From positions 2,719,043-2,783,042 of the forward strand of contig CP129469.1 in NCBI GenBank assembly GCA_030583665.1: a DNA stretch of 64,000 nucleotides, in the 5' to 3' direction. This document shows, piece after piece, positions 1-64,000 of the stretch (positions are counted from its first letter, which is position 1; the number at the start of each line of letters is the position of its first letter). The notes below the pieces were generated by a model. That model saw only the letters and a program-made list of their open reading frames with translations, searched no databases and was not told the origin of the DNA. The translations under genes were made by a program, and so were the position numbers. The stretch is from Candidatus Jettenia sp. AMX2 (lineage in GTDB: Bacteria; Planctomycetota; Brocadiia; Brocadiales; Brocadiaceae).

Positions 1-1052
1 ACCTTGCCAAAAACTGATCCTTCTCCGACATTTAACTGAGCATGCTCCGGACCGCCGATATGGCACTTTTCACAGGCATCATACGCTTTTGCTTTCTCTA
101 CCGAGAATTCATGACCAGGATGGCACGCATTACAACTTCCACCGGTTCTGTCGTATTCATAAGCCAGGCTTAATTTATGGCAATCCTTACATCCTGGCAT
201 AGTAAGCGACCGGGTGGTTATTATATCGTATGGGCTTGGCGTGGCTATTGCATGCCCTTTCAGGTGAGCACTTTCACGAAATTCAACATATTCCGTCTGA
301 TGGCATTCTCCACAGGTATTTGCTGAAACATAGCCATGCTTTTTTGCAATCGCCCCATGATCATTTCCATGACATCCGATACAGGTAACTCCCTTCCTTG
401 CATGAGCGCCTCTTGTCCATTCCTTTACAACTTCAGGTGTTGCCAGTTTATGACAGGCAAGGCAATCCACCTCCTCATATGTACCGGATGGCTTGACCTT
501 TTTTTCTGCGTAAGCTTTAAACAGGTCGCCAGGCATGTGAGGGTGCACAATTCCCAGATGGCAATCAGTACATACCAGTTTTTCAGGAACCCCCCCAAAA
601 GGTCCACCATGCTTATTGCTTGCCGTTGCAAACTCAATATGCGACCTATCCTTGGTATGCCCTTCTGTATGACAGCGTATGCAGTTTTCATTGAGTATTT
701 CAAGGCTGTCTTCTGCAATTTCAATAAACGCACCATCTGTATAGCCCTGGAGCGCATGCATAATGGAATCGTGCGTTCCATCACTGAGCTTTGCATGGGC
801 ATATCCTTTGATCCCCGGCCCCACATGACATGCATGGCAGTTTTCAACATGTTCATTATGATGCTTTGATGTCTGAAACGAATCATAATGAATTTTCATC
901 TCGTGGCAACTGGCACAAAACTCACTCTTCTCCGAATAATGATAAACCTCTCTTAACGTAACAGAAAAAACAACCAACATTATTATGGTGAAGAAGCCTA
1001 CGAGCTTTTTTCTTCTCTGGATAAATTCCAACAACTGCTTCAACCGCTCCAT
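1..1052 (-). CDS. Membrane-anchored multiheme cytochrome c, NapC/NrfH-like N-terminus (3' end outside window)
   Basis: The open frame runs from an ATG preceded by a strong AGGAGG ribosome binding site to the left edge without a stop, giving about 350 visible residues. Residues about 12-30 form one hydrophobic helix, followed by CASCH at residue 46; this anchor-plus-heme layout is that of NapC/NrfH/NirT quinol-oxidising cytochromes. I count ten CxxCH heme motifs in the visible part: CASCH, CHACH, CIRCH, CTDCH, CLACH, CIGCH, CGECH, CKDCH, CNACH and CEKCH (last at about residue 327). NapC and NrfH normally carry four or five hemes, so this is longer and may be fused to an octaheme (hydroxylamine-oxidoreductase-like) module; the final motif followed by GGPEHAQ resembles that family. 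Predicted role: membrane-bound electron transfer from quinol to periplasmic hemes. The family is clear; the exact partner and the C-terminus are unknown. Confidence 0.85.
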   Translation of the reverse strand, partial: MERLKQLLEFIQRRKKLVGFFTIIMLVVFSVTLREVYHYSEKSEFCASCHEMKIHYDSFQTSKHHNEHVENCHACHVGPGIKGYAHAKLSDGTHDSIMHALQGYTDGAFIEIAEDSLEILNENCIRCHTEGHTKDRSHIEFATASNKHGGPFGGVPEKLVCTDCHLGIVHPHMPGDLFKAYAEKKVKPSGTYEEVDCLACHKLATPEVVKEWTRGAHARKGVTCIGCHGNDHGAIAKKHGYVSANTCGECHQTEYVEFRESAHLKGHAIATPSPYDIITTRSLTMPGCKDCHKLSLAYEYDRTGGSCNACHPGHEFSVEKAKAYDACEKCHIGGPEHAQLNVGEGSVFGK

Positions 1053-1357
1053 AAATTCCTCCTACTGTTCTTATTATATAATAAAGGCCTGTGCCGTTTA
1101 CTCCCTAATCATATAGAAAAATTCTGAAATTGAAAGCGAAATAACAGATACTTCCATCTGTTACCATCTGCTAGAAATCGGGTTAGTTCCTCAAAGTCTC
1201 CAATAACAAAAAGGATTTCGGGGGTTGTAGTAAACCGCTTCAATACTATAAAAGTTCCTATACAATAAATTTATTTAAAAAGTTTGCAAATTCTATCACA
1301 AACTTTATTGATGTTCAAGTCATTTTTTGCAAGCAAAAAGTAAACATTCCATAGTGA

Positions 1358-1386
1358 TTGACAAGTATACCGTTTTCAGGTAGAAT
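1358..1386 (+). promoter_or_regulatory. Sigma-70-type promoter for the 1449 gene
   Basis: TTGACA at 1358-1363 and TAGAAT at 1381-1386 are separated by exactly 17 bases, close to the bacterial housekeeping consensus. It points to the secreted-protein gene starting at 1449, with about 60 bases of leader. Prediction from sequence only. The rest of 1053-1357 holds no gene that I recognise. Confidence 0.6.
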
Positions 1387-1448
1387 TTCACTTTTAATTC
1401 ATATATCTGAATTGTTTAATTCATAACATCAGCAGAAGGGATTTAATT

Positions 1449-2003
1449 ATGTCTATTCGGTATACAAAATGGTTTGCTTTCGGAACACTGCTCGTATCAA
1501 GCAGTATGTTCACATTCTTCAGTACTTCGCTTATAACAGAAAAATCAACCCAGGCACAACATACCGATATTTTCGGAAGGCTCGATGGCAAGAAGGATAG
1601 TTTTCACCAGTCTTTTGCGCCCTATGAGGGTATTATACCAATCCCCTGGATTGATGAGAAACCTACACCCACCACGATTAAGGTTACCGAGGTAATCACC
1701 TATGAAATCCCGGTAGATGAAAAAAAACTCGTTGAAAAAAAACTCACAAGTGACGACCTGGAATTAAAGGAAGTAACAAATGCATCAGAAATAAATTTTC
1801 ATCAGGTCGATTGCTATTTCTTTGAGGTGGTAAAACAAACACAAATACGCACGGTGGAAAATCTTTCTTTTATACGTGATAGGGAAGGCACTCAATATTG
1901 GCTATCTGACGGGAAAAAGTATGTTGAATGGGGCAGATGGTCTGATTGGGATGTTGAGAAAGGGTCACAGCAAACTGTGGAGATGGCAGAGAAGAAACCA
2001 TAA
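1449..2003 (+). CDS. Secreted hypothetical protein, 184 aa
   Basis: An ATG with an upstream AGAAGGG begins a 184-residue protein. Residues 1-37 look like a signal peptide: basic RYTK, a hydrophobic stretch, then TQAQ as a likely cleavage region. The mature part is hydrophilic, with charged and aromatic segments such as YWLSDGKKYVEWGRWSDW near the C-terminus, and has two cysteines-poor blocks without a known motif. I do not recognise the family. A good sigma-70-like promoter lies just upstream, and the next gene on the same strand begins about 100 bases after the stop with its own ribosome binding site, so the two may be cotranscribed. Export to the periplasm or outside is inferred from the signal peptide alone. 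Confidence 0.6.
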   Translation: MSIRYTKWFAFGTLLVSSSMFTFFSTSLITEKSTQAQHTDIFGRLDGKKDSFHQSFAPYEGIIPIPWIDEKPTPTTIKVTEVITYEIPVDEKKLVEKKLTSDDLELKEVTNASEINFHQVDCYFFEVVKQTQIRTVENLSFIRDREGTQYWLSDGKKYVEWGRWSDWDVEKGSQQTVEMAEKKP

Positions 2004-2104
2004 ACTGTGTCAAGTTATTTATGCTCTTCACCGCACCCTAACAATCTTTCTGTAATATAGTATTAAACGTTTTATATTTTTTTTAATTCCGGAGGTTTTC
2101 TTTT

Positions 2105-3685
2105 GTGAAAATTTTGTATTTTCTTTCCCTATCCTTACCATTACTCTTTCAGCAAAATATCCTTTTTGCAAACGAGATTGCACTGGAGGTGCAAAACACA
2201 TCTCCGGAAAAAACAATTCTTCCAGAGGCAAGGGAGAATACGGCAAATAACAAACTTTGTCCGAAGTGTAATAAAATCTATCCGGGTACTGTCCGTTTCT
2301 GCAGCATTGACGGCGAACCGCTTATTATTATTGAGGGTGAAGAACTTGTCTGTCCGTCTTGTATGGAAAGAGGAAAACCCGGTGATAAATTTTGCAAACA
2401 GGACGGCACCCCTCTTGTTCCGCTAGCATCAGCAGGTAAGAAAATCATTGACCCCCAGGTCGGAAGGGAAGACCTGGATATCCCCGCCGATGCCACACAG
2501 GAGGAGTTAACAAAAAGGGCATTGCTTCATCTGATGGAAGGCACCAGGTTTCTTGAAGAAGTAGGAGATTTGGAAAGGGCATTAGTTGAGTTCAAAAAAG
2601 CAGAATTGCTGGATCCGGGAATACCGTCGCTCCATTTTCATATGGGAGGCATCTACTGGAAGACGGGTAACCCGTTAAAAGCTTTAATGCACCTTGATAA
2701 ATGCGAGGAATTATTAAAAGCCCAGCCGGAAGAAACGAAAACTGATAAAAATTACCAGAAAACACTGGAGGATATCAGGGTATATACATACAAACTGGAA
2801 AAAGGATTAAGCCCGTTTGAGAAAAAACAGCGAATGGAAAAAACGCTCTCAAGGCGGGCGGAAATTATGAAAAAGGCACTGGCTGAGAACCGGGAAAAAT
2901 GGAATCAGATGGTGCTGGTCCCTGCCGGGAAGTTTCTTATGGGTTCCGGAGAGGGTGAATTTATCCCTGAAGAAAGCCCTCAGCATGAAGTGTATCTTGA
3001 TGCATACTATATAGATAAATGCGAGGTGACCAATGCACAATACTGGGAATTTTTACAATATATTGAAAAAACAAGTGACCATAGCAAATGCTTTCCGGGA
3101 GAACCGAAAAACAAAAATCATACCCCTGGAACACCGCATACTGCCTGGGATTACCCGTATTATGACTATCCCGACTATCCTGTTACCCGTATAGATTGGT
3201 ATGATGCTTATGCATATGCTGCATGGGCCGGCAAACGCCTTCCTACCGAAGCCGAATGGGAAAAGGCAGCGCGGGGAACCGATGGACGAAGGTTTCCGTG
3301 GGGGAACGTGTGGGATACAAAATTCTGCAACGTTGGGGAAAATGCACCGTTATCAGTGGGAAGTTTTGAATCCGGAAAAAGTGTTTATGGTTGTTTGGAT
3401 ATGTCAGGCAGTGTTTCGGAATGGTGCAACGATTGGTATCACGCAGAATATTTTCATAACAGCCACAGCGTGAATCCGAAAGGTCCGGAGATAAGTACCG
3501 GTGTCCGTATTATAAAAGGAAGTTCATTATTTGCTCCTTATGTATACAAGATGAGATGCGCCGTAAGGATGTTTGGGAAACCGGAAGAACGAAACAAGAG
3601 TATTGGTTTTCGCTGTGTAAAAGATTATAAACCCGCCGCAAACAAAGCTGCCAGGGAAGATGGGCATCAGGAAAAGAAAAGTTAA
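2105..3685 (+). CDS. Secreted SUMF1/FGE-sulfatase-domain protein with double zinc ribbon and TPR-like region
   Basis: GTG start chosen because a GGAGG lies at the right distance. Residues 1-22 form a signal peptide. Two zinc-ribbon-like units follow (CPKCNKIYPGTVRFC and CPSCMERGKPGDKFC, each ending in a DG-x-PL stretch, about residues 50-105). A helical TPR-like region occupies about 130-240. From about residue 270 to 515 there is a formylglycine-generating-enzyme (SUMF1/DUF323) domain, beginning MVLVPAGKFLMGS and including the family hallmarks CEVTNAQYW, GKRLPTEAEWEKAARG, FPWGN, and GSVSEWCNDW, ending IGFRCV. In bacteria such domains often act not as sulfatase activators but as C-type-lectin-like folds. 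Substrate unknown. Domain assignment is confident; function is not. Confidence 0.85.
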   Translation: MKILYFLSLSLPLLFQQNILFANEIALEVQNTSPEKTILPEARENTANNKLCPKCNKIYPGTVRFCSIDGEPLIIIEGEELVCPSCMERGKPGDKFCKQDGTPLVPLASAGKKIIDPQVGREDLDIPADATQEELTKRALLHLMEGTRFLEEVGDLERALVEFKKAELLDPGIPSLHFHMGGIYWKTGNPLKALMHLDKCEELLKAQPEETKTDKNYQKTLEDIRVYTYKLEKGLSPFEKKQRMEKTLSRRAEIMKKALAENREKWNQMVLVPAGKFLMGSGEGEFIPEESPQHEVYLDAYYIDKCEVTNAQYWEFLQYIEKTSDHSKCFPGEPKNKNHTPGTPHTAWDYPYYDYPDYPVTRIDWYDAYAYAAWAGKRLPTEAEWEKAARGTDGRRFPWGNVWDTKFCNVGENAPLSVGSFESGKSVYGCLDMSGSVSEWCNDWYHAEYFHNSHSVNPKGPEISTGVRIIKGSSLFAPYVYKMRCAVRMFGKPEERNKSIGFRCVKDYKPAANKAAREDGHQEKKS

Positions 3686-3756
3686 ACAAAACTGCTTGTC
3701 TTTTTTACAACATTCCTGACCAAACGGAAATATTGATCAAAAAGGTAAAAGCAGAA

Positions 3757-3861
3757 ATGGAAAAACAGGGCTTATCGGTAAATCTCCTGAAGGTATTGCG
3801 GGAACTTGCAAGAGAAGATCATAAACTTGCAGATGTTTTACGGCAATTTTACTTATTCTAG
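3757..3861 (+). pseudogene. Possible small ORF or gene remnant downstream of the SUMF1 gene
   Basis: An open frame in +1 phase relative to the preceding gene runs through the stop region and ends at TAG 3859-3861. From the ATG at 3757 it gives 34 residues, MEKQGLSVNLLKVLRELARE followed by a short C-terminus ending RQFYLF. The composition looks protein-coding, but the piece is too short to identify and lacks an obvious ribosome binding site. It may be the tail of a lost gene. Confidence 0.25.
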
Positions 3862-4010
3862 CGTTAGTTCATCAAAGGCAAGATAAAGAACCGCTTTTAT
3901 ATACTGCCGTTTCAAGTAATGCACACAACCTGTACAGGGTATATTCCATCGATATCAAATTGAATAATACCATAACGGTAACTACTGAAACGATTACCAA
4001 GATATCATCG

Positions 4011-4075
4011 TTGCGAGCGATAGCGAAGCAATCTCACGTCTTTTGATAACATCAGATTGCTTCGTTGCTTCGCAA
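4011..4075. repeat. Dispersed hairpin repeat (GCGAAGCAATCT type)
   Basis: Imperfect inverted repeat: TTGCGAGCGATAGCGAAGCA then ATCT in the left arm pairs with a right arm ending GCTTCGTTGCTTCGCAA. It sits between convergent genes (SUMF1 gene and the giant LamG gene) and could terminate both transcripts. A related element is at 43449-43584. Confidence 0.6.
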
Positions 4076-4098
4076 TAACAGTTTTCTCTGTAACTATT

Positions 4099-7000
4099 TC
4101 ATTTCCCATATAAACTTTGTACTTCTTGTTCGCTCAAAGCCCGGTTATATACCCGAACTTCGTCAATACTACCCTTAAAATACCTGTTTACCGGATCAAC
4201 TGCCCTTGTTCCTATACGCAGAGGATATGTGCTCGTATCAAGAGAGCCACTTGCTGCTATTGAATTAACTTCTGTCCCATTTACATACAGTTTCAATGTT
4301 GAACCGTTATAAACCCCGACCAGGTGATGCCAGGCATTCAGAGACAAAACAGGTCCATAAATAGATTTCATACTCCCCCCGATTACAATCCTGGCTTCCG
4401 GTCTACTTCCTGATGTAAATCCTAATGAATAATTATCATTTGCTAAGGTTTGATGACGTTTAACAATAATCTTGGAATCATTTGATTGACCCGGGGCCGT
4501 GGGATATATCCAGGCACTCACCGTAACAAAATTTACCGGGTTGATGCTGGCGCTATTGGGTACTTCCACATAATCATTCACCCCGTCAAAGGAAAGGGCG
4601 CTGTTGATTTTGCCTGTTGTCCACACAGGACCATTGAAAAGTGTGCCATTGTTGCCATTCCCGGAAGCATCCGCAGCGCTTGTTCCTGCACCCTCGTCAA
4701 ATCTGTAGTAGGCAAGCAGGCCATCGGGAGTATCCGTTACCGTAGTGCTTGTCGTAAAGGACCTCTCACTCCCGTAGCTTGTCCCTGCGCTGTTCTGGCT
4801 AACTATCCGGTAGTAATATGTCTGTCCCCCAGACAATCCGTTTACCCCTATGCTTATTGCCGTATCACCTGTTCCACTTACGCTATGGGTCGATGATTTA
4901 CTACCATACGACCCGCTTGCTGTGCCATACTCAAACCATACCGTTGTTGTCAATCCATTGGCATTCACCGTTCCATTCAATGTGGCTGCATTTGTTGTTA
5001 CACCGCTTGCCGATCCTGTTGTTACCTTGGGTACGGTGCCCGAGATAGAGGTCGATGTTGGGGGTGGTAGTTTCCAGGTACCGGCAAATGAACCTATATA
5101 AACATAACTATTAAACGGGTTAATTGAAATACTATTAATATTGATATATTTACCAATATTCCCATTAATGTTGGTCCATGTTAACCCTTTATCTGTTGAC
5201 CGGAATACACCGTTCGACATGCCAGTCCATGCGGCATAATTACCTGCGTAAACGACATCAGGATTATTAGGATCAACCTTTACTGCCTGGGTATTTACTT
5301 TTCCAAACTGATCTAATTCTAGTCCATGATTTTGGTTTCTCAGTAAAACCTGTCCTCCGTTTGCAGTAGTGTTGGTTATTATATAAACACCCACTTCCCT
5401 TACTGCCGCATAAATCCTGTTTTCATCAACCGGATCAATATCGATTTGAAATATTTCATTTCCTGCCGGCAGATTTAATGAAGGATATGGCGTTGTCCAG
5501 CTAGCTCCAGCGTCAGTGGATTTGTATATCGTGCTACCACTAAAAGAATAGACAATATTCCCATTGCCTTTAAACATACCATACACTGACCTGCTAAGCT
5601 TAGTATAATTGTTGTTGTTTCGTATATCGTTAAACCTATATTGGCCAATATATACAATATTTGCATTGGTTGGATGGAATGCCGAGAATAAGAGTGCGCC
5701 TTTGGCCGCTTCTATTGTTGTCCAGGCAGAACCAGCATTTCTGGAAATTGCAATTATATGATCATCAGTCTTACCATTTGTTTGCCCAAGGTTTTTAACA
5801 ATAATATTACCCCGCATAGCAATTGTAGAAGTTGCTTGTCTGTTATTATACCAAACATTTGCAATATTTTTAAATGTGTCTTCATGATTTTCTGTTAGCA
5901 ATGTGCCGAAATCACTATGAGAAAATGCAGCCCGATTGGAATCAAGCGGGTCCCATGCAATCGGTGATGAACCTCTCATTTGTCCAGTAACTGATCCGGT
6001 ATACCCGGTATTTGAGTAGCTCCAGGTAACACCTCCGTCTGTAGTTTTGCACACAATATCACCAAAGCCAGATACAAGCGCAATGTTTTGATTTGACGGA
6101 TGAAAGGCCATGGGAGCGCCTGTATTCATTACACCAAAAATATTATGCGTCCATCCGAATAATGATCCTTTCACCCACCCATCAGCATTGCTATAATCCA
6201 TAGTCGTTGTCTGGGTCCAATTTGCCCCCCCATCGTTTGTATAATAAAGATGTCTTCCGAATATATATTGGAAAGTAACAAACAACCTGTTTGGATTCCC
6301 AGGGGCCATAACAAGATACATGGCAGTGCCAGTGCCATTTAAAGCTGTTGATAGTCCATTGTTCCGAGAGCTGAAATTAAGCCCCCCATCGGTTGAACGA
6401 TATACTCCTTTTGTTCCTGCCGTAACATACATTATATTAGGATTACTCGGATTGATTTGTAATTGATATACTGCGCCACCAGGCAACCCTGAGCCTATCT
6501 TTGTCTGAGTAGCGGAACTGCCGTTGTCAACGACCCTGTATAAGCCATCGTGCGCCGATACAAATAAAATTGTATTGTCGGTTGGATGAACTGTTACATT
6601 TTGCAATCTTTTGTCACTGAGTATATATCCGCCACCTGATCTGTTGAGTCGGCTCCATGTAGTACCATTTGTTGATTTTAGGATTCCATGCCGGTCCGGT
6701 GCTGCATACATATTACTCCCGGCAAAAACAATATGATTTCCCCAATGATACCACCTGGTAAAAGGAGCTTCATACAACATTGTCCATGTGTCACCGCCAT
6801 CTGTAGTCCTGAGTATACCTTCGATTCTTCCTCGCAGTGGTGTCCACCAACCCATTACCGCACCGGCTGCATAAACTATATTTGGATTTGTAGGGTGAAC
6901 AACAATTGAAGCCCCACCATTTGCCGGATAACCGCTTTTCCTGTGCCAGCTTGTACCACCGTTTGTACTTTTCCATACCTGGTTCGTATCAGTAATAAAA

Positions 7001-8787
7001 TATACGATATTAGGATTAGAAGGAGCGTAACTTATACCAGTAATCATCTGCCAGCCTTCTCCTCCCGAAAGACCGGCTCTTTTCTGTGCCTGTGTCCTTT
7101 TCACTACCGGTTGCCACGTAGAGGCAGTCCCCGATTGCTGGGAGGTTACCGTTTGAGCACTGATGTTTTGTTCCTTTTCCTCACTATAAGAAGCGAACTC
7201 CACCAGCATGGTATCCAAAGGCTCATTGGTATTTTCTGTGCTCTCTGAAGTTACAAAACCTGACGTCTCATCTGTTTCAGAGCCGGTTACTGCCGTCATT
7301 TGCCCATCTGGATACTGATAACCGTCTGATGCTACAGTAAAGATATATCCCTTCCCAAGATTCTCTTCGCTCTTTAACCTTATCTCGTTACCAACGATAC
7401 TAACATCGGCAATTCCGTCCCCTGACTCAAGAAAATAGCCATCCGTACGCTGTGCCGATGCTACCGTCTCCCCCGCATTGAGCGTTATCGCCCCTGATAG
7501 TGTTAAAAACACCGCAAATAATTTTCCTGTCTTCGGATGACGCGAATACATAATATCACCACTCGCATAACTTGTTGTACTCTGGTAAATGTTTCCATCC
7601 CATGACCGTTCGCTTAGAGGCACGTTGTTGAGGTTATCCCAGTTGGGCAGGCACCGTATGAGTTTCAGCCGGGGATAGATATCCGGGATATCCTGAAAGT
7701 CCGGCATTTCCCCCCTGCCGCCAAACTGTCCGCACCAGTTGTACCATGCCCCATTAATACCTGCCTTTGCTGCGTAAAGACGATTTTCATACTCACCGGC
7801 TACACTTAACTGGGTGATACCCACCATGTTCCGGGTAATGTCAGGTCCCGGTTGAAAATTTCTATCATCTTCAATAAAATCCGTCCCTGCCTCTTGCGCC
7901 AGTATCATATCCGGCATCAGGTCATAAGAGTCATTTCTGTCCTTTATCTGATACACCCATTCATTATCGTGAGTATCACTGTATATTTTCTCCGGATTCA
8001 GTATCCATTTGACATCCTCGCCAAACTCCTCTTTCATCCTTAGGTTTAACTGTTTATAAAATGCTGCTACCCCGTCACTATAGGTTGAATACTCATGGGT
8101 AATATTGCCACGCACAAGACCTGAGCCTGAGCCTGAGCCTGAACCTGTCCAATGTGCCAGATTTACACTCACACCTTTATTCTGGTTACTATCCCACTCA
8201 TAAAAATTGCCGGATAACCGCGGCGATTCGATGATATACCCGCCAAAGGTAAATCCTGCGGTTTGATCCTCCAGTTTTTTCACGTAATCAATAATATTCT
8301 CTGTTACCATATCTATAACGGACTGCTGCTGAAAATCCCACAACACCATAAAAGACGCAGAAGAAGAAAACCTTCCGGTTGCCAGGTTATCCGGGAACAG
8401 GTAGTAGCTTTTCCACACCATATGCTGATTATAAAAATCCTGTTCTTCCTGCGAATACGTTGATGTGGTATCGATATAAGGACTATGCCTTAACATAACT
8501 TGATAATACATGTGTGGATTTATCAGATAAAACTTAAGGCCGGAAAGCTCCGGATTGTTTCTGAAAGAAGAAAGGTAATCAGAGGGCCATTGGTCATTTA
8601 TAACAATTGAGTCATATCCCATCTGTTTTGCAAATCTAGTATGGTTTTCTGGTGTATCTATACCATAGAGGGCATAAAAATTTTTCCATCCGGACCATTC
8701 TTCTGCTGTAACAATTTTATGTTTAAAGACAAATGCCAGGGAAAGAACACATACAATAAATACACAATAAGCAAGCACACGTTTCAT
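4099..8787 (-). CDS. Giant secreted multidomain protein: putative TIM-barrel-like N-terminus, BNR/sortilin-like propeller, FN3-like, C-terminal LamG
   Basis: 1562 residues; the start has a GAGGAG ribosome binding site. Signal peptide at about 1-29. Residues about 30-480 have the look of a glycoside-hydrolase-like or other TIM-barrel region (for example MGYDSIVINDQWPSDY and GINGAWYNWCGQFGGRGEMP), but I cannot name a family. A short GSGSGSG linker lies near residue 215. Residues about 560-1200 contain repeated units of the type V(W/Y)KSTNGGTSW and YRSTDGGLNF with NPSNPNIMYV, typical of BNR/sortilin/xyloglucanase beta-propellers. Residues about 1245-1340 are FN3-like (TVWFEYGTASGSYGSKS, YYYRIVSQNSAGTSYGS). 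The C-terminal about 210 residues are a LamG domain almost identical to those in the gene at 33274-37965. Likely a secreted carbohydrate-binding or degrading surface protein. Domain layout is solid; activity is open. Confidence 0.8.
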   Translation of the reverse strand: MKRVLAYCVFIVCVLSLAFVFKHKIVTAEEWSGWKNFYALYGIDTPENHTRFAKQMGYDSIVINDQWPSDYLSSFRNNPELSGLKFYLINPHMYYQVMLRHSPYIDTTSTYSQEEQDFYNQHMVWKSYYLFPDNLATGRFSSSASFMVLWDFQQQSVIDMVTENIIDYVKKLEDQTAGFTFGGYIIESPRLSGNFYEWDSNQNKGVSVNLAHWTGSGSGSGSGLVRGNITHEYSTYSDGVAAFYKQLNLRMKEEFGEDVKWILNPEKIYSDTHDNEWVYQIKDRNDSYDLMPDMILAQEAGTDFIEDDRNFQPGPDITRNMVGITQLSVAGEYENRLYAAKAGINGAWYNWCGQFGGRGEMPDFQDIPDIYPRLKLIRCLPNWDNLNNVPLSERSWDGNIYQSTTSYASGDIMYSRHPKTGKLFAVFLTLSGAITLNAGETVASAQRTDGYFLESGDGIADVSIVGNEIRLKSEENLGKGYIFTVASDGYQYPDGQMTAVTGSETDETSGFVTSESTENTNEPLDTMLVEFASYSEEKEQNISAQTVTSQQSGTASTWQPVVKRTQAQKRAGLSGGEGWQMITGISYAPSNPNIVYFITDTNQVWKSTNGGTSWHRKSGYPANGGASIVVHPTNPNIVYAAGAVMGWWTPLRGRIEGILRTTDGGDTWTMLYEAPFTRWYHWGNHIVFAGSNMYAAPDRHGILKSTNGTTWSRLNRSGGGYILSDKRLQNVTVHPTDNTILFVSAHDGLYRVVDNGSSATQTKIGSGLPGGAVYQLQINPSNPNIMYVTAGTKGVYRSTDGGLNFSSRNNGLSTALNGTGTAMYLVMAPGNPNRLFVTFQYIFGRHLYYTNDGGANWTQTTTMDYSNADGWVKGSLFGWTHNIFGVMNTGAPMAFHPSNQNIALVSGFGDIVCKTTDGGVTWSYSNTGYTGSVTGQMRGSSPIAWDPLDSNRAAFSHSDFGTLLTENHEDTFKNIANVWYNNRQATSTIAMRGNIIVKNLGQTNGKTDDHIIAISRNAGSAWTTIEAAKGALLFSAFHPTNANIVYIGQYRFNDIRNNNNYTKLSRSVYGMFKGNGNIVYSFSGSTIYKSTDAGASWTTPYPSLNLPAGNEIFQIDIDPVDENRIYAAVREVGVYIITNTTANGGQVLLRNQNHGLELDQFGKVNTQAVKVDPNNPDVVYAGNYAAWTGMSNGVFRSTDKGLTWTNINGNIGKYININSISINPFNSYVYIGSFAGTWKLPPPTSTSISGTVPKVTTGSASGVTTNAATLNGTVNANGLTTTVWFEYGTASGSYGSKSSTHSVSGTGDTAISIGVNGLSGGQTYYYRIVSQNSAGTSYGSERSFTTSTTVTDTPDGLLAYYRFDEGAGTSAADASGNGNNGTLFNGPVWTTGKINSALSFDGVNDYVEVPNSASINPVNFVTVSAWIYPTAPGQSNDSKIIVKRHQTLANDNYSLGFTSGSRPEARIVIGGSMKSIYGPVLSLNAWHHLVGVYNGSTLKLYVNGTEVNSIAASGSLDTSTYPLRIGTRAVDPVNRYFKGSIDEVRVYNRALSEQEVQSLYGK
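8119..8148 (-). repeat. Hexanucleotide microsatellite inside the giant LamG gene
   Basis: GAGCCT/GAACCT units repeat about four to five times in phase with the reading frame and encode the GSGSGSGSG linker. Unit length of six keeps the frame, so copy changes would only vary linker length. Confidence 0.7.
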
Positions 8788-10198
8788 ATCATCTCCTCGT
8801 TTGTTATTCTCTTATCAGGTTAGTTCCTCTTAAATAAAATGAAAATTCCTATACAATTGAAATCACACAAAAATCCACACTTCACAGAACAACTCCGCAG
8901 TTTTTGAACATAACGTCAAAATACATATTATTCCTTGTGGATAAAACACTTCCGTATCATATCAATATAAATAACCGTACAACTTCCATTTAACATTTAA
9001 TATGAAATAGAAAATCTCTGGCAGGATGAATCTGGGGAAAAATCCCGGAAACTACAATTTAGGAAGGTTTTATTTTTTATGCGGATTCATGGTGATACAC
9101 TGAATCCTTAAGAATGTAATTGGCAGGTGTGAAGCAATAAAGCAAGTCTGCTTTTGTGATTGCTTTGGAAAGACCATTCAATGCTCGGTGTGATAGTCTT
9201 TTTTGGAAAGTTGAGAATATCTTTAATTTCACCTTTAAAATACGTAATAATCTAGTTTTTTGAAAATTTAAAAGCAAAAAAACGTATCCATGGAAGGACT
9301 AGTGTCCCCTCTTGTCGTGATGAAGTATTTCCTTTTTCGTAACTTTAGTTTTTGAAAGATTCCATATTTTCTTTGAAGCACAAGGACGAAATTGTAGGGT
9401 GGGCATTGCCCACCCTACGTATAGATTCCATTTTAAAAGGTGAAAATACATACTATTAAAATGAGAAATAAAAATGACCATGATTTTAAAAACATAATCA
9501 TCATAGCTACTTGGAATTAAGTTTTGTTACTTTACCATTACTTCAACATGCACACAAAATCACTGATTTTTCAAAGAACAAGGCACGAAAATAACCAAAT
9601 GGCAAGATACAAAATAAAACCACAGAGAGTAGTCACACTTAAAAAAATTTTCACCACGAAAGGGACAAAGAACACGAAGAACTACTTGCCTGTGACAAGG
9701 TGAAGGTTGAACCATAAAAACAAGGTATTACGAATTTGTAGTACGTGCAGATTACTTCTATACCTGTATCACATTGGCGCATAATTTAAGCAAGATATTT
9801 GCCAATCAATGCTTTATGTCAGAATTATCATTGGGAAATTATACATAAATCTTGGAAATATAATTTATTACAACAAATTAATTAAATATGCTATATTCTT
9901 CCCTTTTCCTAAAAAAACAAAATTTCTTGCGTTTTTTTGTATCACTATTCAAACATAATGTATTGATAAATTATCATAACTAGTTCTCTGGTTAACATTT
10001 ATCGGTTAGTTTTTACTGTATTCAAGACACACACGATTTTATTGAATAACATACACTTTTTCACTGATAATGATTATATCAAAAGGAAAACCAGATAAAG
10101 GCCAAAGGAACGTGTTTCCAAGGTAGTTATAGTGACCAAAGCATCAAATCGAAAATATTCTCAACTGATAAAGACTACCCATCGGTCATTGCGAGGGT
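8788..10198. other. Gene-poor stretch, about 1.4 kb
   Basis: No ORF here resembles a protein that I recognise; the few short open frames have poor composition. It is AT-rich, includes a GAAAATTCCTATACAA motif at 8841-8856 (seen again elsewhere in the window) and the perfect palindrome at 9394-9418. A fragment around 9654-9680 (caccacgaaagggacaaaga) resembles sequence near 11878, hinting at a dispersed repeat. Confidence 0.5.
9394..9418. repeat. Perfect palindrome, 12-bp arms
   Basis: GTAGGGTGGGCA and its exact complement are separated by one base. It looks like a small dispersed repeat rather than a terminator because no T-tract follows on either strand. Confidence 0.6.
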
Positions 10199-11815
10199 CT
10201 TTTCCGAAGCAATCCCAAAGGAAAGGTTAGGAAACGTACCGTTGCCAATATCTCCCATTGTACTCCGGAAGAAGTCGAGGCAATCAAACTTGCCTTTAAG
10301 TATAAGGGTAATCTCTGTGAGCTTGGATCGCTGAAAGAGTCAGTAAAATTACAGGAAGGGCTTTCCATGGGTGCGGTCTGGACTGTTTACCAGGTAGTCA
10401 GAGAGCTGGGGATAGAGAAGGCATTAGGGACAAAGTTTGAGGATAAGCTTGCGGTCTGGCAGGTTATATCAAGGGTGATTGATCAGGGATCAAGGCTTTC
10501 TGCGGTTAGACTGGCACTGACCCATGCAGCATGTGATATTTTAGATATACGCCGGGGGTTTGATGAAAACGATCTGTACGAGAACCTGGCATGGTTGTCA
10601 GATAATCAGTCGGGGATTGAGAGACGCTTATTTTCAGCGAGACGTGGGAAGGATATTCCACGTCTTTTTCTCTATATGTAACGAGCAGTTATCTGGAGGG
10701 CAGGAAGAATTATTTTGGTGAGTATGGTTACAACCGTGATAATAAGAAAGGGAAAAACAGATAGTAATTAGACTTTTGTGTGATGAAAGCGGAGAGGCAG
10801 TTTCTACGGAAGTATTTGCAGGGAATACCCATGACCCACAAACCTTTGCCTCACAGGTAAGGAAAGTAGCAGAGCGCTTTGGGTGTAAAGAGGTGACCTT
10901 TGTAGGTAACCGCCTGACTGCGAGCATCGCTCAGGCAGGTGGGATGATAAAAAGCGTTCAAATAAAGGAATTACCAGAAGGATTTCATTCCATTACGGCA
11001 ATAACAAAACCACAAATAAAGTCGCTCGTAACACAATGGGTCATACAACGAGAACTCTTTGATAAGGAAGTATGTGAGGTAAAAGACGGTGATGTGCGGT
11101 ACATAGTAAGGCGAAATCCGTATTGTGCAGAAAAATCTTCACAGACAAGAAGATCGAAACGTGCATGTGCAGAAAGGCTTTTGGAGAAGAAAAACGTCTA
11201 TCTTTATGAGCATCGGGGGGCCAGTATAGACATAGCCCGGGAAGCGGTAGAGGAAAAGATAAAGGGTTTAAGGCTTGGTAAATGGTTGCGGGTAATTGCA
11301 GAGGATAGGGTTCTGAGGCTTGAACAAGACGATGCGGCGTTGGAAGCAGAATCACTCCTTGATGGATGTTGTGTAATCAAGACTGATTTGCCGCCAGAGG
11401 TGGCGGATAAACAAATGGACATGACCGATACAAGGATTTGGCTGAAGTAGAAAGGGCATTTCGGGATTGTAAAACAGGACATTTAGAGGTAAGGCCTGTG
11501 TTCGTACGGACGAGGGAAAGTACACAGGGACATGTGTTGGTAGTGATGCTTGCATACATGATAATCCGCAAATTACGTCATGCCTGGGCCGAACTGGATG
11601 TAACAGTAAAAGAAGGTATCGAACAACTATCAACCATCTGTTCGATGGAAATGAAAATCAAGGACAAGAGTCCTTGTCTGATGATAACTCAACCCAGGGA
11701 AAAATCCCGGGCACTGCTCAAGGCGCTGAATAGTAAGTTACCGGGAGCGTTACCTCATCGGGATGTAAATGTAGTCACAAGAAAAAAGCTCACTGAACAA
11801 CGGAAAATCCCTTAA
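10199..11815 (+). pseudogene. IS1634-family transposase, multiply frameshifted
   Basis: Three reading frames give one continuous transposase sequence. It begins near 10199 with NPKGKVRKRTVANIS, a typical IS1634 N-terminal motif, runs through AVWQVISRVIDQGSRLSAVR and continues into a DDE-type core. Frameshifts are visible near 10677 (LFLY then VTSSYLEG needs one extra base), near 10757 (KKGK region) and near 11430, where the frame ending TRIWLK should read into DLAEVERAFRDCKTGHLEVR. The last part, ending at 11815, includes the conserved RTRESTQGHVLVVMLAYM. With at least three frameshifts the element cannot make a full transposase by normal translation. I could not define its terminal inverted repeats. 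Confidence 0.85.
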
Positions 11816-11972
11816 TCTATAAGGGTTTCCTGGTGTGTTATACCTCACGATTCGGGGTGGACATTCGTTAGAATGCACAGCAAGGGACAAAGAATACAAA
11901 GAAAACCGTGCCCTGAACGTAGTGAAGGATCTGCTAAAAAGATTAATATGGAATACTATTTGGAATTACGAT

Positions 11973-12122
11973 ATGGTCTTGCAAACAATCCGCAGGCAAA
12001 TTACGGTCGAAGAGTACCATCGAATGAGTGAAGCAGGAATTTTTCATAATTTGCAGCATGGTTTAATTAATGATCGTTTTCATAAACTAAATTACTGTGG
12101 ATTTTTTAATAATATAAATTAA
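11973..12122 (+). pseudogene. Truncated Uma2-family (DUF820) nuclease N-terminus
   Basis: From the ATG at 11973 the frame reads MVLQTIRRQITVEEYHRMSE then AGIF, the characteristic N-terminus of Uma2-family putative restriction-endonuclease-like proteins. After about 24 residues the similarity is lost (FHNLQHGLINDRF...), and the frame ends at 12122 with nothing resembling the catalytic core. It lies just after the decayed IS1634 element and overlaps the end of the facing methyltransferase gene, so it is probably debris from a rearrangement. Confidence 0.6.
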
Positions 12123-12821
12123 TGCATTATGTGAGGAACAAAGCCTTCCAAGTGATAAAACAGAAATGAGCTTTACAAAAAACGTTACAAATACTTTATT
12201 AAAAAAATTTAAACTACTAATGTAATAATTTATACCGTACTCTGCTATTACGGTATGATTTTTATTCTGACAGTATTTACGTATCCCATCTCTGGAAATT
12301 ATATTACTATAATAAGTTGGGAATGGACCGTATCCAGGTTTACCAGCATTTTTTTTTCTAAAAATATGCCTCCTGACAAATATGTGAAATTTAAATGGTG
12401 TGATTCTTGTTATAAAGCCATAAACAGATTTCCCATCAGGAATTTTTAAGATGAGTACTCCATCGGGTTTTAGCCAGGAAAAGAAATTATTTAACACTTT
12501 TTCCGCATTTTTTATATGTTCAAGTACATATGAATTATATATTACTTCATACTTGTTATGCTCCAGGTCAACAGTTTGTAAATCTCCAATTATAATCGTA
12601 TCTAAATCATTATATTTAGTTTTTCTGATTTCCAACGATTTTTGATTGATATCAATGCCAGTGAGCTCAAAGTGTAATCCGCTGAGGTCTATGGCCCACT
12701 GCCTGCCACACCCCGCTTCCAATATTTGTAATTTAGTGGAACAGTTATGAAAATTTTCTTTAATATAATTTGAAAGAATCTCACTTTCTATTTTTTCGTT
12801 TTTCAATATCTTCATTAGCAA
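12087..12821 (-). CDS. Class I SAM-dependent methyltransferase
   Basis: 244 residues with a motif I variant LQILEAGCGRQWAIDLSG (about 33-50), an acidic residue ending strand 2 (LTGIDINQKSL), motif post-I YEVIYNSYVLEHIKNAEKVL and LKPDGVLILKIPDG, all typical of methyltransf_11-type enzymes. It is the last gene (promoter-distal) of the minus-strand polysaccharide cluster and probably methylates a sugar or a lipid-linked intermediate. A gap of about 320 bases separates it from the next upstream gene, so it may be transcribed separately. The acceptor substrate cannot be read from the sequence. Confidence 0.8.
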   Translation of the reverse strand: MLMKILKNEKIESEILSNYIKENFHNCSTKLQILEAGCGRQWAIDLSGLHFELTGIDINQKSLEIRKTKYNDLDTIIIGDLQTVDLEHNKYEVIYNSYVLEHIKNAEKVLNNFFSWLKPDGVLILKIPDGKSVYGFITRITPFKFHIFVRRHIFRKKNAGKPGYGPFPTYYSNIISRDGIRKYCQNKNHTVIAEYGINYYISSLNFFNKVFVTFFVKLISVLSLGRLCSSHNALIYIIKKSTVI

Positions 12822-13038
12822 GTCGTTCCTTATTCTTAAAACTAAGATTTTATGTAATTGGCTTTTGGGTGTACGGACACGCTTACTTGTCCACTATTTC
12901 GACAAGTTCAATACAGGTTTCTAGAATATTTTATACAATGACAAAGTGCTTTTGTCTGTGCCATCCCCTGGCTTGAGGAATTTCAAACAAGGATTCTTAG
13001 ACCACTTCACATTCTTTGGCTTTGTTTGGGAGTAAGCC

Positions 13039-13129
13039 TTCAGAATGGCAAGCACATGCATTCCTTCGTTTTGTGACATTCTTGAGGCGAAGCCGAAGCA
13101 TCTTAAGACTTAGTACAACGTCTGTTCAA
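13039..13129 (+). repeat. Dispersed repeat, copy 1 (inverted copy at 22371-22460)
   Basis: This stretch matches the reverse complement of 22371-22460 at most positions, sharing blocks such as CATTCCTTCGTTTTGT, GAAGCC, ATCTTAAG and ACAACGTCTG. It contains no gene. Shorter related pieces occur near 41490-41550 and 63005-63050. Confidence 0.55.
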
Positions 13130-13144
13130 AGCGAAGAATATAAT

Positions 13145-14278
13145 TTAAGAAATACCATTATGTACCCTCCTGTATACATCCATCGTCATTGCTGCAATCT
13201 TTTCCCAATTGTATTTTTCTCTTATCATACTAATTTGCCGGGTTTTTTCTGCTTCGGATAAAGGATTATTAATAAACTCCCGTATCTTTGCAACAAGAGA
13301 TTCGACATGCCCCACCTTGAAAAATCTATCATTGTTTAATGCCACCTCCCTGTTTGCCGGTATATCAGACACAACGCATGAAAGTCCGTAACTCAAAGCC
13401 TCCAATAAAACTATTGGTAATCCCTCATAATATGAAGGCAACACAAACAAACCGGCGTTGGAGTACAATTCCTGTAACGATTTACCCGTTACAAAACCAG
13501 TTAAAATGATATTGTTGTTTTCCTGTGTACATGCTTTTAAACCAGCGCTATATGAATCTTCATGATCAGCCCTGCCGGCGATAACCAGCTTCCACTTTTC
13601 TGTTAAAAGATACGGATACTGAACTGAAAGCTGGTTAAATGCATTGATAAGGTCGTGGAACCCTTTTTCCGGCACAAAGCGTCCAACTGCTAATAAAAAT
13701 CTTCTTTTAATTAAGCCGTATTTTCGTAACATCATATCACTTTGCAGGATTTGTGGTATGATTACCCCATTGGGAATAACCGTTACATATCGGTGATATT
13801 TTTCCCTGACATGCGTTGCTATGGTTTCAGAAATACAGATAATACTATTTGCCCATTTACTTCCAAATCTTTCACCTGTTTTTAAAACAGCCTTTGCCAG
13901 GATATTCCATTTTTTCCTTTTGTAGTCGGGTCCATGATTGGTCATTACCACTTTCAATCCCAAAAAACGGGCAAGTGGTATATACAGCGATGGACCTATT
14001 GCATGGACATGCAGAATATCCGGGGAAATCTTTCTGGCGGCAAAAATTCCGATAAAAGTATGAAAAAATGCCTCCAGGAATTTATTCCTGAAGCATGGCA
14101 AGGGAATCAGGGTTACCCCTTTATATTCAGAAATCGCTAAATCAACATAAGGTTTTCGGGTAAAAACAATTACCTCGTGCCCTTTTTCAACCAATTGCGG
14201 ATAGAGATTTTCACAATGGGCTTCAACCCCGCCCTGGACATGGGGGAAACCACGGGTACCCAAAACTACAATTTTCAA
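13145..14278 (-). CDS. GT4-family glycosyltransferase
   Basis: 377 residues. The start is a TTG (14276-14278) behind an AGAAGGGG. The N-terminal Rossmann domain opens KIVVLGTRGFPHVQGGVEAH, with the GG-x-E loop of GT-B enzymes. The C-terminal domain has FLLAVGRFVPEKGFHDLI and the EX7E region (YYEGLPIVLLEALSYGLSCV), which binds the nucleotide-sugar donor. Expected role: adding one sugar to a lipid-linked or capsular glycan on the cytoplasmic face of the membrane. It belongs to the 12-26 kb polysaccharide cluster. Donor and linkage unknown. Confidence 0.88.
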   Translation of the reverse strand: MKIVVLGTRGFPHVQGGVEAHCENLYPQLVEKGHEVIVFTRKPYVDLAISEYKGVTLIPLPCFRNKFLEAFFHTFIGIFAARKISPDILHVHAIGPSLYIPLARFLGLKVVMTNHGPDYKRKKWNILAKAVLKTGERFGSKWANSIICISETIATHVREKYHRYVTVIPNGVIIPQILQSDMMLRKYGLIKRRFLLAVGRFVPEKGFHDLINAFNQLSVQYPYLLTEKWKLVIAGRADHEDSYSAGLKACTQENNNIILTGFVTGKSLQELYSNAGLFVLPSYYEGLPIVLLEALSYGLSCVVSDIPANREVALNNDRFFKVGHVESLVAKIREFINNPLSEAEKTRQISMIREKYNWEKIAAMTMDVYRRVHNGIS

Positions 14279-14330
14279 TCATCAACCCCTTCTTTCTAAA
14301 TTTTACTTAATTGAAAAATGCAAGTGTTAA

Positions 14331-15254
14331 TTAAGAAGATTTTCTCGCAAATAAGATCCCGCTTAAAACATCCATATCGCTATAATTAATAAATCGACTA
14401 CATAAATATGGTTTAGTAATTCTCCATTCGGTTTGGCTTAACTTCTTTATAGGTAAAAATTTAATACCTTCCCATCCAAATTTTTCTAAAAAAATTATGT
14501 AGTCATATGCTCTTAATCTATTTGGAGAGCCTTTAAATGATAACAAATTATAAAGTTTGTCAGAATATCTATAAATATTGAGAGGGTCTCTTTCGCGTAT
14601 CCATCGTGTGTGTGTTTGGAAATCAATGGTAGAAAGAATATATCCGTCTTTTTTGACTACTTGACTGAGTTGCTCAAATATTTTTCCAATATTATCAAAA
14701 TGTTCAAAAGCAGCATTACTAAATACAACATCAATTTTCTCTGATTTAAGTTGAGAGAATGAAAATTTTTTGTCATAAATATAGTTGAGACGACTGTTTT
14801 TGCCTTCACGAAACCCCCGCAACTGGAGTTTTAAATCATTTATATCCGCCAGAGGAATTCGTTTTTTAATTTCTTCGAATAATTTATCGTAAAATTCTGA
14901 AGGGACATTTTTCACTAAAAAATGAACATCAAGCGCATTATATTTTCTGGCGCCTTTCGCTAACAGGATTAAACCAACACCTAAATCTGCACCTGGACCT
15001 AATTCAAGAATATTTTTGCCTTCTATGGAAAAGGCAAACTTAGTCAAACTTCTCATTTCATTAAGCCAGGTATCTACAACATTAAAATCATACTCTATGC
15101 ACCTGTCATATTGTTTAACGCTAAATGGCCTTGGTGTTTTATAACCCTCTATTTCATGTCTAACTTTATTTAGTACCATGAAAACAAGCCCGACCATAAA
15201 ATAAAAGAAATTTTTAAATTGTTTCATTGTAAATCTCAGAGAATAAATCAGCAA
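14331..15254 (-). CDS. SAM-dependent methyltransferase
   Basis: 307 residues as an ORF; the real start may be the internal Met about ten codons in (MKQFKNFF). Residues about 8-28 are hydrophobic (FFYFMVGLVFMVL), which could be a membrane anchor. Motif I is KNILELGPGADLGVG (about residue 80), then KIDVVFSNAAFEHFDNIGKI and KKDGYILSTIDF. It overlaps the upstream glycosyltransferase stop by a few bases when the long start is used, which suggests translational coupling. Probable target is a sugar of the polymer made by this cluster; not determined from sequence. Confidence 0.75.
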   Translation of the reverse strand: MLIYSLRFTMKQFKNFFYFMVGLVFMVLNKVRHEIEGYKTPRPFSVKQYDRCIEYDFNVVDTWLNEMRSLTKFAFSIEGKNILELGPGADLGVGLILLAKGARKYNALDVHFLVKNVPSEFYDKLFEEIKKRIPLADINDLKLQLRGFREGKNSRLNYIYDKKFSFSQLKSEKIDVVFSNAAFEHFDNIGKIFEQLSQVVKKDGYILSTIDFQTHTRWIRERDPLNIYRYSDKLYNLLSFKGSPNRLRAYDYIIFLEKFGWEGIKFLPIKKLSQTEWRITKPYLCSRFINYSDMDVLSGILFARKSS

Positions 15255-16474
15255 AATCTTTTATTCAAAGCACTCCTATAAATATTGGTTAATTTTTTAT
15301 AGTGAATTTCTGTGCTGAACTCTTCTTCCACTTTCCTTCTTGCATTCAGCCCCATTTTTTCTATCTCAGCGGTATTTTTTGAGAGGTGAATCATTTTTGC
15401 CATTAAATCTTCTGAATTCCCTGCTTCAAATGTTAATCCTGTCTCATTATCTTTAACTAATTCTGGAATGCCACCAATCCTTGCCCCTATCACAGGCTTC
15501 CCCAAAGCAAATCCTTCAATTATCGCTCTGGGATTATTCTCATACCATTCAGAAGGGAGAATGGCAAACATCGATTTTCGAATTTCATTTTTCAACTCCT
15601 CTCCTGATTTGTAGCCTAGAAACTCAATATTCTTTAACTCTAAACTCCTTACCCTCGACTCTAAACGCTCCTTAATAGGCCCCTCACCAATAACCTTAAG
15701 TTTTATATTTAATCCCTCCATTGCCTCAATTAAGGTGTCTAAACCTTTTTCCTTCGAAAGTCTGCCAAAATAAACAATAGAGTTTTCTCGCCAATTGTAT
15801 TGCGGGTCATAATCCTGCAGGTTTACAAAATTCGGCAGATACATAATCTTCCCCTTAAATCCCATTTCTTCAGCCTTATTTTTAAGAAACATACTCGGTG
15901 AAATAAAAATATCGACAAGGTCATATATATGGAGTAATTTATGGTGTAAATACATCTCTGCGGTATTTAAAAGACTTTTTACTATCGATTCTTTAACGCA
16001 CCTTTTTAAAAAGCATTGATAATATTTTCCATCCTTGCAAGCTTCACAAATCCTCCCGTTGGCTAGCATATGATAGGAGGCACAAGTTATTTTGTAATCA
16101 TGGAGCGTCATTACAATCGGAATATGATATTTTTTTAAAGTATGAATTATTGAAGGTGAAATCTGATGATAGATATTATGAAGATGAGCTACATCGGGCT
16201 TTTCTTTTTTTATCAATGCTTCCATCTTTCTCTTTGCCTCAAAAGAATATAAGAGTTTGACAGAAACATCTACTTTATTTTTAATGCCACCTTTTTCATA
16301 ATCTATAAGAGAAACAAAATAATCATTATATGCTGACGTTAAATTTTTAGGGTGGTGCATAGAAAAGAAAATAATCTTGTGGCCCTTGTTTTCCAAAAGC
16401 TTTGCACTATCAAAAAAAACATATTCAGCCCCACCTTTACGATAAAAATATTTGTTGGCAAATAAGATTTTCAT
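15248..16474 (-). CDS. GT4-family glycosyltransferase
   Basis: 408 residues. The N-terminus MKILFANKYFYRKGGAEYVF has the GG-x-E signature of GT-B enzymes. A cysteine-rich insert around residues 135-155 (CEACKDGKYYQCFLKRC) occurs in a subgroup of GT4 enzymes. The donor-binding domain contains SIVYFGRLSKEKGLDTLIEA and the EX7E element NNPRAIIEGFALGKPVIGA. It overlaps the next gene upstream by four bases, so it sits in a tight operon. Expected to transfer a hexose or a similar sugar in the exopolysaccharide repeat unit. Confidence 0.9.
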   Translation of the reverse strand: MKILFANKYFYRKGGAEYVFFDSAKLLENKGHKIIFFSMHHPKNLTSAYNDYFVSLIDYEKGGIKNKVDVSVKLLYSFEAKRKMEALIKKEKPDVAHLHNIYHQISPSIIHTLKKYHIPIVMTLHDYKITCASYHMLANGRICEACKDGKYYQCFLKRCVKESIVKSLLNTAEMYLHHKLLHIYDLVDIFISPSMFLKNKAEEMGFKGKIMYLPNFVNLQDYDPQYNWRENSIVYFGRLSKEKGLDTLIEAMEGLNIKLKVIGEGPIKERLESRVRSLELKNIEFLGYKSGEELKNEIRKSMFAILPSEWYENNPRAIIEGFALGKPVIGARIGGIPELVKDNETGLTFEAGNSEDLMAKMIHLSKNTAEIEKMGLNARRKVEEEFSTEIHYKKLTNIYRSALNKRFC

Positions 16475-17652
16475 TGTTTACAGTTCAATTGTTCTATAAA
16501 ATCCAATAGATTTTTTGCTTGCTTATGCCAGGTATATCTTTCTGTAATAATTTCCAAACCTTCCTTACCCCACTCTTCCAATAATTCTCTGTTTTGGTAA
16601 CAGTCATTTATTGCATTGGAAATAGCCTCAGGCCTGTTTTCCTTTAAGTAATATGCACATTTTTTACCTCCCATTACCTCTCTGAAAGTCCACATATCCG
16701 TACAAATTACTATTTTTCCCATGGCAAGATATTCCAGTAATTTAATGGGATTATTATTATTCCAATACTCAATATTTGGATATGCCATAATTGCGCAATC
16801 ACAATAGCTAATATACTGAGGTATCTCTGTATGTGGCACGGGTGGTAGAACAAATACATTCTTTTCCAGGTTGAGTTTATTGATCAGAAGAAGAATGTCA
16901 TCCTTTGCTTTACTACCTCCAATTGCGGTTCCAATTAGAACAAGACAAACATCGTCTTTATTTACCATACTCATCGCTTGTACCGTTTCAAACAACCCCC
17001 TATTGTATGATATTTCACCATGCTGCATTATGACGAATTTATTTTTCAAGAAAAGTGGTTTATCCTTATTTTTATATTTTTGAGGCGAGAACCTCTCAAT
17101 ATCTACCCCTGACCCCCATACCCCTACTGTAGAAAGACCAAAATTAAAATCTTTACAAACATTTTGTTTGTAATAACTCGTAATCATGGTCATTCCGCTA
17201 AGGAAAAATTTACAATATAAATAGGATAGTTTTGTATAAAACTCAAAAAATTTATCACGTAACGTAGATTCCTGAGGTGTTAAATTATAAAAAGGAGTTC
17301 TGTTATCAACAATGATTAGTGAACGTTTTTTTTTAGGTACAAAAATAAGTGGCAAGCTAAACCAAATGGTATTGAGATCCAAAATAACTACGGTGGGAAT
17401 GAATTTACAATATGTTATTATGAATTTAAAAAAACCGGTTATCAAAAAACTTGTAATCCGAAGGAATTTTATCCGTATAATGGGAATAGGAATATACTTT
17501 CCCTTATATATCTCCTCATTATTCTGTTTACCTGCTATTGCAATCACAACGTCATGTCCCAGATTTTCGATTTTGCTGCACATTTCTCTCCACGTTGTTA
17601 TGTGCAATTTATCTATGTCAAACTGCAACCTGGGAAACCATAATATTTTCAT
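16471..17652 (-). CDS. Glycosyltransferase, GT-B fold (GT4-like)
   Basis: I use the internal Met that starts KILWFPRLQFDIDKL; the open frame extends twelve codons further upstream. The protein has about 393 residues, with donor-domain motifs FVIMQHGEISYNRGLFETVQ, VFVLPPVPHTEIPQYI and PIKLLEYLAMGKIVICT, the last resembling the C-terminal acceptor/donor cleft of GT4 enzymes. The N-terminal half has several hydrophobic segments that may lie on the membrane. It overlaps its downstream neighbour by four bases. Sugar specificity unknown. Confidence 0.8.
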   Translation of the reverse strand: MKILWFPRLQFDIDKLHITTWREMCSKIENLGHDVVIAIAGKQNNEEIYKGKYIPIPIIRIKFLRITSFLITGFFKFIITYCKFIPTVVILDLNTIWFSLPLIFVPKKKRSLIIVDNRTPFYNLTPQESTLRDKFFEFYTKLSYLYCKFFLSGMTMITSYYKQNVCKDFNFGLSTVGVWGSGVDIERFSPQKYKNKDKPLFLKNKFVIMQHGEISYNRGLFETVQAMSMVNKDDVCLVLIGTAIGGSKAKDDILLLINKLNLEKNVFVLPPVPHTEIPQYISYCDCAIMAYPNIEYWNNNNPIKLLEYLAMGKIVICTDMWTFREVMGGKKCAYYLKENRPEAISNAINDCYQNRELLEEWGKEGLEIITERYTWHKQAKNLLDFIEQLNCKQ

Positions 17653-17690
17653 TATTTTTCTTCTATACTTACAAATATCCCCGCCCATTC

Positions 17691-18701
17691 TTATGGTTGA
17701 ATCTCAACACACGTTTTACAACAATCGAACAAGAATTCATTTCTCTTCAGAAAAGAGGCTCTTAGTTTTTTTCTGAATTCGTTGTTCCAAACCTCCTTGC
17801 CTTCCTGAAATACATTCCCATAGTCCTTGCACGTACCCATAGCACGGGAACATCCGGCTGTATTGCCTTCCATATCAATACCAAGCCAAACCCACGAAGG
17901 TTTACATATCCTTGCAGGACTTTTCAATCCCTTTTTGACCAACCTGGGCCAGTCTACCTGAACTTTTTTCTTTGCTCTCTTCCATTCAGAAAATTTTGCA
18001 ACAAATTCTTCATTATCGGTAGTTAATACGCCGGTATAATCACTGTAGTTATCATGTGGTATCAGATTGTGCAAGGTTAGACGGTCAACTTTTGCCTCTT
18101 CGGCAAATTTAATAATTTCTGGCGTACGATGAAATAGATCACGCGTGAGTACAAAAGAAAGACTGAGGTACGGTTTTGCAGATTTACGTTTTTCTGCCAA
18201 TAACTGAATACCTTTCAGCACGTTGTTAAAGGTATTTTCATTCCCTCCGCATGTTAGTTTATAATCTATGGCATCTAAAGAATTGAGACTAACCTCAATA
18301 CCGTAAAATTCAGCATGTAAAATATCATCCATTCTATCCAGCAAAAGCGTCCCATTCGTTATCATGCTTACCCTCATTGGCCGCTTCTTAAATTCTGCGG
18401 TAATTTTAAATAGATGCTCAACCATCAAGGGTTCTCCAAAACCAGCCAGGCTCAAATGGGCAGCTTTAGGGAAATATTGCAGTATCTTCTTCGCCTGTTC
18501 AAACGACATATCATGTCTTTGACTGGAGTATTTACCTTGCGAAGACTGCCTGAGACACCACTTGCATGACAAAGTACATCTGTCGGTTACATAGAGGCAA
18601 ATCTGTATAGGCTCATTCTTGCACACATAAGATTTATGTCCGTATTTTGCTAAAAGATAATTTTGAAGTTGTGGAAAGGAAAATATCCTCATTATAATCA
18701 A
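17691..18701 (-). CDS. Radical SAM protein with SPASM-like C-terminal cysteines
   Basis: 336 residues. The radical SAM cluster motif is CTLSCKWC (Cys42, Cys46, Cys49). GFGEPL at about residue 100 corresponds to the GGEP region that contacts SAM. The C-terminal part has further cysteines (ICKPSWVW, GCSRAMGTC, DCCKTC) in the pattern of an auxiliary-cluster SPASM or Twitch domain. Such enzymes modify peptides or small molecules; inside polysaccharide loci they are frequent but mostly uncharacterised. It lies between the polymerase-like gene and the glycosyltransferases and is probably cotranscribed with them. Confidence 0.85.
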   Translation of the reverse strand: MIIMRIFSFPQLQNYLLAKYGHKSYVCKNEPIQICLYVTDRCTLSCKWCLRQSSQGKYSSQRHDMSFEQAKKILQYFPKAAHLSLAGFGEPLMVEHLFKITAEFKKRPMRVSMITNGTLLLDRMDDILHAEFYGIEVSLNSLDAIDYKLTCGGNENTFNNVLKGIQLLAEKRKSAKPYLSLSFVLTRDLFHRTPEIIKFAEEAKVDRLTLHNLIPHDNYSDYTGVLTTDNEEFVAKFSEWKRAKKKVQVDWPRLVKKGLKSPARICKPSWVWLGIDMEGNTAGCSRAMGTCKDYGNVFQEGKEVWNNEFRKKLRASFLKRNEFLFDCCKTCVEIQP

Positions 18702-18800
18702 TCCTTTTGTTGTTCAATTTCCAGGTAAATCATATTTTAACACTAGTTTTCGGAATAAAGGCAAAACCCTTTTTCATAAAAAATTTTTACATATTGACAC

Positions 18801-20171
18801 CTATAACACGGCTATACGTGTTGACCGATCCCAAACAACCGCATTATACTCTAATTCCAATTGATGTTTTTCTAACTTATTGCGAACAATTATTCCGTTA
18901 CATATTCCCAGTAATCCCCAGAATACGTGGCTATATGACAATCCATTATCAGTTAACCCAAACACCATAAAGCCAATTATCATCAGAAACGAAACTTTCG
19001 CAAAATCACATTCCTTGAAATTTTTTACTGCAAAAATGATCATCGTCAATAATACAATTAAAAAACCAAACCCTCCGAAAACTCCTGTTTCTGCAAACAT
19101 TTGCATATAATCCCCATGTGCAGCAATACCAGCTAGTTCCAAATAAGTTCCTAAACCACTGCCAAATACAGGATGTTCTTTGAAGATATCCAGTCCAAAT
19201 TGAAATAACTTCAATCTTCCTAGGGCAGAACTATCAACCGTAGTAGCCCGGGCGATAATCTGCCCCGACATTAATATAAAAATTACTCCTAAAGGAAAAA
19301 CAAATCTCATTATCTTTTTAGGCCTGAACAAATACAGAAAAAAGAGCATTTGGGAAAAAACAGCTATCCATGTTATTCTGGTAAAAGTCAAAAATATATT
19401 GATCAAAAATAAAATAACAATAATGCCATAGAAATACTTGTTTTCTTTCTTTTTCACATAAAAATAAAGGTACAACGGTAAAAAAATTAAGAGAGCGAAG
19501 GAATAAACTGATGGATGATAAAAAGTAGTCCGTATTCTATTGTAAATTTGGATGGCCTCATGATCATAAGCATCAAGATAAACTATATTTGATATGAAAC
19601 GATTATGGAAAATATTAAACCCGGTAACGTATTCAACTATTCCGTATGTCAGTAAAAAAATAAAGATGGCTGTAATGAATTTAAATATTTTCTTTTCAAC
19701 ATTTTTATCCTTAACAACAACAAAATAGGTTAATAAATAGAAGGAAAATCCCGAAAGTATCCTGGTTAATCCCCGGATGGATGCCGCCAGGTTTATGGTA
19801 AAAGGAGCCGTTAACAGTAAATATAGAGAAAAGAGAATTACCGGATAAATGATATTTTTATTCCAGTGGATTGATTTCATTTGGAGAAAATCTCTCATCT
19901 TAAAATAAAAAAATAGTATCATCGAAATATTAAGAATCCCAAGTAAATTAATACTCTGGTTTCCTGATAAAGAAAAACTCATTCTATTAGCGAAGCTGGA
20001 TAAAACAAGATATGCTATGAAATAAACATAGATAAACGCCGTTTCGCTCCGTAAAATAAGAATTACGCCCGCAATCATTAACAGCATGCCTATAGCGAGT
20101 TTGATGTCATATAAGAGGGACGCTGCAAGCAAAAGCGAAAGGAATGCTACCGCAAAAGTGTTCTTCTTCAT
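18801..20171 (-). CDS. O-antigen polymerase/ligase-family membrane protein (Wzy/WaaL type)
   Basis: 456 residues with about ten to twelve hydrophobic helices. The long periplasmic loop ends in HPVFGSGLGTYLELAGIAAHGDYMQMF, which fits the G-x-G-x-x-x...H-N/D pattern of the Wzy_C/O-antigen ligase family. Likely role: joining lipid-linked repeat units in the periplasm or ligating the polymer. It stands two bases from the GT2 gene upstream, so the two are translated from one message. No Wzx flippase is seen in the cluster, so either it lies elsewhere or another protein does this job. Confidence 0.82.
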   Translation of the reverse strand: MKKNTFAVAFLSLLLAASLLYDIKLAIGMLLMIAGVILILRSETAFIYVYFIAYLVLSSFANRMSFSLSGNQSINLLGILNISMILFFYFKMRDFLQMKSIHWNKNIIYPVILFSLYLLLTAPFTINLAASIRGLTRILSGFSFYLLTYFVVVKDKNVEKKIFKFITAIFIFLLTYGIVEYVTGFNIFHNRFISNIVYLDAYDHEAIQIYNRIRTTFYHPSVYSFALLIFLPLYLYFYVKKKENKYFYGIIVILFLINIFLTFTRITWIAVFSQMLFFLYLFRPKKIMRFVFPLGVIFILMSGQIIARATTVDSSALGRLKLFQFGLDIFKEHPVFGSGLGTYLELAGIAAHGDYMQMFAETGVFGGFGFLIVLLTMIIFAVKNFKECDFAKVSFLMIIGFMVFGLTDNGLSYSHVFWGLLGICNGIIVRNKLEKHQLELEYNAVVWDRSTRIAVL

Positions 20172-20173
20172 TT

Positions 20174-21052
20174 TTAAAAACCTTCCATAACTATTTTTCG
20201 AAAAATATGTATGATTCCCTTCAGATATTTTATATTGAGAGTTAAACAGAATGCCTTCAAAAAATTAAATAACGCATATTGTTTATTGTCTATAACATAT
20301 AAAAATATTTTTCCACGGTAAAAATAATGCTTCGCCCGTATTCCTTTTGGTAAATTGTTTATCTTATGTTTATCAAATATCTTATTATACCCGGTAATTA
20401 CTGCCAGTTTTTTATTAGTTATTCTTTCTGAATTTTTAGACCTCAAATATTTCACTAAAGGTTCAGCGTTAAAATCAAACGTACAAATTCTACTTAATCT
20501 CAGATATAAATCCCAATCCTGGCAACTCGGTAAAGTCTCATCAAAGCCCTCTATTTTTTTTAAATAACAAGTTTTTACAAGGATTGTTGAAGTTGTTCCA
20601 ATACTATTCCTTTCAAGCAGCTTAGAAAACAGATTGCCCTTATCTTTAGGAATCCTTTGCTCATTTATCTCTCCATATTCATTTACAACATAAAAACCGG
20701 TATAAGAAACGCCTAAAGTACCGTCTGATTCGGAAAATAGATTTAATTGTTTCTCAATTTTTTCCGGCAACCATTCATCGTCACTATCCAGAAAGGCTAT
20801 ATATTCTCCCCGTGCTATCTTTATTCCTGAATTTCTTGCAGCGCTTCCTCCCCGATTACTGGTATGTTTTATATATTGTAACCTGCCATCTTTAAAATTC
20901 TGCAATACCTTCATTGTATTATCAGTAGATTTATCATCGACAATAAGGATTTCAAGATTTTTATATGTCTGATTTAATACGCTCTGTAATGCCCGAACAA
21001 TTGTATGTTCTCTATTAAACGTAGGAATTACTACAGAAACTAATTTTTCCAT
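20174..21052 (-). CDS. GT2-family glycosyltransferase
   Basis: 292 residues with a GT-A fold. VSVVIPTFNREHTIVRALQS starts the nucleotide-binding region, LEILIVDDKSTDNT follows, and AFLDSDDEW carries the DxD-type metal site. LPSCQDWDLYLRLSR matches the ED/QDWD motif containing the catalytic-base aspartate of the family. The C-terminus is basic and hydrophobic and may contact the membrane. It is part of the minus-strand polysaccharide operon. Donor sugar unknown. Confidence 0.9.
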   Translation of the reverse strand: MEKLVSVVIPTFNREHTIVRALQSVLNQTYKNLEILIVDDKSTDNTMKVLQNFKDGRLQYIKHTSNRGGSAARNSGIKIARGEYIAFLDSDDEWLPEKIEKQLNLFSESDGTLGVSYTGFYVVNEYGEINEQRIPKDKGNLFSKLLERNSIGTTSTILVKTCYLKKIEGFDETLPSCQDWDLYLRLSRICTFDFNAEPLVKYLRSKNSERITNKKLAVITGYNKIFDKHKINNLPKGIRAKHYFYRGKIFLYVIDNKQYALFNFLKAFCLTLNIKYLKGIIHIFRKIVMEGF

Positions 21053-21231
21053 ATCTCAATCAGCCTGTGATCTATTTTAATTTTTTCATTAAAATCTTCA
21101 AATATTTATTAAACTCCCCGACATAGTATTTGGCATAAGGGTTTCGTATGGTAATTTATAGCAAAAAAACTTTAATATCGACATTTTTACGAAAACATAA
21201 TAATAAAACCTTCCCAATTCTAACATCTTTC

Positions 21232-22131
21232 TTACCAATCCAGATTAAACATTTTATTCAATTTTGATATTTCGTTTTCAAAAAGCTTTTTTAAATAATC
21301 CCTGTGAATCTCTGGCATTTCTTTTTCGGGAGTTGAATTTATTACGGTCTCGCTAAATCTGGCAATAACCTTCTCATTACATCGCACTTCGAGAAACTTA
21401 AAGATTCTCATCAATAAATCTTTAGGATTTTTTATAATATCGTCAAAAACGCCAATAAAGAAATTTTCCTGCTTAATATATTTATTCCACATTTCTATAA
21501 TTTCTGTATATTTACCACAACGCAGTATATACTCATCGTTATAAAAATTTTCAAAATCCGAAAATTTGATTTCAGGAAAAGATTTTCTTTGCCATTTTAA
21601 TAAATCTTTCTTTGCATGTGACCATGCCCGGTCGATAGGATTGCGAATGAGCATAATAATTTTTATGTCCGGATTTAAAACTACAATCTCATTGATTAAA
21701 CACTCCTCCATCGCTGCATAAGAGGCGGTAGATTCACCCATTACACGCGAATGAAAGCATTTTATCAAATTCATATTGCCAACTTCCAGTCTCTTGAATG
21801 TCATAAAGTTCTTAATATTATATTTTAAATACGTTAGTATCACATTTGATATCCTGGGAGAAAATTTATTTGAATACCACTCAAGCCTGTCTGAGGTATA
21901 CATGTCCTCTTTTCTCTTTTTAATAAGTGCATTAAAAAAAAAGAATTCCTTTTGAAATGGTATAAATATTTGTGGATTAATTACTAAATTATTAGAAAGC
22001 CAGGTTGTTCCTGTCCTCTGTGGACCTATAATTAAAAAATCGGGGAAATAATATGTACCCTCTTTTAAACCTTTTTTATTAATATATTTTAATTTCGGGA
22101 GTATTTCATCGGTAAGTTGTATTTTCGCCAT
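21232..22131 (-). CDS. PAPS-dependent sulfotransferase
   Basis: 299 residues. The 5'-phosphosulfate-binding loop is FLIIGPQRTGTTWL-like (GPQRTGTTWLSNN near residue 33), and the 3'-phosphate motif is IMLIRNPIDRAWSH (about residue 160). Both are hallmarks of sulfotransferases that use 3'-phosphoadenylyl sulfate. With a second sulfotransferase next door, this suggests that the polymer from this cluster carries sulfate groups. The acceptor sugar is not known. A MITE-like element sits just upstream of the ribosome binding site (GGAG). Confidence 0.88.
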   Translation of the reverse strand: MAKIQLTDEILPKLKYINKKGLKEGTYYFPDFLIIGPQRTGTTWLSNNLVINPQIFIPFQKEFFFFNALIKKRKEDMYTSDRLEWYSNKFSPRISNVILTYLKYNIKNFMTFKRLEVGNMNLIKCFHSRVMGESTASYAAMEECLINEIVVLNPDIKIIMLIRNPIDRAWSHAKKDLLKWQRKSFPEIKFSDFENFYNDEYILRCGKYTEIIEMWNKYIKQENFFIGVFDDIIKNPKDLLMRIFKFLEVRCNEKVIARFSETVINSTPEKEMPEIHRDYLKKLFENEISKLNKMFNLDW

Positions 22132-22153
22132 TTATATTCTCCAACTAAATCTC

Positions 22154-22290
22154 ATATATCCGACATTCGAGAGGTTTTTATATCTCTTGTAATTTCAAAG
22201 GCTTATGAAACTGATATTTTATTGTTTAATTAGTTAAATCATTAAATAACAATGACTTAACAATTAGACTTCTCGAATGTCAGATATATT
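22154..22290. mobile_element. MITE-like element, 137 bp, between two sulfotransferase genes
   Basis: The ends form inverted repeats of about 20 bp: ATATATCCGACATTCGAGAG on the left matches AATATATCTGACATTCGAGA on the reverse of the right end. The flanks both read AATCTC (22148-22153 and 22291-22296), consistent with a 6-bp target-site duplication. The interior is AT-rich without a gene. It lies in the leader of the gene at 22131 and so could affect its expression. Confidence 0.6.
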
Positions 22291-22370
22291 AATCTCCTTA
22301 TATTAAGATTATTGTTTCATACTCAACGCAATTTGCCAATTTCTAGCCATTTTTAAATTATATACTTAAC

Positions 22371-22460
22371 TTCGTTCAGACGTTGTCCTGAAAACTTAAG
22401 ATTTTTTGGCTTCACCTCAGAATAATACAAAACGAAGGAATGACTATGCTTATCATTCTG
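22371..22460 (-). repeat. Dispersed repeat, copy 2 (inverted relative to 13039-13129)
   Basis: Reverse complement of this stretch aligns with 13039-13129 through shared blocks including CATTCCTTCGTTTTGT and ACAACGTCTG. It is intergenic. The rest of 22291-22634 shows no gene. Confidence 0.55.
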
Positions 22461-22634
22461 AGGGATTGTCATGAGCAGAGCAGAAAGAATAGGAATAAAG
22501 TTCTGACAAAATCAGTCAGGGCAAAAAAAATTGGAAGGATAACATATTATACTCCCTTTGCCATATCCTCTAAACCCAAAGTTTTCAAATCAAATGGCAA
22601 AAAAATCGCTCAAAATTCTTCTTTTATCACCTGC

Positions 22635-23531
22635 TTAAAACTTATCTACCCAATGTTTCAAATTTCTATTTATCAAATTTTGTAATTTTAAGGTATCTTC
22701 CTTAAAAATATCAATCAGTACATTTTTTGCAGAATTATCCAGTTTCGTTTTATATAAAATCTTTTTGTAGATTTTATCTCTTAACAATATAAATTTGAAT
22801 TTATACTTATCGGGTATCACAGATTTAAAATATCCGTTTAATCTATTTATTATTTTAACAAGCATTTCAGACTTGGGTATGCCTGAAGGATTCACCACTG
22901 CCTCGTATTTGACATTATAATTTGGGTCAACATCTAGAAAATTAAATAAATCCTTAATTACTCCACCTGTATCCTTTATTAAATCTTCAAAAAGATATAT
23001 TCTCATATAACGAAACTCATTTAGGTATGATTTCACCATGTCATGGTACATTCCTTGCTTTATGTAATCTCTTTCTTTTTTATTAATAGCTTCCATAAAA
23101 GAAAAATTCTCGCGGTTGAGTTTCTTAAAAAAAAGCCAATGCGAATAAGCCCTTTCTGCAGGATTTCTAAGTATTGCAATAATTTTTAATTTCTTGTATT
23201 TTTCTCCGTATACTTCTTTTAAATTGGGTATTACTAAATCATATCGATACAAATAATTTGGGGATGCCTCACCTACTATTTGTCCTTCTTTTGCCTTTTT
23301 AAAAAGATTTATATAGTCCTCAATCGTAAAGACTATATTGTTACCAACAGAATTTAAGTGGCTTTTCTGAATACCTTTGTAGTAGAAAAAACGTGGTTCC
23401 TTAACTGTTGGCATGAAAATTTTTGGATGTTGTTTCAGGTAATAATACAAAGAAGTCGTTCCGCACTTTGCAGCACCTATAATGAAAAAATCAGGCAGAT
23501 TAACTCTTTTCCCATCTAAATCCACAATCAT
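22635..23531 (-). CDS. PAPS-dependent sulfotransferase
   Basis: I prefer the Met that starts IVDLDGKRVNLPDFFIIG, ten codons inside the open frame, because the family begins close to the PAPS loop. The PAPS-binding loop is FFIIGAAKCGTTSLYYYL and the 3'-phosphate motif is IAILRNPAERAYSHWLFF. GEASPNYLY is another family feature. It differs clearly from the sulfotransferase next to it, so the two probably act on different positions or sugars. About 300 residues, normal for the family. Confidence 0.88.
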   Translation of the reverse strand: MIVDLDGKRVNLPDFFIIGAAKCGTTSLYYYLKQHPKIFMPTVKEPRFFYYKGIQKSHLNSVGNNIVFTIEDYINLFKKAKEGQIVGEASPNYLYRYDLVIPNLKEVYGEKYKKLKIIAILRNPAERAYSHWLFFKKLNRENFSFMEAINKKERDYIKQGMYHDMVKSYLNEFRYMRIYLFEDLIKDTGGVIKDLFNFLDVDPNYNVKYEAVVNPSGIPKSEMLVKIINRLNGYFKSVIPDKYKFKFILLRDKIYKKILYKTKLDNSAKNVLIDIFKEDTLKLQNLINRNLKHWVDKF

Positions 23532-23676
23532 TACTAACCCCCAAAATAGAACAACCTGCACTTACAACAAAAAAGAGATCGTCAAAAAAATACCTGTTAA
23601 AAGCAATGGTCATGAAGCGCATGTAACTCAAAAACAAAATTTCCAACTTTTCTCCTCTCTCAATTTTATCAAGAAA

Positions 23677-25392
23677 CTAAAATCTTTCATAAATCATCTT
23701 TGGAATTGCATAGGTACGATTTTTCAAGACAACACCAATCAGATTGGCCTTTTTATGTTTTAAAGGTGAAATCAGTGTTTTAATCGTATGATGACGGGTC
23801 TTCCCCTCATTGATAACAAGGGCAACCCCATCCAGGTGCGGGCTAAGGACGCAGGCATCTTTAAAGTTCTTTAAGCTTGCATAATCAACGAGAACAAACT
23901 CATACTCTTCTTTGGCGATCTTCATTACATTAAGCATGCTGGTAGAATCCAAAAGCGGGGTAGGATTCAACGAAGTGCTACCTGAAGGCAATACCGTTAA
24001 ATTTGAACTTATAACCCGAACCGCTTTTTCCAAGGGTATCTTCCCTTCGAGCACGTTTGCAAGGCCCCCATTCTCCGAAATATTAAAAAGCCTGTTGATT
24101 TTTGACGGAGACCTTAAGTTCACATCAATTACCATCACCTTATGACCAGCCTTGTTTGATAGAAAATTCGCAATATTGGCAGTAATGCTGGAAGATCCGT
24201 CTGACGGCGAAGCTGCAGTTATCAAAACGGATTTCAGGTTTTTGTCCTTCATTAAGAGATAGAGCTGATCAGAAAGGTTCTGATAGGGTTGAAGCAATGA
24301 AGCATTCCTCTTTGAGTCTTTAATCAGTACGCCATCCCTAAACCCCTTTTTGGGTATGCAGCCCAAGAGCGGCAAGTTGAGAAATGTCTCTACATCCTGT
24401 GGAGATTTAAATGTATGATCTATATACTCAAAACCAAAGGCAAGAATAACCCCTAAAAACAGACTCATGCTGATGGCAAGCGGCAGCATAACCTGTTTGC
24501 TCCTACCAATTGGTTGAGAGGGTACTTTGGCCTGCTCAATAATCTTGACACTTGCGGGACCAATCGCCTCTATCGCCGGAAGTGTCCCTCCGGTAAGGTT
24601 TCTGGTCATCTGATCGATCGCATTTTCTAATTGCACTATAACGGGGTGTTTTTCTCCATATTGCAACTGGAATTCCGCCATTTGCTGTTCCAGATCAAAA
24701 ATAACATAGGAACGGCTCACTACGTTGGCAATCGTTGCAGCCGCAATGGGACTAAAGTCCCTGACATTTATGGTAAACAAATCCGTATTTTCTATTGGTA
24801 TTACCTCAATCCTGCTTCTTAACCCTTCAACTGCCCACCGGAAGGCATCTGACTGCCATGATACTTCTCCCCCATCATATAATTCCGTACCATGCATTCC
24901 GCCTCCGGAAAGAGATGTTTGTTCTTTTTCGGGTTCAATATGTACCGGATCGGCCTCTCCTTCAGAAATACTTCTTCTCAAATCTGTTAGCCAGGCAGTA
25001 ACACGCGCCGGATCAACCTGCTTTTTCGCCATGCTTCGTCTTAAATCTATCCACCAGGCCTTAAGCGGAGAGCAAAAATATTTTTCATAATCGGACGGGC
25101 GTTCGTCGAGTTTAAGCGTCCTGACGGCACGTTCAATTACCGGGTTTGATACCACGATCTCACTCTGTGTAGTAGTTATCTTTCCACCGCGGCCCAGCCG
25201 GGTATAATAAGGAGATATGGTAGGTTTTTCTGCCGTAATAAGCATTTTCACCTGGGATTCATACATCGGCGTCTTAAGTTCCAGCCCGATGATGGTAACC
25301 ACTATTACGGTAATAAATGTAGTTATTATAATTGCCTTATGCCTGAATATAATCCTTAAATAATCCCGTAAGGTACTTCCTGGTAGATTCAA
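23677..25392 (-). CDS. Wzc-like polysaccharide co-polymerase with degenerate tyrosine-kinase domain
   Basis: 571 residues. The start is TTG with a strong AGGAGG eight bases upstream. A Wzz-type chain-length domain (membrane helix at about 14-35, periplasmic region, second helix at about 300-325) precedes a cytoplasmic BY-kinase-like domain. In active BY-kinases the P-loop reads G-x-G-K-S/T; here residues 395-404 read SPSDGSSSIT, without the lysine. The second Walker-like strand is VMVIDVNLRSP, with Asn where an acidic residue is usual. The C-terminus has only two tyrosines and no tyrosine cluster. It probably still controls polymer length together with the Wza-like protein 13 bases upstream, but is unlikely to phosphorylate by the standard mechanism. 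Confidence 0.85.
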   Translation of the reverse strand: MNLPGSTLRDYLRIIFRHKAIIITTFITVIVVTIIGLELKTPMYESQVKMLITAEKPTISPYYTRLGRGGKITTTQSEIVVSNPVIERAVRTLKLDERPSDYEKYFCSPLKAWWIDLRRSMAKKQVDPARVTAWLTDLRRSISEGEADPVHIEPEKEQTSLSGGGMHGTELYDGGEVSWQSDAFRWAVEGLRSRIEVIPIENTDLFTINVRDFSPIAAATIANVVSRSYVIFDLEQQMAEFQLQYGEKHPVIVQLENAIDQMTRNLTGGTLPAIEAIGPASVKIIEQAKVPSQPIGRSKQVMLPLAISMSLFLGVILAFGFEYIDHTFKSPQDVETFLNLPLLGCIPKKGFRDGVLIKDSKRNASLLQPYQNLSDQLYLLMKDKNLKSVLITAASPSDGSSSITANIANFLSNKAGHKVMVIDVNLRSPSKINRLFNISENGGLANVLEGKIPLEKAVRVISSNLTVLPSGSTSLNPTPLLDSTSMLNVMKIAKEEYEFVLVDYASLKNFKDACVLSPHLDGVALVINEGKTRHHTIKTLISPLKHKKANLIGVVLKNRTYAIPKMIYERF

Positions 25393-25404
25393 CTCTGTAT
25401 CCTC

Positions 25405-26256
25405 CTAAAGAATGCCTTCTGATACTATTACGATATCTCCCGATTCTAAACGGACATCTTTGCCAATATCACCTCTCATGGCGCTTCTCATATCCACCAC
25501 GATATTTTCATATTCCGTTTTGTTCGGAACGGTCCGCAATATTCTCACCCGGCTAGGAGAACCATATTTCGTAAATCCACCGGCAAAGGATATCGCCCTC
25601 AGGACAGTCATATTATCCTCAAGCGCAAATTTACCGGGCCTGGCAACTTCACCATAGACAAAAAACTCTTTGTTGCGTTCAACAACGATGATATCCTCAT
25701 CCTCAACAGGCACATCACCGTTCATATGACTGAGCATTGTATTTCTGAGATCAATATCGATTTCTCTATACCCGCGTCCGCCCTTCTGTTGCCGTCTTAG
25801 TTTTATCCTGCCATAAAGACCATCAGGAGTAATACCCCCTGCCGTTGAAATAGCCTTTATCACGGTCATGTAGCCTTCCAGGGTATACCTTCCCGGACTT
25901 CTCACCTCACCATATACATAGAATTTCATACTCTCAAACTTTGACATGGTAACAGATACCACGGGGTGTTTTATGTAACTGGAGAGCCTGTTTGTAATCT
26001 CATTCTTTACCTCTGCCAAGGTTAAATCCTTTACTTTAATCGTGCCAATGTAAGGAAAAGATATTGAACCATCTGAAGTAACAGGCGCTTTGGTCATAAG
26101 CTCACTATGATTCAGCACACTTATATCAAGCACGTCTCCAAAGCCAACTTTATATTGCCGTTGCTCGTCTCCCCTAAGTTCATAAGTATAACCTGGCAGG
26201 AAAGCTATAAAGACAGTAAGGTATATGAATACAACCGTAAATATTTTTTTTATCAT
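25405..26256 (-). CDS. Wza-like polysaccharide export protein with SLBB domains
   Basis: I take the internal Met of MIKKIFTVVFIYLTV as the start because AAGGTGG lies just upstream; the open frame extends 17 codons further. It has a signal peptide (about 20 residues). The Poly_export domain begins YKVGFGDVLDISVLNHSEL and continues to VSVTMSKFES. Two SLBB units follow: KFYVYGEVRSPGRYTLEG and FFVYGEVARPGKFALEDN, each leading into an A-I-S-x-A-GG loop. No lipobox cysteine is evident, unlike E. coli Wza. The family forms the outer-membrane channel for capsule or exopolysaccharide. First gene of the 12-26 kb minus-strand cluster. Confidence 0.9.
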   Translation of the reverse strand: MIKKIFTVVFIYLTVFIAFLPGYTYELRGDEQRQYKVGFGDVLDISVLNHSELMTKAPVTSDGSISFPYIGTIKVKDLTLAEVKNEITNRLSSYIKHPVVSVTMSKFESMKFYVYGEVRSPGRYTLEGYMTVIKAISTAGGITPDGLYGRIKLRRQQKGGRGYREIDIDLRNTMLSHMNGDVPVEDEDIIVVERNKEFFVYGEVARPGKFALEDNMTVLRAISFAGGFTKYGSPSRVRILRTVPNKTEYENIVVDMRSAMRGDIGKDVRLESGDIVIVSEGIL

Positions 26257-26962
26257 CTTTGCCACCTTTTTTAATTTAGATAATATCGAAATTTCCATTT
26301 TATCCATACTGATTGGAAGTAGAACAAGTTAGGCTGCCTTTGGCAGCGACTTTTTAAATACACGACAAATGTTGGTTAAAAACAACCCCCTTACCCCTTT
26401 TATTAAGGGGGATTCAGGGGGGTTGTCTGGCATGCTATAATACAAACTTTGAAATTCCTACACATTAGGTTAAGGTATAAACCACCTTTTGGGAACCTGA
26501 AAAGCTCTGTTAAGAGCAGCATATTAACAAAATGAGAATTTTCATTCTTTGAATTGATAAAAGTACTCTTATTATCGACAACATCTGATTATTATTTATA
26601 TCTTTTCTGAAAGTTTTAAGAAATAGTTTGGGGAAAGCTTAACATATGTCAAACTTTGAGTTTTACAGGCTTGCATAGTTTGGTGCGATGTATCTATTCT
26701 TACTTGTATATAGTAGATGCTTGTATTCGTAATTATCCAGGATTTTTGATAACAAATTTAATGTATTTTATAAACATTACAAGGTAAAAACAAGCAATTT
26801 CTCGCATGTATTGAATGTAAGTGTTTCAATGAAACACCCCCCTGCCATCAAAAAATATATGAGTTTTCTGTATGAATAGAGAGATTGACGCTCTCTTGTA
26901 AACGATAACTACCGGCCGTAATAATCTATACAAGCGTCTCAATGTCTGAAATTGTCGTGTTA
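26257..26962. other. Intergenic region upstream of the exopolysaccharide operon
   Basis: About 700 bases without a gene. It holds a short hairpin (GCTGCC-TTT-GGCAGC, 26333-26347), the inverted repeat at 26381-26426 and a variant of the GAAATTCCTA(T/C)ACA motif at 26451-26464. The promoter for the export genes probably lies here, but I cannot place it with confidence. Confidence 0.4.
26381..26426. repeat. Inverted repeat ACAACCCCCTTA...TTAAGGGGGATTCAGGGGGGTTGT
   Basis: The arms AACAACCCCC and GGGGGGTTGT, together with inner CCCCTTT/AAGGGG pairs, form an imperfect hairpin. This resembles a dispersed genomic repeat rather than a terminator. Confidence 0.5.
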
Positions 26963-29900
26963 TTATTGGTTGTTAAACAAGGTCAACACTTCCTGATCGC
27001 TCAATGCACGGTTGTAGACCTGAACCTCGTCAACAATACCATCCATATGACCATAATTAGATAGTAATGCCCCTATAGCCATATAAGATGCCGCTGTATA
27101 CGGCACTATGGTATTCCCTGCAGGATGTGTTTGCGTATTTACGAGTTGCCCATCTACATATAACTTTTGTTCACCGGTGGTCTTGCTGTATGTCCCTGTA
27201 ACGTGAAACCATTTTCCCGTTGAAGTTCCCAGATTCATAATCGCATGCTTTTGAGTTTTTGTCCCACCGGATGTTTGAGTAGTTACAATAAACCGTATCG
27301 TATCTCTCGAACCGCTATACTGATTGAAATAGAGCCCATACCCTTCTACCCTGGACCAGGACCAGCCACCAAAAACAGTATCCGGCGTTGCCGTATCCAC
27401 TGAATTCCGGTAAAACCACGCTGAAACCGATATCTCGTCATAGTTTAATGGGGGGACTGATACATAATTACTCGTACCGTTAAAACTTAATGCACCCCCG
27501 ATCTTGCCCGTTGTCCAGGTAGCTCCATGAATGGTACCATTCCGGTTATTCCCTGATGAATCCGTTGCGACTGTTCCCGTCCCTTCATCAAATTTGTAAT
27601 ATGCCTGCAGACCGCTCATGACGCCATCCGCTGCAGTGGTAAAGCCCCAGGTGTAATCGGCCATCATTGCGTTACCAGCCAGATCCCTCACCCCTGTGGT
27701 TATCGTTGCCGTGTACGTGGTGGAGTGTGTCAGAGGGGCTGAAGGTGCAAACGTGGCTGTCGTATCGCTATACGTTACCGTACCGCCTATGTTGGATATC
27801 CCGTCATTTACCAGGAATGTTGATGTTGTTATGCTCCCTGCATCCATCGCCTCACTGAATGTCGCCATTATTACGCTATTTACCCCCACACCCGTCGCAC
27901 CATCGACAGGACTCGTTCCGATCACCTCCGGCGGCGTCGTATCAACCATAGCTGTTGTAGTAAAGCTCCAGGTGTAATTGGCCACCATCGCATTCCCTTC
28001 TACATCCCTTACTCCTGTAGTAATCGTTGCCGTGTACGTTGTAGAGTGTGCCAGGGGACCTGACGGAGTAAACGTGGCTGTCGTACCGCTGTAGGATACC
28101 GTTCCGCCTATATTGGAAATCCCGTCATTTACCAGAAAGGTGGACGTTGTTATGCTCCCTGCATCCATCGCCTCACTGAATGTCGCCATTATTACGCTAT
28201 TTACCCCCACACCCGTCGCACCATCGACAGGACTCGTTCCGATCACCTCCGGCGGCGTCGTATCAACCATAGCTGTTGTAGTAAAGCTCCAGGTGTAATT
28301 GGCCACCATCGCATTCCCTTCTACATCCCTTACTCCTGTAGTAATCGTTGCCGTGTACGTTGTAGAGTGTGCCAGGGGACCTGACGGAGTAAACGTGGCT
28401 GTCGTACCGCTGTAGGATACCGTTCCGCCTATATTGGAAATCCCGTCATTTACCAGAAAGGTGGACGTTGTTATGCTCCCTGCATCCATCGCCTCACTAA
28501 ATGTCGCCGTTATTACGCTATTTACCCCCACACCCGTCGCACCATCGGCAGGACTCGTTCCAATGACCTCCGGAGGTGTAGTGTCCGGACTTGCAGTAGG
28601 GTTAAATAAGGACAACACCTCCTGATCACTCAACGCCCGGTTAAAAATATAGACCTCGTCTATGCTTCCACGGAAGAAACCCCACGTAGCATATCTTGTC
28701 CCTATAGCCATATAATGCCGGTCCGTTAATGGCACTATCACATTCCCCGGTGGATGGGTTTGGGTATTCACCAACTGCCCATCTATATACAACTTCTGTT
28801 CTCCCGTAGCCTTGTTATAGGTGCCTACAACATGATACCAGCTCCCGTTCGAATTGGCAAAATCCCTTATTGCAGTTTTTACTGTCCTTGTCCCGCTTGC
28901 ATTCCTTGTGGCCACAATAAAACGGAGACGGTCGGGCGTAGCAGAATTAAAAAGCAAATCAAACCCTTCCTGCAATTGCACATCGGCATTCGATTTATAA
29001 CCTCCAAATATAACATGGTTCCCGGATGAGCTCTTATTGAACCATGCTGATACGGAAATCTCGTCATAATTCATGCGGGGAATTGTTACATAGTCATCTC
29101 CGTCAAAACTTAATGCACCTCCGATCTTCCCCGTTGTCCAGGTAGCGCCATGTATGGCGCCATTCCGGTTATTCCCTGATGAATCCGTTGCAACCGTCCC
29201 TGTTCCCTCATCAAATTTGTAATATGCCTGCAGACCGCTCATGACGCCATCCGCTGCAGTGGTAAAGCCCCAGGTGTAATCGGCCATCATTGCGTTACCA
29301 GCCAGATCCCTCACCCCTGTGGTTATCGTTGCCGTGTACGTGGTGGAGTGTGTCAGAGGGGCTGAAGGTGCAAACGTGGCTGTCGTATCGCTATACGTTA
29401 CCGTACCGCCTATATTGGAAATCCCGTCATTTACCAGGAATGTTGATGTTGTTATGCTGCCTGCGTCCATCGCCTCGCTAAATGTCGCCGTTATTACGCT
29501 ATTTACCCCCACACCCGTCGCACCACTGACGGGATTTGTTGAAATCACCTCCGGAGGTGTCGTGTCCGGACTTGCAGTAGGGTTAAATAAGGACAACACC
29601 TCCTGATCACTCAACGCCCGGTTAAAGACATAGACCTCGTCTATACTACCCTTAAAATACCTGTTTACCGGATCAACTGCTCTTGTTCCTATGCGTAGAG
29701 GATGGGTGCTCGTATCAAGAGAGCCGCTTGCTGCTACTGAATTAACTTCTGTCCCATTTACATACAGTTTCAATGTTGAACCATCATAAACCCCAACCAG
29801 GTGATGCCAGGCATTCAGAGACAAAACCGGTCCATAAATGGATTTCATACTCCCCCCGATTACAATCCTGGCTTCCGGTCTACTTTCCGATATAAATCCT

Positions 29901-31630
29901 AATGAATAATTATCATTGGCTAAGGTTTGATGGCGCTTGGCAATAATCTTGGAATCATTTGATTGACCCGGGGCCGTGGGATATATCCAGGCACTCACCG
30001 TAACAAAATTTACCGGGTTGAGGCTGGTGCTATTGGGTACTTCCACATAATCATTCACCCCGTCAAAGGAAAGGGCGCTGTTGATCTTGCCCGTTGTCCA
30101 CACAGGACCATTGAAAAGTGTGCCATTGTTGCCATTCCCGGAAGCATCCGCAGCGCTTGTTCCTGCACCCTCGTCAAATTTATAATATGCCTGCAGACCG
30201 CTCATGACGCCATCCGCTGCAGTGGTAAAGCTCCATACATAGTCAGCAGGCATCGCATTCCCTTCTACACCCCTTACTCCTGTAGTAATCGTTGCTGTGT
30301 ACTTTGTAAAGTGTGCCAGGGGACCTGACGGCGTAAACGTGGCTGTTGTACCGCTATACGTTACCGTACCGCCTATATTGGAAATCCCGTCATTTACCAG
30401 AAAGGTTGATGTTGTTATGCTTCCTGCGTCCATCGTCTCACTGAATGTCGCCGTTATTACGCTATTTACCCCCACACCCGTTGTTCCATTGGCAGGACTC
30501 GTACCGATTACCTCCGGCGGTGTCGTGCCTGATGTCCGGGTCGCCCTCAACATCAATGCATTAGCATAGAACTGGCCGGTTGGAGATGAAACAGTAATCA
30601 GCATATCACCATCCGCTCCAGGATTGATGTTGATGAAACGTGCAACGTACCCGTTGATGGTATTATAGCCATTCACTATCGTTACCGAGGGATCTGTCGC
30701 TCCTGAAAAAGTTGCCCCTGGCGTGCTGGCATTTGTAAATGACATAATATCCGATATAGTAGTTGTCGTCATCCGGTTGGTATAAGAGGTATTATTGCGA
30801 TTTCCGAAAAGAACAAATTCATAGTTCAAATCCGGGTCAAGACCGGTAAATGTAAAGGTAAGATTTGTAGTACTATAACTGATGAGCCCCACGCTGTCCA
30901 CTATACCATTGAAGACAGCATAAGCATCGGTACCGATGTTTGCGTTACTCCCTTGAACAGGGGTATTATTGGAATCTATGTATCCGCCGGCAATAGTCAG
31001 GGTAGCTGCTGTATTCGTACCGGAAAAGTAATCCTTTAAAAGCCCGCTCTGCCCTGTTGTATAAAGCGTGACCCTCGTATCAGCCTGCCCGGCAGACCAT
31101 GAGAGATCATTGTATGCAGTAAATACATGAGTCCCCGAAACAACTGTTACCGTCACAGTTGCCTCATTCGATATGGCCCCCTCATTGTCCTGCACGGTAT
31201 AGGTAAAGCTATCCGCCCCTACAAACCCTGTATCCGGTGTATAGGTCACGGTACCATCACTATTTGGCACCGCTGTACCATTGGAAGGATTGCTTGCAAT
31301 TACCACCGTGGCAGGGTCAATCGTACCATCGGGGTCGGTATCATTGGCTATTACGTTTATATTTACCGGCATATCCTTGCTCGTTATTGCCGCATCATTA
31401 TTGGCAACCGGTGGCATGTTGCCAATACCCCCAATGGCACTGTTCATGACAGCAAAAATATTTGTATTATCAAGGTAATTGCCGTAAACTGCGTCAGCAT
31501 CATTTCTGCGATGTGCAAATCCACTGCCCGCCAGAATGAGTAGAACAATGACAAACAACATAATTTCAAAGGGTTTTTTGAGGAATTGCTTTGCCCGTTT
31601 CTGCTGTTTGTTCCTATTGTTATACGTCAT
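26963..31630 (-). CDS. Secreted modular protein: cadherin-like domain, Big_5 repeats and LamG domains
   Basis: 1555 residues. Signal anchor at about 20-40 (LLILAGSGFA). Residues about 45-65 (AVYGNYLDNTNIFAVMNSAI) match the C-terminal tail of the alkaline phosphatase in 33274-37965, although no phosphatase domain is present here. Then comes a cadherin-like domain (NDTDPDG...VTYTPDTGFVGADSFTY), a unique domain shared with the 937-aa protein downstream of 40780, and an alternation of Big_5 domains (TTPPEVIGTSP...FSEAMDAGSITTSTF) and LamG domains (GLQAYYKFDEG...IDEVYVFNRALS). Three tandem Big_5 units are nearly identical. Last gene of the putative riboswitch-controlled operon. Likely an extracellular adhesin or matrix protein; LamG suggests glycan binding, not proven. 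Confidence 0.85.
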   Translation of the reverse strand: MTYNNRNKQQKRAKQFLKKPFEIMLFVIVLLILAGSGFAHRRNDADAVYGNYLDNTNIFAVMNSAIGGIGNMPPVANNDAAITSKDMPVNINVIANDTDPDGTIDPATVVIASNPSNGTAVPNSDGTVTYTPDTGFVGADSFTYTVQDNEGAISNEATVTVTVVSGTHVFTAYNDLSWSAGQADTRVTLYTTGQSGLLKDYFSGTNTAATLTIAGGYIDSNNTPVQGSNANIGTDAYAVFNGIVDSVGLISYSTTNLTFTFTGLDPDLNYEFVLFGNRNNTSYTNRMTTTTISDIMSFTNASTPGATFSGATDPSVTIVNGYNTINGYVARFININPGADGDMLITVSSPTGQFYANALMLRATRTSGTTPPEVIGTSPANGTTGVGVNSVITATFSETMDAGSITTSTFLVNDGISNIGGTVTYSGTTATFTPSGPLAHFTKYTATITTGVRGVEGNAMPADYVWSFTTAADGVMSGLQAYYKFDEGAGTSAADASGNGNNGTLFNGPVWTTGKINSALSFDGVNDYVEVPNSTSLNPVNFVTVSAWIYPTAPGQSNDSKIIAKRHQTLANDNYSLGFISESRPEARIVIGGSMKSIYGPVLSLNAWHHLVGVYDGSTLKLYVNGTEVNSVAASGSLDTSTHPLRIGTRAVDPVNRYFKGSIDEVYVFNRALSDQEVLSLFNPTASPDTTPPEVISTNPVSGATGVGVNSVITATFSEAMDAGSITTSTFLVNDGISNIGGTVTYSDTTATFAPSAPLTHSTTYTATITTGVRDLAGNAMMADYTWGFTTAADGVMSGLQAYYKFDEGTGTVATDSSGNNRNGAIHGATWTTGKIGGALSFDGDDYVTIPRMNYDEISVSAWFNKSSSGNHVIFGGYKSNADVQLQEGFDLLFNSATPDRLRFIVATRNASGTRTVKTAIRDFANSNGSWYHVVGTYNKATGEQKLYIDGQLVNTQTHPPGNVIVPLTDRHYMAIGTRYATWGFFRGSIDEVYIFNRALSDQEVLSLFNPTASPDTTPPEVIGTSPADGATGVGVNSVITATFSEAMDAGSITTSTFLVNDGISNIGGTVSYSGTTATFTPSGPLAHSTTYTATITTGVRDVEGNAMVANYTWSFTTTAMVDTTPPEVIGTSPVDGATGVGVNSVIMATFSEAMDAGSITTSTFLVNDGISNIGGTVSYSGTTATFTPSGPLAHSTTYTATITTGVRDVEGNAMVANYTWSFTTTAMVDTTPPEVIGTSPVDGATGVGVNSVIMATFSEAMDAGSITTSTFLVNDGISNIGGTVTYSDTTATFAPSAPLTHSTTYTATITTGVRDLAGNAMMADYTWGFTTAADGVMSGLQAYYKFDEGTGTVATDSSGNNRNGTIHGATWTTGKIGGALSFNGTSNYVSVPPLNYDEISVSAWFYRNSVDTATPDTVFGGWSWSRVEGYGLYFNQYSGSRDTIRFIVTTQTSGGTKTQKHAIMNLGTSTGKWFHVTGTYSKTTGEQKLYVDGQLVNTQTHPAGNTIVPYTAASYMAIGALLSNYGHMDGIVDEVQVYNRALSDQEVLTLFNNQ
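27925..28580 (-). repeat. Tandem 321-bp repeat encoding Big_5 domains
   Basis: The sequence around 27936 (gtcgtatcaaccatagctg) recurs at 28257, a period of 321 bases (107 codons). The two units are almost base-identical, and a third related unit lies on the left. Period is a multiple of three, so unit number can change without breaking the frame. Confidence 0.85.
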
Positions 31631-31672
31631 TTTATTTGACCAGCCTTTCTGTCAATTCAAAATATGTTCTAT
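31631..31672 (-). pseudogene. Leftover tail of an upstream-type gene (FELTERL remnant) before the 1555-aa gene
   Basis: Read on the minus strand, the bases just before the ATG at 31630 encode YFELTERLVK and TAA, one base from the start codon. This matches the C-terminus of the 937-aa protein (PAFELTERLDK and stop) at 37967. There is no open gene behind it, so it is a footprint of a duplicated junction. Confidence 0.7.
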
Positions 31673-31828
31673 CAGAATTCATACAACATTGTAGTTTTTT
31701 TAAAAAAGAGGGGACAAAATATTTGTCGGATTTGTTATAAGCATATTTATCGTAAAAGCCTCGTTCCTATTTCCAACGGTAACTATCTCTCTATATCGCT
31801 ATATTGGAATTTTCGGAAAACCCAAGCA

Positions 31829-33217
31829 TTACGGATTAATTGCATAATTTTCAAAAAGCTCAGCCCCTGTACCCCTTGCATATAACGGAATCAGCGAATT
31901 TGTGTGACTTCCGGAATTCCAATACCAGTATACCGTCTCACCACTGTCGATTACATTGTTATTGTTTGCATCTTCCCAGCTTGCACGGCGACCACCTGTT
32001 CCAGAGACGATTTTCTCTTTGGAAAGGGTTGTAGTATTCACATTACCAAGAGGCTGGCTCGAGAGTACCCCTGGCCCAGCGGTCAGATAGCCACACTCAT
32101 GGTCAGCAGTTACCATAACCAGGGTATTGCTCCAGGTGGAATCATTGCCGGGATCGTCTACCCAGTTAGTTACCGTCTGAATAGCAGTATCAAAATCTTT
32201 CGCTTCACCGATCATCTGGTTCATATTATTTGCATGAGAAGCCCAGTCAATTGCACCCCCTTCTACCATCAGCACAAAACCGTTCGGGTTCCTGCTCAAT
32301 ACCTTTATCGCTGCCAATACACTCTCGGAAAGGGTAGGATTTTCAGTACGATACCCCGAACCATCTGCATTGTGATATACCTGAACAAATAAACCGGCTA
32401 ATTTCAACGTAGTAGAATTATTTGCTGCTGACATCAGGGCATTCCCGCCGTTAACGCCAGCCTGCCGCTCAACCAAAACATGTTTTCCAGCCTGCCCGCT
32501 TTCAGTTCTCAATTTATTCAACATCTGACTGTTTACATGATTTGCATCATGGGTACCAATTATAACATCCGCAGGAGGGATGTTTGGTCCATGGCCACCG
32601 TCATATCTTGAATGAGTAGCAACGGTACCGGTGGTATTAGGATCCCCAAAAAAACCCTCGTCTGCTATGGCAAAAGTATTTACACGGGAATCATTATGGG
32701 CTACCCATGCCCCTGGCGTGGCATGTGATACAGGGACCGAGCTAATTGAACCTACTGCCATCCCTAATATTTTCGCTATATCCACAATTGATAAAAATCT
32801 TGTACCATCCGAAGAAACGCTAATCCTTCCCACGGAAGTTTTAAAACCACAATAAATACTGGTAGCAGTGCAGGCACTATCCTGAGTGCCGGGAGTAGTA
32901 TTTACATAATTAAAGTCAGATGAGGCAAGTTCTGCATCATAACTTCCTCCTTCCGGAAAAGTGGACACCATATATTTCACCCAGGGTGGTCCTAATTGAT
33001 AGGAAGGAATTGTTCCAGTGTATTTATTTACTGCCTCGATATGCTTAACACCCCAACCATCCCCGATAAACAAAATAATATATTTCGCATTCTCACCGTA
33101 GGCATGCCCGCTGCCAGCCAGAATGAGCAAAACCATGAAAAGCAATATACTGCCTAAGGTTTTTTGGATACAGTGTCTTACCCACTTCTGGCTTCTACAA
33201 AGGGTGTTATACATCAT
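31829..33217 (-). CDS. Secreted alkaline phosphatase (PhoA family)
   Basis: 462 residues; signal peptide to about residue 39 (LLILAGSGHA-YG). The PhoA-fold active site is intact: FIGDGWG (Asp52 metal ligand), TQDSACTATS with Asp113 and the nucleophile Ser114, VEGGAIDWASHANN (Glu319, Asp324, His328), TADHE (Asp372, His373) and SGSHTNS (His438). The enzyme hydrolyses phosphomonoesters in the periplasm or outside. It ends NYAINP, where the paralogue at 33274-37965 continues into NYASNIDSVYGAYLDN and LamG modules. So this gene is a phosphatase-only version, probably cut short when its 3' part was separated. Between it and the next gene (31673-31828) I see no gene. Confidence 0.9.
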   Translation of the reverse strand: MMYNTLCRSQKWVRHCIQKTLGSILLFMVLLILAGSGHAYGENAKYIILFIGDGWGVKHIEAVNKYTGTIPSYQLGPPWVKYMVSTFPEGGSYDAELASSDFNYVNTTPGTQDSACTATSIYCGFKTSVGRISVSSDGTRFLSIVDIAKILGMAVGSISSVPVSHATPGAWVAHNDSRVNTFAIADEGFFGDPNTTGTVATHSRYDGGHGPNIPPADVIIGTHDANHVNSQMLNKLRTESGQAGKHVLVERQAGVNGGNALMSAANNSTTLKLAGLFVQVYHNADGSGYRTENPTLSESVLAAIKVLSRNPNGFVLMVEGGAIDWASHANNMNQMIGEAKDFDTAIQTVTNWVDDPGNDSTWSNTLVMVTADHECGYLTAGPGVLSSQPLGNVNTTTLSKEKIVSGTGGRRASWEDANNNNVIDSGETVYWYWNSGSHTNSLIPLYARGTGAELFENYAINP

Positions 33218-33273
33218 TTTATTTGTCCAGCCTTTCCGTCAATTCAAAAGATGGTATAAAAGAAAAACCGTCA
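33218..33273 (-). pseudogene. Leftover tail (FSFIPSFELTERLDK remnant) before the phosphatase gene
   Basis: On the minus strand the bases between the stop of the LamG-phosphatase gene and the ATG at 33217 encode DGFSFIPSFELTERLDK and TAA, one base before the start. It is nearly identical to the end of the 937-aa gene at 37967-38040 but has no gene body, showing that a junction segment was duplicated along with the phosphatase gene. Confidence 0.8.
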
Positions 33274-36200
33274 CTAGTGGTAGTAATAGTTATGAAACAA
33301 ATCCAACACCTCCTGATCACTCAAAGCCCGGTTGAAGATATGGACTTCGTCAATACTTCCACGGAAGAAACCCCACGTAGCATATCTTGTCCCTATAGCC
33401 ATATAATGCCGGTCCGTTAATGGCACTATCACATTCCCCCGTGGATGGGTTTGGGTATTCACCAACTGACCGTCTATATACAACTTCTGTTCTCCCGTAG
33501 CCTTGTTATAGGTGCCAACAACATGATACCAGCTCCCGTTCGAATTGGTAAAATCCCTTATTGCAGTTTTTACTGTCCTTGTCCCGCTTGTATTCCTTGT
33601 GGCCACAATAAAACGGAGCCTGTCGGGCGTAACAGAATTAAAAAACAAATCAAACCCTTCCTGCAATTGCAGATCGGCATTCGATTTATGACCTCCAAAT
33701 ATAACATGGTTACCGGATGAGCTCTTATTGAACCATGCTGATACGGAAATCTCGTCATAGTTTAACGGGTGAACCGACACATAATTACTCGTACCGTTAA
33801 AACTTAACGCACTCCCAAATTTCCCTGTTGTCCAGGTAGCCCCAATAATCATGCCATTCCTGTCATTCCCTGAAGAATCCGCTGCAACCGTTCCTGTCCC
33901 CTCATCAAATTTGTAATATGCCTGCAAACCACTCATAACGCCATCCGCTGTAGTAGTAAAACTCCAGGTGTAATTGGCCACCATCGCGTTACCTGCCAGA
34001 TCCCTCACCCCCGTGGTAACCATTGCCGTGTATGTCCTGGAATGTACCAGAGGACCCGACGGCGTAAACGTGGCTGTCGTACCGCTGTATGTTACCATAC
34101 CGCCTATGTTGGAAATCCCGTCATTTACCAGAAATGTTGATGTTGTTATACTCCCTACATTCATCGCCTCACTAAATGTCACCGTTATTATGCTATTTAC
34201 CGGTACCCCCGTCGCACCACTGACAGGACTTGTTCCACTCACAGTCGGTGGCGTCGTATCCGGACTCGCAGTGGTGCTAAATAAGGACTGTACCTCCTGA
34301 GCACTTAACGCACGGCTATGCACCCGAACCTCGTCAATACGGCCCTTAAAATATCTGTTTACCGGATCAACTGCCCTCGTTCCTATACGCAGAGGATATG
34401 TGCTCGTATCAAGAGAGCCACTTGCTGCTATTGAATTAACTTCTGTCCCATTTACATACAGTTTCAATGTTGAACCGTTATAAACCCCGACCAGGTGATG
34501 CCAGGCATTCAGAGACAAAACAGGTCCATAAATAGATTTCATACTCCCCCCGATTACAATCCTGGCTTCCGGTCTACTTCCTGATGTAAATCCTAATGAA
34601 TAATTATCATTTGCTAAGGTTTGATGACGTTTAACAATAATCTTGGAATCATTTGATTGACCCGGGGCCGTGGGATATATCCAGGCACTCACCGTAACAA
34701 AATTTACCGGGTTGAGGCTGGCGCTATTGGGTACTTCCACATAATCATTCACCCCGTCAAAGGAAAGGGCGCTATTGATTTTGCCTGTTGTCCACACAGG
34801 ACCATTGAAAAGTGTGCCATTGTTGCCATTCCCGGAAGCATCCGCAGCGCTTGTTCCTGCACCCTCGTCAAATCTGTAGTAGGCAAGCAAACCATCAGGA
34901 AATGCATCACTTACCGTAGTAAAACTCCAGGTGTAATTGGCCACCATCGCGTTACCTGCCAGATCCCTCACCCCCGTGGTAACCATTGCCGTGTATGTCC
35001 TGGAATGTACCAGAGGACCCGACGGCGTAAACGTGGCTGTCGTACCGCTGTATGTTACCATACCGCCTATGTTGGAAATCCCGTCATTTACCAGAAATGT
35101 TGATGTTGTTATACTCCCTACATTCATCGCCTCACTAAATGTCACCGTTATTATGCTATTTACCGGTACCCCCGTCGCACCACTGACAGGACTTGTTCCA
35201 CTCACAGTCGGTGGCGTCGTATCCGGACTCGCAGTGGTGCTAAATAAGGACTGTACCTCCTGAGCACTTAACGCACGGCTATGCACCCGAACCTCGTCAA
35301 TACGGCCCTTAAAATATCTGTTTACCGGATCAACTGCCCTCGTTCCTATACGCAGAGGATATGTGCTCGTATCAAGAGAGCCACTTGCTGCTACTGAATT
35401 AACTTCTGTCCCATTTACATACAGTTTCAATGTTGAACCGTTATAAACCCCGACCAGGTGATGCCAGGCATTCAGAGACAAAACAGGTCCATAAATGGAT
35501 TTCATACTCCCCCCGATTACAATCCTGGCTTCCGGTCTACTTCCTGATGTAAATCCTAATGAATAATTATCATTTGCTAAGGTTTGATGACGTTTAACAA
35601 TAATCTTGGAATCATTTGATTGACCCGGGGCCGTGGGATATATCCAGGCACTCACCGTAACAAAATTTACCGGGTTGATGCTGGCGCTATTGGGTACTTC
35701 CACATAATCATTCACCCCGTCAAAGGAAAGGGCGCTGTTGATTTTGCCTGTTGTCCACACAGGACCATTGAAAAGTGTGCCATTGTTGCCATTCCCGGAA
35801 GCATCCGCAGCGCTTGTTCCTGCACCCTCGTCAAATCTGTAGTAGGCAAGCAAACCATCAGGAGCAGTGGTGCTAAATAAGGACTGTACCTCCTGAACAC
35901 TCAACGCACGGCTATGCACCCGAACCTCGTCAATACGGCCCTTAAAATATCTGTTTACCGGATCAACTGCCCTCGTTCCTATACGCAGAGGATATGTGCT
36001 CGTATCAAGAGAGCCACTTGCTGCTATTGAATTAACTTCTGTCCCATTTACATACAGTTTCAATGTTGAACCGTTATAAACCCCGACCAGGTGATGCCAG
36101 GCATTCAGAGACAAAACAGGTCCATAAATAGATTTCATACTCCCCCCGATTACAATCCTGGCTTCCGGTCTACTTCCTGATGTAAATCCTAATGAATAAT

Positions 36201-37965
36201 TATCATTTGCTAAGGTTTGATGACGTTTAACAATAATCTTGGAATCATTTGATTGACCCGGGGCCGTGGGATATATCCAGGCACTCACCGTAACAAAATT
36301 TACCGGGTTGAGGCTGGCGCTATTGGGTACTTCCACATAATCATTCACCCCGTCAAAGGAAAGGGCGCTATTGATTTTGCCTGTTGTCCACACAGGACCA
36401 TTGAAAAGTGTGCCATTGTTGCCATTCCCGGAAGCATCCGCAGCGCTTGTTCCTGCACCCTCGTCAAATCTGTAGTAGGCAAGCAGGCCATCAGGTGGTA
36501 CGTTGCCACTACCGTCAATGGCACTATTCATGACAGTAAAAATATCCGTATTGTCAAGATAAGCACCGTAAACAGAATCAATATTACTTGCATAATTTCC
36601 AAAAAGCTCTGCCCCTGCTCCTCTTGCATATAACGGAACCAGCGAATTTGTGTGACTTCCGGAATTCCAATACCAATATACTGTCTCGCCGCTATCGATT
36701 ACATTGTTATTGTTCGTATCTTCCCAGCTCGCACGGCGACCACCGGTGTTTAGGACTACTTTCTCTTTGGAAAGGGTTGTAGTATTCACATTACCAAGAG
36801 GCTGGCTCGGGAATACCCCTGGCCAGGCAGTCAGATAACCACATTCATGATCAGCAGTTACAATAACCAGGGTATTGCTCCAGGTGGCATCATTGCCGGT
36901 ATCATTTACCCAGTTAATTACTGTTTGAATAGCCTTATCAAAATCTTTCGCTTCACCAATCATCTGGTTCATATTATTTGCATGAGAACCCCAGTCAATT
37001 GCGCCCCCTTCTACCATCAGCACAAAACCGTTCGGGTTCCTGCCTAATACCTTCATCGTTGCCGATACACTCTCGGAAAGGGTAGGATTTTCAGTACGAT
37101 ACCCCGAACCATCTGCATTGTGATATACGAAATTAAATAAACCGGCTAATTTCAAGGTAGAAGAATTATTCGCTGCTGACATCAGGGCATTCCCCCCACT
37201 AACACCTGTTCGCCGCTCAACCAAAACATGTTTTCCCGCCTGCCCGCTTTCAGTTCTCAACTTATTCAACATCAGACTATTCACGTGGTTCGCATCATAC
37301 GTGCCAATTATCACATCTGCAGAAGGAACGTTAGGCCCTTTACCGCCGCCATATCGTGAATGAGTAGCAACGGTACCGGTGGTATTAGGATTCCCAAAAA
37401 ACCCCTCGTCTGCTATAGCAAAGGTATTTGCGCGGGAATCATTATGGGCTACCCAAGCCCCAGGTGTGGCATGTGAAACATGGACCGAGCTGACTGAACC
37501 TACTGTCATCCCTGCTATTTTTGCTTTGTCTGCAATTGATAATAATCTTGTACCATTCGAAGTGACACAAATCCGTTCGTTGGAAGTTTTAACACCACAA
37601 TACATACTGGTAGAAGTGCAGGCGCTATCCTGAGTAGCTGGAGTTGTGTTTACATAATGAAAATTAGACCATGCCTGCCCAGTATTATATCCTCCACCTT
37701 CAGGGTAAGTGGATACCATATATTTCACCCATGGTAGCCCTGATTGATATGAGGGAACTGTTCCGGTGTATTTATTTACTGCCTCTATATGCTTAACACC
37801 CCAACCATCCCCGATAAATAAAATAATGTATTTTGCATTTCCACCGTACGCATGTCCGCTGCCAGTCAGAATAAGCAAAACCATGAAAAGCAACATATTG
37901 CCTAAGGTTTTTTGGATACAGTGTCTTACCCACTTCTGTCTTCTACAACGGGTGTTATACATCAT
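33274..37965 (-). CDS. Secreted alkaline phosphatase fused to LamG and Big_5 modules
   Basis: 1563 residues. Signal peptide to about 39; PhoA-family domain about 40-465 with the same catalytic set as its neighbour (TQDSACTSTS, VEGGAIDWGSHANN, TADHE, SGSHTNS). After the linker SVYGAYLDNTDIFTVMNSAI come LamG, LamG, Big_5, LamG, Big_5 and a second type of C-terminal LamG (GLQAYYKFDEGTG). The three central LamG units are almost base-identical, and one LamG-Big_5 block is duplicated with a 963-bp period. The start ATG lies one base after the stop of the upstream gene (TAA-A-ATG), so translation is likely coupled. LamG modules may tether the enzyme to polysaccharide or to the cell surface. Domain calls are secure; location and partner are inferred. 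Confidence 0.9.
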   Translation of the reverse strand: MMYNTRCRRQKWVRHCIQKTLGNMLLFMVLLILTGSGHAYGGNAKYIILFIGDGWGVKHIEAVNKYTGTVPSYQSGLPWVKYMVSTYPEGGGYNTGQAWSNFHYVNTTPATQDSACTSTSMYCGVKTSNERICVTSNGTRLLSIADKAKIAGMTVGSVSSVHVSHATPGAWVAHNDSRANTFAIADEGFFGNPNTTGTVATHSRYGGGKGPNVPSADVIIGTYDANHVNSLMLNKLRTESGQAGKHVLVERRTGVSGGNALMSAANNSSTLKLAGLFNFVYHNADGSGYRTENPTLSESVSATMKVLGRNPNGFVLMVEGGAIDWGSHANNMNQMIGEAKDFDKAIQTVINWVNDTGNDATWSNTLVIVTADHECGYLTAWPGVFPSQPLGNVNTTTLSKEKVVLNTGGRRASWEDTNNNNVIDSGETVYWYWNSGSHTNSLVPLYARGAGAELFGNYASNIDSVYGAYLDNTDIFTVMNSAIDGSGNVPPDGLLAYYRFDEGAGTSAADASGNGNNGTLFNGPVWTTGKINSALSFDGVNDYVEVPNSASLNPVNFVTVSAWIYPTAPGQSNDSKIIVKRHQTLANDNYSLGFTSGSRPEARIVIGGSMKSIYGPVLSLNAWHHLVGVYNGSTLKLYVNGTEVNSIAASGSLDTSTYPLRIGTRAVDPVNRYFKGRIDEVRVHSRALSVQEVQSLFSTTAPDGLLAYYRFDEGAGTSAADASGNGNNGTLFNGPVWTTGKINSALSFDGVNDYVEVPNSASINPVNFVTVSAWIYPTAPGQSNDSKIIVKRHQTLANDNYSLGFTSGSRPEARIVIGGSMKSIYGPVLSLNAWHHLVGVYNGSTLKLYVNGTEVNSVAASGSLDTSTYPLRIGTRAVDPVNRYFKGRIDEVRVHSRALSAQEVQSLFSTTASPDTTPPTVSGTSPVSGATGVPVNSIITVTFSEAMNVGSITTSTFLVNDGISNIGGMVTYSGTTATFTPSGPLVHSRTYTAMVTTGVRDLAGNAMVANYTWSFTTVSDAFPDGLLAYYRFDEGAGTSAADASGNGNNGTLFNGPVWTTGKINSALSFDGVNDYVEVPNSASLNPVNFVTVSAWIYPTAPGQSNDSKIIVKRHQTLANDNYSLGFTSGSRPEARIVIGGSMKSIYGPVLSLNAWHHLVGVYNGSTLKLYVNGTEVNSIAASGSLDTSTYPLRIGTRAVDPVNRYFKGRIDEVRVHSRALSAQEVQSLFSTTASPDTTPPTVSGTSPVSGATGVPVNSIITVTFSEAMNVGSITTSTFLVNDGISNIGGMVTYSGTTATFTPSGPLVHSRTYTAMVTTGVRDLAGNAMVANYTWSFTTTADGVMSGLQAYYKFDEGTGTVAADSSGNDRNGMIIGATWTTGKFGSALSFNGTSNYVSVHPLNYDEISVSAWFNKSSSGNHVIFGGHKSNADLQLQEGFDLFFNSVTPDRLRFIVATRNTSGTRTVKTAIRDFTNSNGSWYHVVGTYNKATGEQKLYIDGQLVNTQTHPRGNVIVPLTDRHYMAIGTRYATWGFFRGSIDEVHIFNRALSDQEVLDLFHNYYYH
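33952..35877 (-). repeat. Two tandem 963-bp units (Big_5 plus LamG)
   Basis: The sequence starting at about 33952 recurs at about 34915 with almost no differences (period 963 bases, 321 codons). A further LamG copy without the Big_5 part follows at 35880-36490 at a spacing of 633 bases. The near identity implies recent duplication or gene conversion. Confidence 0.85.
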
Positions 37966-37966
37966 T

Positions 37967-40780
37967 TTATTTGTCCAGCCTTTCCGTCAATTCAAAAGCT
38001 GGTATAAAAGAAAAACTGTCACTGTTTATATCGTCATTCCATCCTTCAACTGCCAGGAGATTTTCTCCGGGAAACAGTTCGTCTGCAAATCCACTTATAT
38101 CAAAAAATTCTCCCGGTAAACCCGATTCATTCCGAAGAATTTCTATGCCATTAAGATACACAATGAACGGGCCGTCACAGTCAATGGATAACGTCATATT
38201 GGTAACTGCAAATGGGTTATCGACAAAGAAAGCCCTGCGTACATGAACAGTTAAATAATTTCCCTGCATATCTCCGAGGGTGGTCTTGTTCCTCTCACGT
38301 CCATAACCAAAACCTGAAGGACCGCTTTGCAAGATACTATCGTCAAATCCGCTTTGGTTCCATCCGGCAGGGGGAAGATCTCCTGCAAAATAGCGCCATG
38401 CATCCCCTTCCCTGATCTGTTCTTTTTTGGATAATAATGCCCGCACCTCTCCGTCATTCAATGCATGCTTGTAGATACGAACGTCATCTATACTTCCATT
38501 GAATAATCCCCAATTTGAATATCTTGTTCCTATGGCCATATAATGCCGGTCCGTTAACGGCACTATCACATTTCCCGGCGGATGTGTTTGGGTATTCACC
38601 AACTGCCCGTCTATATATAACTTCTGTTCCCCCGTAGTCTTGTTGTAGGTACCGACAACATGATACCAGTTTCCATTTGAATCGCCAAAATCCTTAAACG
38701 CCTGCTTTGTTGTCTTTATCCCGCTTGCATTCCTTGTGACCACCACAAACCGGAGTAAATCAGGCATGTCAGTATGAAAAAGCAAGTCAAATCCTTCCCG
38801 GCATTGCTCATCAGCATCCCATCTATATCCACCAAAGATAACATTGTTTCCGGATGCGTTTTTCCTGAACCACGCAGATACTGAAATCTCGTCGTAATTC
38901 ATACGGGGAATTGTTACATAACCTTTACCGTCAAAATGTAACGCACCGCCGGTTTTCCCTGTTGTCCAGGTAGCGCCAAGAATTGTACCATGCCTGTTAT
39001 TCCCTGAAGAATCCCCTGCAATTATACCCGTCCCTTCATCAAATGGATACCAGGCCTCGGCAACCCACGGATACTCATCAATAGCAGTCGTAAAGCTCCA
39101 GGCATAATACGCAGTCATCGCATTCCCCGATACATCCCTTACCCCGGTAGTTATTATTACCGTATAGTTCATACCATATGACAGAGGATTTAGCGGTGTA
39201 AAAATTGCCGTCCTATCGTCAGCCCTGTATTTTATGTCACCATCCAGAAGTATACCGTTCCTGTCACTTACCAGAAAGGTAGACCACGTTATACTGCCTG
39301 CGTCCATCGGTTTTGTAAATGACGCCGCTATCTCCTTATTATGTACGGACACCCTGGCCGCATTCCTGTCGGGATTTATTTTGTTCACCGCCGGAGGCGT
39401 CGTATCAAACATATCTTCTGTAGTAAAACTCCAGGTATAATCCGCAGGTATCGCATTCCCTATTACATCCCTTACCCCGGTAGTTATTGTTGCCGTATAG
39501 TTCGTATCATATGACAGGAGATTCGCAGGCACAAAAATGGCAGTCATACTGCCAGGATAATAAAATACTTGCCCCCCTATTGGATAGATCCCGTCATTTA
39601 CCAGAAACGTAAAACCTGTTATACTTCCTGCGTCCATTGGTTTTGAAAATGTCACCTGTATTGCACTATTTACAGGCACCCCGGTTGCATTCAGGACAGG
39701 ATTTGTTGCATTTACCCTCGGAAGCGCTGTGTCGTATGCCTGGGTTGCCCTCAGCATTAATGCGTTAGCATAAAACTGGCCGGTTGGAGACGAAACGGTG
39801 ATCACCATCTCACCATCCGCACCGGGATTAATGTTAGTGAAACGCGCAACGTACCCATTGATGGTATTATAGCCATTCACTATCGCTACCGAGGGATCCG
39901 TTACTCCGGAAAAAACAGCGCCTGGTGTGCTTGCGTTTGTAAAGGACACAACGTCCGATATGGTGGTTATCGTTACCCGGTTGGTATAAGAGGCATGATT
40001 GCGGTTCCCGAAAAGGACAAATTCATAGTCCAGACCGGGATCCAGACCGGTAAAGGCAAAAGTCAGATTTGGCCCGCTGTAACTGATAAGTCCTTCACTG
40101 TCTACAACCCCGTTAAAGACGGTATACGCATCAGTGCTGCTGTTTGCGTTACTGCCTTGAGCAGGTATTTTATAGGAGCCAATATATCCGCCGGCAACCG
40201 TCAGGGCAACAGGGACTTCCGTACCGGTAAAGTAATCCTTGAGCAGCCCGCTTTGCCCTGTAGTATAAAGCGTGATCCCTGTATCCACCTGCCCTTCAGA
40301 CCAGAAAAGATCGTTGTATGCAGTAAACACATGTATCCCGGAAACAACCGTTACCATCACGGTTGCCTCATTCGATTCCAATCCTGCATTGTTCAGCACC
40401 GTATAGGTAAAACTATCCGTTCCCTCAAATCCTGCATCAGGCGTATAGGTCACAGTACCGTCAGAATTCGATACCACAAAACCACTGGCAGGATTGTTTA
40501 TGATCTCCACCGTGGTTAGATCAATTGTGCTCTCAGAGTCCGTATCATTGGCAACAACATCAATATTTACCGGAGTATTCTCATTCGTTATGGCCCTGTC
40601 ATCGTTGGCAACAGGTGTCATGTTGCCGGTAATAACGCCATTCATTTCTGTTTCACCATGAACAAATCCATTAACAGTCAGGACAAATACAGCCAGGACA
40701 AGGAACATAATAACGCCTGAGGAATTTTGGAAAAACGGTTTCGGTCGCTTCTTTTTTTTATGAAGGGCAGTATGCATCAT
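37967..40780 (-). CDS. Secreted cadherin-like/Big_5/LamG protein with C-terminal beta-sandwich-like domain
   Basis: 937 residues. Signal anchor at about 23-42. Cadherin-like region at about 55-145 (NDTDSESTIDLTTVEI...VTYTPDAGFEGTDSFTYTV), a conserved module at about 145-345 shared with the protein at 26963-31630, two Big_5-like units (about 350-575), a LamG domain (about 580-780) and a C-terminal domain of about 150 residues beginning EGDAWRYFAGDLPPAGWNQS and ending FELTERLDK. That last domain is the main body of the 219-aa protein encoded just upstream. Starts one base after the upstream stop (TAA-A-ATG), second gene of the operon. Probable role: extracellular adhesin or matrix component. 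Confidence 0.83.
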   Translation of the reverse strand: MMHTALHKKKKRPKPFFQNSSGVIMFLVLAVFVLTVNGFVHGETEMNGVITGNMTPVANDDRAITNENTPVNIDVVANDTDSESTIDLTTVEIINNPASGFVVSNSDGTVTYTPDAGFEGTDSFTYTVLNNAGLESNEATVMVTVVSGIHVFTAYNDLFWSEGQVDTGITLYTTGQSGLLKDYFTGTEVPVALTVAGGYIGSYKIPAQGSNANSSTDAYTVFNGVVDSEGLISYSGPNLTFAFTGLDPGLDYEFVLFGNRNHASYTNRVTITTISDVVSFTNASTPGAVFSGVTDPSVAIVNGYNTINGYVARFTNINPGADGEMVITVSSPTGQFYANALMLRATQAYDTALPRVNATNPVLNATGVPVNSAIQVTFSKPMDAGSITGFTFLVNDGIYPIGGQVFYYPGSMTAIFVPANLLSYDTNYTATITTGVRDVIGNAIPADYTWSFTTEDMFDTTPPAVNKINPDRNAARVSVHNKEIAASFTKPMDAGSITWSTFLVSDRNGILLDGDIKYRADDRTAIFTPLNPLSYGMNYTVIITTGVRDVSGNAMTAYYAWSFTTAIDEYPWVAEAWYPFDEGTGIIAGDSSGNNRHGTILGATWTTGKTGGALHFDGKGYVTIPRMNYDEISVSAWFRKNASGNNVIFGGYRWDADEQCREGFDLLFHTDMPDLLRFVVVTRNASGIKTTKQAFKDFGDSNGNWYHVVGTYNKTTGEQKLYIDGQLVNTQTHPPGNVIVPLTDRHYMAIGTRYSNWGLFNGSIDDVRIYKHALNDGEVRALLSKKEQIREGDAWRYFAGDLPPAGWNQSGFDDSILQSGPSGFGYGRERNKTTLGDMQGNYLTVHVRRAFFVDNPFAVTNMTLSIDCDGPFIVYLNGIEILRNESGLPGEFFDISGFADELFPGENLLAVEGWNDDINSDSFSFIPAFELTERLDK

Positions 40781-40781
40781 T

Positions 40782-41441
40782 TTAGTTACCCTGCCTTTCC
40801 GTTAATTCAAACTCCGGGGTAAAAGAAAAAGTATCACTATTAATATCGTCATTACTTCCTTCAACAGCCAATATATTTTCACCGGGAAACATTTCGTGTA
40901 TAAAACCGCTAACATCTAACGGTTCGTCCGGCAAACCCGACACGTTCCGGATAATCTCTATGCCATTAAGATAGGCAATGAACGGACCATCACAATCAAC
41001 GAACAAGGTCATATTTTTAACTGCATGTATGTTATCAATAATAAACTCCCTTCGTGTATAAACCGTTTTATATCTGCCCCGCATATCTCCCAGGGTGGTC
41101 TTATTCCTTTGTTCCAGGGTTTCCCCGTCCTTCCCCCTTGCCATTCCCTGTCCATATCCAAAACCTGACTGTCCCCTTTGCCAACTCTTATCATCAAACC
41201 CGCTTTGGTTCCATCCGGGCGGAGGTTCTTGGGGGCCTTTAAAATAACGCCACTCATCCCCTTTTCTAATCGTTACTTTTTTCTCTTTTTCATTTAAAGA
41301 AACGCTCCTGGCATACACATCCTGCATAAACAATCCGCCCATACCTAAGATGAAGCTCAAGGATATGGCCGTATAAATTACTCCGTTTAACAAAGAAGGC
41401 AACCAGCCCTTTCGCGTGTAACACTTCAATCCCTTTTTCAT
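40782..41441 (-). CDS. Secreted single-domain protein, first gene of the LamG/phosphatase operon
   Basis: 219 residues. A membrane or signal segment is at about 17-40, then a single domain of about 160 residues (KGDEWRYFKGPQEPPPGWNQ, GFDDKSWQRGQSGFGYGQ, DCDGPFIAYLNGIEIIRN, DINSDTFSFTPEFELTE). The same domain closes the 937-aa protein next to it. The pattern of a D-x-D-G-P-F-I-x-Y-LNG-x-E stretch recalls the galactose-binding or PA14-like beta-sandwich domains of secreted planctomycete proteins, but I cannot name a family. GGGGGA precedes the ATG. The gene is preceded by the predicted c-di-GMP riboswitch and a long leader (about 360 bases after the terminator). Confidence 0.75.
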   Translation of the reverse strand: MKKGLKCYTRKGWLPSLLNGVIYTAISLSFILGMGGLFMQDVYARSVSLNEKEKKVTIRKGDEWRYFKGPQEPPPGWNQSGFDDKSWQRGQSGFGYGQGMARGKDGETLEQRNKTTLGDMRGRYKTVYTRREFIIDNIHAVKNMTLFVDCDGPFIAYLNGIEIIRNVSGLPDEPLDVSGFIHEMFPGENILAVEGSNDDINSDTFSFTPEFELTERQGN

Positions 41442-41800
41442 AAATTATCCCCCATGGTTTTCTTGTTGAATGAGTTTCTTCTCTCATACATTGTTCTAAA
41501 TCTTAATATCCTTCGGTTTTACTTCAGAATGGCACAAACGCATAGGAATCTAAAGAAAAGTGCCTATACCTATTGCTCTGATGGTTTTTCCTAAGCAAAA
41601 CCAAAAATCTTTCTTTGAAATTCCCGTATTTTGAATAGACATGTATACCATTCCTCATTTCCCGATACATTGCAAGCAATAAGGGATCTATTTTCAAAAT
41701 GCTTTCATAAAGAATTATATATTATTTATGATAGTAATGTAAATACGGTAAAACGGATATACTCCAGAGAACACACCCGAAAGAGTATATCTCACGATAA

Positions 41801-41851
41801 ATAAAAAAGCCTTACTGCGAAAATATTTTCAACATCTTCGACAGTAAGGCT
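41801..41851 (-). terminator. Intrinsic terminator overlapping the riboswitch 3' strand
   Basis: On the minus strand AGCCTTACTG (41851-41842) pairs perfectly with CAGTAAGGCT (41817-41808) and is followed by TTTTTTATTT. The 5' arm is the same segment that closes P2 and P1 of the aptamer, so aptamer folding and terminator folding exclude each other. Confidence 0.8.
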
Positions 41852-41938
41852 ATCTCGTAAAAACGTTGAAGCTGTTTTCACAGCCTGACAAGACCCTTTC
41901 CTTTGCGTCCCCCGATCACTCAGGGTTTGCCTTTATCG
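41839..41938 (-). promoter_or_regulatory. Cyclic di-GMP-I (GEMM-I) riboswitch aptamer
   Basis: Minus-strand RNA from 41938 to 41839. Core GGCAAACC, then stem CCCTGA-GTGA-TCGGGG with a GNRA tetraloop (GTGA, complement of 41916-41919), then GACGCAAAG (complement of 41901-41909): this is the GEMM-I consensus P1b region in order. P2 follows: GG-x-CTTGT pairs with ACGAGA-TAG-CC, including the ATAGCC segment expected before the receptor. CGATA at the 5' end pairs with TGTCG at the 3' end as P1. The downstream terminator shares the 3' strand. Established for the family: binds c-di-GMP. Inferred here: ligand binding stops terminator formation, so this is an ON switch for the LamG/phosphatase operon. 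Region 41442-41800 beyond it is leader without a gene; 41939-42294 holds no gene either and may carry the promoter. Confidence 0.85.
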
Positions 41939-42255
41939 GATTGTTTTTGAAACATTTTATCTCAAAGTAGTTTTAATGGTAGCCTTTCCCCTTTCCAGAC
42001 TTAATTGAAAAATAAGGCTAAAACCTTGACCCCATGGCATTTCTCTTCTGGCACATTCGGATTATGGCCACGTGTACCCTGAAAATCCCTTATACTGCAT
42101 CTGGTATCCGTTTGTCAAGTATGAATTAAGGATTCGGCAACGAAGCATTCCCCTCCCTCGATGGGAGGGGCTGGGGGAGGGTGACAGAATATGGAACAGT
42201 TTTTCCCTTCTCCTCCACCGAACCTCCACCATCGAGGAGGAAAAATACCTGGCTT

Positions 42256-42269
42256 GAAATTCCTATACA
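42256..42269. repeat. GAAATTCCTATACA motif
   Basis: One of several intergenic occurrences: 1251-1264 (AAAGTTCCTATACA), 8841-8856, 43153-43166 and 58512-58525. The last two are the ends of the 95-bp repeat. Confidence 0.5.
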
Positions 42270-42294
42270 TGAACTTAACGCCTTCGGCGGACTT

Positions 42295-42531
42295 TTACTC
42301 AACACACTCCATGGTATAGTTATTACACCCTGGACATCCTACTTTTGGCATATATCCTTCGTAATACTCCTTATTGAATTTGGCCATCCCTATCCCTGCA
42401 TCAATGATTGCTTCATTAACCAAAAGCTCAGTTCCACATACTGAACAACGATATTTGTACTCCTTCGGTGGAGGACCGAACGGCTCTTCTATTACCTCCC
42501 TCTCCAATGGCTTCTCTCGCCTTTTGCTCAT
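42295..42531 (-). CDS. Small zinc-ribbon-like protein, 78 aa
   Basis: The ATG has an AAGGGG upstream. Two CxxC pairs (YRCSVCGTEL and VGCPGCNNYTMEC) separated by about 40 residues form a probable zinc ribbon. The basic N-terminus (MSKRREKPLEREV) is followed by FGPPPKEY. I do not recognise the function; such small proteins may bind nucleic acid or other proteins. It lies directly behind the IS91-like remnant, whose shifted frame runs through its start. Confidence 0.55.
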   Translation of the reverse strand: MSKRREKPLEREVIEEPFGPPPKEYKYRCSVCGTELLVNEAIIDAGIGMAKFNKEYYEGYMPKVGCPGCNNYTMECVE

Positions 42532-42539
42532 ACTTACCC

Positions 42540-43032
42540 CTTCTTATCTCATCCAACTCGTCATTTCTTCCATGCGTCTGTAATACTACTATGTACCCCC
42601 CTCTATCTCCTTTCTACTGACTCTGCTAAAAAAATCATCCATACACCTTACTCCACTTACCATGAATCTCCCCAATAACTCCTCACCATGATCATAAAAC
42701 GTCTTCCTTAATTTCTCCGGTACCGTCAATACGATATGTCTATATATCACTCCATCATGCAATATCTTGCTTACCTGACCTACCCACTCATCCACATACA
42801 CCTTCCCACATCTCAAACACATTGTACTCTTGCAACTCATCGATACTACCCTACTACCCCGACCACAACTCATACACAAATATCCTATATATCCCATCTC
42901 TCCCGGGTTGCCACAACTCAACATCTTCTTCACCTGCTCTTCATATCGCCTCTGATTATACCTTGGATACTTCCTCTTAAACCCTTCCCAATGGTCTGCA
43001 AATATCTGCTTGAATACATTCCACCCCTTCAC
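42540..43032 (-). pseudogene. IS91-like transposase, N-terminal fragment
   Basis: The first 147 codons carry the transposase zinc-binding domain: a cysteine-rich region (SCGNPGEMGYIGYLCMSCGR, then CKSTMCLRCGKVYVDEWV) followed by YRHIVLTVPEKLRKTF, as in IS91/IS801-type elements. The frame stops at 42589, and a shifted frame goes on with VVLQTHGRND, which is the start of the family's next conserved block. The following N-P-H-L-H-x-HUH catalytic region is absent. So the gene is truncated and frameshifted. A 95-bp sequence just upstream (43072-43166) is repeated at 58431. Confidence 0.75.
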
Positions 43033-43071
43033 CTCTTTTGCCTTTATATACTTATTATACTTCTACTCTTT

Positions 43072-43166
43072 AACTGGGACAAACACTATCGTATCATATT
43101 ACCATCACCAACCTTATAACTACACCTCCCCGCAAACCCGCTTCATTAAAATGAAAATTCCTATAC
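43072..43166. repeat. 95-bp repeat A, copy 1 (next to IS91-like remnant)
   Basis: Identical to 58431-58525 except for one base. It starts AACTGGGACAAACACTATCG and ends GAAAATTCCTATAC. Its place upstream of the transposase fragment suggests that it is one terminus of that element; the second copy is then a solo end. Confidence 0.7.
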
Positions 43167-43205
43167 TATCAAGTTAGGGTGGGATTTGATAAGTTGCCAC
43201 TTTTT

Positions 43206-43395
43206 TAATCCCGAAGGGATGTTATGATTATAGTAAAAGATACAAAACATAGGTTAAACCCCGAAGGGGTGACAGAGAATACAGATTCTTCATACTATCC
43301 CTTCGGAATTATCGTTGTTTTATACCTCCCCTTCGGGGTTGTTAATCTATGGTTATGTATTGGCTATAATCATCTCACCCCTTCGGGGTTACCTC
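43206..43395. repeat. Cluster of CCCGAAGGGG hairpin repeats
   Basis: Five short palindromes of the CCCCGAAGGGG/CCCTTCGGGG type occur in both orientations within about 190 bases, for example AATCCCGAAGGGATGTTATG, AACCCCGAAGGGGTGACAG and TCACCCCTTCGGGGTTACC. They look like a known style of intergenic dispersed repeat. No gene lies here. Confidence 0.65.
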
Positions 43396-43448
43396 ATATT
43401 TACCCATAAATTAGTACAACGTTTCATAAAAACCTATACAAAAATGAA

Positions 43449-43584
43449 TGTCATTGCGAGGAGTGGGGCGGTTGCGAAGCAAAGCCGAAGCAAACTCGGA
43501 GATTCCTCGCTTTGCTCGGAACTGGCTACGCAAACCCTAGTTCCATAAAGCCTTAAGATTGCTTCGCTGTCGCTTACAATGACA
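43449..43584. repeat. Dispersed inverted repeat flanked by TGTCATTG/CAATGACA
   Basis: The ends are exact inverted repeats (TGTCATTG, CAATGACA). The inside has TTGCGAAGCAAAGCCGAAGC and ATTGCTTCGCTGTCGCTT, relating it to the element at 4011-4075. Non-coding. Confidence 0.55.
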
Positions 43585-43633
43585 ATAATATATATAAACA
43601 TATTTGTAGAACGATACACTAGCCTGAAATCTT

Positions 43634-44890
43634 TTAACATGAAAAACAGGAAGCATTCGCGCGTTTTTTCTGAAGAAGTGTCAGATACAATTCTTCCAGC
43701 TCCTCATTCAAGCGATGAATGTCAAATTTTTGCTCCACCTGCTTCCTGCCTGCCTTACCCATCTCATTACAAATTTCAGGATGGTTGATCAGATACTCAA
43801 GGGAATCGGCAAGTGAAGCTGAATCCCTTTCCGGCACTAAAAAGCCCGATACACCATCGGTAACCAGTTCAGGTATTCCGCTGTGAAATGTACTTATCAC
43901 CGGTAATCCGGAAGCCATCGCCTCCTTTATAACATTTGGAATTCCTTCCTGGTCACCGGTTTCAGAGGTCAAACTAGGGGCAACCAGCACATGGACGTCC
44001 TCCAGCAAAAGCTTAATTTCTTCATGGGTTTTCCAGCCAAGTAATTTTATCTGCTGTTCAACACCTTTCTTTTCTATCATCTGCTTAAAATTCTCATATA
44101 GTACTCCATCTCCAATTATTTTATATTCTATTGTTTCCCCTTTTGAAATAAGACCTGCCACGGCCTCAAGAGCAAAAACTACCCCCTTTTTTTCAACCAA
44201 CCTCGCAATCGTCAGCACCTTTACAGGCTCGCCCGTTATCCGTTGCCTTTGAGAATATTCAAATTTTGAACAATCAATACCGTCATAAAGAACCACAATT
44301 TTCTTTTCGTCACAACCTTCCTGAATCAACCGTTCCTTTAGAGATTGGCATACCGGTAAAAATAAATCCCCCTCCCTGAACAATTCATGGTAAATCCCAA
44401 GATTTTCTTTCGGGATCATGGTTATATCATAACCCCGGATGGAAGTAACTATCTTGCAGTTAATAACACCAATTTGTTTTAATAATACTGCCTTCAGCCC
44501 AAGTGTACCGAAATGGCAATGGATTATGTCAAAAGGTCCTCTTTCGAAAAATGGAATACACTGGAAAAGCAGATAGAAATTCCATGCTTTTCTTCCATAC
44601 CTGAAGATATTCAAAGAACTGAATACTGCCTTATAATTGTTTAATGTATATTTCATTATGAAGAAAATACCTTTTAATAATCTGAATATTTTATTTTTGG
44701 GTATGCGATAATAGTAAGTCCTTTCTAATAAGCCATATTTTTTATAATCGTCATGGACTTTAATATCACTACCCGCCTTTTCGGCAAAAACATGGACATC
44801 ATGTCCTAAATTTATTAATCCTACAATCTGGTTTAGGACAAAGGTCTGGGATAAAGAAGGGACCTCGCCTACAATACATGCAATTTTCAC
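43634..44890 (-). CDS. GT4-family glycosyltransferase
   Basis: 418 residues. Opens MKIACIVGEVPSLSQTFVLN, like colanic-acid-type GT4 enzymes that carry SETFI/SQTFV in this place. The donor domain has VKVLTIARLVEKKGVVFAL, YKIIGDGVLYENF, LLGWKTHEEIKLLL and the EX7E element DQEGIPNVIKEAMASGLPVI. Likely adds a sugar to the O-antigen or exopolysaccharide. It is separated from the 50-63 kb cluster by insertion-sequence debris, so its original operon may have been broken. Donor unknown. Confidence 0.9.
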   Translation of the reverse strand: MKIACIVGEVPSLSQTFVLNQIVGLINLGHDVHVFAEKAGSDIKVHDDYKKYGLLERTYYYRIPKNKIFRLLKGIFFIMKYTLNNYKAVFSSLNIFRYGRKAWNFYLLFQCIPFFERGPFDIIHCHFGTLGLKAVLLKQIGVINCKIVTSIRGYDITMIPKENLGIYHELFREGDLFLPVCQSLKERLIQEGCDEKKIVVLYDGIDCSKFEYSQRQRITGEPVKVLTIARLVEKKGVVFALEAVAGLISKGETIEYKIIGDGVLYENFKQMIEKKGVEQQIKLLGWKTHEEIKLLLEDVHVLVAPSLTSETGDQEGIPNVIKEAMASGLPVISTFHSGIPELVTDGVSGFLVPERDSASLADSLEYLINHPEICNEMGKAGRKQVEQKFDIHRLNEELEELYLTLLQKKRANASCFSC

Positions 44891-45420
44891 TTGAAAAACA
44901 CCTCCGATCTTTCATACTGAGACCTTTGCTTTTTGCCATTCTGAGCGAAGAATCTCTTTTATTGTTCAAATACTCTAAGGAAATATTTCCTTCTGAAGTG
45001 CCTCAGGAAGATGGCTATGCATAGAACGATGACAGTCGCCCAATGAGTCCATAAGTAAAAACCGGCTCCTGCATCTGAAAAGAACCCGGTTTATTACCCA
45101 TCGCAGCCTTCTCATCCAGTGCGGCATCCTGAAATCCCTTGCCAGTTGGACTGTGCTGGTTCACCGTGAATTGGAATTTTCAGATTTAAAATAAGTTACT
45201 AAAGCTGGGGCTTTGCCCAAGACCCCCAGGGTTTTTTAAGGCATAAGAGGAACTCTTGATCGTCATAGTTTGGTTGTGAGAGAGAGAGGACAATATTTAT
45301 CCTCTCTCCGTAAGACGATCTGTCGTCCCTCGTTCGGTTATCCCTCTGCGGGTTGCTCCCCAGCAGAGCCCGCATCTGTTTTGCCGAACGGCAAGATACT
45401 ATTCCTTCACCTCCTTTCTG
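44891..45420. other. Intergenic stretch with possible coding debris
   Basis: No gene that I recognise. On the minus strand near 44970-45090 one frame reads like a membrane segment (FYLWTHWATVIVLCIAIFLR) and ends at a stop near 44968; it may be the tail of a lost gene. A palindrome GAGAGGACAATATTTATCCTCTC lies near 45282-45306. Confidence 0.3.
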
Positions 45421-46434
45421 TCAAGCGATTTTCCGTTTAGCCGCCCGTCGTTCCCTTGCTTCACTTAATTTACGGTCTCGCTCGGAAAAGATTTCTTTTT
45501 CACGTCCGAGCAATTTGTCCTGCGGGGCGATATAACCTATTGCACTATGTAATCGTTTCGTGTTGTAATGTGCGACGAACTCCTCCACAATTCGCCGGGC
45601 GTTTTGCAGGTTTACCGGGCAATAGGGGAGAATACTTTCCTGCTTTATTGTCTTGTGCCACCTTTCTATTTTCCCATTACTTTGAGGATAGAAAGGAGAA
45701 GTTTTTACATGCGTCATTCCACTTATCCGAATATACTCCTTGAAATCCTTTGCTATGAACTGCGGGCCATTGTCCGAAATGATTCTTGGCTCTGCATCTG
45801 GATATTTCTCTTTGGCCCGTTCCGGGATAATTTCCACCTCCGTTTCCTTCATCGTCTCCCGAATTTCCCAATGTACTATTTACCTGCTATAGCCGTCTAA
45901 AACGGCACAGAGATAATAAAACGTGCCACTGTCAGGTACGACACGTCTATGTGCCAGTGTTCATGCGGTCTTAAAGGCTGCACAAAACCCGTTCCTTTTT
46001 TGGATGGCTTCCTGTTCCATTCCCTCATTACTCCCCGGTACACACTTGATGGGTTACTGCCACAATGTCAGCATCCAGCATCATAAAGGTCAGTCTACGA
46101 TAACCTTCAAGAGGATACTCTTCATAATAGGCAAGAATCGCCTGTTTTTCCCACTCTTCAAGCCACGTATCACGCGGTATCCAGCCATTGTTCTCATTTA
46201 CTTTGCCGTAACGAGTCCTCCATTCATTGAACTTAGACAGCGATATACCAACTCATTTGGCGAACCGGTATTTCCGCTTTTTCAGACCACTGATTGACAA
46301 AATCAACCACCATATCCCTTGTATGGTGGGCAACCCAAATACCTTTTAGCTTGCCCCAAGACTTTTTTTTAGCGCTACGTGTCCTCTATCAGTTCTGACA
46401 ATACCTCGTTTTTGCGGGCAAGTTTCTTCTCTAG
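45421..46434 (-). pseudogene. IS3-family transposase orfB (rve integrase core), broken
   Basis: The intact last part (143 codons from 45852) has the second catalytic Asp in PRIISDNGPQFIAKDF and the Glu in QSNGKIERWHKTIKQ of the DDE core. Upstream the same protein continues but is interrupted: an in-frame TAA after VLDGYSR (near 45890), a frameshift near 45925 between DVSYLT and FYYLCAVL, stops near 46050 after VTHQVCTGE, and a stop near 46378. Conserved IS3 pieces EGYRRLTFMMLDADIVAV and LRPHEHWHIDVSYL are present. The element is therefore dead. It is also split from orfA by the MITE at 46435-46934. Confidence 0.85.
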
Positions 46435-46934
46435 CCTGGATTTTCACGCAAGCTAATTAACCTAAGTATTTTACCCAGTATTTTGGATTTGAGTAATACA
46501 AAATTACCCCAAATCCCTTATTTTAGCTGTTAATCTATACCACCATTTATCGAATATGCCAAGCTATTTATTTAGCTATTTATTTAAATCATATAGGTAT
46601 TATGCAGTTTACAATATTACAATAAATATTATGAATTTAACGAATAATCCTTGTATTATCTATATGTTAATTTATTATAGCATCATGGCTATTAAAACAA
46701 CTGAGCCACTTTCTGATGATAATTTAACCAATTGCCTAAGCGATAAGGCAAGGTTCTTTTTAGAACCAGGTTGTCAAATACAACGGCAATACGGGGTTTT
46801 AAGGACATATTTTGTTGAAAACCTTACTGTCTCAGCTATTTTCAGACATTTTGGTTATTTACCCCTGCTATTATTACCTTGAGTTAAAATTTTATGCTGA
46901 TTTCTTAGTTTAATTATTTACGTGAAAATCCAGG
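46435..46934. mobile_element. 500-bp non-autonomous element with TIRs and CTAG duplication, inserted in the IS3
   Basis: The ends CCTGGATTTTCACG and CGTGAAAATCCAGG are perfect inverted repeats and extend imperfectly (AATTAA-CTAAG). CTAG flanks both sides (46431-46434 and 46935-46938). Removing the element and one CTAG joins the IS3 frame exactly: KNKAFEL from the orfA side to LEKKLARKNEV on the other. The inside contains a short plus-strand frame (about 46686-46880) reading KARFFLEPGCQIQRQYGVLR and FGYLP, which resembles the N-terminus of a transposase, so this is a deletion derivative of a larger IS. The family (IS1380-like by end sequence and 4-bp duplication) is only a guess. Confidence 0.85.
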
Positions 46935-46956
46935 CTAGCTCAAATGCCTTATTCTT

Positions 46957-47163
46957 TCAGTCCTGGCACTCTTTGTCTTTCCCTTTCCCAAAGGCGTATA
47001 CGGCATTTGACAGCAATTCCTTCAGCCAACGATAGTACATGGTTGGCTGAATACCATTAGCGTTACACACATCCGAGAGTGTTTTCTTTTCGAGTAAATG
47101 TTGCTTCATTATCTCCACTCGTTTCTCCGGTAGATACCTTTTTCTCACACTTACTTCTTTCAT
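46957..47163 (-). pseudogene. IS3-family orfA (HTH), remnant
   Basis: 68 codons: KRYLPEKRVEIMKQHLLEKK then TLSDVCNANGIQPTMYYRWL, a helix-turn-helix of the IS3/IS911 orfA or transposase_8 type. It begins just after an AAAGGAGGGAAAA ribosome binding site. Its continuation past 46957 is shifted and then interrupted by the 500-bp element, so the pair orfA-orfB is not functional. Confidence 0.75.
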
Positions 47164-47195
47164 TTTTCCCTCCTTTGAAATAGTTTAAGTATAGC

Positions 47196-47390
47196 TTATT
47201 TCAATAAGAGAATTTCCATTTCCGTCTGAAGCAAAACAGCATCAGCATCGAATATCTTGATTACCGTATTGTTTTTTAGATTAAATATTTTATATCCTTT
47301 ATGCACATGAATACCAAAGTGTCCATATACGGGTAATTGTATTGTCTCTAAATTTCGTAACCCAAGCCGGCATTGTATAAGTAAAGAATC
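47196..47390 (-). pseudogene. Fragment of a phosphotransferase-like gene, cut at both ends
   Basis: About 60 codons read LGLRNLETIQLPVYGHFGIH and KGYKIFN...VIKIFDADAVLLQTEMEIL. The corresponding region of the protein at 51680-52846 is FGFQNIDSLVELPLYGQICV, KGYKIFD...VIKVYRDD. So this is a piece of a paralogue, truncated on its 3' side by the IS3 element and on its 5' side at the hairpin at 47390-47408. Confidence 0.7.
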
Positions 47391-47636
47391 CACCCGCAGA
47401 GCAGGTGGCTTTGGGTTTACCCCTATAAGGGGATAAGTTTACCCTTCGGTAATCATTATACAATTTGGAAGTATTTCTGTCTTATGTAGGGATAACAACG
47501 TTTTTCCCGTTTGCTTCAAAAAGGCATCCTTGATTTACAAGATTTTAAATACTAAGACAGTTCTGCAATAGTTAATGAAAGTTATAACTGGCATAGCCTT
47601 AGTTCTCTAACCACGCCCAGAGGACGTGGTTTTTTA
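47390..47636. mobile_element. Possible IS200/IS605-type non-autonomous element (two end hairpins)
   Basis: A hairpin at 47390-47408 (CCACCCGCAGAGCAGGTGG) and another at 47609-47635 (ACCACG-loop-CGTGGT with a T run) bound about 245 bases without a gene. Subterminal hairpins with a CCCAGAGG-type loop are typical of IS200/IS605 ends. The left hairpin sits exactly where the phosphotransferase fragment loses similarity. No transposase remains, so this is tentative; the right hairpin alone also qualifies as a plus-strand terminator. Confidence 0.4.
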
Positions 47637-47658
47637 ATTTAGAATAAAATAATGTTTA

Positions 47659-47763
47659 TTAAGTTGTTTTTGATAATATACCAATAATACTTTGAGCAAA
47701 GCCTTTTCCACCAAGGTATATTTGTCTTACGCCAGGGTTGGACAGTAACCAATGCATTGCTTT
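47659..47763 (-). pseudogene. Unidentified coding-like fragment
   Basis: A minus-strand frame ending at TAA 47661-47659 reads KAMHWLLSNPGVRQIYLGGK then GFAQSIIGILSKTT. It looks like the C-terminus of a protein, but upstream the frame is lost in a run of T. I cannot assign a family. The rest of 47764-48010 shows nothing clear. Confidence 0.3.
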
Positions 47764-48010
47764 AAAAAAAAAGCATCCAGATAAAGAAAAAGATGTTTTG
47801 CTGGAGAGGAAAATAGTAGCCATTTATCTTTACATATTTGTACAGAAGTGATTTGCCTGATTTCATATTACACATTTCAGAATTTGTTCATTAAATTGTG
47901 TTTATAAACTTTGTCTTTGTCCGCCATTAGTTCGGACAGGTAGCAGGAACTTTTCCAGGGAGGCAGTCCGATATCGCCGCGGAATGAAGAGATTATGTCC
48001 TGTTCGTAGT

Positions 48011-48526
48011 CTATTTCTCAGCAATGAGCAGGACTTCCTTCTTTAAATCCGGAATAGTAACCTTCCTGTATCCGACTTCTTTCAGTATCTCGATCATTTC
48101 TGCAAAGTTATACTCCCTGATGTATGATGCCATGGGACTGACACCAACACCTTTGAGATAAAAATTCTTCGTAAAATCATGGGGACCGCTATTCTTTCCC
48201 GGTGTCCAGAAATAATATCTCCCTTCTTCATTCAATACCCTCGGCACTTCCCGAAAGTGCATTAAGGCATCGTCCGGATGGAGATGCTCTATGACATCAT
48301 TAGAGTATGCAAATAACCTTTTCGAATCCCTGTACCCAAGTTGTCTGGCTTCATCGGTACATTGACGGTTGAATGTCCATCTCTTGAGAAGGCCTAATCT
48401 TGCCGCTAATTTCACCACCAACAAATTCCTTAAACCGGCATCTTCACTCCTGAGGAGGCCTGATTTCACTGCTATTTTCACCAGATGTTTTTTGAGGGTA
48501 TGTTTAAACTCTTGCCACGATTTCAT
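48011..48526 (-). CDS. Methyltransferase-like protein lacking the SAM-binding motif, probably truncated
   Basis: 171 residues. The C-terminal two thirds (YSNDVIEHLHPDDALMHFRE, VLNEEGRYYFWTPGKNSGPH, EMIEILKEVGYRKV) match the second half of a class I methyltransferase of the methyltransf_23 type. The glycine-rich motif I that normally lies 60-70 residues before DVIEHL is missing: the N-terminal part goes straight from GLLKRWTFNRQCTDEARQ to that block. This suggests an internal deletion. Probably not active as a SAM enzyme; it may be a decayed gene that still has an open frame. Confidence 0.6.
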   Translation of the reverse strand: MKSWQEFKHTLKKHLVKIAVKSGLLRSEDAGLRNLLVVKLAARLGLLKRWTFNRQCTDEARQLGYRDSKRLFAYSNDVIEHLHPDDALMHFREVPRVLNEEGRYYFWTPGKNSGPHDFTKNFYLKGVGVSPMASYIREYNFAEMIEILKEVGYRKVTIPDLKKEVLLIAEK

Positions 48527-48694
48527 ATCATACTATCGATATTTGCCTTACAGCAGAAATCGCCTGCCAATTCACATAATAAAATAAAAAATTCCTCTAT
48601 AAAAATCTTTGATGGGCTTTCGGTTTTCGATCATATCAATACCACCCATGTCAACTAAAAATATCGATACAAAAAACTAAATTGTTACAAAACT

Positions 48695-49474
48695 TCAACC
48701 CCGGATTTTAAAGCGCATGTCGCTAAGAAATGGAAACCTCGCACGAGTTTCGGCAACTTGCAGGGGATTAATCATACAGGTTGTGAATTCATCAGCATCA
48801 TTACCCGAGCAAATTTCCATTCCCGAAGGATCAATAACTCTTGAGGCGCCGGGATAATGGATTCCGTTGCCATCTGTTCCGGTACGATTCACTCCAATTA
48901 CAAAACATTGGTTTTCAATAGCCCGCGCTTTCAATAGTGTTACCCAATGTTCCTTTCTTGAAGAAGGCCAGTTAGCAATCACAAATATGGCTTGCACATC
49001 TTTAGCGATACTTCTGAACACTTCAGGAAATCTCAGGTCATAACATATAAAAATACTCGCTGACATTCCTTCTATATTGAAAATGACCGTATCATTCCCG
49101 GCTGTATAATGTTGATCTTCACTTGCAAAAGAAAATGGATGTATCTTTACATACCTGGCAATACGTTCACCTTTCCGGTCAAATACAACAGCCAAATTTT
49201 TCCCTTTCTTACCATCGGATGCCTTTGCCGGAAACCCGGCAATCAAATTTATTTCATACCTTTTTGCCATATCCGACAATACAGAAGCAGTTTCACCGCT
49301 CTCGTCTTCTACAATCGTTGGAATGTTCATTGAAAATCCGGTATTAAACATTTCAGGAAAGACAACGATATCACATTTTTCATGTGAAGCCTTTTTTATA
49401 AATTCTTCTGCTCTTTCACCGTTTATTTTTTTTGATTCCCACCTAATGTCTAATTGTACTAATGCTATTTTCAC
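48695..49474 (-). CDS. Nitrilase-superfamily amidase (omega-amidase/YafV-like)
   Basis: I choose the GTG at 49472-49474 (VKIALVQLDIRWESKK), because the longer open frame upstream only runs through a repeat hairpin. About 259 residues, as expected. The catalytic triad is visible: Glu in IVVFPEMFNTGFSMN, Lys in RYVKIHPFSFASEDQHY and Cys in IFICYDLRFPEVFR. The KIHPFSF sequence and length are those of the omega-amidase group, which hydrolyses alpha-ketoglutaramate or similar amides in amino-acid repair. It has no obvious link with its neighbours and is flanked by decayed insertion sequences. Confidence 0.88.
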   Translation of the reverse strand: MKIALVQLDIRWESKKINGERAEEFIKKASHEKCDIVVFPEMFNTGFSMNIPTIVEDESGETASVLSDMAKRYEINLIAGFPAKASDGKKGKNLAVVFDRKGERIARYVKIHPFSFASEDQHYTAGNDTVIFNIEGMSASIFICYDLRFPEVFRSIAKDVQAIFVIANWPSSRKEHWVTLLKARAIENQCFVIGVNRTGTDGNGIHYPGASRVIDPSGMEICSGNDADEFTTCMINPLQVAETRARFPFLSDMRFKIRG

Positions 49475-49495
49475 CTGAAAATCCTTCCCTGTGTC

Positions 49496-49515
49496 ATTCC
49501 CGTGAAAACGGGAAT
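49496..49515. repeat. Short hairpin ATTCCCGT-GAAA-ACGGGAAT
   Basis: Perfect 8-bp arms with a GAAA loop, of the common TCATTCCCGCGAAAGCGGGA-type extragenic repeat. It lies 20 bases upstream of the amidase start. Confidence 0.65.
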
Positions 49516-49639
49516 CATCTCTTCTGGTTCCGGGGGATATCCAAAAAGTTTTAAAAATCGAATTTAATATGCTATTATGTAAAAGCAATTCATGAATTGC
49601 TACTACTAGTAAAGCGTTCATAAAATAAAATGGCAACAG

Positions 49640-50519
49640 TTACACCATGACATCATCGAGTTTGTATTTCCATTTGAACACAACAGGGTCAGCATTCACC
49701 TCGTCGAGATATTTTTCGATCCTCTGCTTTAACTCTGCCTTGGAACTCACACGCAAAGAACGGAGGAATGCACGGATCATCTTGCTAAAGAAAATTTCAA
49801 CCAGGTTTAGCCATGACCCATGCTTTGGGGTATATATAAATTCGAAACGGTTGGGTTTCCCTTTAAGCCAAGCCATTGTTTCTTTGGAAATATGATTGGA
49901 GGATTATCCAGTATGATTCGCAATTTCCAATCCGATGGGTAGTAGGAGTCTGCCATGGCAAGAAACTCGATAAACTCCCTGCTACGATGGCGGTCTCTTA
50001 CCAGCCCCAGGACGTGTCCGTCATATAAATCAATGCCTGCCAGGAGTGAAACAGTCCCATGGCGCTTGTATTCATAATCTCTACCCCAGCCAGCATATTT
50101 CCCGGGCACCGGCGCCAGATCGGGTGCAATGTTTGCAATGGTCTGGATACCTGGTTTTTCATCGTAAGACAGGACCGTGTGATTGTTCTGTTCCCCCTGA
50201 AAGCCTTCTTCTCGTCTCTGTTGAACCTCTTTGTAGACCACAAGCACTTGGGCAATTTTTTCCTCATATTCACTGTCCCGTCTTTCAAGATAGTAGGCGG
50301 TTTTATGTGCTTTGACATCAACTTTCGAAAGAATATTATGAAGACCACTCTTTCCCATACGACTCAACGCAGGGTGGCTGGCTTCAATGGCTTTTTCCCG
50401 GATGTGCTTCGCCAATTAGGCAATCGTCCATCGCTCGGCCGCATACCCGTGCTCAGAGGGTTTGGTGCAAGCTAAATGAATGACCCATGCTTTGTCTTCA
50501 TCGGTAATTACAGGAGGTA
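49640..50519 (-). pseudogene. IS630-family transposase, broken
   Basis: Conserved pieces in order: NLPPVITDEDKAWVIHLACT, YAAERWTIA, then an in-frame TAA (near 50416), LAKHIREKAIEASHPALSRM, HTVLSYDEKPGIQTIAN (first Asp of the DDE core), RDRHRSREFIEFLAMAD, LRIILDN (second Asp), a frameshift near 49890, and AWLKGKPNRFEFIYTPKHGS then WLNLVEIFFSKM (catalytic Glu). A nonsense codon and a frameshift make it inactive. The N-terminus begins right at the end of the neighbouring glycosyltransferase gene (stop at 50522), so the insertion may have altered that gene's 3' end. Confidence 0.85.
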
Positions 50520-50521
50520 AA

Positions 50522-51508
50522 TTATTCGAATCTCTTTTTATCTCTCACATAATACCTTATATTCCTTATTAATGACACAAAATATCTTATGATATGTTTT
50601 GGAAAATCCCTGATGAATATCTTTTTTAACTCCTTCTTCACATCCTCAGGAATATTTCTTATCATACGCATTATATCTTCCCATTCAAAACAAGCACATT
50701 TAGTTATCAAAAAACTCACAATTGCACGAGCATAATACATTCTTAAATAGTCCAACTCATCCTTGTCAAAACTTATACTTTTATAATTACTTAAATTCTT
50801 ATATCCAAAATCTAAATACTCCAATATATGAAATCCGTGCTTAACTAAATAATAGAATCCCCCTTTTCTATCATTCCCTACTTTTGTCAGAACATAATGA
50901 ACAAAACCGAGCTTGTACTTGTCCAGCAGCTTGAATACTAATTCTACATCACTCTGATTATATTTGTTGTTAAATCCATTGAACTCAAAAAAAACACTTT
51001 TTTTATATATGACACTATTTGGAGAACCATCGGCAACATGCAGTTTCCGCAGGATTTGCTGTTTCAATATCTCTGCGCCATTAAAAACATTCTGCTCGAT
51101 CGGCAAGCCCATGCCTTTTACATAACCAGCTATACGATATGCTGATACAATACCAATCTGCTCGTCCATCTCGCCGACCTTTACCATTTTTTCAACGCAA
51201 TCAGGGAACAAATAATCATCAGCCAATGCATACTTTATCCATTTGGAATTATTTGAGCAATAGCCAGCACATAAATTAAAGTTATCCTCCATGCATACTG
51301 TTTTTTCATTGCGATATACTTTAATACGGGGATCTTTCATCCTGTATTTTTCGATGATCAATGGTGTATTATCGGTAGAAGCATTATCTACAATTATATA
51401 TTCAAAATTCTCATAGGTTTGATTCAGCACTCCTTTAATACAACCTTCAAGGTGTTCCTCTCCGTTATACACAGGAGTGCAAATACTGACGAAGGGTTTG
51501 TTATCCAT
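50522..51508 (-). CDS. GT2-family glycosyltransferase
   Basis: 328 residues with GT-A motifs: VSICTPVYNGEEHLEGCIKG, FEYIIVDNASTDNTPLIIEK, and KYALADDYLFPDC as the DxD-like site. GSPNSVIYKKSVFFEFNGF and NQSDVELVFKLL correspond to the acceptor-binding and ED-type catalytic regions. The C-terminus is basic (IRYYVRDKKRFE) and ends next to the IS630 remnant, so the last residues may not be original. Part of the O-antigen-type cluster; donor unknown. Confidence 0.87.
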   Translation of the reverse strand: MDNKPFVSICTPVYNGEEHLEGCIKGVLNQTYENFEYIIVDNASTDNTPLIIEKYRMKDPRIKVYRNEKTVCMEDNFNLCAGYCSNNSKWIKYALADDYLFPDCVEKMVKVGEMDEQIGIVSAYRIAGYVKGMGLPIEQNVFNGAEILKQQILRKLHVADGSPNSVIYKKSVFFEFNGFNNKYNQSDVELVFKLLDKYKLGFVHYVLTKVGNDRKGGFYYLVKHGFHILEYLDFGYKNLSNYKSISFDKDELDYLRMYYARAIVSFLITKCACFEWEDIMRMIRNIPEDVKKELKKIFIRDFPKHIIRYFVSLIRNIRYYVRDKKRFE

Positions 51509-51679
51509 ATCTTCTTTCTATCTAATAAATCAAATTTGACAATTGACTATAAAAATATCATCTCTTTCAATTCCTATATAGTAATGTTAAAACAAAATAT
51601 CACTTTTATTATATTAGGAAACCCTGTGTTTTCTATAAAAGCCAACTATGCTACGTGAAATTTTGTTTTGAGACTACTA

Positions 51680-52846
51680 CTATATCTTCACGGCATCCTC
51701 TGCTGAAATCTCTTCGTAAGAATTAAATACTTCGATATAATATAGCATCTCATCCATGATATTTAACTTTGTGTCATATTTCTCGCGTTCTACAAGCATA
51801 AAGATTCGTTCAATATAAAAAAACCAGCGGTACATTCTCTCAAAAGATTTTAGGCTCTCAGAAATGTCAGGAGTTATCACATCTAATTTAGACAAGTAAA
51901 ATGAAAGAGCCATATTAATCTCCGGACTTAATTTGTCAAGAGGAAGTTTCTGATGAAGGGGGCGGAAAAATAAGTAACTATAAAAATCAAACAAGGCAGA
52001 CCGGAAGGTTGCACTTTCCCAATCAATAACTTTTATCCCATGCCTTGTATTCAGGATATTTGTTGGGCAGAAATCTCCATGAGTAAAAACAAGAAAGAGG
52101 GATAAATTCCCTTCGGAATGTACCCGTTCATCCATCACGTGAATAAAATCCAATATCTTATCCCTTTTCTTTACATCAAATTCGTCCCTCCAGAAAGTAT
52201 CAGTCACTAATATATTTTTCATCTCACAAACATAATCAAGTGTATTTTTCACTATTGGTGACTGTGATAATATCAAACTCTCAAGACACGGCACAATATA
52301 TTTATAAAACTTTTTTAACAATGTTTTCTGATCTGGGTAATAGCCAGAATGGTCTAGAAAACCAATAACATACTCTTCTTCATACCATCGTTCTTTGATG
52401 TTTATTCTTCTTATAGAGGGAGCAAAATCAAAGAGATGGCCTTTTTGCAAATACTCTATTTCGTTTGCAATAGTTGTCATGTCAACGTCATCCCTGTATA
52501 CTTTTATCACTATCCCGCGACGATGATCAAAAATTTTATATCCTTTATTGACGAGTACACATATTTGCCCGTACAAAGGTAACTCTACCAATGAATCAAT
52601 ATTTTGAAAACCAAATTTGTATTTTATAAAACTGATGAACGTAAAAATGCTTGTGTAGAAATAAAATATATATTTTCGAATCTTGATCTTAATCCATCGT
52701 GTCGAATATTTTTTAAAAAAAATACTATTACCACAAATGGTATTTTTCTTAAAAAACAACACCCAGAACAACATAAATGGGCTCTGTTGTAAACAAAAAA
52801 AACGACCACTTTCCGTAAATCTTATATATTGTAATTTACGCAACAC
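51680..52846 (-). CDS. APH/choline-kinase-like phosphotransferase
   Basis: 388 residues. The kinase-like fold shows the Brenner motif HGDFCPTNIL (His256, Asp258, Asn263) and the metal-binding VIDWE (Asp275), as in aminoglycoside phosphotransferase and choline-kinase enzymes. The N-lobe includes KGYKIFDHRRGIVIKVYRDD with the ATP-binding lysine. The first 60 residues are basic and hydrophobic and the true start may lie further in. In O-antigen loci such enzymes phosphorylate sugars or alditols; here the substrate is unknown. A fragment of a paralogue occurs at 47196-47390. Confidence 0.75.
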   Translation of the reverse strand: MLRKLQYIRFTESGRFFCLQQSPFMLFWVLFFKKNTICGNSIFFKKYSTRWIKIKIRKYIFYFYTSIFTFISFIKYKFGFQNIDSLVELPLYGQICVLVNKGYKIFDHRRGIVIKVYRDDVDMTTIANEIEYLQKGHLFDFAPSIRRINIKERWYEEEYVIGFLDHSGYYPDQKTLLKKFYKYIVPCLESLILSQSPIVKNTLDYVCEMKNILVTDTFWRDEFDVKKRDKILDFIHVMDERVHSEGNLSLFLVFTHGDFCPTNILNTRHGIKVIDWESATFRSALFDFYSYLFFRPLHQKLPLDKLSPEINMALSFYLSKLDVITPDISESLKSFERMYRWFFYIERIFMLVEREKYDTKLNIMDEMLYYIEVFNSYEEISAEDAVKI

Positions 52847-52944
52847 AATTTATTTTCCCCCTCATCAATTAAGGATTTTCTTACGAAAAACACTTACCAG
52901 ACCAACAATTCAATGTATAAAAAAACCGTTTATTACCTGTCCTC

Positions 52945-54294
52945 TTATTGTGAAGATACTGTTAAAACAGATTTAGCTCTCTCAGAATGATATTGCGTCT
53001 TCCACTTCACTGGCGGTCTTATGACCCCTCCGAAATCCCCACCATAATAGTCTCCACGTGCTAAATTGTTGTCGATGCTGTCAACAACCTGAAAAGCTAT
53101 TGCATCAGGCACCTTAAAGCGGCGGATTTCAGGATTTAACGTTCTTAGGGTTGGTGTAACATAAAAAACCCCCTCTGCCAGAAGATTTCCAGGAATCTGT
53201 GCATGAGTCACATAGCGCCCCGGCAAGCGGGGGCGATTTCGCCACTCAGGATCATTTTCAAAAGATATAAACAATTCAATTCCTTCTTCATTAATCAGGC
53301 GAAAATATGAAAACATAACAAATCCGTGCCGGAACACTTCGTATTCCATCTCAATAGTAACTGGTTGCTGTATGTCAACTGCTTCAGATACGTGGCTCTT
53401 TTCCGAAAGAATACGCACAGAATATAAACGTACCACCTCATCACCGGGGGCTTCTTCCGGCTGCCACACCCGCTCTGCCCTCGTTCCTTTTTCGGCCCCC
53501 ATATAATGGCTAACAACCTCATGAGATGGTCCGTCGTGCAAGACACCACCATTGCCGAGTAGAATGGAGCGCGGACATATTCTGGTAACAGCAGCCATGT
53601 TGTGCGAAACAAAAAGTATGGTTCTTCCATGCTTCCCGATATCTTCCATTTTGTTTAAACATTTTTTTTGAAACTGAATATCACCGACAGCCAGAACTTC
53701 ATCAATAAGAAGTACTTCCGGTTCAATATGGGCTGCTACAGCAAAGGCAAGTCTCACCTTCATGCCGCTGGAATACCTCTTTATTGGTGTATCAATGAGT
53801 TTTTCAATGCCTGAGAAATCAACAATTTCATCAAACTTGCGATCCAGTTCTTTTTTTCTCATGCCAAGTATCGTACCGTTAAGATAAACATTTTCTCTTC
53901 CGGTAAGCTCCGGGTGAAATCCTGTCCCAACTTCAAGAAGGCTTGATATTCTGCCTCGAATTTCTGCTCTTCCACCGGTCGGTTCGGTAATCCTGGACAG
54001 TATTTTGAGGAGCGTTGATTTCCCTGCACCATTTAATCCTATTATACCAACAATTTCTCCCTGTCCGACTTCAAAAGAAATATTCTTTAGAGCCCAAATT
54101 ATATCGGGATTACCATTTCCGTTGTTCAGGTCATTAAAACGGTAAAGAGAACGATATTTCCGGTAATTCTTCAGAGGGCTGACGATAAAACTCAATATGC
54201 TCTTTGCAACGCTGTCATGCATATTCTCCTTTAGTCCGATCCGGTAACACTTACTGATATTTTCAACCTTGATTGCTCTGTTTTTGTCTTGCAT
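52945..54294 (-). CDS. wzt: ABC-2 polysaccharide exporter ATP-binding protein (Wzt) with C-terminal glycan-binding domain
   Basis: 449 residues; GAGGAA precedes the ATG. Nucleotide-binding domain: Walker A GLNGAGKST (86-94), signature YSSGMKVRLAFA (from 174), Walker B VLLIDEVLAVGD (from 194), switch His in LFVSHNM. From about residue 265 to 430 there is a Wzt-type C-terminal domain (EMEYEVFRHGFVMFSYFRLI, ITLR...-like beta strands), which in known systems recognises the end-modified O-polysaccharide before export. It lies about 30 bases downstream of the permease gene, giving a complete Wzm-Wzt pair. That supports an ABC-dependent O-antigen pathway. Confidence 0.92.
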   Translation of the reverse strand: MQDKNRAIKVENISKCYRIGLKENMHDSVAKSILSFIVSPLKNYRKYRSLYRFNDLNNGNGNPDIIWALKNISFEVGQGEIVGIIGLNGAGKSTLLKILSRITEPTGGRAEIRGRISSLLEVGTGFHPELTGRENVYLNGTILGMRKKELDRKFDEIVDFSGIEKLIDTPIKRYSSGMKVRLAFAVAAHIEPEVLLIDEVLAVGDIQFQKKCLNKMEDIGKHGRTILFVSHNMAAVTRICPRSILLGNGGVLHDGPSHEVVSHYMGAEKGTRAERVWQPEEAPGDEVVRLYSVRILSEKSHVSEAVDIQQPVTIEMEYEVFRHGFVMFSYFRLINEEGIELFISFENDPEWRNRPRLPGRYVTHAQIPGNLLAEGVFYVTPTLRTLNPEIRRFKVPDAIAFQVVDSIDNNLARGDYYGGDFGGVIRPPVKWKTQYHSERAKSVLTVSSQ

Positions 54295-54322
54295 ATATTC
54301 CTCACAAATGGATACAACCCTA

Positions 54323-55162
54323 TCAAATTACATCTACAATAATTCTCTCCATACGTCTGAAGTAGTATGCTCCGCTCAAAAAAAGAAAAATGGCCATGAT
54401 TATTCCGGGCCATATGAATGGCCATGGCAAAGGTGTTCCGAGCAAACTCGCTCTGAAACCTTCGATCACCCCGACTATAGGATTAAGAGAATAGACAATA
54501 CGGTATTTTTCCGGAATAGTGGATGCTGAATATACAATAGGCGCCGTATAAATCAATATTTGCAACAGAAAAGGTATTGCATGTTTAACATCACGAAACC
54601 TTATCGCAAGCGAAGAAAGCCAGAGCCCAATCGCTGCAGGGATCAATGTCATAAGGAAGATAAATAACGGTAAAAAAAGAAGATTCAGGGTAGGTGGTAC
54701 ATTATAATACAACATAACTGCCAGTACAATTACGACGGATATTGCAAAATCAACAAGTCTTGCCAGTATTGGCACAAGGGGAAATATCAGTCTTGGGAAA
54801 TATACTTTTCCGAGCATTTGCTGCCCAAGTACAAGACTCTGACTGGATTCCTGCATTGCCTGTGACATATACGTCCAGGGAATAATTGCAACGGTCGAAA
54901 AAAGGAAATATGGTATGCCTTCTGTTGATATATTGGCAACTTTCCCAAAGATAACGGTAAAAACAATTATTTGCATGCTCGGTTTGAGCATGACCCAGAA
55001 TAATCCCAGGATTGTCTGAGCATACAAAATCTTGATGTCTCTCCAGGCAAGAAAATAAAAAAGGTCCCGGTACTCAATCAATTCCTTCAGGTTCAACATT
55101 TTCCAGCCCTTTTTCGGCTTAACAACAGTCAATGCAGTATTGCTTACGTTCGACATATCCAT
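54323..55162 (-). CDS. wzm: ABC-2 polysaccharide exporter permease (Wzm)
   Basis: 279 residues with six hydrophobic helices. The ABC2_membrane family features are clear: ELIEYRDLFYFLAWRDIKIL before helix 1, QTILGLFWVMLKPSMQIIVF, then NPIVGVIEGFRASLLG before the last helix. Together with the Wzt protein it exports a lipid-linked polysaccharide across the inner membrane. Its ATG overlaps the stop of the upstream nucleotidyltransferase gene by one base, so the two are coupled in translation. Confidence 0.93.
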   Translation of the reverse strand: MDMSNVSNTALTVVKPKKGWKMLNLKELIEYRDLFYFLAWRDIKILYAQTILGLFWVMLKPSMQIIVFTVIFGKVANISTEGIPYFLFSTVAIIPWTYMSQAMQESSQSLVLGQQMLGKVYFPRLIFPLVPILARLVDFAISVVIVLAVMLYYNVPPTLNLLFLPLFIFLMTLIPAAIGLWLSSLAIRFRDVKHAIPFLLQILIYTAPIVYSASTIPEKYRIVYSLNPIVGVIEGFRASLLGTPLPWPFIWPGIIMAIFLFLSGAYYFRRMERIIVDVI

Positions 55163-55983
55163 TAATCTCCTTGATTCGCTTTTGCCAGATTTGCATGTAA
55201 TGCGTCCATTAAATCTTCAGGTGTACCGATATCCAGACACTTACCCTCCTTGAAAAGTACAGAATCAATTCGCATCTTATCCTTTATCGCTGCCTGAATA
55301 ACATCTCCCACATGCAACTCGGCGGATTCACCGGAAGTGCCTGGCTTATTTATTCTATATTTCTCCTGCATAGACACTACATACTTATGCATAAAACTTG
55401 TAAAAACCGGTGTCCATACGGCAATCTCCCATGCATAAAGAAGCTGTGTACTGTCAGGTTTTATGTGGATCATTTGCGCCGTTCCCTCTTCATCAAGTTC
55501 TATCATGTCTGTTTTGTGCGGCTTATGGGCAGGAAAAAGTCCAAGGACAATATCGGAACCAGCCTCTTCCTGTTTAGCAAGCAGCTCTATAAAGGCGTCA
55601 TCGGGATAAAAAATCATGTCGGGAAAGCCTAAAGCAATCATGGAATCCTTTACAAAAGGATATGCCTGATCCAGCGTGAAAGGCACTCCGTAAGGCAAAT
55701 CCATTATCAGATATGCAAGGTGCATATCCAGCAATTTTCCATCACCATAATAAGAGGGGATATCCCATTTTCCTTTACGCAATATAATATACGCCTTCGT
55801 GACATTGGCTATTCGCATCTTCTCTAAAAGATAATGGCTGACAACTTTCGGACGCAGGGTATTACTATTTTCAACATAACGGAAGCCTACTGGAAACAAT
55901 TCCTTGCTGCAGGGTAATGGCGAAATCCTGGATGCTTTTCCAGCCGCAGGAATAAGACCGATAACATCTCTTTTCGTTTTCAT
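55162..55983 (-). CDS. Sugar nucleotidyltransferase
   Basis: 273 residues. DVIGLIPAAGKASRISPLPC replaces the usual G-x-G-T-R-x-x-P loop of NTP_transferase enzymes; PAAGKASRI is a variant found in a subgroup of glucose-1-phosphate thymidylyltransferase-like proteins. KELFPVGFR follows (K-E/P-L-x-P-V). MIALGFPDMIFYPDD carries an acidic metal-binding site. The C-terminal CLDIGTPEDLMDALHANL matches the family. It probably activates a sugar-1-phosphate, but neither the base nor the sugar can be told from the sequence. It starts 14 bases after the aminotransferase stop. Confidence 0.78.
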   Translation of the reverse strand: MKTKRDVIGLIPAAGKASRISPLPCSKELFPVGFRYVENSNTLRPKVVSHYLLEKMRIANVTKAYIILRKGKWDIPSYYGDGKLLDMHLAYLIMDLPYGVPFTLDQAYPFVKDSMIALGFPDMIFYPDDAFIELLAKQEEAGSDIVLGLFPAHKPHKTDMIELDEEGTAQMIHIKPDSTQLLYAWEIAVWTPVFTSFMHKYVVSMQEKYRINKPGTSGESAELHVGDVIQAAIKDKMRIDSVLFKEGKCLDIGTPEDLMDALHANLAKANQGD

Positions 55984-55997
55984 CTGTGAATATAATT

Positions 55998-57305
55998 CTA
56001 ATTAAACTTCCGCCAGACAGGCTTCACCGGCCTGCCGGTGAGGTATTTTTCAATACCTTCATTAAGGGCTTTTCGATAAATACGGAATGCTTCATGAAAT
56101 ACCTCAATTGTCCTGTCAATATCCGCCTCAGTATGAGAGTAACTGACGATCAGGCTCGGGGCCATGACGCCACGCTTCATGGTCTCCTGCAGTAATAATG
56201 TTCTGAATGGCTGAGACGGCTTCTTCTCATGATCTTTTGACCCGTACACAAGGCAACATGGCTTACCCAGTATTGGTATATAATCGGCCAGTTGGTTTTC
56301 ATCTATTGATTTTTTGATTCCCCTCGCCAGTCGTTCCCCCCTGCGCCACAAGGTATCTATCACCGGTTCTCTTTCATATATCTTCATTGTTTCCAGTGCC
56401 GCAGCAAGCCCGTGTGTTTCTGCTCCGTGCGTCCCAGACATCAGGAATACCCTCTCCCTGTCATGTTTCAGACCTCCAAGCTGCATTATTTCCCTTTTCC
56501 CAACCAAAGCAGCGACAGAAAAGCCATTGGCTATAGCCTTTCCAAAAGATGTCAAATCAGGAACCACATCGAAAACCCTTTGCGCTCCGCCATTGTGCCA
56601 GCGAAATCCGGTAATCATCTCATCAAGAATAAATACAGCACCATTTTCATTACACAGTTTCTGTAATTCATGTAAAAAATTATCTTTCGGCTCCTGTTCC
56701 TTTTCAGGCTCAAGCATAACGCACGCTATTTTGCCGGGATACTGCTGAAAAAGTGTTTTTACACTTTCAATATCGTTGTACCTGAATTTAACCGTCAGGT
56801 CCTGTATTGCCTTTGGAATGCCTGCTGACATCGGAGTGGTTCCAATAAACCAGTCATCCACCGAAAAGAAAGGATGATCGCCGCAGATAGCAATCATATC
56901 TCTCCCTGTATATGCCCGTGACAGCCTTACAGCCCCTGTTGTTGCATCAGATCCGTTTTTTCCGAATTTAACCATCTCGGCGCCTTTTATCATGCTTAAT
57001 AACTGCCCGGCACATTCAATTTCAATTGCTGCCGGCCGTATAAAGTTGTTCCCCTTAAGCATCTGTTTGTATGCAGCGTCCACAACCGGCTTATATGCAT
57101 GACCAAGCGTGACTGAACGGAGTCCCATGCCATATTCTATAAATTCATTACCATCCACATCCCAGATATGGCAACCCTCCCCTCTTACTATATAGGGAAG
57201 TGAAAACTCAGGGTACTGATCATCTCCTTTTGCGTAGGTATGTGATCCTCCAGGGATGACTGAGTTAAACCTTTCATTAAGCATTTTAGATTTCGAAAAA
57301 TCCAT
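55998..57305 (-). CDS. Class III aminotransferase, glutamate-1-semialdehyde aminomutase-like
   Basis: 435 residues. Fold type I PLP enzyme of the GSA-AM branch: residues 17-27 VIPGGSHTYAK, GKNGSDATTGAVRLSRAYTG (PLP phosphate binding), LDEMITGFRW (Asp228 contacts the PLP nitrogen) and LTSFGKAIANGF with the Schiff-base Lys256. Located inside the O-antigen cluster between sugar-modifying genes, so a role in making an amino sugar or an amino-acid-derived substituent is more likely than heme synthesis. Length normal. Substrate unresolved. Confidence 0.85.
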   Translation of the reverse strand: MDFSKSKMLNERFNSVIPGGSHTYAKGDDQYPEFSLPYIVRGEGCHIWDVDGNEFIEYGMGLRSVTLGHAYKPVVDAAYKQMLKGNNFIRPAAIEIECAGQLLSMIKGAEMVKFGKNGSDATTGAVRLSRAYTGRDMIAICGDHPFFSVDDWFIGTTPMSAGIPKAIQDLTVKFRYNDIESVKTLFQQYPGKIACVMLEPEKEQEPKDNFLHELQKLCNENGAVFILDEMITGFRWHNGGAQRVFDVVPDLTSFGKAIANGFSVAALVGKREIMQLGGLKHDRERVFLMSGTHGAETHGLAAALETMKIYEREPVIDTLWRRGERLARGIKKSIDENQLADYIPILGKPCCLVYGSKDHEKKPSQPFRTLLLQETMKRGVMAPSLIVSYSHTEADIDRTIEVFHEAFRIYRKALNEGIEKYLTGRPVKPVWRKFN

Positions 57306-57478
57306 ATATTACCCCCCATTAATCGCAATAACTTACATCGTTAAATTCTAAGCCTTCAATGCCCATCGGCATTGCACTTTCCTTTGTCTTCGATTTGTTT
57401 GTTGAACCTCTATTCTAAAAGAATACGATTCAAGAGCTGAGAAAAAATATTCTGACTCTCTACAGATGAAATCATAAT

Positions 57479-58231
57479 TTATTTCTTTCTCCAGCATCCC
57501 AAGTAGCTATCAAAATATCTTGGATCAATTGTAATCTCTTCAAATGAGCAAAACTTTTTTGTCCGATGACTGGCAAACATCTCATCAACAGGTTCCAGAT
57601 TATTACAAAGGCCCTTGATCATCTCGATATTGTAAACTCTGCATCTGTTGAACAGAATGGTTGGTTCACTTCTGGTAATTAATGTATTAAAGATCAAAAA
57701 TCCTCCGGGTTTAAGTACTCTTATCATCTCATTAAATGCTTTGATATCAGCATCTAAATCAAATTCGTCCCCATATCTTCCCAAACCGAAATGAGTAAAA
57801 GCGGCCAAAGATATAACTGCATCAAATGATTTATCCGGCATATCGAGTGATCGGGCATCACATGTAATAATTGTCTCATTTTCCAGCATCGATTCTCTCT
57901 TACGAAAATCGATTGTCGTTACGTCGTAATGAGCCAAGAGTCCTATGATGAATAACCTCCAAGAACCAATATCCAGTATCTTTGACGGTTTTGCTCTGTA
58001 TAAATAATACGCAGTAAAATCACAATGAATATTGCTTATATGAGCAGGATGCTCCCCAACCTCATAGCGAAAGTCCTTTAAAACGCGAAACCCCCTGTTG
58101 TTTTTTTTTACTTGTTCAAAGTTACGATTGAATTTTTCCATGGCTTCTCTTGTCGCATTCTTATCTGGCTTTTTCTCATACTTGCGTATTTGGAGACCAA
58201 ACAGGGATAAAGCTTTGTTAACGGGATTCAT
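57479..58231 (-). CDS. SAM-dependent methyltransferase
   Basis: 250 residues. Motif I is SKILDIGSWRLFIIGLLAHY (about residue 82), followed by VTTIDFRKRE, ITCDARSLDMPDKSFDAVIS and MIRVLKPGGFLIFNT, as in class I methyltransferases of glycan clusters. The N-terminus NPVNKALSLFGLQIRKYE is shared with a decayed paralogue at 59978-60431, which has lost the SAM-binding core. Likely methylates a sugar of the O-antigen or its terminal residue; ABC-exported O-antigens are often capped by methylation, and this could be the capping enzyme (inference). Confidence 0.82.
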   Translation of the reverse strand: MNPVNKALSLFGLQIRKYEKKPDKNATREAMEKFNRNFEQVKKNNRGFRVLKDFRYEVGEHPAHISNIHCDFTAYYLYRAKPSKILDIGSWRLFIIGLLAHYDVTTIDFRKRESMLENETIITCDARSLDMPDKSFDAVISLAAFTHFGLGRYGDEFDLDADIKAFNEMIRVLKPGGFLIFNTLITRSEPTILFNRCRVYNIEMIKGLCNNLEPVDEMFASHRTKKFCSFEEITIDPRYFDSYLGCWRKK

Positions 58232-58388
58232 AGCGTTTTTTCCTTTTTCAATAATAGATTATCTGTGTTTTTCAAAATATCCGATCGGCTCAATTATATT
58301 TGTTTTTCTCCTCTGGGGCACTTTTTTGTAATTAAATTAGGCCTTCGGCGACTTTATTTATAGCCACACGTAGGGTCGAATGGAAATT

Positions 58389-58421
58389 AACACTGTCAGG
58401 GTTCTCAACCCTGACAGTGTT
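58389..58421. repeat. Perfect inverted repeat, 15-bp arms
   Basis: AACACTGTCAGGGTT, CTC loop, AACCCTGACAGTGTT. No T-tract, so a dispersed hairpin repeat is more likely than a terminator. Confidence 0.7.
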
Positions 58422-58430
58422 CTGATCATG

Positions 58431-58525
58431 AACTGGGACAAACACTATCGTATCATATTACCATCACCAACCTTATAACAACACCTCCCCGCAAACCCGC
58501 TTCATTAAAATGAAAATTCCTATAC
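58431..58525. repeat. 95-bp repeat A, copy 2 (solo)
   Basis: Differs from 43072-43166 by a single base. No transposase gene is near it. It begins nine bases after the hairpin at 58389-58421 and ends 26 bases before the oxidoreductase gene's stop. Confidence 0.75.
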
Positions 58526-58550
58526 AATCAGATTGCTTAATCTATTTGCC

Positions 58551-59837
58551 CTATGATTCAGAAAAGTAAGCATCCTGTTCAGCCCTTAATTTATCGATCA
58601 GACGGCCTTTGAGAAATTCCACATCCTCATTTGTGATCGGCTGATCTTTTGGCACATTGCGTTTGAGACGGCAGCCTTCTGACAACCCCATGAGTAAGAG
58701 GTTTTCTTTCTTGCAGGTAACAGCATTCTCAATCATACCGTAACAGGTAAACCCGCCCGCTCCGTCTAAAACTTCTCCTGCTTTCAGATTCCGTTTAGCA
58801 ACTGTCATCACATCACAAACCGGACCGCCAAGGGGAGCCACAGCAGCATCACGAAAGAGCACGCCCCTGGCTGCAGTAAAGGGAACCTCCAGGGTAGGTA
58901 AATGATATGGCGTATAGAAAACATAGAGCGGTCCATCGCCAAGTTTATAGTATCTCATATAGGGTATCCTGTGTTGATTTTCATCGTAACCAAGCACAAA
59001 CACTCCGGGGCCAGGCCGTGCCCCGAGGATATAATCAACAATGCCTCCATCAAGAAGCAATTCCAGAGAAAACAGATCTTTTGCGTTATCGACATGATCA
59101 CATTTTGGACCAAACATCCCTCTCTTACCTGTTTTAAACCCCGTAGCGTTGGCAACGAGGGTATTCTCCATGGATATTTTGGTACCATCGGCAAAGGATG
59201 TGGCCATTTTCGGAGACAGACCATACATAGCGGCAAACTCTTTCTGAGTGTCAGGGGTACGATAAAAATCCTGAAGCCCTTTCATATTTCCTATTAAAAC
59301 TGGTTTATATCCGATTGATTTAACAAAACGGTACAGATTCATCATGCTGCCAGGCTGATCACCGTCCGTAGCACTTATTACTGCCCCTGCACGATCTGCT
59401 TTGACCTTGAGGATGGGACCTACTGTAGCATCGCAGTCTGCATTCATCAGGACGATATTTTTCTTGTTTTCAATTGCATGAACAGCCAGATTTGCCGTGA
59501 ACTCTACATCACTTGTAGCTTCAATGATTACATCAATCCCATCGGCCTCACATAGGAGCATAGCGTTATCTGTTATTGCATGACGGCTTTTTGCAACAGA
59601 CTCTTCAAGCTGCGTGACGTTTTCGACAATATCGATCTCGCTAACGCCTGCCAGACGTATCGCCTGTTCCGCCTTGGAAAGAGTACGGTTAGAGAGAGCA
59701 ACAAGGCGCATTCCGGTTACATAATTTTCAATCTGGTAAACAACGGCTTTTCCTATAAATCCAGCCCCTACTACCGCGACACGGACCGGGTTACCTTCCT
59801 CCTGGCGTTTTTTCAGCGCTGAGTCAACAATAATCAT
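58551..59837 (-). CDS. NAD(P)-dependent oxidoreductase with SAF domain
   Basis: 428 residues; GGGAG precedes the ATG. Rossmann fold at the N-terminus: VRVAVVGAGFIGKAVVYQI (G-x-G-x-x-G, about 19-37). The middle region (NADCDATVGPILKVKADRAG, ATDGDQPGSMMNLYRF) resembles the homoserine-dehydrogenase-like group found in polysaccharide loci. The C-terminus is an SAF domain (VAKRNLKAGEVLDGAGGFTC, RLKRNVPKDQPITNEDVE), as in sialic-acid synthase and altronate dehydratase. Expected to take part in making a modified sugar or a side-group precursor; exact reaction unknown. Confidence 0.8.
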   Translation of the reverse strand: MIIVDSALKKRQEEGNPVRVAVVGAGFIGKAVVYQIENYVTGMRLVALSNRTLSKAEQAIRLAGVSEIDIVENVTQLEESVAKSRHAITDNAMLLCEADGIDVIIEATSDVEFTANLAVHAIENKKNIVLMNADCDATVGPILKVKADRAGAVISATDGDQPGSMMNLYRFVKSIGYKPVLIGNMKGLQDFYRTPDTQKEFAAMYGLSPKMATSFADGTKISMENTLVANATGFKTGKRGMFGPKCDHVDNAKDLFSLELLLDGGIVDYILGARPGPGVFVLGYDENQHRIPYMRYYKLGDGPLYVFYTPYHLPTLEVPFTAARGVLFRDAAVAPLGGPVCDVMTVAKRNLKAGEVLDGAGGFTCYGMIENAVTCKKENLLLMGLSEGCRLKRNVPKDQPITNEDVEFLKGRLIDKLRAEQDAYFSES

Positions 59838-59977
59838 TTTCTATCTCCCTAAGAAGCCAACAAAAAATATCATTTGTGAAATGTCGTAAACATGTTTATT
59901 TATTATCGGTATATAACAAAAAGCACATTGCTCTAAAGCCTGGCCACGTTTGCTTCTTTTCATGCACTATTTTGTTT

Positions 59978-60431
59978 TCAGTTTCCACTCTTCTTCCAAC
60001 AAGCAATATAATAATCAAATAAGTCAGTATCAGTCGTAATATCATCATGTGAACAAAATCTCTTATTGCGACGGTCGATAAACTTTTCTTCAATACATTC
60101 TAAATCCCGGCAGAATTCCCTGATCATTACATAGTTGTAATTTCTTCGTGCATTGAACGCAATAGGCGGTTCCGCTCTTGTGATTCAGGTTTTACCTGAC
60201 CATTTCATTGAATGCTTTTATATCTGCATTCAAATCAAAATCATCATATCGATAAGCCTTGGCTACCCTGAACCCCCTCTTATTTCCCTCAGCAAGTTTA
60301 TAATAAACATCGTATCGTTCCCTGAACGCTTTTTCATCATCGCCGTTTTGTTTTGCATGCTTATCAATTTTCGATAATTTTAGCCCGAATAAAGACAAAA
60401 GTTTGTTAAATGGATGCATTTTATCTCCCAT
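59978..60431 (-). pseudogene. Decayed methyltransferase paralogue with internal deletions
   Basis: The N-terminal part (HPFNKLLSLFGLKLSKIDKH, GFRVAKAYRYD) matches residues 2-60 of the methyltransferase at 57479-58231. It then jumps directly to DFDLNADIKAFNEMVR, skipping about 80 residues including the SAM-binding motif, and stops. In another frame the C-terminus continues to 59978: TRAEPPIAFNARRNYNYVM, KFIDRRNKRFCSHDDITTDT and FDYYIACWKK. So two deletions and a frame change destroyed the gene. Confidence 0.85.
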
Positions 60432-60528
60432 TTCCCCCTTCCTTTGTCAGCCTTCAAAACGGCAAACATATCTTATAGATTATTTGATTTTATCCGGAAT
60501 GAAACGAAAATTGATTTTTTCTATTCAA

Positions 60529-61068
60529 TCAAATGTTATGACATTTAAAATCAGGCCACTTCTGGTCTTTTTCAGAAATAATACGGTAGTCATCAGGCCA
60601 TTCTATCTGAAAAGCAGGATCATTCCATCTGACACCGTCTTCCGCCTCAGGCGTGTAATATTGTGATACCTGGTAGAAAACCTCGCTGTTGTCAGCAAGT
60701 GTTTGATAACCATGGGCAAATCCTGCAGGCACATAGAGCATTTTCAGGTTTTCCGCGGTTAATTCAACGCCTGTCCATTTCATATAAGTAGAAGAATGGG
60801 AGCGCAAATCAATAATTACGTCATAAATTGATCCGGCTGTACAACGAACCAGTTTAATCTCTTCATATGGTGATTTCTGGAAATGCATACCCCGTAATGT
60901 TCCCTTTTTATGATTAAAAGCTATATTGCTTTGGGTCAACACTGTATTCAGCCCGTGAGCCTCAAATTCCTTTTTACACCATGTGCGGGCAAAAAACCCC
61001 CGGATATCCTTTATTCTCTCCGGAATGATTATGAATGAACCTTGCAGCGGCGTCTCTACAAAAATCAT
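60529..61068 (-). CDS. dTDP-4-dehydrorhamnose 3,5-epimerase-family protein (RmlC-like)
   Basis: 179 residues, normal for the family. Cupin fold with DIRGFFARTWCKKEF, the NIAFNHKKGTLRGMHFQ block (contains the catalytic-region His of RmlC, G-x-x-R-G-x-H-F/Y), VIIDLRSHSSTYMKW, YVPAGFAHGYQTLADNSEVF and the closing VRWNDPAFQIEWP. It overlaps the RfbG stop by four bases, so it is coupled to CDP-sugar enzymes. The true substrate may be a CDP-4-keto-6-deoxyhexose rather than the dTDP sugar; this is an inference from the neighbours. Confidence 0.9.
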   Translation of the reverse strand: MIFVETPLQGSFIIIPERIKDIRGFFARTWCKKEFEAHGLNTVLTQSNIAFNHKKGTLRGMHFQKSPYEEIKLVRCTAGSIYDVIIDLRSHSSTYMKWTGVELTAENLKMLYVPAGFAHGYQTLADNSEVFYQVSQYYTPEAEDGVRWNDPAFQIEWPDDYRIISEKDQKWPDFKCHNI

Positions 61069-62141
61069 AATTCCACCATATTTTCATAGCGTGAGATTTG
61101 TTCCTTAATTATACCATGGATATTTTCGCGGTTATGATATCGCTTGTAAAATTCGCATGTCCACTCCAGAGCTGTGGACAAATGCAACTTTGGCGTCCAT
61201 CCCAGGAGTGCCCTGGCTTTTGAGCAATCAAGTTTCAGACAATGCGCTTCATGCGGATGATTGCCTTTATCCACCTGCCAGTTCGCTCCCTCACCCCACA
61301 CGTTTACCAGGTATTCAACAATCCAAGAAACAGGCTTTGCATCTCCATCATCAGGGCCAAAGTTCCATGCCTGCGAGAAAAGAGAACCATCATGCCAGAG
61401 CTTCTCTGCAAGAAACAAATATCCCGAGAGCGGCTCAAGCACATGCTGCCAGGGCCGTCTGGCATTTGGATATCTGATTACAGCAGATCGGCCGTCGAGA
61501 AATGCCCTCATAACATCAGGTACAAGACGGTCTTCGGACCAGTCTCCACCGCCGATTACATTACCTGCTCTTGCAGTTGCTATTGCAACACGATGGCAAT
61601 CAAAATTTTCTCCTGAAAAGTAGGAATTGCGGTAAGACGATGTAACAAGTTCAGCACATCCTTTGCTGCTTGAATAGGGATCACGCCCCCCCATAGGATC
61701 AGCTTCCCTGTACCCCCAGACCCATTCTTTGTTTTCATAACATTTATCACTTGTAATATTAACTACGACACGGACACTATCGGCATGCCTTACAGCTTCC
61801 AGGATATTGACAGTACCCATAATATTGACTGCAAATGTCTCTACCGGATAATTATAGGAATATCGGACCAATGGCTGAGCAGCCATATGAAAAATTATTT
61901 CAGGCTTGTATTTCTGAAACGCCGACTGAAGTGTCTCTAAATCACGTATATCGCCAAAAATGGAAACCATTTTTTCTGCAACGTTTGCATTTTCAAACAA
62001 ATTTGGTTTCACACCAGGATGTAAAGCATAACCTATGACCTGCGAACCGCAACTTTGCAACCACAATGACAGCCAGCTTCCTTTAAACCCTGTATGTCCT
62101 GTTATAAGAACTTTTTTATTTTTCCAGAAGAGTTTGTTCAT
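61065..62141 (-). CDS. rfbG: CDP-glucose 4,6-dehydratase
   Basis: I start at the Met of [19 protein letters not shown], whose A is also the last base of the upstream stop (TGATG). Short-chain dehydrogenase fold: GHTGFKG NAD-binding loop (15-21), NITSDKCYENKEW, and the YxxxK catalytic pair in RDPYSSSKGCAELV. GDWSEDRLVPDVMRAF and RRPWQHVLEPLSGYL are typical of RfbG/DdhB. It converts CDP-glucose into CDP-4-dehydro-6-deoxyglucose, the branch point for CDP-dideoxy and deoxy sugars. Length about 358, as expected. Confidence 0.93.
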   Translation of the reverse strand: MNKLFWKNKKVLITGHTGFKGSWLSLWLQSCGSQVIGYALHPGVKPNLFENANVAEKMVSIFGDIRDLETLQSAFQKYKPEIIFHMAAQPLVRYSYNYPVETFAVNIMGTVNILEAVRHADSVRVVVNITSDKCYENKEWVWGYREADPMGGRDPYSSSKGCAELVTSSYRNSYFSGENFDCHRVAIATARAGNVIGGGDWSEDRLVPDVMRAFLDGRSAVIRYPNARRPWQHVLEPLSGYLFLAEKLWHDGSLFSQAWNFGPDDGDAKPVSWIVEYLVNVWGEGANWQVDKGNHPHEAHCLKLDCSKARALLGWTPKLHLSTALEWTCEFYKRYHNRENIHGIIKEQISRYENMVEL

Positions 62142-62914
62142 CACCATACCTTCCAGGGGGCATTCCCGGAATTCCAAAGCTCCTCCAGGTGTATCTTATC
62201 TCTCAGAGTATCCATTGGCTCCCAAAATCCGGCATGTCTATAAGCGGAAAGCATGTTATCTTTTGCGAGGTTTTCCATTGGTTCTTTTTCCCAAACAGAT
62301 AAATCTCCCTCTATGTAGTCCATTATGCCTGGTTCAAGTACAAAAAAACCACCGTTGATCATTGCACCATCACCTAAAGGTTTCTCCTTAAATGTCCTGA
62401 TTATACAATTGTCCTGATTCAGTTTGAACGCTCCAAAACGCCCCGGTGGCTGGACCGCTGTCAGCGTTGCCAAAGTATTCTGATTCCTGTGAAAGGAAAT
62501 TAACTCTTTTATATTAACATCTGAAACTCCATCACCATAGGTCAGACAGAATGTTTCTTTATCCACATAGTCTTTTATCTTCTTTATTCTGCCTCCGGTC
62601 ATTGTTTTTTCGCCTGTATCAACCAGCGTGACCTTCCATGGCTCCACGCTATTATTATGCACCTGCATACTGTTATTTTTCAGGTCATATGTGACATCAG
62701 ACATATATAAAAAATAATTTGAAAAATATTCCTTGATAACATGCCCCTTGTAACCGAGGCAGATAATGAAATCGTTCAGTCCATAGGCAGCATAGATTTT
62801 CATGATATGCCAGAGAATAGGCTTCCCGCCGATTTCCACCATTGGCTTGGGACGTATTGTACTCTCTTCCGATATACGCGTCCCATAACCTCCGGCAAGT
62901 ATCACAGTTTTCAT
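62141..62914 (-). CDS. rfbF: Glucose-1-phosphate cytidylyltransferase
   Basis: 257 residues. [20 protein letters not shown] (nucleotide-binding loop) and [19 protein letters not shown] are the signature of RfbF/Ddh[16 protein letters not shown] carries the metal-binding Asp, and [24 protein letters not shown] and [20 protein letters not shown] are further family features. It makes CDP-glucose from CTP and glucose-1-phosphate. Overlap with rfbG shows translational coupling. First gene of the 50-63 kb cluster on the minus strand; no RfbH (dehydrase) homologue is visible in the window. Confidence 0.95.
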
Positions 62915-63389
62915 AAATGATCTTCCCCTTTTGATTGTATCTTATGCGTTGGTCCTTTATCACTAAAGTAAGACACACTTGTACGGTGTGGTTGGTAGAT
63001 GCATTACCATAAATTAGATTCTTCGGTCTCACCTCTGAAAGATATAAAAGAAGGCTTTTCACGGACAAAGCCGAAGGGTATGAAACAACCGGTGAATCTT
63101 TGTTCGTAATTTCTGGACGCCAATTAAGGGTGGCAAGGATAAAAAATTTTGTCCGTAGCACTTTGAAAAAAGGTTCCGTTAGGGGCGGATATAAGATACG
63201 TAAGCAATCGAAGAGCGAAGCCAATATATCGCTCCTCTGGAGCCTAATTCTCATATTTTGCAGAAACTTATTGAACAGTTACGCTACTTTTAACGCAGTA
63301 GTGGCAAGGCGCACCTTGCCACTACTGCACAGATTTTAAATTCCCATATAACATATATTATATATATAATTCTATAGGAAAATCAATAA
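62915..63389. other. Intergenic region between rfbF and a LamG gene
   Basis: No gene. Contains sequence related to the dispersed repeat (about 63005-63050) and the long palindrome at 63295-63328. Any promoter for rfbF should be here but I cannot define one. Confidence 0.4.
63295..63328. repeat. Perfect inverted repeat, 15-bp arms
   Basis: GCAGTAGTGGCAAGG, loop CGCA, CCTTGCCACTACTGC. It lies just beyond the 3' end of the LamG gene at 63390 (minus strand) and could serve as its transcript end, although no T-tract follows. Confidence 0.7.
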
Positions 63390-64000
63390 TTAATTACCAT
63401 GATACAAGTCCAGCACTTCCTGATTGCTCAATGCACGGTTGTAGACCTGAACCTCGTCAACAATACCATCCATATGACCATAATTAGATAGTAATGCCCC
63501 TACAGCCATATAAGATGCCGCTGTATACGGCACTATGGTATTCCCTGCAGGATGTGTTTGCGTATTTACGAGTTGCCCATCTACATATAACTTTTGTTCA
63601 CCGGTGGTCTTGCTGTATGTCCCTGTAACGTGAAACCATTTTCCCGTTGAAGTTCCCAGATTCATAATCGCATGCTTTTGAGTTTTTGTCCCACCGGATG
63701 TTTGAGTAGTTACAATAAACCGTATCGTATCTCTCGAACCGCTATACTGATTGAAATACAGCCCATACCCTTCTACCCTGGACCATGACCAGCCACCAAA
63801 AATAGTATCCGGCGTTGCCGTATCCACTGAATTCCGGTAAAACCACGCTGAAACCGATATCTCTTCATAGTTTAATGAGGGGACTGATACATAATTACTC
63901 GTACCGTTAAAACTTAATGCACCCCAGATCTTGCCCGTTGTCCAGGTAGCGCCATGTATGGCGCCATTCCGGTTATTCCCTGATGAATCCTTTGCAACCG
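63390..64000 (-). CDS. LamG-domain protein, C-terminal part (5' end outside window)
   Basis: The frame is open from the right edge to the stop at 63390, giving about 203 residues. It is one LamG domain: TSNYVSVPSLNYEEISVSAW, RVEGYGLYFNQYSGSRDTIR, KWFHVTGTYSKTTGEQKLYV and GIVDEVQVYNRALSNQEVLD. It is almost base-identical to the last 620 bases of the gene at 26963-31630, which points to recent duplication or gene conversion. The very C-terminus differs (LYHGN instead of LFNNQ). Probably the end of another large secreted modular protein. Confidence 0.85.
   Translation of the reverse strand, partial: VAKDSSGNNRNGAIHGATWTTGKIWGALSFNGTSNYVSVPSLNYEEISVSAWFYRNSVDTATPDTIFGGWSWSRVEGYGLYFNQYSGSRDTIRFIVTTQTSGGTKTQKHAIMNLGTSTGKWFHVTGTYSKTTGEQKLYVDGQLVNTQTHPAGNTIVPYTAASYMAVGALLSNYGHMDGIVDEVQVYNRALSNQEVLDLYHGN

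Follow-up and report, generated by a model that had tools for sequence, protein, structure and literature searches.

The window, that is, the whole 64 kb stretch of DNA analysed, comes from a complete 3.46 Mb genome that contains two PF18582 (hydrazine synthase alpha) matches. None was found in 14 control genomes (0/14), which indicates that the host is an anammox planctomycete. The two matches score equally and are located at G000:C1:383159 and 1143185. Five same-strand ORFs run along the minus strand of the window from 41441 down to 26963, three with LamG and two with alkaline phosphatase domains. Gene 1 (P0001, 219 aa; 40782–41441) encodes a secreted protein without a Pfam match, and its structure model (mean pLDDT 68, with 75–90 in the core) predicts a jelly roll that resembles, at low TM-scores, the sugar-binding domain of GH2. 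Genes 2 (P0002, 937 aa; 37967–40780) and 5 (P0005, 1555 aa; 26963–31630) encode large LamG/Ig-like proteins; the former is composed of Big_9, two Big_5 and LamG domains followed by a C-terminal copy of the P0001 domain, the latter of five Big_5, three LamG and Big_9 domains. Gene 3 (P0003, 1563 aa; 33274–37965) combines an alkaline phosphatase with four LamG and two Big_5 domains, and gene 4 (P0004, 462 aa; 31829–33217) is a stand-alone alkaline phosphatase that is 85% identical to the gene 3 phosphatase domain and retains the metal and nucleophile motifs. Genes 3 and 4 match PF00245 (175 bits against a cut-off of 24.4) and contain the active-site motifs DSAC, EGGxIDW..H, TADHE and SHT. The domain searches thus bear out the operon content described in an earlier note, which was made from the sequence alone and named five genes, LamG proteins and two alkaline phosphatases. 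Genes 1–3 are almost contiguous, with gaps of 56 nt before gene 4 and 198 nt before gene 5. Neither gap contains a terminator-like site on the operon strand, and all five genes are probably cotranscribed. Directly past the operon (17691–26307) are genes for polysaccharide export, a Wzz-like protein, a sulfotransferase, a glycosyltransferase, a Wzy-like protein and a radical SAM protein.

Upstream of gene 1, a search of the whole window against all Rfam revealed a single gathering-level match, to the c-di-GMP-I (GEMM-I) aptamer family RF01051 at 41941–41837 on the minus strand (53.2 bits, gathering cut-off 35 bits; E 1.4e-7), which spans the full model (positions 1–87 of 87). The earlier note had recognised the parts of a GEMM-I aptamer here, and every one of them is present, in order. 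The minus strand contains GGCAAACC at 41931–41924, a GNRA-capped P2 stem (41910–41925, GUGA tetraloop at 41919–41916), the GACGCAAAG core at 41909–41901 and the P3 helix (41843–41902), the limits of P2 and P3 being set by the covariance model and alignment. AUAGCC (41853–41848) forms the end of the long helix of the aptamer, and the closing P1 is short (CG/CG), with 41938–41937 paired to 41840–41839. RNA from the riboswitch region folds with a z-score of −6.3, and 0 of 200 shuffles were equally stable. A chance hairpin was ruled out by the RF01051 score, this folding z-score and the register pairing of the terminator described below.

The aptamer runs into an intrinsic terminator hairpin (41808–41851, −; −24.7 kcal/mol for the hairpin alone). 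Its lower stem, AGCCUUACUG/CAGUAAGGCU, is a perfect 10 bp helix formed by the arms AGCCTTACTG/CAGTAAGGCT (41851–41842 with 41817–41808), above which about 10 further pairs form. UUUUUUAUUU follows directly after the stem, and the U-tract, TTTTTTATTT, is located at 41799–41808. The 5′ side of the hairpin includes the P3 3′ strand (41849–41843), the ligand-pairing position (41841) and the P1 3′ strand (41840–41839). As the aptamer and the terminator need the same strand, 41851–41841, the two folds are mutually exclusive. At full length the terminator is favoured by ~25 kcal/mol in ViennaRNA, a model that takes in neither ligand nor tertiary contacts, and switching must therefore be kinetic.

To this could be added an alignment of 11 copies: that of the window, six of the same design from its own genome, two from the anammox genome H5_AMX3, one from the same-order genome G037 and one from the Nitrospirota MAG DeMMO3_26. 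The overlap of aptamer and terminator is kept in all 10 sister copies. In the true register 94.8% of terminator cells are paired, compared with at most 52.6% when the arms are slid; for the aptamer the values are 95.1% and at most 47.6%. Paired changes occur in both folds of the Nitrospirota copy, where two terminator U-A pairs are replaced by G-C and G-U, and in the aptamer a P3 A-U pair is replaced by C-G and a P2 G-C pair by C-G. These few events, found mainly in that one copy, lend support to both alternative folds but fall short of proof.

A precedent for this arrangement is the pilM riboswitch of Geobacter metallireducens, whose terminator incorporates part of the aptamer, with the ligand-pairing C sequestered in it, and which turns expression on when ligand is bound (PMC9262584). 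The window element is likewise a GEMM-I RNA whose terminator 5′ arm is the aptamer 3′ strand, with exclusive folds. Given these exclusive folds and the pilM precedent, we infer ON logic, and ligand-dependent antitermination is the best reading of the locus: the element is likely a transcriptional ON switch with the pilM layout, placed over an operon for secreted proteins and phosphatases. A cyclic dinucleotide, most likely c-di-GMP, would bind the nascent aptamer; P3 and P1 would then retain strand 41851–41841, which would block the terminator and allow polymerase to read through into an operon that encodes alkaline phosphatases besides secreted proteins of the matrix or surface. High c-di-GMP would correspond to a “biofilm state”. 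Counted against this reading are a U at the C92 equivalent, the predicted thermodynamic preference for the terminator at full length, a promoter-like site between terminator and gene 1, and a genome (G010) that has gene 1 and no detectable riboswitch.

Comparison with characterized members delineates what is particular to the window copy. Unlike pilM, which reads cGAMP, it has the G20 of the c-di-GMP subclass, a U in place of the ligand-pairing C, and LamG/phosphatase targets. It shares its aptamer architecture, G20, A47 and GNRA loop with Vc2 of Vibrio cholerae (RF01051), from which it differs in the U at C92 and in using an overlapping intrinsic terminator as expression platform. In Clostridioides difficile Cd1, too, a c-di-GMP-I aptamer is joined to an intrinsic terminator, but there the terminator forms alongside the aptamer with its ligand bound, and the switch is of the OFF type (PMC9262584). 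A similar layout is seen in the c-di-GMP-I-GGC (RF03167) copies of H5_AMX3 (L071) and G037 (L090), which, as in the window, are upstream of gene 1 and the phosphatase and use the same terminator strand. Unlike the window copy, both score best with the RF03167 model (L090 below its cut-off) and have C at position 92.

Pocket positions were assigned by alignment to the family and to Vc2, which places the equivalents of G20, A47 and C92 at 41931, 41904 and 41841 (−), respectively. The position 20 equivalent, which contacts the ligand G-alpha, is G, as in all 11 aligned copies, and the A47 equivalent, which stacks between both ligand bases, is A. The C92 equivalent, which pairs with the ligand G-beta, is C in all 10 aligned sisters and U in the window copy, a change absent from the earlier description. 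Pattern counts in 39 Brocadiales genomes gave 186 occurrences of the strand motif with C versus 3 with U. One of the three U-pattern matches is part of a G020 copy whose core differs at further positions, and the match at G005:C4:87089 was rejected as an aptamer strand, being a separate downstream terminator arm. When the aptamer fold is forced, U92 pairs with A15 in the window copy and in no sister copy. The U could also be a sequencing error, one strain having been examined. As C92 pairing is typical of RF01051 and not obligatory, the element remains a structural member of the family, while its binding of c-di-GMP becomes less certain.

Published mutants indicate what this change may do. According to PMC9049102, C92 is less conserved than A47, and mutation at G20 and C92 lowers the affinity of Vc2 for c-di-GMP; the same paper, citing Smith et al., gives the double mutant G20A/C92U a KD of 4.9 uM for c-di-GMP compared with 0.011 nM for the wild type. 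The double mutant also binds c-di-AMP (PMC7288161, PMC9049102). With U in place of C92, weaker c-di-GMP binding is expected than in the sisters, and higher c-di-GMP would be needed; an affinity below that of the sisters is likely for the window copy, and an altered ligand preference is possible. A more severe outcome would be a detuned or dead sensor, in which C92U broke or strongly weakened ligand binding and left a mostly constitutive terminator, or a mostly constitutive antiterminator if the extra A15–U92 pair lengthens P1. This would fit the predicted A15–U92 pairing, the affinity losses of the Vc2 mutants, and the U92 that is unique among the 11 aligned copies and very rare in the family. 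However, aptamer and terminator are otherwise intact, as would not be expected of a decaying element, and from a picomolar start a weakened site may still work at nanomolar to micromolar levels. We thus regard loss of sensing as unlikely, albeit worth serious consideration. A natural C92U copy provides a test of how much change the ligand pocket tolerates.

The host genome was also examined for a cGAMP signal. Cyclic-dinucleotide enzymes are represented by 11 GGDEF domains and by EAL domains, and each of the 11 GGDEF domains retains Asp where Hypr enzymes have another residue; no Hypr (cGAMP-type) GGDEF was found among the 11. On the RNA side, cGAMP-type GEMM-I (GEMM-Ib) aptamers have A at position 20, while the window copy has the c-di-GMP-type G at 41931 and G occupies this position in all 14 riboswitch copies of the genome. 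A cGAMP-type aptamer was ruled out by these two findings. A G20/A47/U92 pocket might nonetheless prefer 3′,3′-cGAMP by a route unlike the known G20A, its A pairing with U92 and its G lying on G20. U92 should pair with adenine, and G20A/C92U accepts c-di-AMP (PMC7288161, PMC9049102), so that position 92 helps to read the ligand base; yet the GGDEF-type synthases examined lack the Hypr substitution, and we consider a changed ligand very unlikely.

Antitermination would control the operon to the extent that transcription starts upstream of the aptamer. A candidate riboswitch promoter, TTGACA-N18-TATAAG (42089–42118, −; 11/12 matches), is located 177 nt upstream of the aptamer. Gene 1 starts ~360 nt downstream of the terminator, and within this gap is a second, strong promoter-like site, TTTACA-N18-TATAAT (41714–41743, −), also with 11/12 matches, neither gap nor site being mentioned in the earlier note, which makes a bypass of the riboswitch possible. 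Should the operon be transcribed mainly from 41743–41714, the effect of the riboswitch would be small. The length of the leader and the quality of the match, equalled in 1.2% of shuffled leaders, are compatible with such a bypass. In the H5_AMX3 orthologue, however, the −35 of the site is conserved and the −10 is not, while the riboswitch is; moreover, an AT-rich leader readily yields promoter-like matches, and the consensus may not be that of anammox sigma factors. A dominant downstream promoter is accordingly improbable in our estimation. Of the original proposal that c-di-GMP switches the operon on, the RNA class, the exclusive folds and, with pilM as precedent, the ON logic are supported, while normal affinity is called into question by the U at C92 and dependence on the riboswitch promoter by the downstream site.

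The phosphatase was found in no other same-family genome among those searched; its relatives occur in Nitrospirota MAGs, in H5_AMX3 and in two same-order genomes. At the majority of related loci, in Planctomycetota and in Nitrospirota, gene 1 directly precedes the phosphatase, with a gene 1 homologue immediately 5′ of it at L064, L067, both pairs of L068, L069, L070 and L087–L091. In H5_AMX3 (L071) the operon begins, like that of the window, with a complete gene 1, and the domain occurs once more ahead of the phosphatase. No gene 1 match was found at L065 or L066. As far as we have seen, the gene 1 jelly roll and the phosphatase form an undescribed two-gene pair in two phyla.

A riboswitch of the c-di-GMP-I clan precedes this pair at 4 of ~15 loci: the window, H5_AMX3, G037 and DeMMO3_26. 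The linkage thus extends to another anammox genome, a same-order genome of another family, and Nitrospirota. The riboswitch on G037 contig 1 falls below the family cut-off (52.8 versus 59 bits; E 1.3e-9). That of DeMMO3_26 is 75 nt before gene 1, and with only six RF01051 matches in 3.3 Mb this position is unlikely to be due to chance. The remaining phosphatase loci tested had no RF01051-clan riboswitch, and G010 keeps gene 1 with no riboswitch detectable; the riboswitch was therefore rejected as an obligatory partner of the phosphatase. In the phosphatase tree the window copies group apart from same-order homologues. We claim no direction of transfer, as the H5_AMX3 row is long (its assembly is frameshifted) and the root is unfixed. 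That a natural G20/A47/U92 riboswitch of altered affinity or ligand preference controls a jelly-roll/phosphatase module that moved, with its riboswitch, between Nitrospirota and Planctomycetota is a doubtful, quite unlikely conjecture. Through the recurrent linkage of riboswitch, gene 1 and phosphatase, c-di-GMP would be connected with the release of phosphate outside the cell or with mineral formation.

The literature searched, mostly outside subscription journals, contained no description of c-di-GMP riboswitches from an anammox bacterium, nor of any that controls an alkaline phosphatase. The arrangement had been called unusual in the earlier note; it is indeed absent from that literature, but it is not unique, as it recurs in three other genomes in two phyla. 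The RNA class, the ON layout and a regulon of surface genes are of kinds already known; the novelty lies in the host, in the gene pair and its repeated occurrence in two phyla, and in the naturally occurring U92. Little is known of how anammox bacteria, which grow in granules and biofilms, switch on their matrix proteins.

The host genome contains 14 RF01051 matches, 13 of them over the cut-off. Same-family relatives have from 1 to 56 copies and H5_AMX3 has 43; genomes with 20 to 56 c-di-GMP-I matches are G020, G022, G011, G016 (genus g11) and G040/H5_AMX3, compared with 17 GEMM-I riboswitches in Geobacter sulfurreducens (PMC8835794). With up to 56 copies of one riboswitch class per genome in the family, c-di-GMP sensed directly by RNA may form one of the principal layers of control. 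Other copies in the host genome are found ahead of genes for type IV pili, subtilase, LamG and GGDEF-EAL proteins, the targets of a typical c-di-GMP regulon. Approximately 6.3 kb to the right of the window, a riboswitch (L075; G000:C1:2789374-2789450) precedes a gene for a LamG/Vps10-type protein of 2299 aa. Positions 4099–8787 of the window encode a protein with domains of the same types, for which no Rfam riboswitch match was found in the window. At L080, an N-masked stretch ~0.4–1.7 kb downstream of the L007 aptamer falls in the region of the first gene. In three copies of the host genome before type IV pilus and prepilin genes (L077, L078 and L079), the 5′ arm of the terminator nearly duplicates the aptamer 3′ strand and is located downstream of it, such that aptamer and terminator can coexist, and the sign of regulation may differ from that of the window copy. 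Finally, at L076 (636–3176, +) a c-di-GMP-I riboswitch is located 38 nt before a PAS-GGDEF-EAL gene, which suggests feedback on c-di-GMP turnover.
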